A stretch of DNA of 32,711 nt from the IMG/VR virus record IMGVR_UViG_3300046463_000589, positions 1-32,711 of that record. The stretch is one strand, 5' to 3'. The notes beneath the pieces are model-generated. The model saw nothing but the letters and a program-made list of their open reading frames with translations, was not told where the DNA came from and made no database searches. This document shows, piece after piece, positions 1 to 32,711 of this stretch (the first letter of the stretch is position 1; every line of letters begins with the position of its first letter). This stretch comes from a virus. The position numbers were made by a program, and so were the translations under genes.

Positions 1-77
1 TCCCACATGACCGCCCAGAGTTCTCCGATGCGGGTGTCGATGTCGAGCTCCAATCGGTCGATGCGCTTAATCGTCAT
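1..77 (-). CDS. Partial small protein (C-terminal part off window)
   Basis: Only the first 25 codons are present; the gene runs off the left edge. It starts at an ATG (77-75) whose bases overlap the stop codon of the preceding 36-aa gene (ATGA, 4 nt), the junction style used throughout this operon. The visible start (MTIKRIDRLELDIDTRIGEL) is charged and looks helical, possibly a coiled coil. No family can be named from so little sequence. Confidence 0.6.
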   Translation of the reverse strand, partial: MTIKRIDRLELDIDTRIGELWAVMW

Positions 78-184
78 GGTGAATCCGGCCCCTGTACCGC
101 TGTTGGTGAACCACCGTCAGTCCGATGGTGCGCTCGGTTCACTTCCCATGGATGGGGGCGGCCTTGGGGGCCGGAGCTTGTCAT
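74..184 (-). CDS. Small hypothetical protein, 36 aa
   Basis: A 36-codon frame fills the gap between two genes exactly. Its ATG overlaps the stop of the upstream 88-aa gene (ATGA), and its own TGA overlaps the start of the next gene (ATGA). That double 4-nt overlap is the main argument that it is translated. The product is polar, rich in Pro, Gly and His, with no membrane segment and no Cys. It could instead be a translational spacer. Function unknown. Confidence 0.5.
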   Translation of the reverse strand: MTSSGPQGRPHPWEVNRAHHRTDGGSPTAVQGPDSP

Positions 185-447
185 GCTTTCTTCGTCCGCT
201 CGAGCTCGACGGTGCGCTGCACCTGCCATTCCTGCCAGTAGCGTTTCGTCTCCTCGTCCATGTCGAGCGAGTTCTTCCGCCCGTATTTGGCGCCTTCCTC
301 GATGGCTTTCTGGTGGCGGGCGAACATGGAGCGTAGCCGTGGCATTTCTGCGCGGATTTCCTGACAGGATTCCGACCAGAGCTTGTCGGCGAGCTGCTCG
401 CGGGTGGGCAGGTCGCTCAGCATGTCCGCGACGACGTCGATGGTCAT
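181..447 (-). CDS. Hypothetical helical protein, 88 aa
   Basis: The start at 447 follows a good ribosome site (GAAGGAAGG) that lies inside the end of the preceding tiny membrane-protein gene. The product is highly charged and predicted mostly helical, with an acidic first third and a basic, Lys/Arg-rich second half (around residues 45-88) ending in ERTKKA. No catalytic motif, Cys pair or membrane segment is visible. It sits in the operon downstream of the HNH nuclease, so a DNA-metabolism accessory role is possible, but that is context only. Confidence 0.75.
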   Translation of the reverse strand: MTIDVVADMLSDLPTREQLADKLWSESCQEIRAEMPRLRSMFARHQKAIEEGAKYGRKNSLDMDEETKRYWQEWQVQRTVELERTKKA

Positions 448-448
448 G

Positions 449-535
449 TCACCTTCCTTCGTATCGGAGGATATAGACGGCGAACAGGACGAGCAGGGCG
501 ACGACGAGCCATGCGAACGGTGGCAGGCTGGTCAC
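449..535 (-). CDS. Tiny single-span membrane protein, 28 aa
   Basis: A GTG start at 535 overlaps the HNH gene's TGA by 4 nt (GTGA), and the stop lies 1 nt before the next ATG. After a short polar start (VTSLPP) nearly all residues are hydrophobic (FAWLVVALLVLFAVYIL), followed by a basic tail (RYEGR). This is the layout of a one-pass membrane peptide. Its last codons carry the GAAGGAAGG ribosome site for the next gene. It belongs to a set of similar peptides in this window. A role in membrane stress, lysis timing or exclusion is speculation. Confidence 0.6.
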   Translation of the reverse strand: MTSLPPFAWLVVALLVLFAVYILRYEGR

Positions 536-831
536 GCTGTCTTCCGTTCCGCGCCCGCGAGATAGAAGTAGGCGCGGCGCATCCACTCGGCGTCGCGGTG
601 GTTGCTGAGCTTCCAGTTGCAGGAGCGGCAGAGCAAACCTCTGGGGACGTCAGTAACGTGGTCGTGGTCGATATCGAACCGTTCCCATTTCTGGGTGTGA
701 ACGTCGAGTTTCCTCTCTTTGCGGCAGATGCCGCAGCGGTTGTGCTGTAGCTTTAGCAGCCGTTCGTAGGTGCCGTCGGTGCGCCACTTGCGGCGCATGG
801 CGGCGTGCTGGTTTTTCCGCGTCTGCTTCAC
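532..831 (-). CDS. HNH endonuclease, recombination endonuclease VII-like
   Basis: A 99-aa protein with the endonuclease VII arrangement: a first zinc knuckle CGIC (Cys33, Cys36), the metal/active-site stretch FDIDHDHVT (residues 52-60), then RGLLCRSCN with the second Cys pair (Cys68, Cys71) and Asn72. Phage proteins of this family resolve branched DNA or nick DNA during packaging or recombination. I chose the GTG at 831 because it overlaps the stop of the preceding tiny membrane-protein frame (GTGA). A longer frame from 894 would add 21 residues of low-complexity sequence that are better explained as that other gene. Nuclease class is secure; the exact role is not. Confidence 0.85.
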   Translation of the reverse strand: MKQTRKNQHAAMRRKWRTDGTYERLLKLQHNRCGICRKERKLDVHTQKWERFDIDHDHVTDVPRGLLCRSCNWKLSNHRDAEWMRRAYFYLAGAERKTA

Positions 832-896
832 CGGCTGGTGTGCCACATCAGGAGGAACAGGGCGACCAGCAGCCCGAGCGTCGCTAGAAGCCACAC
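828..896 (-). CDS. Tiny single-span membrane protein, 22 aa
   Basis: A GTG-started frame of 22 codons lies between the zinc-finger gene and the HNH gene. Its TGA overlaps the HNH start (GTGA). The product is almost purely hydrophobic (WLLATLGLLVALFLLMW) and ends in the polar HTSR, so it is just long enough to span a membrane once. The start is less certain because a strong ribosome site is not obvious, and it overlaps the upstream gene by 13 nt. Its likeness to the 28-aa peptide on the other side of the HNH gene supports it. Confidence 0.45.
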   Translation of the reverse strand: MWLLATLGLLVALFLLMWHTSR

Positions 897-1078
897 GCTA
901 TACCCCGCTTCCGGTCCGTGTCGCAATCCCGGCACCGCACAGAGGTTTTCCACTTCAACCCGCCGCAATCACACACGTCGCGCTCGGTGCGCCACCGGCA
1001 GTTCGTGCAGTGAGTGACGCCGGGGGGGACCCAGTGGCCGCGGGCGCATGTCCAGCCGTTCGGGTGAGGGCGGCCCAT
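884..1078 (-). CDS. Small zinc-ribbon-type protein, 64 aa
   Basis: Nine cysteines in 64 residues fall into ribbon-like pairs: Cys11 with His15, then CTNC (Cys24, Cys27), then CDC (36, 38) and CRDC (49, 52), then Cys62. This suggests one or two structural zinc sites. The start was placed at the ATG at 1078, which shares one base with the upstream stop (TGATG). A longer frame reaching 1150 would overlap the lysozyme-like gene by 73 nt. Such small zinc proteins near phage nucleases often bind DNA or protein partners. No specific family is recognised. Confidence 0.65.
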   Translation of the reverse strand: MGRPHPNGWTCARGHWVPPGVTHCTNCRWRTERDVCDCGGLKWKTSVRCRDCDTDRKRGIACGF

Positions 1079-1512
1079 CAGCAGGGCCTCGTTCCGCCGT
1101 TCCATGGCGACCAGTCTGTGCCGTGGCTCGACACTACCCAGCCCACCCATACCGAGTAGGCGGGGTCGCTCGCGACACGGGCCCAGTCGAACGGGTGATA
1201 TGAGGCGCGGTGAACCTGGAACGCGCCGTGGTCGTCGGATGGTGAGTCCGCCGCCGGGTTCCAGCCTGACTCGCGTCTCGAGTAGCAGAGCGCGTGCTGC
1301 ACGGCGGCCCAGCCGGCGGGCTTAAACGTCTCGCGGATCAACGCGCGGACGAGCTGTTTCATCTCCGGGCTCGCGTCGCCGTAACGGTGGGACCGGATGC
1401 CGCCGTGCGCCGCGACGTACCGGGCTTGTTGTTGTAGCGATCGGCCCGGGATTGCATTAGCTGACAGGGTTGTTGTTGCGAGCACGAATAGCGTGACGGT
1501 GAGTAGACGCAG
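1078..1512 (-). CDS. Secreted lysozyme/transglycosylase-like protein
   Basis: The N-terminus is a clear signal peptide: RLLTVTLFVLATTTLSANA, cleavage likely after ANA at about residue 20. The mature part has lysozyme-superfamily features: helix-Glu in CYSRRESGWNP (Glu81, the expected catalytic acid), GAFQVH (97-101) resembling the GxxQ of soluble lytic transglycosylases, and aromatic repeats near the C-terminus (WVGWVVSSHG, WSPWNGG). It would cut peptidoglycan glycan strands outside the membrane. The start is unsettled. The best ribosome site (AGGAG) lies 6 nt before a CTG at 1512, which gives an ideal signal peptide. The frame stays open to a GTG at 1698 through an ATG at 1677, but those starts would prepend 55-62 Arg/Ser-rich residues that look non-coding. 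It lies far from the main lysis block. Confidence 0.65.
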   Translation of the reverse strand: MRLLTVTLFVLATTTLSANAIPGRSLQQQARYVAAHGGIRSHRYGDASPEMKQLVRALIRETFKPAGWAAVQHALCYSRRESGWNPAADSPSDDHGAFQVHRASYHPFDWARVASDPAYSVWVGWVVSSHGTDWSPWNGGTRPC

Positions 1513-1568
1513 GACGTCTCCTGTCCTTGGTGGTTCCTGCCGGCGCGGTCGCGGCGGGTTGGATGGGA

Positions 1569-1615
1569 GCGCCACCCTGAGGAGAGAGCGGAGTGTCGAC
1601 GCTCGCGGGTGGCGC
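1569..1615 (-). other. Long hairpin in untranslated leader
   Basis: A perfect 9-bp inverted repeat (1569-1577 pairing with 1607-1615, arm GCGCCACCC) encloses 29 nt holding a second GAGCG/CGCTC stem. It sits in the roughly 150-nt interval between the 45-aa gene and the probable start of the secreted lysozyme-like gene, one of the few non-coding stretches in this operon. There is no T-run on the transcribed strand, so it is not a standard rho-independent terminator. A regulatory leader or mRNA-processing structure is possible. Confidence 0.4.
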
Positions 1616-1663
1616 CCCGCGAGGGAGACGAGACAGGCGGTGGCCCGACTCCCTCGCGCGACG

Positions 1664-1801
1664 TCACTCCTTGTCATCCATCCAGAGCCGCATATCACGC
1701 AGCAGGCGCTGTAGCGGCAACCTGATCCGCCAAATAAACTTGCGCTGCTGGTCTGGTGTCATGGCCTCGTAGTGTTCTAGGAATGACTTAGGTTTTGTCA
1801 T
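1664..1801 (-). CDS. Small basic helical protein, 45 aa
   Basis: The ATG at 1801 overlaps the stop of the upstream 82-aa gene (ATGA). The product is amphipathic, with many Arg, Gln and Leu residues (RIRLPLQRLLRDMRLWM) and a short acidic end (DDKE). It resembles a short helical DNA- or protein-binding peptide, but no family is recognised. Translation is supported by the overlap and by the absence of another reading frame here. It is followed by the only long leader region of this operon. Confidence 0.6.
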   Translation of the reverse strand: MTKPKSFLEHYEAMTPDQQRKFIWRIRLPLQRLLRDMRLWMDDKE

Positions 1802-2046
1802 TCCGGGTGTCCTTCCCCGTTGGGGTGAGCTATGGCGAGCCACTCCCGCACCGCCCGCTGGCGTTGCGCTACTACCGTCCAGTCGATGCTTCCGTCTCCT
1901 GGATCGGGAGCCGGTGTTTCGTCGAGCCGGGTGGCGAGCACGTCACCGGCACGAACCAGGGCGTCCCGCTGTTCGAGAGCCTGTAGCAACTCCAAGCAGC
2001 GGTGTTCGTAAGGGCAGTAGCCGCGAATGGATGTGTCGTCGGTCAC
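1798..2046 (-). CDS. Hypothetical protein, 82 aa
   Basis: A GTG start at 2046 overlaps the stop of the preceding membrane-protein gene (GTGA), with the ribosome site GCGGAGAAG inside that gene's end. The protein begins with a CPYEHRC stretch (residues 11-17) that could bind metal, continues with a helical segment (LELLQALEQRDALV), and has an acidic Pro/Asp-rich middle (about 43-54). No known domain is recognised. It is part of the tightly coupled small-gene chain between 3575 and 1664. Confidence 0.7.
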   Translation of the reverse strand: MTDDTSIRGYCPYEHRCLELLQALEQRDALVRAGDVLATRLDETPAPDPGDGSIDWTVVAQRQRAVREWLAIAHPNGEGHPE

Positions 2047-2189
2047 GGCTTCTCCGCAGCGGCCACCGCGTGAAACAACTCAAGCGTAACGCCGAGGAGT
2101 GCCATCCCCGCGAACACGCAGAACAGCACGACGAGCACAACCATCCACCAGCCGAACTCGTCCCGGATGTCGCCGAAGAACGCTCTCAC
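2043..2189 (-). CDS. Small membrane protein, 48 aa
   Basis: The GTG at 2189 overlaps the stop of a 13-codon mini-ORF upstream (GTGA). About 14 polar residues (VRAFFGDIRDEFGW) precede one strong membrane span (VVLVVLFCVFAGMALLGVTL, roughly residues 17-36), then a short tail ending EKP. Those last codons (GCGGAGAAGCCG) double as the ribosome site of the next gene. A frame reaching 2315 exists but would overlap the upstream gene by 92 nt. One of the larger members of the tiny membrane-protein set in this window. Confidence 0.6.
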   Translation of the reverse strand: MRAFFGDIRDEFGWWMVVLVVLFCVFAGMALLGVTLELFHAVAAAEKP

Positions 2190-2227
2190 TGGACCGCGTA
2201 CCTGATCGAGATCGCCAACGCGCTCAC
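2186..2227 (-). CDS. 13-codon bridging mini-ORF
   Basis: GTG at 2227 overlaps the stop of the 93-aa gene, and its own TGA overlaps the GTG of the 48-aa membrane-protein gene, so both ends show the 4-nt GTGA coupling. The peptide would be VSALAISIRYAVQ. It is probably a relay that carries ribosomes from one gene to the next rather than a functional peptide. The same arrangement and length recur at 30331-30372. Confidence 0.3.
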   Translation of the reverse strand: MSALAISIRYAVQ

Positions 2228-2505
2228 GGCTTCTCCTCGCCAAGCAATACAAGAGCCCGTTCGGCGTTATCGCAATCCGCCGCAATTGCATCCATAGGCC
2301 CAACTGCTTCCTCAATCCATGGAATAAGCAGGTTGCGGATCGCGCCCTTTATCTGTTCTGCCTCGTCGGCGGTCAGCACCACTGAACCCGGAGGAATCAA
2401 CTCATACAGCGCCTCATAGTCGGAGGGATACACCGTCGAGTTTGCTTCTATCCAATCCTCCAATAGCTCCCGGATGCGATCGGAGCGGTCAGCCTCGGCG
2501 GTCAC
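2224..2505 (-). CDS. Hypothetical acidic helical protein, 93 aa
   Basis: Start set at GTG 2505, which overlaps the upstream stop (GTGA) and follows the ribosome site AGAGGAAG. A longer frame to 2640 would run over two tiny membrane-protein genes. The protein is acidic and helical: a charged N-terminal third (RSDRIRELLEDWIEA), a central PPGSVVLTADEAEQ segment, and a C-terminus RALVLLGEEKP very like the ends of the two coiled-coil genes upstream. That shared end encodes GGCGAGGAGAAGCCG, the ribosome site for the next start. Function unknown. Confidence 0.7.
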   Translation of the reverse strand: MTAEADRSDRIRELLEDWIEANSTVYPSDYEALYELIPPGSVVLTADEAEQIKGAIRNLLIPWIEEAVGPMDAIAADCDNAERALVLLGEEKP

Positions 2506-2591
2506 GGCTTCCTCTTTGTCTCGACCACGCCCAAGATGAGCCACGGCAGAACAGACAGGAAGATAATCGCGGGCACCGCTAGGGCGCTCAC
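2502..2591 (-). CDS. Tiny single-span membrane protein, 29 aa
   Basis: GTG at 2591 overlaps the stop of the preceding 35-aa membrane protein (GTGA), and its TGA overlaps the next GTG (GTGA). The product is one hydrophobic span (ALAVPAIIFLSVLPWLILGVV) followed by a basic tail (ETKRKP), consistent with a single-pass protein whose basic end stays in the cytoplasm. Both boundaries are coupled, and no other frame explains this interval as well. Function unknown. Confidence 0.55.
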   Translation of the reverse strand: MSALAVPAIIFLSVLPWLILGVVETKRKP

Positions 2592-2695
2592 GCCTTCCAC
2601 CACCGTCTAGACGCCAGCCAAAGATCCGCAACAATGACAACGGCGGCTAAGGCAATACCAACCAACACAGCCCCGATCCACATCCAGGCGGTCAC
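2588..2695 (-). CDS. Tiny single-span membrane protein, 35 aa
   Basis: GTG at 2695 overlaps the stop of the 148-aa coiled-coil gene and follows the ribosome site GGCGAGGAG. The product has one long hydrophobic span (MWIGAVLVGIALAAVVIVADLWL) and a strongly basic, aromatic tail (ASRRWWKA), a pattern expected of a membrane-anchored peptide. Its stop overlaps the next tiny membrane-protein start. The pair 2588-2695 and 2502-2591 therefore looks like two coupled membrane peptides in tandem. Confidence 0.6.
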   Translation of the reverse strand: MTAWMWIGAVLVGIALAAVVIVADLWLASRRWWKA

Positions 2696-3138
2696 GGCGT
2701 CTCCTCGCCAGCCAGGGCAGCACGAGCGATTTTCTTGAGAATGGCTGCGTAGATCGTGGGAGACTCGGCGATCTTGGCGAGGGCTGCCCGCAGCCTGTCC
2801 CGCTCAGCCGCTAGCCGCCTGCTGCGCTTCGTCTCCTCCTCCGCGTGGAGTTTCCAGCGCATGACTGACCGTTTCGCCTCGTCCCGCTCAGCCCCCAACG
2901 CACGAACGCGCGCCAAGCTTCGGTCATGGGCCTCGCCAATGAGCCGTGTCGCCCCCCGCGCCCTGTCCCGTTCAGCCTCCAACTCGGCGACATTGCTCTT
3001 CCATGCATTGCCGCGCGCCCGAAGGTGGTTCGCTTGGTTCTCCAGCTCGGCGATGTGGGCCAACGCCCACGCATACGTCGAGTCCGGTCCGCCCCACTTG
3101 GCGTATTGCTCTAGCTCGGCGATGCGGCGGTCTTTCAC
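2692..3138 (-). CDS. Coiled-coil protein, 148 aa (paralogue A)
   Basis: A charged, almost entirely helical protein with repeated segments such as RIAELE, HIAELENQ, NVAELEAERDRARG and LAAERDRLRAALAKIAES, typical of a long coiled coil. The start is GTG 3138, overlapping the upstream stop (GTGA), with GGCGAGGGGAAG as ribosome site. It ends RAALAGEETP, nearly the same as an internal stretch of its upstream neighbour, and shares a 31-bp exact repeat with it. The two genes are tandem paralogues. Structural or scaffold-like roles are possible; nothing specific is recognised. Confidence 0.7.
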   Translation of the reverse strand: MKDRRIAELEQYAKWGGPDSTYAWALAHIAELENQANHLRARGNAWKSNVAELEAERDRARGATRLIGEAHDRSLARVRALGAERDEAKRSVMRWKLHAEEETKRSRRLAAERDRLRAALAKIAESPTIYAAILKKIARAALAGEETP

Positions 3139-3333
3139 GGCTTCCCCTCGCCAAGCAACGGCCCGAAGTCGGGTGCGTCCACTCCCATTTCCCGTCGTGT
3201 CGGCTGCGGGATAAGCCCACCGTCCGGCTTCTCCTCGCCAGCCAGAGCCGCACGGGCAATCTCGCCAATCCATGAGCCGCCACCGTGCGCGTCGATCTCG
3301 GTGAGGGCTGCCCGCAGCCTGTCCCGCTCAGCC
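2779..3333. repeat. 31-bp direct repeat in coiled-coil paralogues
   Basis: The identical 31-base block occurs at 2779-2809 and 3303-3333 (coordinates given span both copies). It encodes the AERDRLRAAL segment in both neighbouring coiled-coil genes. Shorter copies of a related block (around CTCAGCCTCCAACTCGGCGA) also occur near 2970, 3330 and 3450. This is DNA-level evidence that the two genes arose by duplication and could recombine. Confidence 0.7.
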
Positions 3334-3575
3334 TCCAACTCGGCGATGGTGGCATCGGCTAGCAGACGGCCCATCCGCAGCTTGTGCCGCTCAGCCTCCA
3401 CAATTTCGGCTGCGTCCATGCATTGACGGCGCAGGATTCTTTCCTCGTCCCGCTCAGACTCCAACTCGGCGATGCGCTCCAACTGCCAGTTCACCATCTT
3501 CGTCAGATCGGAGACGCGAGCCCGAAGCTCCAGGATCGACGCCCACTGCTCCCGCGCTTGATCACGCTCGGTCAC
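3135..3575 (-). CDS. Coiled-coil protein, 146 aa (paralogue B)
   Basis: Helical, with heptad-like segments (RIAELESERDEE, TIAELEAERDRLRAAL). Start GTG 3575 overlaps the stop of the Gp3-like gene (GTGA). Around residues 105-117 it reads IARAALAGEEKP, exactly the type of C-terminal end found on its paralogue, but it then continues for 29 residues (starting DGGLIPQPTRRE) before ending LLGEGKP. This looks like an old gene end that was read through after a small deletion removed the TGA. Function unknown; tandem duplicate of the next gene. Confidence 0.7.
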   Translation of the reverse strand: MTERDQAREQWASILELRARVSDLTKMVNWQLERIAELESERDEERILRRQCMDAAEIVEAERHKLRMGRLLADATIAELEAERDRLRAALTEIDAHGGGSWIGEIARAALAGEEKPDGGLIPQPTRREMGVDAPDFGPLLGEGKP

Positions 3576-4582
3576 ACGAGCTCCTCGGACTGCCGTAGCG
3601 CGAGGTTCTCCCGGGCTCGTTCGACCTGCCGTTTGAGCCATTGGTCGTCGCCGCGGTTGTCGTCGATGGCCTTGCGGACGCCGTCGAGGTCGACGTCTAG
3701 CTGACCGCAGGCAGCTAGCAGTTCTTCCTCCAGCAGCGATGAGCGCAGCGACTCCGGCTGTGTCTCGGGCGGCTTCCCGAACGGGATCACGTCCGCGTCA
3801 CGGTGCACGCCGAGGTCAGCCACCGCCGGGAGAGCAGCCGAGGAGGGTAGCGGCGGCTTCGGCGGCGACTGCCTCGGCGCGTTCAACACCAACGGAACCT
3901 CGCCGCTGGCAAGCTGCTTCAACGTCATCGACGGTAGGTCGATGACGGGGACGACGAACCGTTTGGTCGGCTGCCCGGGCTGTTTCTTCACCCGCTGCTC
4001 GATACGGAGCACGGCCTCGATGAACGCATGCTCGCTCGCGGCGCGGACTAGGAGTTCGAGCGTGCCGGGGAGTTCGGTGGCGGCATTCCAGCCGTGCGAG
4101 TCGAGGCGCCACACGCCGAGCCCGGGGATGTCTGGGAGCATGAACGAGACGCGCGTCGTGACCTGGCAGGTGCGGGCGTCTTCGCCCTTGTCTTCGACGT
4201 CGGCGCGGCATAGGCACGGCTGGCTGGTCAGCATTTCGGTGACGCCATCGCAGCGTCGGTCGCATCCGCCCGCCGACCATGACTCGAACCATTGGCTCCA
4301 GGTGGTTGTCGGTGATCCGTCCGCGTCGGAGTAGACGGGCGGCAGGATGATGTTGAGTTCGGCCGTGTCGGTTGCGACCTGCCAGTAGCCCTCGCCGTCG
4401 GGGGCGTCAGGCCACGGCTCGACGGTGCCGCCGTACTTGTCGGCGATCGCCTCTGCGAGCGGGCGGCTGGCTGTGGTGGCGCGGAACGTGTCGCGTTTGC
4501 GCGGCTCGCCCTTCGGTCCTTTCTCGCCGAGGCGGAACCGGCCTAGTTCCATCATCCGACGTTGGAGTGAGAGGATCGGCAT
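3572..4582 (-). CDS. Gp3-like recombination directionality factor family protein
   Basis: The N-terminal 230 residues fit the pattern I know from the Gp3-like family (phiC31 gp3), whose founder binds a serine integrase and switches it to excision: MPILSLQRRMMELGRFRLGE, a TFRATTASRPLAEAIADKYGG block (residues 32-52), GYWQVATDTAELNIILPP, and SQWFESWSAGGCDRRCDG (96-113) with further Cys at 123, 125 and 139 that may bind zinc. The C-terminal third is Pro-rich, then helical and charged. At 336 aa it is longer than phiC31 gp3 (244 aa). Start ATG 4582 shares a base with the upstream stop (TAATG). No integrase lies in this window, so many such family members may only be general phage proteins. Confidence 0.6.
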   Translation of the reverse strand: MPILSLQRRMMELGRFRLGEKGPKGEPRKRDTFRATTASRPLAEAIADKYGGTVEPWPDAPDGEGYWQVATDTAELNIILPPVYSDADGSPTTTWSQWFESWSAGGCDRRCDGVTEMLTSQPCLCRADVEDKGEDARTCQVTTRVSFMLPDIPGLGVWRLDSHGWNAATELPGTLELLVRAASEHAFIEAVLRIEQRVKKQPGQPTKRFVVPVIDLPSMTLKQLASGEVPLVLNAPRQSPPKPPLPSSAALPAVADLGVHRDADVIPFGKPPETQPESLRSSLLEEELLAACGQLDVDLDGVRKAIDDNRGDDQWLKRQVERARENLALRQSEELV

Positions 4583-4770
4583 TACAGCACCCGCTCCTCG
4601 ATCTTCTCCAGCCTGCGTTCCATCGCCCGCACGTACACGTCGAGGTCGGCGAGTTGTGCCTGCGTGCGCTCGATCTCGTGGGCGAGTAGCATCCCGACCT
4701 GGCGTAGCGGCTGCATCATCGCGTCGCCGATCTGCTCGGCCCAGTCGTCGATCGGTGTGGTGGTGGTCAC
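4582..4770 (-). CDS. Small coiled-coil protein, 62 aa
   Basis: GTG start at 4770 with an excellent AGGAGG ribosome site 6 nt upstream. The product is helical throughout; the second half (LAHEIERTQAQLADLDVYV, then RAMERRLEKIEERVL) has heptad spacing of Leu, Ile and Val. It sits directly between the PD-(D/E)XK nuclease and the Gp3-like gene and shares one base with the latter. It may be a small dimerising partner for one of them, which is inference from position alone. Confidence 0.7.
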   Translation of the reverse strand: MTTTTPIDDWAEQIGDAMMQPLRQVGMLLAHEIERTQAQLADLDVYVRAMERRLEKIEERVL

Positions 4771-4778
4771 ACGTCCTC

Positions 4779-5657
4779 CTAGTAGTTGGGTGGTAGGTCT
4801 GTCTGTCCGCGGGCGACGGTCGCGATGCCCAACTGTCCGATCGCTTCGACGGCGTCGTCGACCGACGCGCTCTCCAGCGTGGACGGGAACGAGCCGAGCA
4901 GCACCGACTTGGACGTAGCTTCCTGCCAGCGGAACACCTCACGGACGAACTTGAACGCGGTCAGTACCTCCTCGTCGGCGCGCACCTCGATCAACGTGTA
5001 GTCGCCTGTCTCGGGCAGGTGCAAGGCGAGGCAGCCGTCTACTTCCGGCATCGGCACCGCAGAGCCGTCCGGCGCGGCGATAAACTCGGCCGCCCGATAT
5101 GCCGCGAGTTGCAGAGCGACGTCCGGGTAGATGTCCTTGCCGCCTGTCTTGACGTCCATCAGGTATTTCCGGCCGTGGATCGTCACGATCGCGTCCAATG
5201 TTCCGGCGTAGGATTCTGCGAGGTTGAAGCAGCTCGCCTCTGTCATGCCCTCCTCGTAACTCGGATCCCAGTCGGCGAGGAACCGCTCGAACATCGCCAT
5301 GCGCGGCTTGATCTCGTCGGGCCACGGCGGCGTGGGCTTCCCGAGTACGTGCGCCTCGGTGGCTTCGTGGACGGCGGTGCCGATGTCGGCTTTGCGGTCG
5401 CGGTCGCGGAACGAGGCGTTCTTCAACCAGTCGAGCGCGCCGGCGCGATCCACGAATCCGTCGGGGCTGGGCTCGAGCAGCGTGCCGAGGCGGGCGTAGT
5501 TGTCGATCGCGTACTCGGCGGTAAACTTTTTCGCCCAGTTGATCAGCGCGGGTTTGGGGAGTCCGCCGCCGATGATCGTTGTGACGCTCCAGCAGCGTTG
5601 TCCCTGCCATTCGTAGAAGCGTTGGCCGGTGCGGAGCGTTGTCTTGATCGGGCTCAC
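4779..5657 (-). CDS. PD-(D/E)XK exonuclease, RecB/Cas4-like
   Basis: The 292-aa protein carries the nuclease motifs in order: GTAVHEATEAHV (His97, Glu98), YAGTLDAIV with the metal-binding Asp155, LMDVKTG with Asp168 and Lys170 (the D-x-K core), and QLAAYRAAEF (Gln183, Tyr187). These match the RecB/lambda-exonuclease/Cas4 superfamily, which degrades DNA ends with Mg2+. In phages such genes usually serve recombination or DNA repair and pair with an annealase, none of which is visible here. The GTG start at 5657 overlaps the upstream stop (GTGA) and follows AGGGAGGAAC. There is no Cys cluster of a Cas4 iron-sulfur site and no CRISPR array nearby. Confidence 0.85.
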   Translation of the reverse strand: MSPIKTTLRTGQRFYEWQGQRCWSVTTIIGGGLPKPALINWAKKFTAEYAIDNYARLGTLLEPSPDGFVDRAGALDWLKNASFRDRDRKADIGTAVHEATEAHVLGKPTPPWPDEIKPRMAMFERFLADWDPSYEEGMTEASCFNLAESYAGTLDAIVTIHGRKYLMDVKTGGKDIYPDVALQLAAYRAAEFIAAPDGSAVPMPEVDGCLALHLPETGDYTLIEVRADEEVLTAFKFVREVFRWQEATSKSVLLGSFPSTLESASVDDAVEAIGQLGIATVARGQTDLPPNY

Positions 5658-5866
5658 GTTCCTCCCTTAGTCCGTTCGATCTCCAGTTTGGTTGGCAGTA
5701 ACCTGGCCCCGCACTCGGGGCAGACGAGCACCGGCGCCATGATGCGCTGCCCGTTTTTGACCTCGACGCTGCGGCTCTCAACGGTGGCGGCTACGCGGCC
5801 GCATCCTTCGGTGTAGTGGCCATTGAAGTCGGTGTGGCCTGGGCAGTCGAGGACGATCGGGGTCAC
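5654..5866 (-). CDS. Zinc-ribbon protein, 70 aa
   Basis: Two Cys pairs frame the protein: Cys8 (with His11) and Cys22 near the N-terminus, and CPEC (Cys49, Cys52) near the C-terminus, a classic zinc ribbon with a beta-strand-rich middle. The start was placed at GTG 5866, overlapping the upstream stop (GTGA); another GTG lies 3 nt earlier. It immediately precedes and overlaps the PD-(D/E)XK nuclease gene, so it could be a DNA-binding partner of it. No named family. Confidence 0.7.
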   Translation of the reverse strand: MTPIVLDCPGHTDFNGHYTEGCGRVAATVESRSVEVKNGQRIMAPVLVCPECGARLLPTKLEIERTKGGT

Positions 5867-6027
5867 CACTTACCCCACAGCTTGTTCCACCCTCCGGCCC
5901 GCGCGATGGAACGTCCGACGGCGATGTTACGGCCGCGGCGGGCGATCTTGGTCGGGCTACCGGAGGTGAGCGCGCGAGTGGTGGCGCTGATACGCGCTGC
6001 CTTGAACAGGGCGGACGTGATGCTCAC
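5863..6027 (-). CDS. Small basic protein, 54 aa
   Basis: GTG start at 6027 after a strong AAGGAGG ribosome site, overlapping the repressor's stop (GTGA). The protein is very basic (many Arg and Lys, almost no acidic residues) and ends with GGWNKLWGKW, an unusual aromatic tail. It may bind nucleic acid. It is the second gene of the operon that starts with the ribbon-helix-helix gene, and its TGA overlaps the next start. Its frame is the only one open over this interval. Confidence 0.7.
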   Translation of the reverse strand: MSITSALFKAARISATTRALTSGSPTKIARRGRNIAVGRSIARAGGWNKLWGKW

Positions 6028-6182
6028 GCTGCCTCCTTGACGTACTTTGCGATCGCCAGCCTCATCTCCATCGCGACCGTCCGGTGGTTGTTCTTCGCTA
6101 CCTGCTGTAGTCGTTCAAGCAGCGACGCGCTGAGCCGGAAGGTGTAGCTGGCGTTCTGTTGGGATTCTTTCACTCTTGGCAT
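6024..6182 (-). CDS. Arc-like ribbon-helix-helix DNA-binding protein
   Basis: The 52-aa protein has the full Arc-type fold pattern: a beta-strand (SYTFRLS, residues 12-18), helix A (ASLLERLQQVAKNNHR), and helix B (TVAMEMRLAIAKYVKEA). Such proteins bind operators as dimers of dimers and usually repress their own promoter. It is the first gene after a terminator and lies at the head of the left-hand operon, so it probably controls it. A 23-bp imperfect palindrome overlaps its start codon. There is no ribosome site before the ATG, so the transcript may be leaderless. Confidence 0.8.
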   Translation of the reverse strand: MPRVKESQQNASYTFRLSASLLERLQQVAKNNHRTVAMEMRLAIAKYVKEAA

Positions 6183-6222
6183 GTGTAAGACAATGTAACA
6201 CATCTACAGTGGGTGTCTGGTC
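6181..6222 (-). promoter_or_regulatory. Promoter with overlapping palindromic operator
   Basis: Positions 6181-6203 form a 23-bp imperfect palindrome with perfect ATGTGT/ACACAT arms, overlapping the start codon of the ribbon-helix-helix gene. Reading the minus strand, CAGACA and TACATT lie 16 bp apart as possible -35 and -10 boxes, with TACATT inside the palindrome and about 9 nt before the ATG. This geometry suits autorepression by the encoded protein. The boxes are weak matches, so the operator is more convincing than the exact promoter. Confidence 0.45.
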
Positions 6223-6232
6223 GCCTTAACAC

Positions 6233-6276
6233 AAAAAGCCCGCCGCCCCTGACCCGAAGGTCGAAGGACGGCGGGC
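6233..6276 (-). terminator. Rho-independent terminator
   Basis: On the minus strand an 8-bp GC stem (GCCCGCCG with CGGCGGGC, 6269-6276 and 6238-6245) encloses an inner GACC/GGTC stem with a 4-base loop, and is followed by five T residues (6237-6233). It lies just downstream of the TIM-barrel hydrolase gene and just upstream of the repressor promoter, so it separates the late (tail/lysis) transcript from the left-hand operon. Confidence 0.85.
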
Positions 6277-6292
6277 GGGAGACGTGAACGCT

Positions 6293-7081
6293 CTAAAGAT
6301 ACAACGTGCCACGCTGGCTCGCCAGGAGCGCGTAGTCCGCGTCAGGCATGTTCTCGAGCAGGTAGATCGACAGGCCGGGCGTTAGCCCGTACCGCTTGGC
6401 CTCGGAGCACCGGCCGAGCGACACGGCAAGCGACGCGTCCTCGAGCCCGGTGACTTCGAGCGTCCCGTGGACGTAGCTGAGCGGAACAGCCCGCTGGTTC
6501 TTATAGGTCGGGTCGTGGAAGTTGTCCTCGGTGCCGTGCTCCTTGAGCCAGGCCATGTTCGTGAGCGGGTCTGTCCATATGCCCGAGTAGTTCGGCGAGC
6601 TGTACCACTGCGGTGCGACGCGGTAGCCGAGCCGGCGGGCTGACTCGCGCGGGTTGAGGCCGCGGCCGTTCCAAATCAGCGAGTCGTTGAGGCTGTTCGT
6701 CGAGACGCAGAGGCTCGCGTGCGGCAGCGCAACCCGGACGGCTTTGAGTAGCTGCGGGAACACGTCGGGGTTCTGCTGGTAGGCGGCCTCACAGTCGAGG
6801 ATGACCGGGTCGAGCCCGTGGGCGTTGACGATCCGAGAGATAGCGAGCGCGTCCGCCGCGGGAACGCCGGCCCAGCAGTTCGCCCAGCACCCGACCTGGA
6901 TGCCGTGCTGGCCCGCCCTGGCCTTGAGCGCGTCGATGGTCGCGAGGTTGTACGGGCCCGACGCGTCGTCACCGTAGAGCACGGGGATTATCCAGGCGCC
7001 GCCGATCGCAGCGAACGGTGCGAGGTCGCCGAGGTTCTCCGCGGTCGCGACGAACGCCCCGAGTTTCTGCCAAATGGTCAT
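6293..7081 (-). CDS. Putative TIM-barrel glycoside hydrolase (lysis block)
   Basis: A 262-aa protein of likely alpha/beta-barrel type. Features include an N-terminal strand-helix (MTIWQKLGAF), CWANCWAG (65-72), and VILDCEAAY (93-101) with Asp96 and Glu98 placed like the acidic pair of GH25-type lysozymes and related DUF1906-like hydrolases, then VAPQWYSSPNY (155-165) resembling a later barrel strand. It would probably cut cell-wall glycans. Start ATG 7081 overlaps the stop of the upstream membrane peptide (ATGA); an in-frame upstream start would add only 11 residues. It is the last gene of the late transcript, just before the terminator. Family assignment is by motif resemblance only. Confidence 0.55.
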   Translation of the reverse strand: MTIWQKLGAFVATAENLGDLAPFAAIGGAWIIPVLYGDDASGPYNLATIDALKARAGQHGIQVGCWANCWAGVPAADALAISRIVNAHGLDPVILDCEAAYQQNPDVFPQLLKAVRVALPHASLCVSTNSLNDSLIWNGRGLNPRESARRLGYRVAPQWYSSPNYSGIWTDPLTNMAWLKEHGTEDNFHDPTYKNQRAVPLSYVHGTLEVTGLEDASLAVSLGRCSEAKRYGLTPGLSIYLLENMPDADYALLASQRGTLYL

Positions 7082-7179
7082 TGCGGCCACACGTTGATCT
7101 TCATCAAGAGCCACGCTACGACGATGAGGGTGAGCGCAACGCCGGCGACGGTACCTAGCGCAATCCAGAGCACGATCAT
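7078..7179 (-). CDS. Tiny single-span membrane protein, 33 aa
   Basis: ATG 7179 overlaps the stop of the preceding 32-aa membrane peptide (ATGA), and its TGA overlaps the hydrolase start (ATGA). Nearly all residues from 2 to 26 are hydrophobic (VLWIALGTVAGVALTLIVV and on), with a short polar end (KINVWPQ). A longer frame to 7263 exists but its N-terminal part is a shadow of the upstream genes. Its place between a protease and a hydrolase in the lysis block makes a holin or antiholin accessory role conceivable. Confidence 0.6.
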   Translation of the reverse strand: MIVLWIALGTVAGVALTLIVVAWLLMKINVWPQ

Positions 7180-7274
7180 CGCCGGATCAGCGCCGGGATC
7201 CCGAACACGAGTAGCGCCGGCAGCGCAACGAGCAGGGTCGGGACGACGATCAGGATCACCCACCCGGGGGTCAT
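7176..7274 (-). CDS. Tiny single-span membrane protein, 32 aa
   Basis: ATG 7274 overlaps the stop of the cysteine-protease gene (ATGA), and its TGA overlaps the start of the next membrane peptide (ATGA). The product is MTPGWVILIVVPTLLVALP and more hydrophobic residues, ending in IRR. It is a one-pass membrane peptide with a basic end. With the 33-aa peptide it forms a coupled pair directly behind the protease gene. Function unknown; a lysis-timing role is plausible from position only. Confidence 0.6.
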   Translation of the reverse strand: MTPGWVILIVVPTLLVALPALLVFGIPALIRR

Positions 7275-8059
7275 CGCGGCAACGCTTGCAGCGCCGCGTT
7301 CAACGCCGTCAAGTCGAGGCCTCGCTCGGTCTTGCCGTCTCGGAGTTCTTCCGGGAACACGATCGCCCACGTCTCGTCGTTGTACATCTCGTAGAACGGC
7401 CGAGTCATCCCCTGCCGCTTCGCCCACGTGATCGCCCCCGCCTCCGTGGCGGAGGACGCGCCGACGATCGGCACGTCGTGGCCGCCCTCGATGTACCCGT
7501 TCGGGTCGACCGTCCACGGCTTCCCATCGTCGAACTGCTGCATAGCGGTGTCGGGGAACTCGAACCCGAGCTCGGCGGCGGTGAACCAGAACGTGACGAG
7601 CATGAGTTCCGCCCAACTTTTCGGCTTGACGGACACGTAGGCGCCGATCTTGTGTCGGTTTCCGTGCGAGTCGAGGGTGCCGACGTTCTTGCGGAACTTG
7701 AGTGCGGCCCGCACCTCTGTCCCTTGGTCGCTGTTGTCGTCCCCGATGATATAGCCGGTGACCTGGCTGTAGTCGGCTACGACCTCTTTGCCGGTGATCG
7801 TGACAGGGTGGCGGGCGATCTTGTTGACGAGCATGGTTTCGTGGGCGGCGGCGGCGAACACGCAGTCGCCGCATCCTTGGAAGCCGGGCTCGACGCTGTC
7901 GTCGGGGCCGTTTCCGAGCATGTGCCAGTCGGGGTAGTCGCCGCCGTGGCCGAACCGTGTGGGCGGTGTTTTGAGCTCGACGGGTTGCGCGTTAAGGATC
8001 ATCCCGAACGTGATGTCGCGCTCGTCAGGGACGAACGGTTTTTTGCCTAGCCGGTTCAT
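7271..8059 (-). CDS. Papain-like cysteine protease
   Basis: The 262-aa protein shows the papain-fold order: GFQGCGDCVFAAAAHE (59-74) with the probable nucleophile Cys66, a later GGHDVPIVG (192-200) with the probable catalytic His194, then AITWAKRQG (209-217), which replaces the NSWG block that supplies Asn in papains. No signal peptide is present. It is encoded between the holin gene and two tiny membrane proteins, so it may be an endopeptidase-type lysin or a virion protease. Start ATG 8059 overlaps the holin stop (ATGA). The fold is fairly secure; the substrate is not. Confidence 0.65.
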   Translation of the reverse strand: MNRLGKKPFVPDERDITFGMILNAQPVELKTPPTRFGHGGDYPDWHMLGNGPDDSVEPGFQGCGDCVFAAAAHETMLVNKIARHPVTITGKEVVADYSQVTGYIIGDDNSDQGTEVRAALKFRKNVGTLDSHGNRHKIGAYVSVKPKSWAELMLVTFWFTAAELGFEFPDTAMQQFDDGKPWTVDPNGYIEGGHDVPIVGASSATEAGAITWAKRQGMTRPFYEMYNDETWAIVFPEELRDGKTERGLDLTALNAALQALPR

Positions 8060-8409
8060 TTCAGCACAGCGGTCTTATTGGCGACCTGGAATACGGCGGT
8101 GACTGCGACGACGGCGGCGCCGAACGCGGTCAGCCATTCGGCCTGGGTGATGACATTGTCGCCGAGCGCGACGACGAGCGACGCGATGCCGGCGGACAGG
8201 AACGCGACGACCGCCTTGATGTAGCTGTGGGCTGGCCCGTTCTCGACGAACCAGACGACGCCGCCTGAGCCGAGGACGCTGCCGATAGCGACGAGCCACT
8301 GCGTTGTCGAGAGTGTGGAGAAGGAGTGCTCGGGGCTGGTGCCGAGCCCGGTGACGAGCGCGCCTACGGTTGCGACGACGATGGCGATGATTGCCTTGGC
8401 GTATTTCAT
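8056..8409 (-). CDS. Holin-like membrane protein, 117 aa
   Basis: Three membrane spans can be seen: residues about 5-23 (AKAIIAIVVATVGALVTGL), a central segment around 38-54 (WLVAIGSVLGSGGVVWFV), and a C-terminal pair region around 65-85 and 92-110 (YIKAVVAFLSAGIASLVVAL, and LTAFGAAVVAVTAVFQV), giving three or four spans with a short Lys-ending tail. This size and layout, beside wall hydrolases, fit a phage holin that permeabilises the cytoplasmic membrane. The start ATG 8409 has the ribosome site GAGGAAGGGAG. No specific holin family was identified. Confidence 0.7.
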   Translation of the reverse strand: MKYAKAIIAIVVATVGALVTGLGTSPEHSFSTLSTTQWLVAIGSVLGSGGVVWFVENGPAHSYIKAVVAFLSAGIASLVVALGDNVITQAEWLTAFGAAVVAVTAVFQVANKTAVLK

Positions 8410-8422
8410 GGTGCTCCCTTCC

Positions 8423-8494
8423 TCAAATTGCTTTGCCGATCAGGACGCCGGCGATGACGAGGCAGACGACGATGACGATGACGGCGGTCAGCAT
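8423..8494 (-). CDS. Tiny single-span membrane protein, 23 aa
   Basis: An ATG at 8494 overlaps the end of the 201-aa gene by 7 nt. The product is one uninterrupted hydrophobic stretch (LTAVIVIVVCLVIAGVLIG) ending KAI. It fills the gap before the holin gene, whose ribosome site lies just after its stop. No strong ribosome site of its own is visible, so translation would rely on coupling. It matches the other tiny membrane peptides of this window in size and layout. Confidence 0.5.
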   Translation of the reverse strand: MLTAVIVIVVCLVIAGVLIGKAI

Positions 8495-9093
8495 CCCGGC
8501 AGTTTCCCGGCGGCGCGTGTGCGGCAGAAGAACGTGTCGAGCGCTTTGATCTGCGCCACCTGCTGCTGCAGCACCAGCACCTGACGCTCGAGCACGGTGA
8601 TCCGTTGATCCTGCGACGCCTCGACCGGGCGGAGGATCGACGGCGCCTCCTGGTTGATCTGGTTCGACACGTCGGCGTGTGTGAGTTCGCTCTGCCTGAT
8701 CGTGGAGAACAACAGCGCCCCGATGGTGATAAGTAATGCGGCGCCGCCGATGATCGCCGTACGACGTCCCGACGTCTCCCCGAGTTGCGCCGACAGCGTC
8801 TTTAGCTGCTCGTCTACCTGCTCCTCGAAACGCTCGAACCTGTCACGTCCGATCGTGTGTACCTGGAGGTCGGAGGCGGTGTTACGCACGTTGCTGATCT
8901 CGGCGTTCGCAGAGTCGCGTACGTCCTTTAGCTCGATCTTTGTCGCGTACGTCTGCGGGAACCCGCGTAGCAGGTTGGAGAGCGACCGTCCCGCCTCGAT
9001 AGCGACGGCTTCGACGTGCTTGATGCGGTTGCTCATGTCGCGGCGGAGGTCGCCGACGATCCTGTCCGTGTATTTCTTCCCTTTAACGTTCAT
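8488..9093 (-). CDS. Coiled-coil membrane protein, 201 aa
   Basis: The first 105 residues are helical and charged with heptad-like spacing (RFERFEEQVDEQLKTLSAQL). One membrane span follows at about 110-130 (TAIIGGAALLITIGALLF), then a second coiled-coil segment (ITVLERQVLVLQQQVAQI, about 164-183) and a Cys-containing tail. So it is a single-pass protein with coiled coils on both sides of the membrane. It lies between the M23 peptidase side and the holin side of the lysis block. A spanin-like or holin-regulating role is conceivable, but no family is recognised. Confidence 0.65.
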   Translation of the reverse strand: MNVKGKKYTDRIVGDLRRDMSNRIKHVEAVAIEAGRSLSNLLRGFPQTYATKIELKDVRDSANAEISNVRNTASDLQVHTIGRDRFERFEEQVDEQLKTLSAQLGETSGRRTAIIGGAALLITIGALLFSTIRQSELTHADVSNQINQEAPSILRPVEASQDQRITVLERQVLVLQQQVAQIKALDTFFCRTRAAGKLPGC

Positions 9094-9125
9094 GGCCGGT
9101 GGCTGACGGCAGTCGGCACCGGCCG

Positions 9126-9368
9126 CTACTCGACCGCGATGGTGCCCTCGTCCTCACCACCGCTCGAGCCGACGACCTTGATGTGCGACTCACCGACGTA
9201 GTCGTGACCGAACGTCACAAACGCCGTCCCGTGGTTCGGTGGGTTCTTCTTCTCGACGGGCTCGGCGCCACCCTGCGCGGCCTGCACGCTGATCGTGCGT
9301 CCCTTCACAGCTGCCTTGTCGTAGCTGAACAGCACGAGCTTGCGTTGCCCTGTCTTCTCTACTGCCAT
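9126..9368 (-). CDS. Small beta-rich protein, 80 aa
   Basis: Start ATG 9368 has an AGGAGG ribosome site 7 nt upstream; an in-frame start 13 codons earlier would overlap the M23 gene. The sequence alternates hydrophobic and polar residues (RKLVLFSYDKAAV, GTAFVTFGHDYV, SHIKVVGSS), suggesting a small beta-sandwich, perhaps Ig-like, with an acidic Gly-rich end (GGEDEGTIAVE). It contains no Cys and no membrane span. It may be a virion or wall-binding domain; function is unknown. Confidence 0.7.
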   Translation of the reverse strand: MAVEKTGQRKLVLFSYDKAAVKGRTISVQAAQGGAEPVEKKNPPNHGTAFVTFGHDYVGESHIKVVGSSGGEDEGTIAVE

Positions 9369-9378
9369 TTCTGCCTCC

Positions 9379-9846
9379 TTAGACGTTGGGCCAGTGGCCC
9401 CTGACACGCGCCGCCGAGGCGACGGCGCAGATGTGGTCCTTCGCTGCCTGTTCCCCGCCCGGATGGGTTACTCCCATGTGTAGGTGTGATCGACCCGGGT
9501 CGTGCGGCCAATGTCCAGAGTGTCCCAGGATGCAGCCGGCGGTGACGCGGTGATTGAGTAGCTCGTCGATGCGATTTTCGAGGTGGGTCGCGAAATATTC
9601 GATCCCCGAGGACGTCGTGAGGTAGATGTTCCAGCCGTAGATGCCGGGCGCGACCTCGCCCTCGGCTGGGTTGTGTCCGGATAGCCGTGTGATGGTGCAG
9701 GCTTCGGGGGCGATGAACCGTGTGCCTCCCATGCACATGAAGTCGAGCGCCCAGTTGTGGGGGATCCCGGCGGTGACGTGGAGGTCGCTACGTGGCGGCG
9801 CCGGGCCGTGCCATGTCGACGGGTGCGGGTAGACGAGTTTCCCCAT
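9379..9846 (-). CDS. M23-family (LytM-like) endopeptidase
   Basis: The 155-aa protein has the M23 zinc-peptidase signature: an N-terminal His/Asp site in PHNWALDF (His30, Asp35), FIAPEACTITRLSG (44-57) and YGWNIYLTTSSGIEYFATHLE (70-90), then AGCILGHSGH (103-112) and the HxH motif SHLHMG (His121, His123). Such enzymes cut peptide cross-links of peptidoglycan. His30 and Asp35 are separated by four residues, whereas the usual spacing is three. There is no signal peptide, so it either exits via the holin or is a virion protein. ATG 9846 has GAAAGG as ribosome site and starts the lysis transcript leaving the divergent promoter region. Confidence 0.8.
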   Translation of the reverse strand: MGKLVYPHPSTWHGPAPPRSDLHVTAGIPHNWALDFMCMGGTRFIAPEACTITRLSGHNPAEGEVAPGIYGWNIYLTTSSGIEYFATHLENRIDELLNHRVTAGCILGHSGHWPHDPGRSHLHMGVTHPGGEQAAKDHICAVASAARVRGHWPNV

Positions 9847-9853
9847 GCGGGCC

Positions 9854-9900
9854 TTTCTAGTAGAAACTACGGATATCGCATGTGTAGCAGGTGTTACTCT
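9854..9900. promoter_or_regulatory. Divergent promoter/operator region
   Basis: The 60-nt interval between divergent genes holds a perfect palindrome TTTCTA-G-TAGAAA (9854-9866), an overlapping GTAG/CTAC hairpin (9860-9870), and ATGTGTAGCAGGTGTTAC (9880-9897). The last resembles the operator of the other ribbon-helix-helix gene at 6181-6203, which contains ATGTGT and, on its own coding strand, GTGTTAC. TACTCT (9895-9900) may be a -10 box ending 6 nt before the plus-strand ATG. Strongly palindromic DNA here suggests binding by one or both small regulators. Confidence 0.4.
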
Positions 9901-9906
9901 TGGGAT

Positions 9907-10044
9907 ATGAAGCAGACACGGATAGACCTCACGGAGCGGGAGTGGATCGAAGTCCGCATCCTCGCGCTCGACGCCGGACTTACGCTTCCCGCATACCTCG
10001 CCCGCCTCGTCCGCGAGGCACTGGGCATGAAGGAGGACAAGTGA
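9907..10044 (+). CDS. Ribbon-helix-helix-type regulator, 45 aa
   Basis: A small plus-strand gene in an otherwise minus-strand genome. It has an N-terminal strand (TRIDLTE), helix A (EREWIEVRILALDAGL) and helix B (TLPAYLARLVREALG), the ribbon-helix-helix plan of CopG/Arc-type DNA-binding proteins. The ATG at 9907 has no clear ribosome site, and a likely -10 box lies 6 nt upstream, so the mRNA may be leaderless. It is translationally coupled to the next plus-strand gene (GTGA) and faces a palindrome-rich intergenic region it may control. Confidence 0.7.
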   Translation: MKQTRIDLTEREWIEVRILALDAGLTLPAYLARLVREALGMKEDK

Positions 10045-10259
10045 AACTTACGCTCGCAGCGGTGGCCGCAATGGCAGCGCTCGCCGCCCCGATCAGCGCC
10101 AACGCTCAACCGTCCTGTCACTGGACGCACTTCAAGCGCGGCGACACCACCTACTACGTCCAGACCTGCACCGTCAAGCGCCACGTCGTCAAGCACCACG
10201 CGACCAAATGGAACAAGGCAGGCCCGGGCACTAGCGCCGTGAAGCCGCATATCGGCTAG
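10041..10259 (+). CDS. Small secreted protein, 72 aa
   Basis: GTG start with AAGGAGG ribosome site, overlapping the regulator's stop by 4 nt. Residues 1-22 are a typical signal peptide (KLTLAAVAAMAALAAPISANA), cleavage likely after ANA. The mature roughly 50 residues are basic and rich in His and Lys with two Cys (Cys26, Cys43) that could form a disulfide, and a YYVQTCTV strand. It ends 4 bp from the convergent fibre gene. A secreted product next to its own regulator suggests host-surface modification or superinfection exclusion by a lysogen, but this is inference. Confidence 0.7.
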   Translation: MKLTLAAVAAMAALAAPISANAQPSCHWTHFKRGDTTYYVQTCTVKRHVVKHHATKWNKAGPGTSAVKPHIG

Positions 10260-10263
10260 ATCG

Positions 10264-11547
10264 TCACCACGAGGTCACGATACAGACGCCGTCGCCGCCA
10301 GCCCCACCAGCACCACCAGTAGTACCGCCACGACCACCGCCCCCACCACCACCGCCGTAGGAACCTCCTGCGCCACCGTGCCCGCCCGTGACGGTGGCGC
10401 CGCCGCCTCCGCCGCCGCCCTGCCCTAGTTGCCCCTTGTGGCTTCCGGGGCCGCCGATGCCACCCGCCGCCGTGCCGCCGTTCGCGGCGTCGCTCGCGTT
10501 ATTCGTTCCGATATCGCCGCCCGGGGCGCCAGCCAACGCCGCGCTACCACCACCACCGCCACCTCCGGCGCCGAAGCTAGAGGCGCCTCCCTGGCTGCCT
10601 GCCGCCGCGTTGATGCAGCCGCCGCCGCCACCGCCGCCCCACGCGCTCGCGTAACCGATCGCGGCCCCTGTGCCGCCGCCGGATCCGCCTCCATAGCCAG
10701 GGTTAGGGCCAGCGGCGGCCGTCACGGTTGTCAATGGGCTGCCCCCGAACCCGCCTGTCCCTGTGTTGGCTGCGCTGCCGCCGCCCGACAGGCTACCGCC
10801 GCCACCGCCGCCAGCCGCGTCAGCGGCCGAGCGCCCCTGGCTCCCACCGCCGCCACCCGAGGCATGAACGTAACGATTGGCGACGACAGTCCCCCCGAAC
10901 GCCGAGTAGGTACCGCCGGTCCCGTCGTTGATCGCCGCCCCACCACCACCACCAGCGCCGACGTGAACAGAGACAGTGGCAGCCAGATCCACCGCCCGGA
11001 ACTTGTGGACGCAGCAGGCGCCACCGCCGCCAGCGCCGCCGCCCGACCCGGTACCAGAGAAGCCGCCGCCGCCGCCGCCGCCGGGCCCGATGCACATGAT
11101 CTCGACCCAGTCGGCCCACGTCGGCTTCGTCCACGTACTGTCACCAGCGAGGAACACCTGCACGTCGGTCGGGTTCTGCAACGTGTCAACCGGGGTGATC
11201 ATGGCCGTCGTAATCGTCCCCGTGTACTCCGCCGACGCCTGGTTCAGGACATACACGTAGGCGCGTACGACGTAGCCGGTCGGGTCGGCTGGCTGCGCGT
11301 TCAGCCCGTCGTTGACCGGCCCGGCCAGGACGCTGACGGTGCCGCTAGGGTCGATGACGATGGTGTCTATGCGGTCCTGTGTCGCGTCTGCGGCGCCGAT
11401 GGCGAAGTTGCCGGCCGCGACGGCTGCGATCGCGTTCTGGTAAACGACCTGGCCGGCGGCGACGTCGACGCTCATGTTCGCGCCCGCCCCTCGTTGGGAG
11501 ACGGTCGGGTTAATCGTCGCCCCGGTTCTCTGCAAATAGACGCTCAT
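10264..11547 (-). CDS. Glycine-rich tail fibre/minor tail protein
   Basis: Residues 1-140 form a beta-rich attachment domain (MSVYLQRTGATINPTVSQRG, VVRAYVYVLNQ, TAMITPVDTL). At about 130-150 the stretch LAGDSTWTKPTWADWVEIMCIGPGG matches the WTKP...V.V...G.GG entry found in glycine-rich phage fibre tips. The remaining 270 residues are packed with Gly runs, as in adhesins built on polyglycine-II sheets, which display variable loops that bind the host surface. It ends the tail block and converges with the plus-strand island. Start ATG 11547 has a GGAG site (AAGGAGAACCC). Confidence 0.8.
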   Translation of the reverse strand: MSVYLQRTGATINPTVSQRGAGANMSVDVAAGQVVYQNAIAAVAAGNFAIGAADATQDRIDTIVIDPSGTVSVLAGPVNDGLNAQPADPTGYVVRAYVYVLNQASAEYTGTITTAMITPVDTLQNPTDVQVFLAGDSTWTKPTWADWVEIMCIGPGGGGGGGFSGTGSGGGAGGGGACCVHKFRAVDLAATVSVHVGAGGGGGAAINDGTGGTYSAFGGTVVANRYVHASGGGGGSQGRSAADAAGGGGGGSLSGGGSAANTGTGGFGGSPLTTVTAAAGPNPGYGGGSGGGTGAAIGYASAWGGGGGGGCINAAAGSQGGASSFGAGGGGGGGSAALAGAPGGDIGTNNASDAANGGTAAGGIGGPGSHKGQLGQGGGGGGGATVTGGHGGAGGSYGGGGGGGGRGGTTGGAGGAGGDGVCIVTSW

Positions 11548-11556
11548 GGGTTCTCC

Positions 11557-12717
11557 TTACGGGCTCATCTGCCAGGTCACCACCCAGTCGTTCTCGGTGA
11601 TCTCGTGCCGGATCGACCGGAGTTTGGCGGTGATCGAGATCCTCGAGCCGCCCCCGGCGGGCTGGAAGTTGAACGTGTACGGGACGCCGAAGTCTGCGGC
11701 GAGCACGACCGGGAACAGGTTGGCGGGGTCTCGGAGCGGCCGGATCACGATCTGCTTGAGCCGGTAGGCACTGAGCCCGTTCAGTGACGTGGCGATCGAC
11801 GCGGCGACGGTCTGTGCGGCGCCCTGCGTAGTGGCGGCGGTGCTCCGTGCGAACGGCCGTGTGCCAAACTTGCCGCTCGGGTAGTTCGACCCGACGTTGG
11901 CGGTGACGGTGTTCGGCTGGTTCTGTGTCCACGGGCCAGACGGGCCGGTCGCGGCGGTCAGCTGGACTTGCGTGTACCAGTAGCCGCCGCCGACTCCGAC
12001 GTCTGGGGTGACGAACGGGAGCTCGCCGGCGTTGTCTCCGAACGTGCCGCCGGACGAGCCGATGGCAGTGAACATCGCGTGGGTCGACAGCACGCCCGTC
12101 CTGTCCTGGTAGAGCACTTGCGCCTGTCCGTTCGCGACCTCCTGCATCGCCGAGAGCACGTCGACGCCCTGGTACACCTGCCCGGCTGTTAGCAGCTGCG
12201 ATCCGGCGGCGAACGACCGTGTCCCGGTGGGCCAGCCGCCCGCGTTGGCGAGGTCGGTGAGCCTGGCTACCGCGGTAGTGGAGATGTACGCGCTCGAGAC
12301 AATGTTGGTGAACGAGAGTGCGCCGAAGCTCTCGATGCAGTTGGCTTTGACGATGGCGTCCTTGTCGAGCGTCCAGTCGGGCACCCAGTCCTCGGCCTGC
12401 ATCTGGATCTGTTGGTAGGCGGTGGCGGTCGTCGGGTAGTAGCAGGTGACCCGGGCCGGGCGGGCGGGCACCATGTTCGCGTTCGTCGTCGGGTCGTAGG
12501 TGCGTGTTCGGCTGTTGAGCGTGAACTGACAGGTGCCGGGGCTGACGGTCTGGAACTCGTCGTTGCGGCCGCGCTCCCACACGAGCCCGGAGGCGAACCG
12601 CACGTCGCCGGTGACGTCGGTGTAGGACGGGGAGGCGGCGTTCCAGTTCGACGTGAAGTCGACCTCGACCTTGACGAACGCCGACCCGGCGTTCTTTAGC
12701 GGCTGGACGGCGGCCAT
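11557..12717 (-). CDS. Minor tail protein
   Basis: The 386-aa protein directly follows the tape measure gene (TAG then ATG with no gap). Its start (VKVEVDFTSNWNAASPSYTD followed by VTGDVRFASGLVWERGRNDE) is the TDVTxxV...GR pattern of distal tail proteins of actinobacterial siphoviruses, followed by CQFTLNSRTRTYDPTTN, in which such proteins carry a TLDNxxRxFDP block. The rest alternates beta strands. It probably forms part of the distal tail or tail-tip hub at the tape-measure end. An Arg-rich 548-codon frame overlaps it on the same strand but is a shadow. Confidence 0.8.
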   Translation of the reverse strand: MAAVQPLKNAGSAFVKVEVDFTSNWNAASPSYTDVTGDVRFASGLVWERGRNDEFQTVSPGTCQFTLNSRTRTYDPTTNANMVPARPARVTCYYPTTATAYQQIQMQAEDWVPDWTLDKDAIVKANCIESFGALSFTNIVSSAYISTTAVARLTDLANAGGWPTGTRSFAAGSQLLTAGQVYQGVDVLSAMQEVANGQAQVLYQDRTGVLSTHAMFTAIGSSGGTFGDNAGELPFVTPDVGVGGGYWYTQVQLTAATGPSGPWTQNQPNTVTANVGSNYPSGKFGTRPFARSTAATTQGAAQTVAASIATSLNGLSAYRLKQIVIRPLRDPANLFPVVLAADFGVPYTFNFQPAGGGSRISITAKLRSIRHEITENDWVVTWQMSP

Positions 12718-15700
12718 CTAGCGCGGCAGCCCGGGGCTGCCCCACCGTGTCTGTTCCCCGAGGTAGTTCTGTACGGAGCGGCCGACGACGCGCCCGTCGA
12801 GCTCGACGGTGGTGTGGAGTTGGATCGGCATGCCGCCGCGGGCCGGGATCACCGTTTCGTTTTTGTGAAGCATGGCGAGCCCGTCGGCGAGCGCGACGCC
12901 GCCGCGGGCGAAGTGGACGGCGTGCGAGGTGAGCTGCTCGACGAGCGAACCGTGGGTGTTGGCGCCGGTGCCGGAGCCGCCGAGGCTCGAGGCGATCAGC
13001 CCGCCGAGTTCCTGGCCGCCCTGCGGCAGCCGGGATGCCGCCTGCATCCAGGAGATCTGCTGGCCGGGCGTGCCGGGCTCGAACGTGATGCCGGGGTAGT
13101 TCTTCTTCCATGCGTCGAGCATCTTCGAGTCGACGATGCCGCCGGACGCGCGCCATAGCCCGCGACGGAGCGAGACGCCGCCGACCCTGGTTGCCCGGAT
13201 AGCCGCCCTTGCTTGCGCCCCTGGCCCGAGCAGCCCGGCGAGAGCGGTGCCGATCGGAGTCTCGTTTCGGTCTGCCCCATAGTCATTGAGGTACATCGCT
13301 GCTGCCCGGTACTCGGGTACGTCCGGGAGTCCGGTCGTCAGGTTCAGTTTCGGGTTCTTCCCGAGTTTCGGGAGCACCGGTCCGCCGTCCTGGAAGTGCC
13401 CAAACCAGTTCAGGTGGTTGAGCGCTGGCAGGCCGATCTTGCGGGTGGCCGACGACTTGAGTACGTACTCGCCGTTGTGGAGCATCGCGAGCCCGGCCTT
13501 CGTCTTGCCGCCCTCGGCGTGGTGGGGCATGCTGCCTGCGCTCGTCGACGGTAGCGCGGAACTGGCGCCGGTCAGGTTGTTGATCGCCGAGATCAACTCC
13601 TGCATCGACTTGTTCAGGTCGCCCATCGCTCCGACGAACAAGGTCTGGGATGCGTTCCAGTCCGACCCGGCCTCGACGGTGCCAGGCGTGATGCCGTACT
13701 TCTTGAACAGAGCGTTGATCTTCGCTCGGATGGCCTTGACCTGCGCCTCGGTCTTCGCCCCAGCCGCCTGACGCTCGAGCCCAGCCAGTTGCTTCTCGAA
13801 GTCGTCCTTGTCGGCTTTCTGGCGTTCGGCGAGCGTCGCGGCGTTGGCGTCGATCTGCGCCTGAACCTTCGCGTCCGCGATCGCCTTTGCCGCATCATCT
13901 ATGGCCTGTTGATCGGCGGCGAGTCGCTTCTGGTAGTCCTCCGGCGTCTCGCCCGATGTTGGCCCGGCGCTGGTGTCGGCCTGTAGTTGAGCCTGCGCGG
14001 AGGCGAGCGCCTGCTGGCGCTGGGCTGCCGCAGCCGCATCCTGCTGCGCTTTCTGCGCGTCCTGCTCCGCCTTGAGTTTCTTCGCGAGCGCCCTGGTCTT
14101 CGGCGAGCCGCCTCCGGCGGTGTCGAACGCCCCCGCAGCCGCCGACGTAAACGACGACATGCTCGACGCAAGATCGGTCTTAGCTTTGGCGAGCGCGATC
14201 TTGGCGGCGCGGATCGCGCCCTCGATGATCGTGATGACGGCGTTCCCCATCGTGGACGCAACAGAGTTGGTGACGCTTTGGATGCCGACGCCGACGCTCG
14301 TCATCATGTCCGCACCGATGCCTTTGAACAGCGGCGAAACGGAGTGGACCTGAGCCCGGGCGCGAATAGCGACCTCAGCAGCAGCGGCGACCTGAGCAGC
14401 AGCGGCCTGTACGGCGCCAACAGTGCTCGAGATTCCGCCAGCCAGACTCATCCCGATCGAGACACCCACGCTGCGAGCCGCGCCTGCCACCTTCCCAACA
14501 GATGCAGCGACCGTGGATACAACACCGCTGATCGACTTGCCCGCGTCCGCGACGACCTTCCCGGCCCCGGCGAGGAACCCAGAGTGCGCCCTCTGTCCAG
14601 CCGTGATGTTCGACCTGACCAGCGACTCGAGGTTGGCAAGGAACCCTTCCTTGCCGAGCAGTTTCGCCTCGGCAACGATCTTTTTGCTGCCGATCAAACT
14701 CGCCGACTTGTTGTAGCGGATCTCCAGGTTCGACGCTGCCGCCGCCAGGCGGGCGAGCGTGATCGCGGACAGCGCAGCCTTCGGGTCGCTCTCCCTCAAA
14801 CTCTGCGCCATGTTCCGGGCAGCAGTGCTGATCCGACCAAGTTGCTGCTCCGACCTGCCGATGTTGCTGCCGAAATCAAGGTTGCGTTTCAGTCCTTCGA
14901 CGGCGGCGATCGGGTGGGCGACAGTCCGGGCGAACGCGTCGAACGTCCCCGAGATCGACTGCGTGCCCTGCCCGAGCGGACCGAAGTTCGATAGGAGTTT
15001 CCCGTAGGAGGCGTTGAGGCCGTCCAGTTTGCTCTTTAGCCGCGTCGTAGTCTGCTCGTGCTTGTCCTGCGCTGCATCGACAGCGGCGCCGGCGGACTTG
15101 ACGGCATCCTGCGCGGTAGCGACATCGTTCTGCGCCTGCTTGTAATCGCGCCACGCCTGAGCACCGACACGGGTCTTCTGCGTCCCGGCAGCCAGCACCT
15201 CGTGCCACGCCCTCGTCTTCTGGGCGAGCGAGTCCTGCGTGTTTCCGAGCGCGATCTCCTGGTTCGACAGTTCCCGCTGCGCCGTCGTGATGTTCGGCGT
15301 CAGGTTCTTCAAGTCCCGGATCGTCGCGAGCATGTCGCGGAACTTTGAGTTCGCGTTCGCGACCTGGTTCTCGACGTTGATGAACGCCCGGCCAAGGATG
15401 TAAGCGGCACCGGCGAGTATGACCATCGCGGCGGCGAGCTCGGGGTTCAGCACCATCAGTTTGAGCGCGCCCGACACCTGGCCGATCGCGGAGAACAACT
15501 TGCCGAACACGATCAGGATCGGGCCCACGGCGGCAGCGACCGTAGCCAGAATCCCGATCCATTTCTTTGTTGCCGGTGACAGTTGGTTGAACCAGTTGAG
15601 TGCCCGCGTCAGGGCGTCCACTACGCGATTGAGCATCGGCAAGAGAGCCGAGCCGAGCTTCTCGCCGATATTCTCGATCTGCGCCCGAAACTGCGCCATG

Positions 15701-16404
15701 CCACCGGCGGCAGTAGAGGCATAGGCGGCCGCCTGCCCGTGCAGTCGCTGCGTGACCTCGGCAATGACCTGGTTGCCCGTCGCCAACTTGTCGGCGAGTT
15801 TGGCCGTAACCTTCTCCTGCTCGGTCGCCGCATCTCCTGTTTTCTTATGCGCCGCCTTAAGCGCGTCCATCGCGGTCGTAACCGGGATGACATTGATGCC
15901 GAGTTGCTTGACGGCACGGGCGCTGCCGGTCATCGCCTGCGACAACATCTGTGACGACTGCTCGAGGCTGATGTGCTTGAACCGAGCGAGGTCTTCGGCG
16001 ACCGCCAGATCCCTGACCGACTTCGTGCTCGATTGCGTGGCGACAACGAGACGTGCGAGTCCGCCCTGGAGCTCGATGTTGGTGAAGCCGAGCGCACGGC
16101 CGCGTTGCTCCGCTCCCTGGAGACTCTTGTCCATTCCCTTGACGGACAGCCCCGACGATTTAACCGCGGCGTTGAACTTCGCCATCGACGCTTCGGAGTC
16201 GAGCGCCATCTTGGTTATGACGACGCCGACGCCGACGATCGGCAGGGTGACACTCTTGGTCAGCGTCTTTCCGAACGACGTCATGCTTCTGCCGGTCTTT
16301 TCCATCCGGCCTGCGAACGTCGTCGCCGCACTCGAAGAGCGAGTCAGCGCACGCTCAAGTCCGGCGGTATCGCCGGTGATGACGACCTCAAGTTTGCGCG
16401 GCAC
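12718..16404 (-). CDS. Tape measure protein
   Basis: At 1228 aa this is the largest gene, placed right after the tail assembly chaperones as is usual. Residues 1-70 (VVITGDTAGLERALTRSSSA to LPIVGVGVVITKMALD) match the N-terminus of phage minor-tail tape-measure proteins. Hydrophobic segments occur at about 283-305 (WIGILATVAAAVGPILIVFG) and 320-340, a possible membrane-insertion region. Long helical, Ala/Gln-rich coiled-coil stretches follow (about 780-920). The C-terminal part repeats GGxxxxGLAMLH blocks (HAEGGKTKAGLAMLHNGEYV and ARGGVALADGLAMLHKNETV). GTG start at 16404 with GAGGGGGTGAG upstream. By the usual 0.15 nm per residue it implies a tail of roughly 180 nm. Confidence 0.92.
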   Translation of the reverse strand: MPRKLEVVITGDTAGLERALTRSSSAATTFAGRMEKTGRSMTSFGKTLTKSVTLPIVGVGVVITKMALDSEASMAKFNAAVKSSGLSVKGMDKSLQGAEQRGRALGFTNIELQGGLARLVVATQSSTKSVRDLAVAEDLARFKHISLEQSSQMLSQAMTGSARAVKQLGINVIPVTTAMDALKAAHKKTGDAATEQEKVTAKLADKLATGNQVIAEVTQRLHGQAAAYASTAAGGMAQFRAQIENIGEKLGSALLPMLNRVVDALTRALNWFNQLSPATKKWIGILATVAAAVGPILIVFGKLFSAIGQVSGALKLMVLNPELAAAMVILAGAAYILGRAFINVENQVANANSKFRDMLATIRDLKNLTPNITTAQRELSNQEIALGNTQDSLAQKTRAWHEVLAAGTQKTRVGAQAWRDYKQAQNDVATAQDAVKSAGAAVDAAQDKHEQTTTRLKSKLDGLNASYGKLLSNFGPLGQGTQSISGTFDAFARTVAHPIAAVEGLKRNLDFGSNIGRSEQQLGRISTAARNMAQSLRESDPKAALSAITLARLAAAASNLEIRYNKSASLIGSKKIVAEAKLLGKEGFLANLESLVRSNITAGQRAHSGFLAGAGKVVADAGKSISGVVSTVAASVGKVAGAARSVGVSIGMSLAGGISSTVGAVQAAAAQVAAAAEVAIRARAQVHSVSPLFKGIGADMMTSVGVGIQSVTNSVASTMGNAVITIIEGAIRAAKIALAKAKTDLASSMSSFTSAAAGAFDTAGGGSPKTRALAKKLKAEQDAQKAQQDAAAAAQRQQALASAQAQLQADTSAGPTSGETPEDYQKRLAADQQAIDDAAKAIADAKVQAQIDANAATLAERQKADKDDFEKQLAGLERQAAGAKTEAQVKAIRAKINALFKKYGITPGTVEAGSDWNASQTLFVGAMGDLNKSMQELISAINNLTGASSALPSTSAGSMPHHAEGGKTKAGLAMLHNGEYVLKSSATRKIGLPALNHLNWFGHFQDGGPVLPKLGKNPKLNLTTGLPDVPEYRAAAMYLNDYGADRNETPIGTALAGLLGPGAQARAAIRATRVGGVSLRRGLWRASGGIVDSKMLDAWKKNYPGITFEPGTPGQQISWMQAASRLPQGGQELGGLIASSLGGSGTGANTHGSLVEQLTSHAVHFARGGVALADGLAMLHKNETVIPARGGMPIQLHTTVELDGRVVGRSVQNYLGEQTRWGSPGLPR

Positions 16405-16415
16405 GACTCACCCCC

Positions 16416-16936
16416 TCACGGCTTCATAAAGTCCCAGCAGGCGTTCAACTGCTGCGGAGACATGTCGGCGATGTCCGACGGGCTCACCCCGCAGAAGTGC
16501 CCAAGTGAGGGAGACCAGTAAGACTCTGGTCGCTCACCGGGAGGACCGAAACGGTGCTCGAACTGTCGCCAGAAGATCCGATCCTGCCGGAGTCTCTTGG
16601 CTCGGGCTCGCTGGCGGTCTCGGTCGGTTGCGCCGGGGGGAGAGCATCATCCTCCACAGCCACCACGCCCTCGTCCTCGTCGTCCTCGAGCGTCACCGAC
16701 CCGGCCGGGGCGTCCCAGAGCAAATCCTCCGCGCCTTCCTTGCCTTCGCGCTCCATAACGACGACGGCGAGCGCTACGACCATGTCGTTGTCGCCGGCCT
16801 GGAACGCCTCCATGAACTCTCCGGCTCGAAGCCCGGTCATCTTCTTGATCCTGTGCAACTCCCGGTTCGAAAAGAACGTGATGTCGGCCGGGTACTCGCC
16901 GTCCAACCCGGGAACGTCTGTAACAACTAGCTTCAC
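16416..16936 (-). CDS. Tail assembly chaperone, frameshifted long form
   Basis: The upstream chaperone frame runs to the slippery run C CCC CCG (16640-16634), where a -1 shift enters a second frame that ends at 16416. I join 16936-16634 with 16634-16416, which gives 173 aa. The -1 frame contains IFWRQFEHRFGPPGERPESY, then WSPSLGHFCGVSPSDIADMS and a C-terminus ending WDFMKP, the aromatic, helical style seen in the second half of such proteins, and it has no start codon of its own in a sensible place. As in lambda gpG/gpGT, both forms should assist tape-measure folding and tube assembly. Confidence 0.75.
16484..16936 (-). CDS. Tail assembly chaperone, short form
   Basis: GTG start at 16936 follows AAGGAGGAAGCG. 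The 150-aa product begins VKLVVTDVPGLDGEYPADIT, then a helical domain (REL HRIKKMTGL, EFMEAFQAGDNDMVVALAVV) typical of phage tail assembly chaperones lying before the tape measure gene. The C-terminal third is acidic and low-complexity (EDDEDEGVVAVEDDALPPAQ), the region where the slippery site lies. Most ribosomes should make this form; a minority shift frame. The helical part and position make the call fairly secure. Confidence 0.85.
   Translation of the reverse strand: MKLVVTDVPGLDGEYPADITFFSNRELHRIKKMTGLRAGEFMEAFQAGDNDMVVALAVVVMEREGKEGAEDLLWDAPAGSVTLEDDEDEGVVAVEDDALPPAQPTETASEPEPRDSGRIGSSGDSSSTVSVLPVSDQSLTGLPHLGTSAG
16634..16640 (-). other. Programmed -1 frameshift slippery site
   Basis: On the minus strand the codons read CTC CCC CCG, offering a C CCC CCG heptamer on which P-site pairing is preserved after a -1 slip and A-site pairing is mostly preserved. 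The -1 frame has a stop just upstream (within GGATGATGC), so the switch has to occur at or after this point, and it then stays open for 72 codons to 16416. Conserved frameshifting of this kind is well documented in siphovirus tail chaperones. Confidence 0.7.
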
Positions 16937-16953
16937 CGCTTCCTCCTTGTCCT

Positions 16954-17313
16954 TTAGAACCCGGCCTCGCTGCCGAGCCTGTCCAGCATCAAATCGAGCC
17001 GGGCGACGACCGCTTCCTCCTTGTCGCCGAGGGCTTTCATCAGGTACCACATCTGATGCTTTCCGTAGTCCGGCCGCATCCCTGTGGTCTTGCGGTACCG
17101 CTGTTCCACTACCGCCGTCGACCCGCGGACACGCGGACGGAAGCCGCCCGCCGAGCGTGGCGAGATGTGCATAAAACCGGCGGCGGCCTCCTGCCTGACG
17201 ATCAGGGCGGCCGCCGACAGTTCCCGCTGAATATCGCGGCGTAGTTGCTTGTCGATCTGGCCGAACGCCCGAACGAGCTCGTTCAGCCCCTCGACCTTGA
17301 CCGCCCCTGCCAT
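16954..17313 (-). CDS. HK97 gp10-like head-tail/tail protein
   Basis: The 119-aa protein begins VKVEGLNELVRAFGQIDKQL then RRDIQRELSAAALIVRQEAA, the helix pattern of HK97-gp10-like proteins, which function at the head-tail junction or tail terminator. Residues 55-75 are basic (FRPRVRGSTAVVEQRYRKT) and the C-terminus is a charged helix. In many phages this gene precedes the tail tube gene; here it follows it, just before the chaperones. ATG 17313 lacks a clear ribosome site and probably depends on coupling, as the upstream stop lies 5 nt away. Confidence 0.7.
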   Translation of the reverse strand: MAGAVKVEGLNELVRAFGQIDKQLRRDIQRELSAAALIVRQEAAAGFMHISPRSAGGFRPRVRGSTAVVEQRYRKTTGMRPDYGKHQMWYLMKALGDKEEAVVARLDLMLDRLGSEAGF

Positions 17314-17317
17314 CGGG

Positions 17318-17728
17318 CTACGTGGTCGCCATGACGACGGCGCCGGTGCAGGTAAACTTGACCTGCGTGTCGGAGCGGTCGCCGACCTTGCCGCTGAGCG
17401 GCATGTAGTCCATCAGGAGCGCGGTGGCGGTGAACGACGGGTTCGTCGTCGAGACGGTCGTGTTGACCGGGACGATCTTGACGGTGAAGCCGGTGCTCGA
17501 CAGCAGCGGCCACAAGGTGGCGTTCACCTTCGCCGAGGCGAAGTCCTGCAGGAACGTCACGGTGATCGTGTCCGAGCGGAGCCCGACAGCGTGCTGCGTT
17601 GCGGTTGCGCCCATGGCGGTGATGTCGACGTCGTTCTGGGAGATAGCCACCTCGACTGAGTCGACGTGGTCGGTCAGGTCAACGGCGTTCACCGTCACCT
17701 GCGCGTTGGTCAAAATAACGACTCCCAC
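17318..17728 (-). CDS. Major tail tube protein
   Basis: A 136-aa beta-rich protein: TVNAVDLTDHVDSVEV (residues 12-27), DSDTITVTFLQDF around 52-63, KVNATLWPLL, TNPSFTATALLMDYMPLSGK and VGDRSD. These suit the lambda gpV/tail-tube fold, and position between the terminator and chaperone genes agrees. A second copy of this domain forms the C-terminus of the 386-aa protein at 19177-20337, sharing FLQDF, KVNA, SGFTV, TNPxF, YxPLSGKVGDR. The GTG start at 17728 has a GAGGAAGGGG site, suited to high expression, and a hairpin lies just upstream. Confidence 0.8.
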   Translation of the reverse strand: MGVVILTNAQVTVNAVDLTDHVDSVEVAISQNDVDITAMGATATQHAVGLRSDTITVTFLQDFASAKVNATLWPLLSSTGFTVKIVPVNTTVSTTNPSFTATALLMDYMPLSGKVGDRSDTQVKFTCTGAVVMATT

Positions 17729-17754
17729 TTTGGCCCCTTCCTCTAGGTTGTGCC

Positions 17755-17770
17755 GCCCCAGAGTTGGGGC
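17755..17770 (-). other. Hairpin before the tail tube gene
   Basis: A perfect 6-bp stem (GCCCCA, 17755-17760, with TGGGGC, 17765-17770) and 4-base loop lies in the 60-nt gap between the tail terminator and tail tube genes, 27 nt before the tube start codon. There is no T-run, so it is not a typical terminator. It could stabilise the 5' end of a processed mRNA for an abundant protein or be a weak attenuator. Confidence 0.4.
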
Positions 17771-17788
17771 TGGCTTACTGCGCTGCGA

Positions 17789-18214
17789 CTAGGCGCCGCA
17801 GATGACGTACACGTCCCACTCCGCGCCGAGCACGGATGAGCCGTCGGAGCGCACGTACTCCTGGTAGGCGCGGCACTCCCTTACGTCCAGGTCGGAGCAC
17901 GCCCCGCCTAGAGTCTTGTCGGTCTCGATCGCGTCCTGCACCGATGACGCGGTGCCGGTGCCGATCATCTCGTCGAGCAACTTCTGCGCCCCGATGTCGG
18001 AGACGGCGCCGACGAAACCGAACACGACCATGTACCAGTTCGTACTCCCGCCGCCCATCGCCTGCCCGTACTCCACAGCGACGTCGCTGGACGGACGCAC
18101 CCAGAGCGTCGGCGGCGTCGGGTTCGCGAGCACATAAGCCGACACCTGCTCGACCCCGGCGACAGCCTGGAGGTTAGCGGCGAGACCAGCGCGGATCGCG
18201 GCAAGCGAAGTCAC
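17789..18214 (-). CDS. Tail terminator protein
   Basis: GTG 18214 overlaps the connector's stop (GTGA). The 141-aa product has an N-terminal helix (LAAIRAGLAANLQAVAGVEQ), TLWVRPSSDVAVEYGQAMGG (34-53), a strand-rich core (NWYMVVFGFVGAVSDIG), a helix (AQKLLDEMIG) and C-terminal strands (RAYQEYVR, GAEWDVYV). This is the order found in siphovirus tail terminators (gpU-like), which cap the tube and join it to the head. The gene order connector, terminator, tail tube supports the call. A longer frame to 18406 is Arg-rich noise. Confidence 0.7.
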   Translation of the reverse strand: MTSLAAIRAGLAANLQAVAGVEQVSAYVLANPTPPTLWVRPSSDVAVEYGQAMGGGSTNWYMVVFGFVGAVSDIGAQKLLDEMIGTGTASSVQDAIETDKTLGGACSDLDVRECRAYQEYVRSDGSSVLGAEWDVYVICGA

Positions 18215-18816
18215 CCGCTCGGACGCTCGCGTATGTAGTCCGAGAGCAGAAACTTGACGGACGGATCTGTGACGGCCAGCCGAGTGACGGCGCCGACGTC
18301 GAGTCCGATCGCGACGATGCCGAACGGCGCCTCCCGAGCTCGGCGGAGCAGCTGCGTGGCGAGGATCGTGACGGCCTCGACGATCGCGCCCGGCACCGCC
18401 GCCCATCCGAACTTGCCGGTCACTTCAACTGAACGCGGCCACGGCGGTAGCGCCCTCCCCCACACGAGGTTGACGGTCGCGCGCGTCCACGGCCTGCCGT
18501 CCGAGTCAGCGTTGTTCGGCTCGAGCACGAACCACTGATTCAGCGTCCACGCCTCCTCATAAACGCCGTCGCCGTTCCGGTCGACCTTCAAACTCGTGAG
18601 CGTTATGAGGTCGTCGATCAGACAGGTGCTGCCCGTCTGCGGCGTGTAATGCCTGACCTGCGTGGCGTCACTGTCGGCGTAGAACCTTCGATTGCACGCG
18701 CCCTCGATTCCGCGCGAAGCAGCCTCGATCGCGGCGGTCACGTCGTCTTCCGCGAACGTGGTGCCGGTGAGCTCGAGCGTGGCTTTGAGTTGTTCGTTGG
18801 TGAGGTAGACGGTCAC
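18211..18816 (-). CDS. Head-tail connector (gp6-like adaptor)
   Basis: The 201-aa protein starts MTVYLTNEQLKATLELTGTT then AEDDVTAAIEAASRGIEGAC, the N-terminal helices of the head-tail connector family (HK97 gp6/SPP1 gp15-like) that form a ring under the portal. It continues with a beta part (LTSLKVDRNGDGVYEEAW, WPRSVEVTGKFGWAAVP) and a helical part (IVEAVTILATQLLRRAREAP). GTG 18816 overlaps the upstream stop (GTGA). Start and neighbours are consistent, so this is one of the firmer structural calls. Confidence 0.8.
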   Translation of the reverse strand: MTVYLTNEQLKATLELTGTTFAEDDVTAAIEAASRGIEGACNRRFYADSDATQVRHYTPQTGSTCLIDDLITLTSLKVDRNGDGVYEEAWTLNQWFVLEPNNADSDGRPWTRATVNLVWGRALPPWPRSVEVTGKFGWAAVPGAIVEAVTILATQLLRRAREAPFGIVAIGLDVGAVTRLAVTDPSVKFLLSDYIRERPSG

Positions 18817-19166
18817 GCGCCCTCCGGGGTGATCCTGACGAGGATGTAGGAGTCGTTCGGGAACGTCTGGATGCCGCCGCCCTGGTAGGTGACCTGCCAG
18901 TCGGCGAGGTAGAGGCCGGAGACGCTCGTGTTCCCGGCGATCCAGGCGTAGGACACCTTGCCCTTCGAGCCGTCGACGCCGGTGCCGTTCTGGTCGTTCG
19001 ACGCCGCCGCGTCGATGACGGGCGTGCCGCTGCCGTTGATCGGGGCGACACGGAACTTGACGGTGGCGTTCTGGAGGTTGACGGCCGCCCCGGTTGAGTC
19101 TTCGAGCGTCGTATGGATGATGCTGGTCGTGTCACCGACACGGAGAAAGAAGTCTGCTACTGGCAT
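18813..19166 (-). CDS. BppU-like N-terminal domain protein, 117 aa
   Basis: All of the protein is one beta-sandwich-like domain: FFLRVGDTTSIIHTTLEDST (residues 5-24), AVNLQNATVKFRVAP (27-41), VSYAWIAGNTSVSGLYLADW (71-90), VTYQGGGIQTFPND, YILVRITPE. This pattern matches the N-terminal domain of the phage baseplate upper protein (BppU), often found in virion surface or adhesin-anchoring proteins. It lies between the connector and the tail-tube fusion. ATG 19166 was chosen; a GTG lies one codon earlier. It may connect the adhesins to the virion. Confidence 0.65.
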   Translation of the reverse strand: MPVADFFLRVGDTTSIIHTTLEDSTGAAVNLQNATVKFRVAPINGSGTPVIDAAASNDQNGTGVDGSKGKVSYAWIAGNTSVSGLYLADWQVTYQGGGIQTFPNDSYILVRITPEGA

Positions 19167-19176
19167 CACGGCCCTT

Positions 19177-20337
19177 TCACGAGGTGGCCTCGACGATCTC
19201 GGTTACGGCCTGGAAGACGACAGGAGCGTCGTCGCGGTCGCCGACCTTGCCGGATAGCGGCGTGTAGTTGGTGAGAATGCAGGTGGCGGAGAATGTCGGG
19301 TTGGTCGGCCCGGTCAACGAGTTCTGCCGTGGCTTGGCGGTCACGGTGAACCCCGAGCTCGACAGCAGACCGGACAGGACAGCGTTCACCTTTGTGACCC
19401 CGAAGTCCTGTAGGAAGGTGGCCTGGATGACATCGGTGCGCATGCCGAGCGTCCAGACGGTCGCGGTATCGCCGTAGCTCGTGACGTCGATCGGGGCGGA
19501 GTGCGTGCCGAGTTCGAGCGCGTCGAGGTGGTCGGAGAGATCGATGCCGTTGACGATCAGCCCGCCGTCAAGGAGGACATGGAGCGGTGGTAGTACCGGG
19601 TGTCCGCCAGTTCTCGCGCCTGTCGCGTAGAGCCTAGCGCGACCTGCACCGGTCTTGCCGAGATGGAGTTCGTCCTTTCCTGTCGCGTAGAGCCGCGCGA
19701 CCCCGGCACCGGTCTTCTGGTAGGTGATGCCGGCAGCGGGGATGTACTGTTTGACACCAGACCCGTAGAGTCGAGCGACCCCGGATCCGGTCTTCTGGTA
19801 AGTGGTGCCACCAGCGTGGATGTACTGCTTGGCGCCTGTCGCGTAAAGTCTCGCGACCTTGGCACCGTCCCACGGTATCGCGTCCCAGGCGTCTCCCCAC
19901 GGGTCGGCTCCCGTCCCGCGTTCGACGTAGGTAGCTGCGTTGCTGCCACCACCATGGATGCGAGCCGCACCGGCACCCGTCTTCTGGTAGATAGCGTGTC
20001 CGCCGACCTTGCTGCCCGACCCGTAGATGCGCTGAACGACCTTGCTGCCACCCCACGGCATCGTGTCCCAGGCGTCGCCCCACCCGAATGTCTTGAGGTT
20101 GCTGCCGGTCTCTACATAGATGCATGCCTTGCGGCCCGCCGCGTATGCCCTTGTTGTGCCCGTACCGGTCTTCTGGTAGACGATGCCACCGGCCTCCTGT
20201 TCCGGGAACGGCACGAGCGGCGAAACGCGTGGGCCTGCGGTGGTGCCACCGGTTCTGCTGCCTGTTGCGGAGAGTTGCGCGACCCCGGCGACCGCCTCGC
20301 CGTAGGTGACCTGCTTAGTGCCGTATCCCTTGGGCAT
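19177..20337 (-). CDS. Repeat protein fused to a tail-tube paralogue, 386 aa
   Basis: The protein has two parts. Residues about 10-245 hold degenerate 20-residue repeats of type KTGAGVARLYATG followed by a short strand (for example 52-71, 119-131, 182-196, 208-222, 228-242), interrupted by two WGDAWDxxPW blocks (86-95 and 147-156). Residues 255-386 are a second tail-tube domain: NGIDLSDHLDALELG, ATFLQDFGVTKVNAVL, LLSSSGFTV, TNPTFSATCILTNYTPLSGK, VGDRDD, closely parallel to the 136-aa tube protein. A tube subunit with a repeat domain would decorate the tail. Clear repeats, clear homology; function inferred. Confidence 0.75.
   Translation of the reverse strand: MPKGYGTKQVTYGEAVAGVAQLSATGSRTGGTTAGPRVSPLVPFPEQEAGGIVYQKTGTGTTRAYAAGRKACIYVETGSNLKTFGWGDAWDTMPWGGSKVVQRIYGSGSKVGGHAIYQKTGAGAARIHGGGSNAATYVERGTGADPWGDAWDAIPWDGAKVARLYATGAKQYIHAGGTTYQKTGSGVARLYGSGVKQYIPAAGITYQKTGAGVARLYATGKDELHLGKTGAGRARLYATGARTGGHPVLPPLHVLLDGGLIVNGIDLSDHLDALELGTHSAPIDVTSYGDTATVWTLGMRTDVIQATFLQDFGVTKVNAVLSGLLSSSGFTVTAKPRQNSLTGPTNPTFSATCILTNYTPLSGKVGDRDDAPVVFQAVTEIVEATS
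19603..20181. repeat. Degenerate 20-aa repeat block (tail-tube fusion)
   Basis: DNA coding for 6-8 degenerate copies of the (K/E)TGxGxARLYxxG unit. The copies share the phrase YQKTGxGxARLY and are more divergent than those at 24015-25229. Some carry the insertions KQYIHAGGTTYQ or KQYIPAAGITYQ, and two carry WGDAWD blocks. The same insertions (AKQYIPSGGxVYT) also occur in the other repeat protein, showing common origin. Confidence 0.75.
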
Positions 20338-21048
20338 CTACGTCAGCCACGCAAACCCGGTCTTCGTGTAGATGGTTCCGCTAGCCGCAGCCTTGTAAGT
20401 TTGGAGAACGGCCGCGTAGGAGTTGGCGTTAGGCGACCACGACCCTGTCGCGGTCTGGGTGCCTGTGCTGGAAAGGATCAGGTATTCGACGGCCAGGCAC
20501 GGCGATGTCCCGGTCGTGATCGCTCCAGCCTGACTGTAGCTACCGCCAGGCGTGAACGACGTCTCCGCGCTAGCGCCAATGGCAACAGCGGCGATGGCAA
20601 CCTCGGCCGCGAGCGTTGTTGCGCCGGTAGCGCCCACCGACATCGACGAGACGCTAGGCGCGCTCGACGCGGTCGCGTTCTGATCCCCAGCCGGGGAACT
20701 CGTGTCGGCGCCGGAGAACTCTAGGATCTTGATCGACATAGCGTTCACGTCGGCGACATTTATGGTGACTACGGTCGGCGCGTTCGCCATGTAGGCGGCG
20801 GCGAATCCGCACCCGGTGATCGACCCCGTAACCGCCGCTTTCTGAGTGTTCGTCGTCCACGTGTTCGGCGTAGATCCATTGTCGGTGACTCCTGAGCCGG
20901 AGATCGGGTTGGCGTTCGTCAATGCGCGACAGCCGACGACAACGACGAGCAAACTGCCTACCGATACGCCGCTGATGGTTTTGGCGTAACTGGTGCTGCC
21001 GGTGTTGTTGACGCTCGAGTGCCGCTCGGCGACGAACGCGAGAGCCAT
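20338..21048 (-). CDS. Beta-sandwich virion protein, 236 aa
   Basis: Starts at ATG 21048 (TAATG with the upstream stop) and ends one base before the tail-tube fusion. The sequence is low in charge and rich in Ser, Thr, Ala and Gly strands: FVAERHSSVNNTGSTSYAKT, SVGSLLVVVVGCR, INVADVNAMSIKILEFSGAD, CLAVEYLILSSTGTQTATGS. This resembles jelly-roll domains found in phage tail fibres and bacterial surface proteins. Its last residues GTIYTKTGFAWLT resemble the opening strand of the 20-aa repeats in its neighbours. A role in virion surface binding is inferred. Confidence 0.65.
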   Translation of the reverse strand: MALAFVAERHSSVNNTGSTSYAKTISGVSVGSLLVVVVGCRALTNANPISGSGVTDNGSTPNTWTTNTQKAAVTGSITGCGFAAAYMANAPTVVTINVADVNAMSIKILEFSGADTSSPAGDQNATASSAPSVSSMSVGATGATTLAAEVAIAAVAIGASAETSFTPGGSYSQAGAITTGTSPCLAVEYLILSSTGTQTATGSWSPNANSYAAVLQTYKAAASGTIYTKTGFAWLT

Positions 21049-22265
21049 TACGCGATCGCCACCCAACCCGAGGAGCCTGACCCGGATGACTTGTAGTAGA
21101 TGCACGTGCCGGCGCCGGCGCTCGTGAGGTTTAGGTAGTAGGACCCGACCGGGGCGGACTGGACTCCGCCCGGCGCGCCGTTGCCGGTGTAGATGCCAGG
21201 ACCAGCGCCGAGATCGATCAGCGGCGGCTCGAAGAGCCGATAGACGTTACTGGTCACGGACAGGTTGCTGCACCCGTTCACGCTCGAAGCGAACCCGTTG
21301 GCGGATACTCCGACCGCCGAGTTGAAGCCCGAGTTCGTGTTGATCAGAAGCCCCTTGACGTTCGCGCCTCCGGCAGCGTTCATAGTTAGCCCGCTGACGA
21401 AGTTGTACTGCCCCGAGTTCGTGGTGCCAAGACCGTCCGTGTCGATCGTGAACGCCTGCACCGCCGTCTGGTTTTGGACCTCCCAGCCGATACTCGTAAA
21501 CTGGTTCCAAGCCCCCAGGCAGACGATCGCGCCGCCGTCCATCTTGACGCCATACACACGCCAATGCGCAGCGGCTCCTGGCAGGTAGATGCTGGTGGGG
21601 CAGCCAACGAACGAGCCGCCCTTCACCTCCGCCCCAAGGCACTTCACGGGTTTGATCGCGTTCGTCAGGTTGTAGAAGGTGCAGTTGTCGATCGTGTGCC
21701 ACGACGCGTCCTGACCCGCGGTGAACGTCGACGTCCACCCCGTCGTACCGTCCGTGTTCGCGTTCGCCGCGAACACGCAGTCGCGGAATGTGACACGGCT
21801 CGTGTTGTTGATGCTGACCAGGGTCGAGCCGAGGAGTTTGTCGTAGAGCAATAGGTTCTCGAACATCGGCCCCTGCGGGTTGTGGGTGGCGCCCGCGTCG
21901 ATGCTGAACAAGGTCATAGCGTTCGTGCCGGTCAGAATCGCTGACCCGTGTCGCGGGTCGTTATAGATCGGACGGCCGACGCCAAGGAACTTCACGCGTT
22001 TGGTGCCCAGGTTCAGGGTGGAGTTGATGACATACCGGCCGCCGGGGACGAGAATTACCGGCTCGCTGTTCGTCGCTCCGGTGCCGAGGTCGATGGCGGC
22101 CTGGAACGCAGCCGTGTCGTCCGTCGCGTTGTCTCCGAGCGCCCCCATCGCTTTCACGTTGATGAAGTGCTGGTCGATGTAGTCGAGGTTGGAATCTACG
22201 AGCGTTCCCCAGCCGATTTCGCCGGCGGCGGGCTTGTAGAGCTTCCCCGGCGTATAGGTGCCCAC
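21048..22265 (-). CDS. Pectate-lyase-like tailspike 1
   Basis: A 405-aa right-handed beta-helix protein. An N-terminal anchor (KLYKPAAGEIGWGTLVDSNL, residues 8-27) is shared with the neighbouring tailspike, followed by INVKAMGALGDNATDDTAAF (35-54), the FGAxGDGxTDDTxAI entry of Pectate-lyase-3-type tailspikes, and then strand-turn repeats with Asn ladders. A C-terminal GSYYLNLTSAGAGTCIYYKS domain probably trimerises. Such proteins bind or cut capsular or cell-wall polysaccharides. Catalytic residues cannot be picked out. GTG start at 22265. Confidence 0.8.
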   Translation of the reverse strand: MGTYTPGKLYKPAAGEIGWGTLVDSNLDYIDQHFINVKAMGALGDNATDDTAAFQAAIDLGTGATNSEPVILVPGGRYVINSTLNLGTKRVKFLGVGRPIYNDPRHGSAILTGTNAMTLFSIDAGATHNPQGPMFENLLLYDKLLGSTLVSINNTSRVTFRDCVFAANANTDGTTGWTSTFTAGQDASWHTIDNCTFYNLTNAIKPVKCLGAEVKGGSFVGCPTSIYLPGAAAHWRVYGVKMDGGAIVCLGAWNQFTSIGWEVQNQTAVQAFTIDTDGLGTTNSGQYNFVSGLTMNAAGGANVKGLLINTNSGFNSAVGVSANGFASSVNGCSNLSVTSNVYRLFEPPLIDLGAGPGIYTGNGAPGGVQSAPVGSYYLNLTSAGAGTCIYYKSSGSGSSGWVAIA

Positions 22266-22279
22266 CTAGCCTGCCCCCA

Positions 22280-23761
22280 TCACGTCTGCCGGCACAGCCC
22301 GAGGGTTTGCAGAACGGTGATAATGTCGTCAACCGTGTGTGCGGCCCCGGTCGCGAGCAGCGGCTGCACGACTGGAGTTGCGTTCCAGAACCCGATCTTC
22401 TGTCCTGCCGCCCCACCCGACGTACCGATCTTCGTACCGGTGCCGGTTGAGAACTGGAAGTTCAAGCCGCCGCCAACGATGAGGTCGCCGGAGTACCGGG
22501 TATTCGTGAGGAACTGACACTCGTTCGAGGTGTTCCACGTCAGGAAGTTGATGTCGGTCGAGTTGTCCGCCTTGCGGCCGACGAAACTGGTGTTGTTCGG
22601 AATCCTGATCGGGCCACTAGTGTAGGTTGCGCCGTTTAGGTCGATGCCGTAGGCCGTGTAGGCGCCGCTAGCCACAATCCCTGACGTACCGCCGGTAAGG
22701 GACAGCCCGGCGGCCGACAATGTCCCGGCCGTCACACCTGCCAGAGTGGCGAGTCCGGTCGTGTCGATCCACGAGCACACAGAGCCCGTACCGACCGTCG
22801 GTGCCGGGGTCGAGTTACCGCGCGACAGCAGGAACAGGTTGTTGGTAGCAGGCTGCGTGTAGCCGTCGCCGGTACCTCGAGAACGGATCGCCGCCCCGTT
22901 CGTGTCCACATGCAGGAAGAGGTTATGGCGGCAATGACCAGACCCACCCGTGCCGGAGCCCAACATATCTAGGGCGATCGCAGTGCCACTCTTGTTGATC
23001 GACAGTCCGAGGAACCTATTGCTGTCGGTGTCGCCCATCTCAACCCCGGTGCCGTTCTGAACGTACACCTGACAGTTCACGAACACGTTGACGGACACAT
23101 TGCCGCCCCCGGTCGCCCACGATCCCATCGTGATCCCCTTAGCGGTCGAGGTCGTCGCGCACGCCACGGTGACCTTCTCGAAGATGCAGCCTTGGAGATC
23201 CTCTGTCCCCGCGAGGTTTACGGTGTTCAACGCGAGACCGACACTGGTGCCGTCATGGATGTGGATGTCGCGGAACTCACCGCCGTAGATCGACTTCAGG
23301 CTAATGACGGTGGCGGCGAGGTTGTTGCCGTGGAACGTGATCCCCTGAATGCCGCAACCTTTCAGCGACTCGGCGGCCGTGCTCGCCTCCCACTTCAACA
23401 TCGTGCCGGTGCCCGACAACCGCTTGAACACGGTGCCATGCGTAAGCGCGCTCGTGTACGGAGACCCGACAGACCCCTGCCCCTGCAAGCGGATGAACTG
23501 CTTGTCAGTCAGATCGAGGGTGCCATTGACGACGTACTGGGCGTCAGGGAACCTGATGAACAGCCCGTCCGCTGTCGCGGCGTTGATCGCTGCCTGGATG
23601 GTGGCGGTGTCGTCGGTGGTGCCTCCTGCCGCACGAACGACAGCGACGCCGGGGGTGACGAATGAGTCGAGCGTGTCGAAGTTTCCGTCTACCAGCGTCC
23701 CCCAGCCGGTCTCGCCGACCGCAGGCTTATATAAGCCGAGATTCGTTGTGGTGCTACCCAT
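22280..23761 (-). CDS. Pectate-lyase-like tailspike 2
   Basis: A 493-aa beta-helix protein with the same N-terminal anchor (LGLYKPAVGETGWGTLVDGN, residues 8-27) as tailspike 1, then VAVVRAAGGTTDDTATIQAA (38-57), a beta-helix (CGIQGITFHGNN, GGEFRDIHIHDG, LQGCIFEKVTVAC), and a C-terminal region with GTKIGTSGGAAGQKIGFWNA followed by TPVVQP and a helix (TVDDIITVLQTLGL) typical of fibre trimerisation ends. Two different spikes sharing an anchor suggests either alternative or stacked receptor-binding proteins. ATG 23761 overlaps the upstream gene by 8 nt. Confidence 0.8.
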   Translation of the reverse strand: MGSTTTNLGLYKPAVGETGWGTLVDGNFDTLDSFVTPGVAVVRAAGGTTDDTATIQAAINAATADGLFIRFPDAQYVVNGTLDLTDKQFIRLQGQGSVGSPYTSALTHGTVFKRLSGTGTMLKWEASTAAESLKGCGIQGITFHGNNLAATVISLKSIYGGEFRDIHIHDGTSVGLALNTVNLAGTEDLQGCIFEKVTVACATTSTAKGITMGSWATGGGNVSVNVFVNCQVYVQNGTGVEMGDTDSNRFLGLSINKSGTAIALDMLGSGTGGSGHCRHNLFLHVDTNGAAIRSRGTGDGYTQPATNNLFLLSRGNSTPAPTVGTGSVCSWIDTTGLATLAGVTAGTLSAAGLSLTGGTSGIVASGAYTAYGIDLNGATYTSGPIRIPNNTSFVGRKADNSTDINFLTWNTSNECQFLTNTRYSGDLIVGGGLNFQFSTGTGTKIGTSGGAAGQKIGFWNATPVVQPLLATGAAHTVDDIITVLQTLGLCRQT

Positions 23762-25310
23762 TTGTCCTCCCGCTGCCGACTAGGACTCTTGTGCTGCTCG
23801 AGGTTGGTTTGCCGTTGGTGGTTCCGTCTTCGCTGATCGCGCCCGGGGCACTCCACGGAGCGATGTTCCAGGAATCGCTGTCCCACTTGCTTGCGACGTC
23901 CGCGTATTCCGACGGTTCGGCGATCGTGCTGTTTCCGTTCACCGTGAACTCGTTGATACCCGACCCGGTGGCGACCTTTGTGCGGCCGTAGACTGGTTCG
24001 CCGGCGCCGGACTGTAGGTGCAGGCTCTCGCCGGATCCGTACAGCCGCGCGATGCCCGCGCCGCGCTCGACATACAGGTTCGCGTCGGGCCCGTATGCGT
24101 ACAGGCGGGCGATCGCCGCGCCGGTCTCGGCGAACGTGGTGGCCTTGCTGCCGGTGGCGTATAGCTTGCCGGTGGCGGTGCCCGTCCTGGCCCTGGTGTT
24201 GAGCTTCGCCCCCGAGCCGTACAGCTTGGCGGTGCTCGCGCCGGTGCGAGCCCTGATGTTGAGTTTGGCACCTGTCCCGTACAGTTGGGCGACGGCCGGT
24301 GCTTTGCGGTTGAACAGAGATGCGTCAGCACCAGTCGAGTAGAGTCTCGCGACCGCGGCGCCGGTCTTGGTGTAGACCTGGCCGCCTGACGGGATGTACT
24401 GCTTCGCACCCGACGCGTACAGCTTGGCGACCCCGGCACCCGTCTTGTTCAGGTGGAGTTCGTCGCCACCCGAACCGTAGAGCTTCGCTACGACGGCGCC
24501 ACGCTCGACGTAGGAGACGACCTTGCCGCCTGCGCCGTAGAGCCTGTTGACACCCGCGCCGGTCTCGACGTAGGTGACAACTTTGCCACCCGAGCCGTAG
24601 AGTTTTGCTACTCCGGCGCCGCGCTCCTGATAGGTGACAACCTTGCCGCCGACCGCGTAGAACTTGGCTACCCCGGCGCCAGTCTTGTTGACAAGCGCCG
24701 CGTCCGCGCCAGTCGCATACAGCTTCGCAACCGCGGACCCGGCCTTCGTGTAGACGGTGCCACCGCTCGGGATGTACTGCTTGGCGCCCGCGCCGTAGAG
24801 TTTCGCGACGCCCGCCCCGGACTTGTTAACGAGCTCTCCATCGGCACCCGTCGCGTAGAGTTTCGCGACGCCTGCCCCAGTCTTGTTCGCGAGCGCCGCA
24901 TCCGTGCCCGTGCCGTAAAGCTTCGCCGCCCCGGCTCCCGCCTTGATGTAGGTGGATGCGCCCGTCTTGTAGAGACCGGCGCCGGTCTCTACGTAGGTGA
25001 CCGCCTTGCTGCCGGCCGCGTAAAGCTTCACCACTCCGACGCCGAGCCGGTTGAACAGCGACGCGTCGGCCCCCGTACCGAACAGCCGGGCGACACCCGC
25101 ACCCGTCCGGTTGAACAGCGAGGCGTCCGTGCCGGAGCCGTAAAGCTTGGTGGCACCCGTGCCGCTCCTGTTGAGCAGGAGTTGGTCGGCGCCCGTCGCG
25201 TACAACCGTGTTGCGCCCACACCGGTCTTCTGGTAGACGACGCCGCCAACAGGCGGAGCGTCGCCGGGCGGCTCGACCGGCCGGACGATGATCGGGCGCG
25301 CGAACCGCAC
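23754..25310 (-). CDS. 20-residue tandem-repeat virion protein, 518 aa
   Basis: Residues about 28-432 comprise some twenty copies of a 20-residue unit, consensus (K/R/E)TGAGVAKLYxTGAD-strand-(N/V), for example RSGTGATKLYGSGTDASLFN (48-67) and KTGAGVAKLYATGADGELVN. One copy (about 108-118) is degenerate, and two carry the insertion AKQYIPSGGxVYT. The C-terminal 85 residues are a separate beta domain with KWDSDSWNIAPW (475-486). No catalytic motif is seen. The regular short-strand/turn pattern suggests an elongated beta-solenoid-like or fibrous stalk. GTG start at 25310 shares a base with the preceding stop (TAGTG). Role as adhesin or virion decoration is inferred from neighbours. Confidence 0.75.
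   Translation of the reverse strand: MRFARPIIVRPVEPPGDAPPVGGVVYQKTGVGATRLYATGADQLLLNRSGTGATKLYGSGTDASLFNRTGAGVARLFGTGADASLFNRLGVGVVKLYAAGSKAVTYVETGAGLYKTGASTYIKAGAGAAKLYGTGTDAALANKTGAGVAKLYATGADGELVNKSGAGVAKLYGAGAKQYIPSGGTVYTKAGSAVAKLYATGADAALVNKTGAGVAKFYAVGGKVVTYQERGAGVAKLYGSGGKVVTYVETGAGVNRLYGAGGKVVSYVERGAVVAKLYGSGGDELHLNKTGAGVAKLYASGAKQYIPSGGQVYTKTGAAVARLYSTGADASLFNRKAPAVAQLYGTGAKLNIRARTGASTAKLYGSGAKLNTRARTGTATGKLYATGSKATTFAETGAAIARLYAYGPDANLYVERGAGIARLYGSGESLHLQSGAGEPVYGRTKVATGSGINEFTVNGNSTIAEPSEYADVASKWDSDSWNIAPWSAPGAISEDGTTNGKPTSSSTRVLVGSGRTNG
24015..25229. repeat. 60-bp tandem repeats (about 20 copies)
   Basis: The coding DNA for the 20-residue units is a 60-bp tandem repeat array; on the minus strand most copies hold a GCCAAGCTNTAC core coding AKLY, and copies diverge by several bases. 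Unit length is conserved apart from two longer copies carrying the AKQYIPSGG insertion and one shortened copy. Between copies the strand-coding half varies in types (for example DASLFN, DAALVN, KVVTYV, KLNIRA), some of which recur non-adjacently, as expected from copy shuffling. Confidence 0.8.
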
Positions 25311-25447
25311 TAGCGTTTAGCCGCCCCTATGAACGCAAGCGGAGGCTGCAGAACTACGGGCGGCCCGGTCGGAGTCGGCGGCGTACCCGCGGGTGGCTCA
25401 ACCGGCCTGACAAGCGCCGGGGCGGGGAAATGCATGACGACAGGCAT
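25310..25447 (-). CDS. Small proline-rich protein, 45 aa
   Basis: ATG 25447 lies 3 nt after the upstream stop, and its TAG overlaps the repeat protein's GTG by one base. The peptide is Pro-rich and contains ALVRPVEPPAGTPPTP, closely similar to the N-terminus of the repeat protein it precedes (IIVRPVEPPGDAPPVG). It looks like a separated or duplicated copy of that N-terminal segment, perhaps a virion anchor or linker. Its function is unknown. Confidence 0.55.
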   Translation of the reverse strand: MPVVMHFPAPALVRPVEPPAGTPPTPTGPPVVLQPPLAFIGAAKR

Positions 25448-25450
25448 GCA

Positions 25451-26209
25451 TCAGTTCAGGGATTGAATGAGCCAGTAGTGGAGCGTGGACGTGTTCGACG
25501 CGCTCGACGAGCCCCACGTGATCCCCATCTGCAACCCGCACCCAGCCGTCCCCTGGCCTGTCGTGTCGATCGTGGCCGCGAGGCCGCCCATCGGGACAGC
25601 GGGGAGGATCGTGCCGGACGGAACACCCCAGACCGCGAACCCGAAGCCCTTACCCGTACCGGCGTCCTTGTTCGGAGGCGACGTCCAGACCACCATGTCG
25701 AACTGCGCGTAGAACGGCAACCCGGTCGAGCCGGTAATCGTCGTCCACGCAATCGACGGGCCGAGCGACACGTTCGTCCCGATCGTGACGTTGCTACCCC
25801 AACGTGGAGTGAGCACCACAGTCGGCGTGGCCGTGTTGCCGTACAGCCCGCCGAACGTCAGCCGATACGCCTTGCCCGCCCTCGCGTCGTTCGCGGGGAT
25901 CGCACAGAACTGGTTGATCAGATCCTGCGTAACCGCACCAGCGTTCGTCGGGCCCATCATGCAGATCTCCGACGCCGACGTGTTCCTGGCGTTGAACGCG
26001 CCCGTCGGCGGATCATTGATGTCCGCCGCGACCAGCCCCTGCCGCGGCATCCCGTAAATGTGCGGATGCTTACGGGCGAGCTCCAGGTTGCGGCGCACCT
26101 TCTCCGGTGCACGTTCGAGCAGCCACTGCTGGTGGAACGGCCCGAACGGTTGCCCGGCGACCCGCTCGAGGTCGATCAGGTCTGAAACAGTGAGCGTGGG
26201 TGTTTCCAT
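25451..26209 (-). CDS. Virion-associated beta-rich protein, 252 aa
   Basis: ATG 26209 has a strong AGGAGG ribosome site. The first 70 residues are helical and charged (TVSDLIDLERVAGQPFGPFH, LLERAPEKVRRNLELARKHP). The rest is beta-rich and Gly/Thr-rich (TVVLTPRWGSNVTIGTNVSL, FYAQFDMVVWT, GFGFAVWGVP, LHYWLIQSLN), reminiscent of small capsid-decorating or fibre-head domains. The helical start may dock to the virion and the beta part may bind ligands. No named family is recognised. Confidence 0.65.
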   Translation of the reverse strand: METPTLTVSDLIDLERVAGQPFGPFHQQWLLERAPEKVRRNLELARKHPHIYGMPRQGLVAADINDPPTGAFNARNTSASEICMMGPTNAGAVTQDLINQFCAIPANDARAGKAYRLTFGGLYGNTATPTVVLTPRWGSNVTIGTNVSLGPSIAWTTITGSTGLPFYAQFDMVVWTSPPNKDAGTGKGFGFAVWGVPSGTILPAVPMGGLAATIDTTGQGTAGCGLQMGITWGSSSASNTSTLHYWLIQSLN

Positions 26210-26218
26210 TCGAGCCTC

Positions 26219-26845
26219 CTAACGATTCCGACGCAGGTAGACGAGGTTCATCTTGGATGTTTGCGGCAGGCCGCCGAGCGCCGTGCCGCCCCCGAAGTTC
26301 GTAAACGTCCAGGTGTTGTTGCCGGCCTCGAGCACGAGATACCCGGCGGCTCCGTAGGTGCTGTCCGTCGCTGTCCCCAGAGACGTCCAAGCGCCCGCTC
26401 CGGCCTTGTACCACGCGGTGATAGTCGTCCCGATGATCGACATGCCGACCGAGTCGCCGTTGGCGATCGCCTGCGCGAACGTGGCGAGGGCGGCGCTCGC
26501 CACGCCGGCGTCGATCCGGGTAAGGACGACGTTGTTCGTGTTGTGGGAGCACGCCATGTGATAGCCGTCGAAGGTGCCGCTCGATATCGTGCTGACCCTG
26601 GCGTAAAGGTCACACTCCGAGCTGGTGCCGGCGGTGGCGACGGTGACGTAAACCTCGCTGTCGGGCCCGTATGTGGTCACGTTCCACCCGTCAGAGGCGA
26701 ACGCGGCGGTATGAGGGACGGCCGCGTTAGACACGATGTCCATGCCGTTCGCGTCGCCGACCGCGTTCGCTGTCCAGTTCGCCCCTAGCCCTGTGCTGTT
26801 GGTCCTGGTGAACGTGTCGAGTACGGAGGTGTTCGGAAACGCCAT
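26219..26845 (-). CDS. LamG/concanavalin-like lectin-fold protein, 208 aa
   Basis: The opening VLDTFTRTNSTGLGANWTAN (residues 8-27) is the DxFxRxxxxxLGxxWT signature of laminin-G/concanavalin-like domains in phage and soil-bacterial proteins. It continues with strands such as SEVYVTVATAGTSSECDLYA, YHMACSHNTNNVVLTRID, VGMSIIGTTITAWYKAG and TWTFTNFGGG. Such domains bind sugars or polysaccharides and support a receptor-binding role. The gene starts immediately after the preceding stop. Confidence 0.7.
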   Translation of the reverse strand: MAFPNTSVLDTFTRTNSTGLGANWTANAVGDANGMDIVSNAAVPHTAAFASDGWNVTTYGPDSEVYVTVATAGTSSECDLYARVSTISSGTFDGYHMACSHNTNNVVLTRIDAGVASAALATFAQAIANGDSVGMSIIGTTITAWYKAGAGAWTSLGTATDSTYGAAGYLVLEAGNNTWTFTNFGGGTALGGLPQTSKMNLVYLRRNR

Positions 26846-28276
26846 CTAGCGTTCGTCCGCCCCGGCGTCACAGTTCGTGACAGCAGGTCGAGTGTCCCCG
26901 TCGAAGTCGACGGTCGTGATCGGAGTGCAGGTAGCTGCAGGAACGAGATTGTCGGCGGAAGTCGTGCCTCCCGTCAAATGCAGGTCGAACGTAGAGTCCA
27001 CGAACGACGGAGACACCGGGTACACGTCGCCAGTCCCGCACGTGCCGTTCTGAGCGCCTCCGTAGGTGACCCACGCGTTGTAGCCGTAGCTCGCGATCGC
27101 GGTGCCGCTATCGAACGACGTGCAGCCCGTATTGCCTGTCAGCAGCAGCGGACCGAGATTCCCGACCAGATTGAAGGTGGTCGCGGACGAGGTGCCGCCC
27201 GAAGAGATGTTAAGGCCAATCGGGACGTTCGTGGTGTTGAAAGCGATCGTCCAGGCTCCCTTAATGCTGTGGGTGCCGGCGCGGGCGTCGAGAGTGATCC
27301 CTGAGTTGCAGTTGTCGGCGTTCGTGGTGATCGCGTTGTTCGTGATCGTCAGCGGGCCGTTGATGTCCCCGTTCGTGTCCTCCATGAAGATGCCCTGGCA
27401 GCCGACGTTGTAGATCCGGTTGCCAGTGATCGTGGACGACTGAAGACCGTAGATGTGAATTCCGTCGATGTGCGCCGTGCCGTCATCGACGCTCGGGCAA
27501 GACCCGGCCGCCTGCGGAGTGTTGCTCTCGACAGTGGTATACGTGCTGGGCCAGTCCGCGCAAAACCGCATCACCGACTGGATCAGGTTGCCCTTGATCT
27601 CTAGACCCGATGAATCCTGTCCGGAGGAAGCCACCGAGATCCTAATGCCTTCCGGACTGTTGGCCGCACTGCCGCAGCAGGACGGGCCGATGGTGTTGTA
27701 GTCGATCTTCCAGTTCTGCGCGTTCTCGATCTCTATGCCGCGATAGTTGACAGCCTTGTCCATCTGAATGTGGTTGTGGAAGACGTAGACGTTGGCTGGC
27801 GACGAGGATCCCGCGTTGCCCTTGGCGACGCCCTGGTCGTTGCTGCTCGAGATGTTGAAATACTGGATGGTGGAATACGCACCGCCCGCGGAGAAGTCCA
27901 CGCCAGCCAGAGACGTACCTGCGAACGTCGCGCAGAAATTCGTCTCAGGGGCGAACACGATCTGGGCACCCGAGCCCTTGCTGGTACTGAAAGCCTGCGA
28001 CCCGTAACTACCGCACTTCACCACAACCTGATCTCCGGCATTGGCCGCGTTGTACGCCGCCGACAGGCTCGAACAGGCTTGGGCGTCCACATACGCTCCG
28101 GCAGTGGATTGGCGAGTGCATGTACCGCCGTCCGTGTCTACCCACAGGTTTGCCACCGTCCCGCCGCCACCGCCACTGACAACTCCGCCCTGCCACACAC
28201 CAATGCCGAGCCCGACCACTGCCGCAGCGAGAACGGCGCCGCCGATTCTGCGGAACCCACGCCGTACCGGCGACAC
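26846..28276 (-). CDS. Beta-helix protein with N-terminal hydrophobic segment
   Basis: GTG 28276 follows AGGAGG and is fixed by the preceding stop, so the N-terminus is reliable. Residues 1-10 are basic (SPVRRGFRR), 12-34 hydrophobic (GGAVLAAAVVGLGIGVWQGG), then a Gly linker, which is the layout of a signal or membrane anchor. The remaining 440 residues form a right-handed beta-helix (YFNISSSNDQGV, NVYVFHNHIQMD, IDYNTIGPSCC, ITGNRIYNVGCQGI) with several Cys, ending VDFDGDTRPAVTNCDAGADE, close to secreted choice-of-anchor-type beta-helix proteins. Likely polysaccharide binding or cleavage; whether it is in the virion or secreted is unclear. Confidence 0.7.
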   Translation of the reverse strand: MSPVRRGFRRIGGAVLAAAVVGLGIGVWQGGVVSGGGGGTVANLWVDTDGGTCTRQSTAGAYVDAQACSSLSAAYNAANAGDQVVVKCGSYGSQAFSTSKGSGAQIVFAPETNFCATFAGTSLAGVDFSAGGAYSTIQYFNISSSNDQGVAKGNAGSSSPANVYVFHNHIQMDKAVNYRGIEIENAQNWKIDYNTIGPSCCGSAANSPEGIRISVASSGQDSSGLEIKGNLIQSVMRFCADWPSTYTTVESNTPQAAGSCPSVDDGTAHIDGIHIYGLQSSTITGNRIYNVGCQGIFMEDTNGDINGPLTITNNAITTNADNCNSGITLDARAGTHSIKGAWTIAFNTTNVPIGLNISSGGTSSATTFNLVGNLGPLLLTGNTGCTSFDSGTAIASYGYNAWVTYGGAQNGTCGTGDVYPVSPSFVDSTFDLHLTGGTTSADNLVPAATCTPITTVDFDGDTRPAVTNCDAGADER

Positions 28277-28672
28277 CTAGTACCTCCTGAAAGATGGGTA
28301 GACGGTGACGGTGCCGGTGCTCGCCACCAGTTTGATCGCGGACAGGTTCGTGAGCTCGAACGTGCCGCCGGCGGGGATGCAGATCCCCATCCCGGCCGCC
28401 GTCGGTGTCGTCCCGTCTTCGGTGAAGTAGATGTCGCCGCCGCCCGGCGGAACGCTCAACAATGCGTGCGTGGCGCCCGTCGGAATACCGCTCGTGATCG
28501 TCGACAGCAGCACGGCCGTTGACACCGCAAGCGTGTGCGCCGAGGCAAGAATGGTGGGCGGCGTCGTCGCGACCTGCCCGACCATCGAGTAGTAACCGTC
28601 CGCGTTCAGATAGACGACAAACGTGCGGGCAACCCCGCCCGAATCGTTCAGCGTGATCGTCGACAGAGCCAT
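28277..28672 (-). CDS. Small beta-rich protein, 131 aa
   Basis: The product is low in charge with alternating strands: LSTITLNDSGGVARTFVVYL, VGQVATTPPTILASAHTLAV, HALLSVPPGGGDIYFTEDG, GTFELTNLSAIKLVASTGTV. The last half (VPPGGGDIYFTEDGTTPT, ICIPAGGTFEL) resembles small decoration domains on phage capsids or fibres. ATG 28672 follows the previous gene directly (TAG then ATG). No conserved active site; structural virion component inferred. Confidence 0.6.
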   Translation of the reverse strand: MALSTITLNDSGGVARTFVVYLNADGYYSMVGQVATTPPTILASAHTLAVSTAVLLSTITSGIPTGATHALLSVPPGGGDIYFTEDGTTPTAAGMGICIPAGGTFELTNLSAIKLVASTGTVTVYPSFRRY

Positions 28673-28918
28673 CTATCCTCCAGCTCGGTGGTATGCGTGG
28701 TAGGCGTCGCGGAGCGCCAACCCTGTCTGCGTCACCACAGCAGGCCAGGCTCCCGCATTACTCCAGTATGTTTCCAGACGGCTAGCCTCACCAGGGTTGG
28801 CGCGCTTGAAACTGGCATAGAGCGTCCCGGAGAGAAAATGCTGGTGAAAGCTAGCCAGATCGACGACGACCTCGCTCGGTAGCAGCGGAAGCGGCACCAG
28901 CGGTGACAGTTCTGCCAT
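28673..28918 (-). CDS. Hypothetical protein, 81 aa
   Basis: ATG 28918 shares a base with the upstream stop (TGATG). It opens with a Pro/Leu-rich segment (LSPLVPLPLLPSEVVVDLAS), then a helical part with many aromatic residues (FHQHFLSGTLYASFKRANPG, LETYWSN, RDAYHAYHRAGG). No domain is recognised. Its position inside the adhesin cluster suggests a virion or assembly role. Confidence 0.6.
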   Translation of the reverse strand: MAELSPLVPLPLLPSEVVVDLASFHQHFLSGTLYASFKRANPGEASRLETYWSNAGAWPAVVTQTGLALRDAYHAYHRAGG

Positions 28919-29355
28919 CAGCCGCCGAGGATGACCGTCGGCGTCACCTTGATCTGATCCGAGCTGTTGATCGTCACGGCCGTCGTGTCGTCGAAGTTCG
29001 CCGCAAAGTACGTCTTGCCCACGGTAAGCGAGTTGCCGAGCCAGAACCCGTTAAGCGCGCCACCCGTGTAGGCGGCGGTGGCGACCGGGAACGAGATCTG
29101 CGCACACGCTGACGTGCGGCCGGACGTGGTCGATCCGATTGCGCCCCATGACGCGCTCGAGATTGTTTGCCGTGCGTAGGATCCCGCGCCTGGCTCCGTG
29201 TACGACAGCGCTACGGACGCGGACGTCCCGACCGTGGACGCAGTGAACGTGTTGAACAGGGCGAGCCAGGTGTTGACCGGTGCTACGCCGGACGTGGCGA
29301 ACCCCGAGTTTGCGAGCACGAGGTCGATGCCCTCGTTGGGCCAGATCTCTGCCAT
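28918..29355 (-). CDS. Phage tail-type protein, 145 aa
   Basis: A beta-rich protein beginning EGIDLVLANSGFATSGVAPV then TWLALFNT (residues 8-35), a pattern typical of small phage tail or fibre-associated proteins, followed by strands with many Ser, Thr, Ala (SVALSYTEPGAGSYARQTIS, SACAQISFPVATAAYTGG) and ending in KVTPTVILGG. No Cys pair or catalytic motif. ATG 29355 has AAAGGAGGCG as ribosome site. It is likely a structural part of the fibre complex. Confidence 0.65.
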   Translation of the reverse strand: MAEIWPNEGIDLVLANSGFATSGVAPVNTWLALFNTFTASTVGTSASVALSYTEPGAGSYARQTISSASWGAIGSTTSGRTSACAQISFPVATAAYTGGALNGFWLGNSLTVGKTYFAANFDDTTAVTINSSDQIKVTPTVILGG

Positions 29356-29369
29356 TCAGACCGCCTCCT

Positions 29370-29606
29370 TTAGGCGATGGGGATCATTGTTGGTCGCCGA
29401 TCGCCGGCGGCCTTACACTTCGAGCAGTACCAGCGGTCAGCACTGAGCCAGAGCACGGAGCGCATCTGGCCGCACTCGCAACAGACGGTGATCATGACCG
29501 CGTTGTCGTCACTGTTGCCGAACTCGAGCGTCGGGTGACCGTTGACCTCGGGGAGCGTGCCGACCTCGTAACGTCCGGGCCGTTTGCGCTTGAGGTATGA
29601 GGTCAT
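29370..29606 (-). CDS. Zinc-ribbon protein, 78 aa
   Basis: ATG 29606 overlaps the glycosyltransferase stop (ATGA); the longer frame to 29759 is a shadow. The protein starts MTSYLKRKRPGRYEVGTLPE, then TLEFGNSDDNAVMITVCCEC and, after WLSADRW, YCSKCK. The two CxxC knuckles (CEC at about 43-45 with the preceding Cys42, and CSKC at about 61-64) imply a zinc ribbon. It ends RRPTMIPIA. It may be an adaptor for the sugar-transfer module, which is inference from position. Confidence 0.65.
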   Translation of the reverse strand: MTSYLKRKRPGRYEVGTLPEVNGHPTLEFGNSDDNAVMITVCCECGQMRSVLWLSADRWYCSKCKAAGDRRPTMIPIA

Positions 29607-30334
29607 GCGGAAACCGGCTCGCTCGGCTTCAATCCGATGTAGATCTCGTTCTCGCCGTCCTGCCCGCCGTGGTCGATCTTCACCATCAGCGTGCCATCGC
29701 GCCACTCCGGCCACAGGTATGCCTGCCCGATGTGGCCGAGCAGCGCGTCCGAGTCGCACCAGATGTTGTAGCCTTTGGCGCGGATCTTGCGGCAGAACTC
29801 ATAGTCCTCGTTCAGGTAGACGCCGTCTGTGCTCTCGAAATAGGGGAACCCGATGTCGTCGAGGACACGCCTGCGGACGAGCATGCCGGCGCTGCCGGAC
29901 GCCATCACCATGAACGGTACGTCGGGCACCTCGTGGAGTTGGTACGGCAGCCAGCCGGGGTAGTCGCGTCCGAGGCGCTCGTCGTGGAACACCGACTCCT
30001 CTTTCGCGATCGTCAGCGTATACGGCGGGTTGCGTTTCACCCCAAGCGGGACGACCACGTCGACGTCATCCTCGAGTAGACGGACGAGCAGGTCGCCGGG
30101 GAAGCGGTGATCGTCGCCGAGTATCCACGCCCACTCGTGATCGTCCGGCATGTCCATGATCGCCATGTTCAGGTTGTCGGTGATCGACGCCGAGCGGCGC
30201 ATCAGGACGCCGGAGCCGGGCGGCGTCGCGAGGTTAAACAGGTCGATGACGAAGTCTGGGTAGCGGAGCTGGTCGCCGATCGGGATGATGACGCTCCCTG
30301 GCGGCTGCTTCCTCGCCCGGTCTTTAGGTGTCAT
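29603..30334 (-). CDS. GT-A-type glycosyltransferase 1, 243 aa
   Basis: ATG 30334 overlaps a 13-codon mini-ORF's stop (ATGA). The protein has the GT-A order: SVIIPIGD (residues 15-22), a helix and WAWILGDDHRFPGDLLVRLL (about 70-89) with the DDH metal/nucleotide-sugar motif, DVDVVVPLGVKRNP, a later SGSAGMLVRRRVLDDIG with an acceptor-side LNEDYEFCRKIRAKGYNIWC (EDYEFC is a typical catalytic/acidic region) and a final LLGHIG. It would transfer a sugar to a phage or host acceptor. Substrate cannot be read from sequence. Confidence 0.75.
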   Translation of the reverse strand: MTPKDRARKQPPGSVIIPIGDQLRYPDFVIDLFNLATPPGSGVLMRRSASITDNLNMAIMDMPDDHEWAWILGDDHRFPGDLLVRLLEDDVDVVVPLGVKRNPPYTLTIAKEESVFHDERLGRDYPGWLPYQLHEVPDVPFMVMASGSAGMLVRRRVLDDIGFPYFESTDGVYLNEDYEFCRKIRAKGYNIWCDSDALLGHIGQAYLWPEWRDGTLMVKIDHGGQDGENEIYIGLKPSEPVSA

Positions 30335-30372
30335 TGGCCGTGGGCGGCGGTACGTGCAAGGAGGGAGTTCAT
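30331..30372 (-). CDS. 13-codon bridging mini-ORF
   Basis: ATG 30372 overlaps the stop of glycosyltransferase 2 (ATGA) and its TGA overlaps the start of glycosyltransferase 1 (ATGA). The peptide is MNSLLARTAAHGQ. The same length and double overlap occur at 2186-2227. Likely a relay that couples translation across a gap, with no peptide function implied. Confidence 0.3.
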   Translation of the reverse strand: MNSLLARTAAHGQ

Positions 30373-31217
30373 ACCGCCGCCTCGTCGGCCTCGAGGACGT
30401 CGGATTCGTCCTCGAACTCGGGCGGGTCGTGGTTCGCGAGCCACTCGGCCCGTGTCTCCTCTCGCATCGCGTAGTAGCCCTTCTGCGTCTCACGGCGGGT
30501 CTTCGGCCTGTCCTCCGGCCGGTGGTAGGAGACAAGGTCACGGCCTAGATCGCAGGTGGGCACGTCCTTGTCCCAGTTCGGGCCGCGCACCCACTCGCGC
30601 TTCCCGGCAGCGCCCATGACGCTGTACAACCAGTGTTGCGGGCCAACTCGAAGCGTCGGGTTCCACCGGAAGATGTTGCGATCCTTGTACGTCCACTCGC
30701 TGTCACAGTCACGGTCGCGCACGTATTCGGACAGGCCGAACGGCGACGGTACCTCGAGCCCCATCCACTCCATGACGGCGGTGTCGGCGAGCATGTCGCG
30801 GCCGTCAAGGACGGTGTAGGTGGCGACGTTGAGGTCGGTGGCGGCGAGGCGGGCGCGGGCGATCTCGGGGTCGACCTGGAGGATGCACTGGTCGGCGTCG
30901 AAGATGAGCACCCAGTCCTCGTCGGTCAGTTCAAGCGCGCCGGCGAGCCGGAGCAGTTGATTCCGCTTGGCGAGTTCGTTGCCCCACCAGATCGACGTTG
31001 GCCGGTAGATGAGCGACGCGGCCCCGCCCGCTTCGGCGGCGTGCATGATCGCCTCGGCCTCCCGGGGGTGGCTGCGGGCGCGGGCGCCCGGGGTGAGCGA
31101 GTAGGCGCCGTCGCAGGCGACGATCGTGTCGCAGATGCGGGCGAACCCGCTCACGGCGGCGGAGAGCCAGGACGGGCTCTCCATCCACCAGTTCAACAGT
31201 CCGACGACCTTCAACAC
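30369..31217 (-). CDS. GT-A-type glycosyltransferase 2, 282 aa
   Basis: GTG 31217 has the site AAAGGAGC. It starts LKVVGLLNWWMESPSWLSAA and has an early GT-A helix-strand (RICDTIVACDGAYSL), then RNQLLRLA and EDWVLIFDADQCILQVDPEI with the DxD motif (Asp107 and Asp109), then MEWMGLEVP and KDRNIFRWNPTLRVGPQHW, with later RPKTRRETQKGYYAMREETR. It is probably a nucleotide-sugar-dependent transferase. It differs from glycosyltransferase 1, so the two likely act in sequence. Acceptor unknown; phage structural protein or host polymer are both possible. Confidence 0.7.
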   Translation of the reverse strand: MLKVVGLLNWWMESPSWLSAAVSGFARICDTIVACDGAYSLTPGARARSHPREAEAIMHAAEAGGAASLIYRPTSIWWGNELAKRNQLLRLAGALELTDEDWVLIFDADQCILQVDPEIARARLAATDLNVATYTVLDGRDMLADTAVMEWMGLEVPSPFGLSEYVRDRDCDSEWTYKDRNIFRWNPTLRVGPQHWLYSVMGAAGKREWVRGPNWDKDVPTCDLGRDLVSYHRPEDRPKTRRETQKGYYAMREETRAEWLANHDPPEFEDESDVLEADEAAV

Positions 31218-31230
31218 GTGCTCCTTTCAA

Positions 31231-31323
31231 TCACCGGCGAATCAGGTTGTAGACGGCCAAGGCAGCGAACGCCGCGAGGAAAATGATGATGAACTCGCGC
31301 CAACTCACCCACAAGGCGATCAC
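31231..31323 (-). CDS. Tiny single-span membrane protein, 30 aa
   Basis: GTG 31323 overlaps the epimerase stop (GTGA). The product starts with a short amphipathic part (VIALWVSWRE), then one hydrophobic span (FIIIFLAAFAALAVY) and a basic end (NLIRR). Its stop lies 13 nt before the next gene's start, and no other frame fits the interval. It matches the other tiny one-pass peptides in size and in ending on Arg-Arg. It could anchor sugar-transfer enzymes at the membrane, which is speculation. Confidence 0.55.
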   Translation of the reverse strand: MIALWVSWREFIIIFLAAFAALAVYNLIRR

Positions 31324-32204
31324 ACGGCCACGAGATCGTGCTCGACGGCGTGACGGTAGTAGTCGACAGTGCGGCGCAACCCGATTTCGAGCGGCATGAA
31401 CGAGACCGGGCCGAGCGGACGGAGCGTGGCCGGGTTTCCGAGCACGGTGGAGTTTGTCGGCTCGCCCGGACGCATCGGCACATGGAGTAGATCACCCCAG
31501 CCGACCGCCTCCTTGACCATCTCGGCGATCTCGTTGACGGTCGTGGCTCGTCCCGTGCCGGCCTCGAACACGCGGTCGTAGACGCCGTGGTCCTGTAAAA
31601 GCGCACGGCAGAGAATGTCCGCGACGTCCTCGACGTAGACCATGTCCATGACCTGTTCGCCGTCTCCGTAGATCGCGAGTTGCTCGCGGCGCAGGCAAGG
31701 GAGGATGAAGTTGGGGACGATCTTCCTGACCGGCCCGGGCTTCTGCCCCGGACCGTACGCGTTGAGCGCACGAACGACGGCGATGCCGGTGCCGTGCTCG
31801 GCGTTGAACATCAGGGCGAACCGCTCGGCGGTCGTCTTGGTGATCGAGTAGCTGTTGTTCATCCAGTGGTTGCCTACCGCGATGTAGACAGCGGGCACCT
31901 CGTAGCGACGTACCGCCTGGAACACGTTGAGGCCGCCGTGGATGTTCGTCATCACGGCGGGCAGCGGATCCTCGATCGTCTCCTGCGTGCCAAGCACGCC
32001 GGCGAGATGGATCACGCCCTCGCTCGCGGCGACCGCCTCCGAGACGGAGGTGTAGCTGGTGACGTCGCCGAGGAACGTCTCCGCGTCGATGCCATCAGCC
32101 CAGCCGCGGTGGTCGAAGATCAGCGGATCATGGCCGAGCTCCTGAAGCCTGGCTACGACGTAGCGGCCGATGAAACCCGAACCGCCGGTGACAAGGACTT
32201 TCAT
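31320..32204 (-). CDS. NAD-dependent sugar epimerase/dehydratase
   Basis: A 294-aa extended short-chain dehydrogenase. It has the NAD-binding GGSGFIG (residues 7-13) after MKVLVT, an adenine-binding acidic part (DHRG, FLGDVTS), GVIHLAGVLG, the active-site NNSYSITKTTAERFA with the YxxxK pair, and RALNAYGPGQKPGP, a typical substrate-binding segment, then MDMVYVEDVADIL. It resembles UDP-glucose 4-epimerase and related dTDP-sugar enzymes and would supply a modified nucleotide sugar to the two glycosyltransferases. ATG 32204 overlaps the methyltransferase stop (ATGA). The exact sugar is unknown. Confidence 0.88.
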   Translation of the reverse strand: MKVLVTGGSGFIGRYVVARLQELGHDPLIFDHRGWADGIDAETFLGDVTSYTSVSEAVAASEGVIHLAGVLGTQETIEDPLPAVMTNIHGGLNVFQAVRRYEVPAVYIAVGNHWMNNSYSITKTTAERFALMFNAEHGTGIAVVRALNAYGPGQKPGPVRKIVPNFILPCLRREQLAIYGDGEQVMDMVYVEDVADILCRALLQDHGVYDRVFEAGTGRATTVNEIAEMVKEAVGWGDLLHVPMRPGEPTNSTVLGNPATLRPLGPVSFMPLEIGLRRTVDYYRHAVEHDLVAV

Positions 32205-32711
32205 GTGACCTCCGCGAGGAAGATGGTCTGGTCGGGAATGCCGGCCGGCGTAGCGCTGACGAGGTTGCGGCCGTAGAGGGCGCGATAGTCGTGCGGGATG
32301 TTCCAGTTGTTGCCGGGGTCGCCGTCTTGAGGATCCCAGTCGCAGTTGAGAATCCAGCGGTTCGATAGCCAGACCATTCGCCTGAGAAGGAGCGAGAAGC
32401 TGTGGTAGTTCTCGGGTTGATGCATTAGCACTTCGGCGCTGATCACCAGGTCTCTTTTGCGTAGTTCGGTCGGCCGATAGCGCTGGATCGACATCTTCCT
32501 GAACGTGCCGCGCGGCAGATGCCGTTTCGCCGACTCGAGCATCTCCTGGCATATATCGACGCCTGTGTAGCTGGCCTCCGGCCGGATCCGCTGAATCATC
32601 ATGCCGAGCCTGCCGAACCCACAACCCATGTCGAGCACGCTGTCCCATTCGAGCGGTTCGAGCACGGCGGCGATCGCGTCCTCCTGCACCCGGTAGACGT
32701 CCGGGTCGCAG
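32201..32711 (-). CDS. SAM-dependent methyltransferase (start off window)
   Basis: The open frame continues past the right edge without a stop, so the true start probably lies outside; an internal GTG at 32689 would give 162 aa. It has the class-I SAM-binding glycine motif VLDMGCGFGRLG, the acidic GVDICQEMLESAKRHLP, and DLVISAEVLMHQPE typical of motif IV regions. It likely methylates a sugar or a small molecule of the surface-modification pathway encoded next to it, since it is coupled to the epimerase by ATGA. Confidence 0.75.
   Translation of the reverse strand, partial: CDPDVYRVQEDAIAAVLEPLEWDSVLDMGCGFGRLGMMIQRIRPEASYTGVDICQEMLESAKRHLPRGTFRKMSIQRYRPTELRKRDLVISAEVLMHQPENYHSFSLLLRRMVWLSNRWILNCDWDPQDGDPGNNWNIPHDYRALYGRNLVSATPAGIPDQTIFLAEVT

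Follow-up and report, generated by a model that had tools for sequence, protein, structure and literature searches.

Tail tubes that carry extra surface domains are known from several siphophages, e.g. SPP1, the lactococcal 936 phages and lambda. The tube of SPP1 is a mixture of gp17.1 and gp17.1*, where bare and extended subunits are present at 3:1 (PMC8718954). The gp17.1* protein is a minority tube subunit with an additional surface domain, is dispensable, and has been proposed to touch cell-wall carbohydrate (PMC8718954). Its extension is a C-terminal FN3 domain which is made by frameshift from a single gene. In the 936 phages the tube bears exchangeable carbohydrate-binding decorations (TpeX) that differ between relatives; these are C-terminal, frameshift-made BppA-like CBMs (PMC6669499). 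In lambda gpV and T5 pb6 the sole tube protein of the phage has a C-terminal Ig-like (Big_2) domain (PMC8718954). A related accessory structure is the neck passage structure (NPS) of TP901-1 and 936, a whisker-like protein with variable carbohydrate-active heads, whose anchor consists of a BppU-like beta-sandwich plus a coiled coil (PMC6669499).

The sequence analyzed here is a virus record of 32.7 kb (32,711 nt, termed the window) from a phage known solely from metagenome DNA; the minus strand carries the structural genes. An open reading frame at positions 19177–20337 (minus strand) encodes a 386 aa protein from its ATG. It is a tail-tube paralogue which has a repeat stalk at its N-terminal end, and it is found together with an intact canonical tube gene. 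Thus an extra domain is present on one tube subunit beside bare tube subunits, at the gene level, in each lineage with enough sequence. Unlike gp17.1*, the extension does not arise by programmed C-terminal frameshift of a single tube gene, but is N-terminal and resides in a separate paralogous gene. TpeX differs similarly in that it lacks a repeat stalk and is not accompanied by a second tube gene. The overall fold class is that of gpV and pb6. As with the NPS a position at the neck is possible, however the anchor here is a C-terminal tube domain in place of an N-terminal BppU-like one, and there is no detectable sequence relation. The closest named relatives of both tube domains are in phages REQ1 and Shagrat, yet each of these genomes gives a single tube match, with no repeat and no upstream domain. 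N-terminal placement, a separate gene and a repeat type undescribed so far are therefore what is unusual in this locus.

The tail-tube domain

The tail-tube domain comprises residues 254–386 (positions 19180–19578, minus strand). It shows 47% identity (63/133, E-value = 3e-38) to the canonical tail-tube protein of the window, which is 136 aa in length and is encoded at positions 17318–17728 (minus strand). Both proteins match the PHROG family phrog_4574, annotated as major tail protein, with E-values of 1.1e-12 for the 386 aa protein and 2.2e-26 for the 136 aa protein. Two Rhodococcus phages, REQ1 and Shagrat, have major tail proteins to which the paralogue domain displays 36%–37% identity and the 136 aa protein 43%–45%. 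As the nearest named tube relatives are from Rhodococcus phages, an actinobacterial host is suggested.

An AlphaFold model of the 386 aa protein, built with 54 sequences from the window and its related loci, has pLDDT values mostly above 90 at residues 254–386, and below 50 over most of the N-terminal repeats. Structure prediction could have returned a fold unlike that of tail tubes, but the predicted domain has the tail-tube beta-sandwich plus helix. The top Foldseek matches in the PDB are the monocin tail tube MttP (8qhs, 1.8e-7), the phage 812 neck (8q01), lambda gpV (7t2e, 2.1e-5) and the R4C tube (8gtb, 3.2e-5); SPP1 Dit is also among the matches.

A first-pass annotation of this DNA, made from the letters alone, had proposed that the C-terminal ~130 residues parallel the 136 aa tube protein and that the gene is a tube paralogue carrying a repeat domain. 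Both proposals are borne out by the sequence comparison and the predicted fold. The motifs FLQDF, KVNA, TNPxF and PLSGKVGDR, listed there as shared, are indeed present in both proteins; SGFTV is found only in the paralogue, and the tube protein reads TGFTV.

Fifty other tube rows define 17 conserved columns, and all four paralogues retain 14 of these. A conserved proline (residue 323) is changed to glycine in all four, and 16 shared residue differences set the paralogues apart from the group's canonical tubes. Column retention together with the proline change suggests a specialised copy rather than a decaying one.

The repeat stalk

The repeat stalk encompasses residues 1–246 (positions 19600–20337, minus strand). 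The repeat has the form KTGAGVARLYATGxDxxLxN, is about 20 residues long, and is also found in a 518 aa protein at positions 23754–25310 (minus strand), which has ~19 repeats and a C-terminal PVYGRTxVxTG segment. A blastp comparison of the N-terminal ~246 residues with the 518 aa protein gives an E-value of 2.7e-39 over 212 aa. With a repeat HMM the 386 aa protein scores 127 bits and the 518 aa protein 502 bits; the HMM includes units from both of these proteins, and blastp is the independent test. The repeats in the N-terminal part had been noted before, however they make up nearly two thirds of the protein and not half of it as had been stated.

The units of the stalk are irregular (20, 26 and 63 residues) and there are two Trp-rich inserts, GWGDAWDTMPW and PWGDAWDAIPW. 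An insert of similar form, KWDSDSWNIAPW, is located near the C-terminus of the 518 aa protein. In both open reading frames such inserts interrupt or follow the repeats.

The stalk repeats match no family in Pfam or NCBIfam. An AlphaFold model of the 518 aa protein shows two short strands per repeat unit at a pLDDT of ~60, and with this model Foldseek gives insignificant matches only, the best being curli CsgA (E-value = 0.21). A protein-derived scan of cellular genomes found no repeats, and the 24 single matches from a pattern scan all failed confirmation with the repeat HMM. In 396 Actinomycetota genomes there was one match (E-value = 5.3e-4), which reads across a stop codon and was not confirmed. 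A Rhizobium plasmid match (28.6%, 4e-4) was set aside as probably compositional. The repeat is also absent from 14 records with the same tube type, Rhodococcus phages included, in a search with a profile verified to detect the repeats in G007 and G009.

The upstream variable domain and its junction

Positions 20338–21048 (minus strand) encode a 236 aa open reading frame whose ATG, at 21048, overlaps the TAA of the preceding gene. The translated sequence ends with GTIYTKTGFAWLT, and its TAG stop codon is followed immediately by the start codon (ATG) of the tube paralogue. The last ~10 residues represent the first half of a repeat unit. This half-repeat, IYTKTGFAWLT (positions 20341–20373, minus strand), is near-identical in contigs L001 and L022, and in L022 the nucleotide differences in it are synonymous. 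While the domain as a whole is only ~20%–31% identical between lineages, the window, L001 and L022 differ hardly at all in its final ~10 residues. At the sequence level the domain diverges rapidly against near-constant flanks. No carbohydrate-binding family was found for the domain in Pfam or NCBIfam.

The open reading frame has its own stop codon in three of the four lineages. In the remaining lineage (L103 and L023, two contigs) the fused form is found. In L103 the upstream domain continues into the repeats without a stop, to give one open reading frame of 494 aa, and L023 is the same as far as the contig extends. A more distant contig, L024, has a similar domain at positions 1930–3755 that ends with YQKTGVAVLT and is located directly before a separate repeat protein; between this repeat protein and the neighbouring 118 aa protein (see below) there is no tube paralogue on the 5.9 kb contig. 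The fusion in L103 and L023, taken with the arrangement in L024, indicates that domain, stalk and anchor behave as exchangeable modules. Among unrelated virus contigs none was found to have the two junction motifs, and two other pattern matches (L130, L131) were spurious once translated.

Start codons directly after stop codons occur elsewhere in this phage, e.g. at 12718/12717, 26846/26845 and 28277/28276. Such junctions are common here and are always in frame, and programmed readthrough of the TAG was demoted as a main claim. Comparison of split and fused forms is stronger evidence than the TAG junction. A 374 aa open reading frame on the plus strand (19600–20724) is an antisense frame over the same DNA and was not taken as a gene.

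Gene order and expression

The gene order was read from contig G007 together with its close relative L022. From the head side it is terminase, portal, protease, repeat protein, a large open reading frame, the upstream domain and the tube paralogue. Next come the 118 aa protein, the head-tail adaptor, the tail terminator, the canonical tube and the tape measure. In the window (all minus strand) the 118 aa protein is at positions 18813–19169, the head-tail adaptor at 18211–18816 (phrog_442, 2.6e-17), the tail terminator at 17789–18214 (phrog_17840, 1.1e-20; start set by comparison with L001, the listed open reading frame opening further upstream) and the tape measure protein at 12718–16404 (phrog_1293, 1.3e-22). 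In REQ1 the adaptor directly follows the capsid genes, and in Shagrat a short open reading frame lies between. Relative to these phages the cassette is an accessory insertion that separates the head genes from the connector genes, and a neck position is possible.

The 118 aa protein is the next gene after the tube paralogue and a neighbour in all lineages seen, with 83%–96% identity across lineages. Its PHROG match is weak and is to a family of unknown function. A resemblance to a BppU-type domain was considered but not confirmed, as the protein has no PDB match and its profile, which is very shallow, gives no hhalign match to TP901-1 BppU or NPS.

The ribosome-binding site at the paralogue start is weak (−3.2 kcal/mol) and that of the canonical tube gene is good (−8.0 kcal/mol). 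The TAG–ATG arrangement makes it likely that translation of the paralogue is coupled to that of the upstream open reading frame. A weak start combined with coupling would make the paralogue the minor partner.

Three other open reading frames, at positions 21048–22265, 22280–23761 and 26846–28276, encode beta-helix or spike-like proteins with pectate-lyase-like matches, the one at 22280–23761 being below the Pfam cutoff. The first two have an N-terminal LYKPxxGExGWGTLVD motif in common. Upstream of the spike genes, at positions 29603–32689, open reading frames were noted by eye as glycosyltransferase-, nucleotide-sugar epimerase- and methyltransferase-like. Phage phiPsal1 likewise has glycosyltransferases between capsid and neck genes.

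Relatives and selection

Orthologues of the paralogue are present in three further IMG/VR phage lineages and were found solely in metagenomic virus contigs. The chain lengths range from 285 to 576 aa. L001–L004 have a 576 aa paralogue due to an extra segment of ~190 aa between repeats, L022 and L102 have one of 285 aa, and L103 and L023, where the upstream domain is fused, have 494 aa where complete. A canonical tube gene accompanies the paralogue, in the same gene order, in every lineage with enough sequence. By eye, the ~190 aa domain between the first repeats of the L001 orthologue (L001 positions 1374–3104) looks lectin-like (jelly roll). The insert has no family in Pfam, PHROGs or NCBIfam.

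In a tree of the tube sequences the decorated copies form one clade (100/99), to which the canonical tubes from these phages are sister with moderate support (92/74), and the two together are supported at 95/94; the relatives are contig fragments, and both groups of tubes contain few sequences. Between the window and L001, the one comparison close enough to judge selection, the tube domain of the paralogue has dN 0.048 and dS 0.319, and the canonical tube dN 0.058 and dS 0.468. The similar dN/dS of the two indicates for this pair that the paralogue is maintained as a protein under purifying selection.

About a dozen other contigs with the same tube family have two tube-like genes. In eleven contigs two short tube genes are found side by side and are free of repeats. 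L048 (positions 9165–9896) has, next to its canonical tube, a further tube-like protein that is extended by ~120 residues at the C-terminus. Tube duplication thus seems to be recurrent in the family.

Proposed role and alternative explanations

Taken together, the paralogue and the upstream domain resemble an attachment arm that can be exchanged and whose anchor is in the tail or the neck. We lean, by a small measure and from sequence and predicted structure, toward the paralogue as an accessory decorated tail-tube subunit that consists of a tube-domain anchor, a repeat stalk and an exchangeable head. The proposed mechanism is modelled on SPP1 gp17.1* and 936 TpeX, whose extensions are C-terminal. 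The tube domain would enter the rings of the tail tube as a minority subunit, while stalk and head would point away from the tube and touch the host surface weakly and reversibly. The head would be beta-rich and adhesin-like. In L103 and L023 it would be fused to the stalk, and in L001–L004 an additional domain would be located inside the stalk. In the phage of the window the head would be the separate open reading frame 20338–21048, attached through the half-repeats that flank the junction, either by non-covalent docking or by occasional readthrough. Before engagement of the tail tip, the head would probably bind reversibly to a glycan on the cell surface. A minority decorating subunit would fit the intact canonical tube gene, the weak start and the accessory distribution. 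Against this, the paralogue gene sits with the neck genes away from the canonical tube gene, so that a ring confined to the neck would also suit; in addition the repeats have no confident model, the upstream open reading frame ends at a stop of its own in all lineages but one, and neither head nor stalk has an assigned carbohydrate-binding family.

A more specific version, which is speculative and rather doubtful, is that of a split attachment arm. Here the half-repeat YxKTGFAWLT at the end of the adhesin open reading frame would complete the half-repeat MPKGYGxKQVxYGE at the paralogue N-terminus, through either strand complementation or a low level of TAG readthrough. One phage could then swap heads on a constant tube-anchored stalk whose repeat fold is undescribed.

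The position of the gene bears most directly on where such an arm would be mounted. In all lineages seen the cassette immediately precedes the genes for the 118 aa protein, the adaptor and the terminator, which is what would be expected if the paralogue made up a single ring of its own where the tail terminator meets the canonical tube, with whiskers at the neck as in the lactococcal NPS. The NPS of 936 phages are also dispensable and end in variable carbohydrate-binding, beta-helix or esterase-like domains (PMC6669499). However, position can be read from gene order only loosely, the neck passage proteins described so far are anchored by a BppU-like beta-sandwich and not by a tube domain, and the profile of the 118 aa neighbour found nothing in TP901-1 BppU and NPS. 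We regard a neck collar as somewhat unlikely. That the paralogue instead closes the tube at its tip and serves as the docking site for the 518 aa protein or the beta-helix spikes, by homotypic repeat contacts, appears improbable to us. The repeats common to the paralogue and the 518 aa protein are in its favor, as are the tube-like rings at the tail tips of other phages and the Foldseek match to SPP1 Dit, yet the gene is far from the tape-measure and distal-tail block. Moreover, the fusion partner in L103 and L023 is the upstream variable domain and not the repeat protein, and L024 has a repeat protein with no tube paralogue in the slot of its 5.9 kb contig, so that the paralogue is apparently not needed there. 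The fusion also makes the adaptor role for the repeat proteins that the first-pass annotation had offered the less favored of its two suggestions.

A duplicated tube gene with recombined repeats and no role in the virion, i.e. a relic or chance fusion, would account for copies that differ in length between lineages, as repeats are prone to recombination, and for the other contigs of the tube family that have two tube-like genes. Purifying selection like that of the canonical tube (window and L001), a conserved order with an intact reading frame in four lineages, and a single clade with 16 shared residue differences all argue against it, and we consider it very improbable.

If the paralogue is an accessory decorated tail-tube subunit, it would represent another design of siphophage tail decoration: in place of a frameshifted C-terminal extension, a dedicated second tube gene would carry the exchangeable head on an N-terminal repeat stalk. 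This would account for a tail that stays constant among relatives while what it contacts changes, and it would provide a defined repeat and junction that are open to structural testing.

Follow-up and report, generated by a model that had tools for sequence, protein, structure and literature searches.

A 20-residue repeat in a viral contig as a candidate beta-solenoid stalk of a tail-borne adhesion apparatus

Results

A repeat protein in the fibre module of a viral contig

The window, meaning the whole stretch of DNA that was analysed, comprised the entire IMG/VR record IMGVR_UViG_3300046463_000589 (32,711 bases, G+C content 65%), which is possibly a fragment. P1, a repeat protein of 518 residues with a GTG start, was encoded at 23754–25310 by a reading frame that was open on the minus strand, and the plus strand of the same interval was interrupted by stops. 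This minus-strand gene comprised an array of 19 units (24015–25235, delimited by profile and segmentation), the last eight of which (W12–W19, 24015–24512) were also folded alone, and a C-terminal region (23757–24014) that could also be recognised in each of the four further P1 proteins obtained from viral contigs. Within the C-terminal region, the P1 of the window carried a 27-column insert. A Trp-rich insert in this region, WDSDSWNIAPW, was unique to the window among the five P1 proteins and resembled, by eye, WGDAWDxxPW segments between the units of P2, a second repeat protein (19177–20337, minus strand).

The end of the P1 gene was overlapped by the start of a minus-strand gene at 22280–23761, for which there was a weak match to a pectate-lyase-like protein (E 0.001, below the Pfam cut-off), and a pectate-lyase-like protein of the tailspike type was encoded at 21048–22265 (minus strand). 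The gene order in L087/L004 began with terminase- and portal-like genes (identified by eye) and a stretch where the capsid gene would be expected, continued with sugar genes (by eye) and the fibre module, which includes P1 and P2, and ended with connector, terminator, tail tube and tape measure genes.

Periodicity and composition of the repeat unit

Self-identity of P1 reached 0.34 at a lag of 20 residues and 0.24 at a lag of 40, relative to a maximum of 0.149 among 500 shuffles of P1 (lags 5–69), which confirmed the 20-residue period over about 400 residues described in a sequence-only reading of this DNA. Self-identity at a lag of 10 (0.163) also exceeded the shuffle maximum, a 10-residue pseudo-period that would be expected from two like arcs per coil. 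A profile search marked 19 units in residues 26–432, in agreement with the earlier estimate of about twenty; as the profile derived from 19 units cut by hand, 17 in P1 and two in P2, this count is a segmentation, and the independent evidence for the period is the autocorrelation. Of the 19 units in P1, 16 were 20 residues long, while units 4, 7 and 13 spanned 35, 26 and 26 residues, respectively. The four strand types that had been listed (DASLFN, DAALVN, KVVTYV and KLNIRA) were all found in P1.

Conservation was counted in four P1 proteins with 71 units in total (19 + 19 + 18 + 15), all of which were included. Glycine occupied position 15 in 71 of 71 units and position 5 in 67 of 71, leucine occupied position 11 in 68 of 71, and TG was spaced approximately every ten residues along the array. 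The variable part of the unit was the strand that starts at position 17 and continues through position 3 of the following unit. Charges in these variable strands formed 40 opposite pairs vs 18 like pairs, from which no conclusion was drawn because the strand types are inherited as blocks. At the DNA level, the description of the array as a 60-bp tandem array held for parts of it (24465–24681 and 24784–24926) and not for the rest, because P1 units share on average 56% of their bases (maximum 75%).

Searches for known families

In Pfam, PHROGs and NCBIfam, no credible match was found for the repeats of any of the five P1 proteins, and together with the searches of isolated phages described below this agreed with the earlier reading, which did not recognise the unit from known phage adhesin families. 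The best PHROG value (E 0.00087) came from a 30-residue piece of the L012 protein and a family of unknown function that was matched by two of the five P1 members at E 1; P1 of the window had only weak matches at E 1, to families of unknown function. The best sequence-profile match in the PDB, DotG/IcmE (E 0.0046), was provisionally read as compositional. A tblastn search of P1 against 50,697 phage records gave no match, weak evidence given low-complexity masking, and the divergent L008 protein likewise had no match in phage records with low-complexity sequence masked.

A DNA pattern of the repeat marked nine stretches in viral contigs and none in a species-genome collection. One contig, L083, had a single pattern match within a long sheath-like ORF (by eye), which was taken as chance. 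P1 as a single query against viral contigs found nothing, a limit of the chosen patterns since relatives exist; the neighbouring interval 25451–26209 as a query against viral contigs also found nothing, and a search of genomes with the tail-protein alignment gave 55 stretches with a pattern match, none of which was confirmed. In the open-licence literature on repeats or solenoids in phage tails, decorated tail proteins, curli-like phage proteins and second major tail proteins, we found no description of this system, although it may have been published elsewhere.

The array differs among relatives and is constant between near-identical genomes

The four other P1 proteins had 19 units in L079 (= L006), 18 in L004 (= L005, L017, L087), 15 in L012 (= L010) and, in the divergent L008, 9 by profile or 14 by hand cutting. 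A repeat match was present in 9 of the 11 records searched. Of the other two, G003 begins too late to tell about the presence of the repeat, and G009/L089, which includes the region preceding the connector genes, had no repeat match; G009/L089 is distant, as its connector-to-tail genes had no blastn match to those of the window. Over the connector-to-tail-tube genes, the window and its close relatives shared 88–90% DNA identity, and L008 74%.

Unit DNA was compared without gaps in four arrays, using the 60 bases at the start of each unit. Within arrays, identity averaged 56–61% with maxima of 73–78%, and thus no recent duplication was visible. Between genomes, W12–W19 and units E12–E19 of L079 were 80–93% identical. 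When unit order was shuffled 1,000 times, no shuffle had as many consecutive reciprocal best units as were observed in 5 of 6 array pairs, and in the sixth pair 4 of 1,000 shuffles reached the observed number. The order of the last eight units was identical in the window, L079 and L012, and reciprocal best matches between the window and L004 were consecutive over W14–W18 only. The N-terminal half of the array was variable in unit number and order among relatives, with shifted correspondences such as W3–W6 with E7–E10 and W10–W11 with C9–C10.

Between near-identical genomes the arrays were constant. L004 and G001, from different samples, were 99.99% identical over 14,376 bases and encoded the same P1; L007 and L017 were 99.99% identical over 11,455 bases, P2 included; and P2 of L079, L013, L014 and L015 had a single length with 0–14 differences in 1,731 bases. 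Array length and surface change slowly, by modular evolution and not by fast switching, as relatives differ in how many units they carry and in what order, yet both are fixed between near-identical genomes. The sequence-only reading had proposed variable copy number and order, which the counts of 19, 19, 18 and 15 units among relatives bear out; it had attributed this to recombination among 60-bp copies, which was not visible, since units within an array were at most 73–78% identical, counterparts across genomes were up to 93% identical, the C-terminal unit order was kept and arrays did not change between near-identical genomes. Fixed copy number and order, which would have spoken against such variation, were found between near-identical genomes and not among relatives at approximately 90% core identity.

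Structure prediction points to a beta-solenoid

AlphaFold was run on monomers of whole P1 and of eight P1 units. The whole-protein model (five sequences) was all-beta and weak (pLDDT 56, pTM 0.55). The eight-unit model was also all-beta (pLDDT 78.8, pTM 0.79), with strands of up to 17 residues and short turns between them; for its alignment the same five P1 proteins were cut into 50 overlapping pieces meant to be in register, many of which were slid by the aligner (giving 413 columns), and this may itself favour stacking. Both models had regular beta-strands at a 20-residue period. Foldseek against the PDB gave no match below E 0.001 among those listed (0 of 10 for whole P1, 0 of 219 for eight units), and none of the 105 listed matches in a viral library was significant; three uncharacterised phage proteins in that library had probabilities of 0.85–0.93 but E values of 0.1–0.2. 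In a DALI-like second look, restricted to Foldseek's own candidates, the curli subunit CsgA (PDB 8c50) ranked first for both the eight units (Z 16.2, 162 aligned, rmsd 8.2) and whole P1 (Z 22.8, 278 aligned, rmsd 8.4; 11 chains compared). The S-layer protein RsaA ranked next for whole P1 (Z 17.0, rmsd 18), and among the remaining 49 rows of the eight-unit comparison most were beta-helices (Z 11–13, rmsd 2.4–3.4).

On the strength of these models, the fold is probably a beta-solenoid with approximately one unit per coil, with no particular relative or type of solenoid implied, because Foldseek gave no significant match and the rmsd to CsgA was above 8 Å. A beta-solenoid rises about 4.8 Å per coil, so 19 coils would make a rod of approximately 9 nm. 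The suggestion of a solenoid-like protein in the earlier reading was thus supported by structure prediction (two AlphaFold models and the second look), and its description of a long fibre was not.

We considered whether P1 might instead be a trimeric tail-fibre shaft or inert spacer, in which three chains intertwine, a common arrangement in tail fibres, and the repeat only sets the length. P1 sits among tailspike-type proteins, its full-length monomer model was weak, and strands of ~7 or 17 residues with short turns could also intertwine; however, the eight-unit piece already folded as a monomer (pTM 0.79) and both models aligned best to single-chain solenoids, and we regard this arrangement as unlikely.

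The rank of CsgA as top structural match of both models also raises the possibility of a phage-encoded functional amyloid, in which open-ended P1 solenoids would stack head to tail into curli-like fibrils. Like CsgA, P1 is a predicted solenoid with approximately 20 residues per coil and a variable number of coils. PMC10192328 describes a curlin repeat of 23 ± 5 residues with variable coil number, a reported range of 4 to 62 repeats per curli subunit, within which the 19 repeats of P1 fall, and a curlin motif of N-x-hydrophobic-x-hydrophobic-x-Q with a QX10Q kernel. Unlike CsgA, P1 has TG arcs and neither a Q/N ladder nor the curlin motif (0 matches in P1 to QX10Q with six residues before it or to NX5Q), no curlin family was among the Pfam matches at E 1 when the five P1 proteins were scanned, and P1 is encoded in a phage structural gene cluster. 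Moreover, PMC10192328 reports that no polymerising proteins were found among other solenoids of similar fold, and the further C-terminal region of P1 could cap the rod. We consider an amyloid very improbable.

Finally, the surface of the rod might itself be the adhesin, with the K/R at position 10 and the Tyr at position 12 of the conserved strand, one pair in each coil, facing outward and binding anionic polymers of the host envelope over the full length of the rod. Position 10 was K or R in 66 of 71 units and position 12 was Y in 67, and P1 has a net charge of approximately +28 (pI 9.8). Strand alternation would place these side chains outward, but the ladder of K/R and Tyr may merely stabilise stacking, and a sticky multivalent surface appears distinctly unlikely as the main role of P1.

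P2 joins the repeats to a second tail-tube domain

The same repeat occurred in P2, which was not covered by the sequence-only reading. This protein of 386 residues (19177–20337, minus strand) carries a repeat region (19615–20328, minus strand; 8 units marked by profile, with irregular spacers) followed by a second major-tail-protein domain (19180–19590, minus strand; phrog_4574). Residues 260–379 of P2 matched positions 16–137 of the 147 in phrog_4574 (E 1.1e-12), so that the tail-tube domain is present over nearly its whole length. The major tail protein proper, also of phrog_4574, was encoded at 17318–17728 (minus strand), and the tail domain of P2 was 47% identical to it over 133 aligned positions. 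No tail-tube domain was found in P1, which matched 0 PHROG families at E 0.01.

The plan of repeats plus tail domain was common to L079, L007 and L012. P2 of L079 was 190 residues longer than that of the window, the surplus lying between units. In L079 (L079:4030–5757) and near copies, these 190 extra residues appeared lectin-like by eye, and a Pfam match to them was absent.

The closest named tail proteins were those of the Rhodococcus phages Shagrat, REQ1, Jflix2 and Madraxi, whose major tail protein was 40–45% identical; this similarity tentatively suggests actinobacterial hosts. Shagrat and REQ1, the two phages whose gene regions were compared, have a terminase-to-tape-measure order similar to that of this virus, with only one short gene (204 and 615 bases, respectively) between the capsid gene and the adaptor/terminator. 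Unlike this virus, 6 of 6 records had one tail-tube match each.

A fast-diverging head protein ends in half a repeat unit

Immediately before P2 lies the gene of a fast-diverging protein, here termed the head (20338–21105, minus strand), which ends in half a repeat unit, GTIYTKTGFAWLT (20341–20379, minus strand); the N-terminus of P2 is apparently the other half of this split unit. In the six pairs among the heads of the window, L079, L007 and L008, the last 16 residues were identical at 9–13 of 16 positions, and the bodies were 27–31% identical by global alignment, as against 88–90% DNA identity (74% for L008) over the connector-to-tail-tube genes. The L012 head, which matched the other heads at E 3e-7 to 0.007, was excluded from the half-unit count, as its cut was arbitrary (6–7 of 16). 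In L012/L010, head, repeats and tail domain form a single ORF with no split unit, part of which is also carried by L084 (1,100 of 1,100 bases identical); this fusion argues that head, repeats and tail domain act together. A Pfam search assigned no family to the head protein, and the suggestion that it is a binding head comes from its divergence and the position of its gene.

At the head/P2 junction, TAG followed by ATG, in frame and inside a repeat unit, was found at 7 of 7 unfused loci examined (the window, L079, L013–L015, L007 and L017), which represent three distinct junction sequences only. In L008 the head and P2 genes overlap by 4 bases in a different frame. Amber read-through from head into P2 was considered and set aside, as TAG occurred at 21 of 21 zero-gap junctions, including that between the tape measure and the next gene, and the L008 overlap lies in another frame. 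The junction looks like ordinary coupled translation, read-through being the less likely reading.

The survey of junctions covered ten partly overlapping loci, with genes called by a simple script. Zero-gap junctions, with TAG directly before ATG or GTG, were frequent in the window (28672/28673, 28276/28277, 26845/26846 and 20337/20338) and its relatives. The commonest stop in the survey was TGA (83 of 158), yet the zero-gap junctions were all TAG.

Discussion

We propose, with slightly better than even confidence, that the repeat forms a two-sheet beta-solenoid stalk in a tail-borne adhesion apparatus that is anchored via P2 and holds a diverging head. Of this, the sequences show the repeat, the tail-tube domain, the half unit, the fusion and the divergence of the heads, and the fold comes from prediction; position in the tail, docking through the half coil and presentation of a binding head are inferred. 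One 20-residue unit would correspond to one coil, made of the conserved strand GVA[K/R]LY, a TG arc, the variable strand and a second TG arc, and coils would stack into a stiff rod, approximately 9 nm long in P1, that would serve as the stalk. The P2 rod would be anchored by its complete second tail-tube domain, which would replace some of the ordinary tail-tube subunits, and would hold the fast-diverging head, as a putative binding domain, away from the tail. The head would join P2 through its C-terminal half coil, a connection that in one relative takes the form of outright fusion. P1 would be a free-standing, longer rod with its own C-terminal region, in a role less clear than that of P2.

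Decorated tail tubes are known already. According to PMC8718954 and PMC6669499, a tail-tube domain with an extra domain decorating the tail is found in lambda gpV, T5 pb6, SPP1 gp17.1* and lactococcal 936 TpeX; the extra domain is C-terminal, in some cases added via a frameshift, and is carried by only part of the subunits in some phages, and for 936 phages, binding to host cells has been reported for a carbohydrate-binding module from the tail. P2 likewise combines a tail-tube domain with an extra part. Unlike in these extended major tail proteins, the extension of P2 is N-terminal, consists of a repeat array and sits on a separate duplicate gene, the window and several relatives make the head as a protein of its own, and P1 has no tail domain.

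A more specific and tentative version, which we consider unlikely on balance, is that of a plug-in adhesin: the open-ended solenoid on the duplicate tail-tube subunit would act as a standard socket, to which fast-evolving heads would donate their C-terminal half coil. The fused version in one relative suggests that head and socket belong together. If the proposed stalk is correct, a duplicate tail-tube gene bearing a solenoid stalk and a separate head would let the phage swap host-binding heads, and this exchange would leave the essential tail gene untouched. The repeat also offers a very regular candidate solenoid scaffold, of which natural variants of 15 to 19 coils can be compared directly.

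Upstream of the fibre module, the window carries, at 29603–32648, an epimerase gene identified by family searches and genes that resemble glycosyltransferase genes by eye, the products of which might modify glycans.
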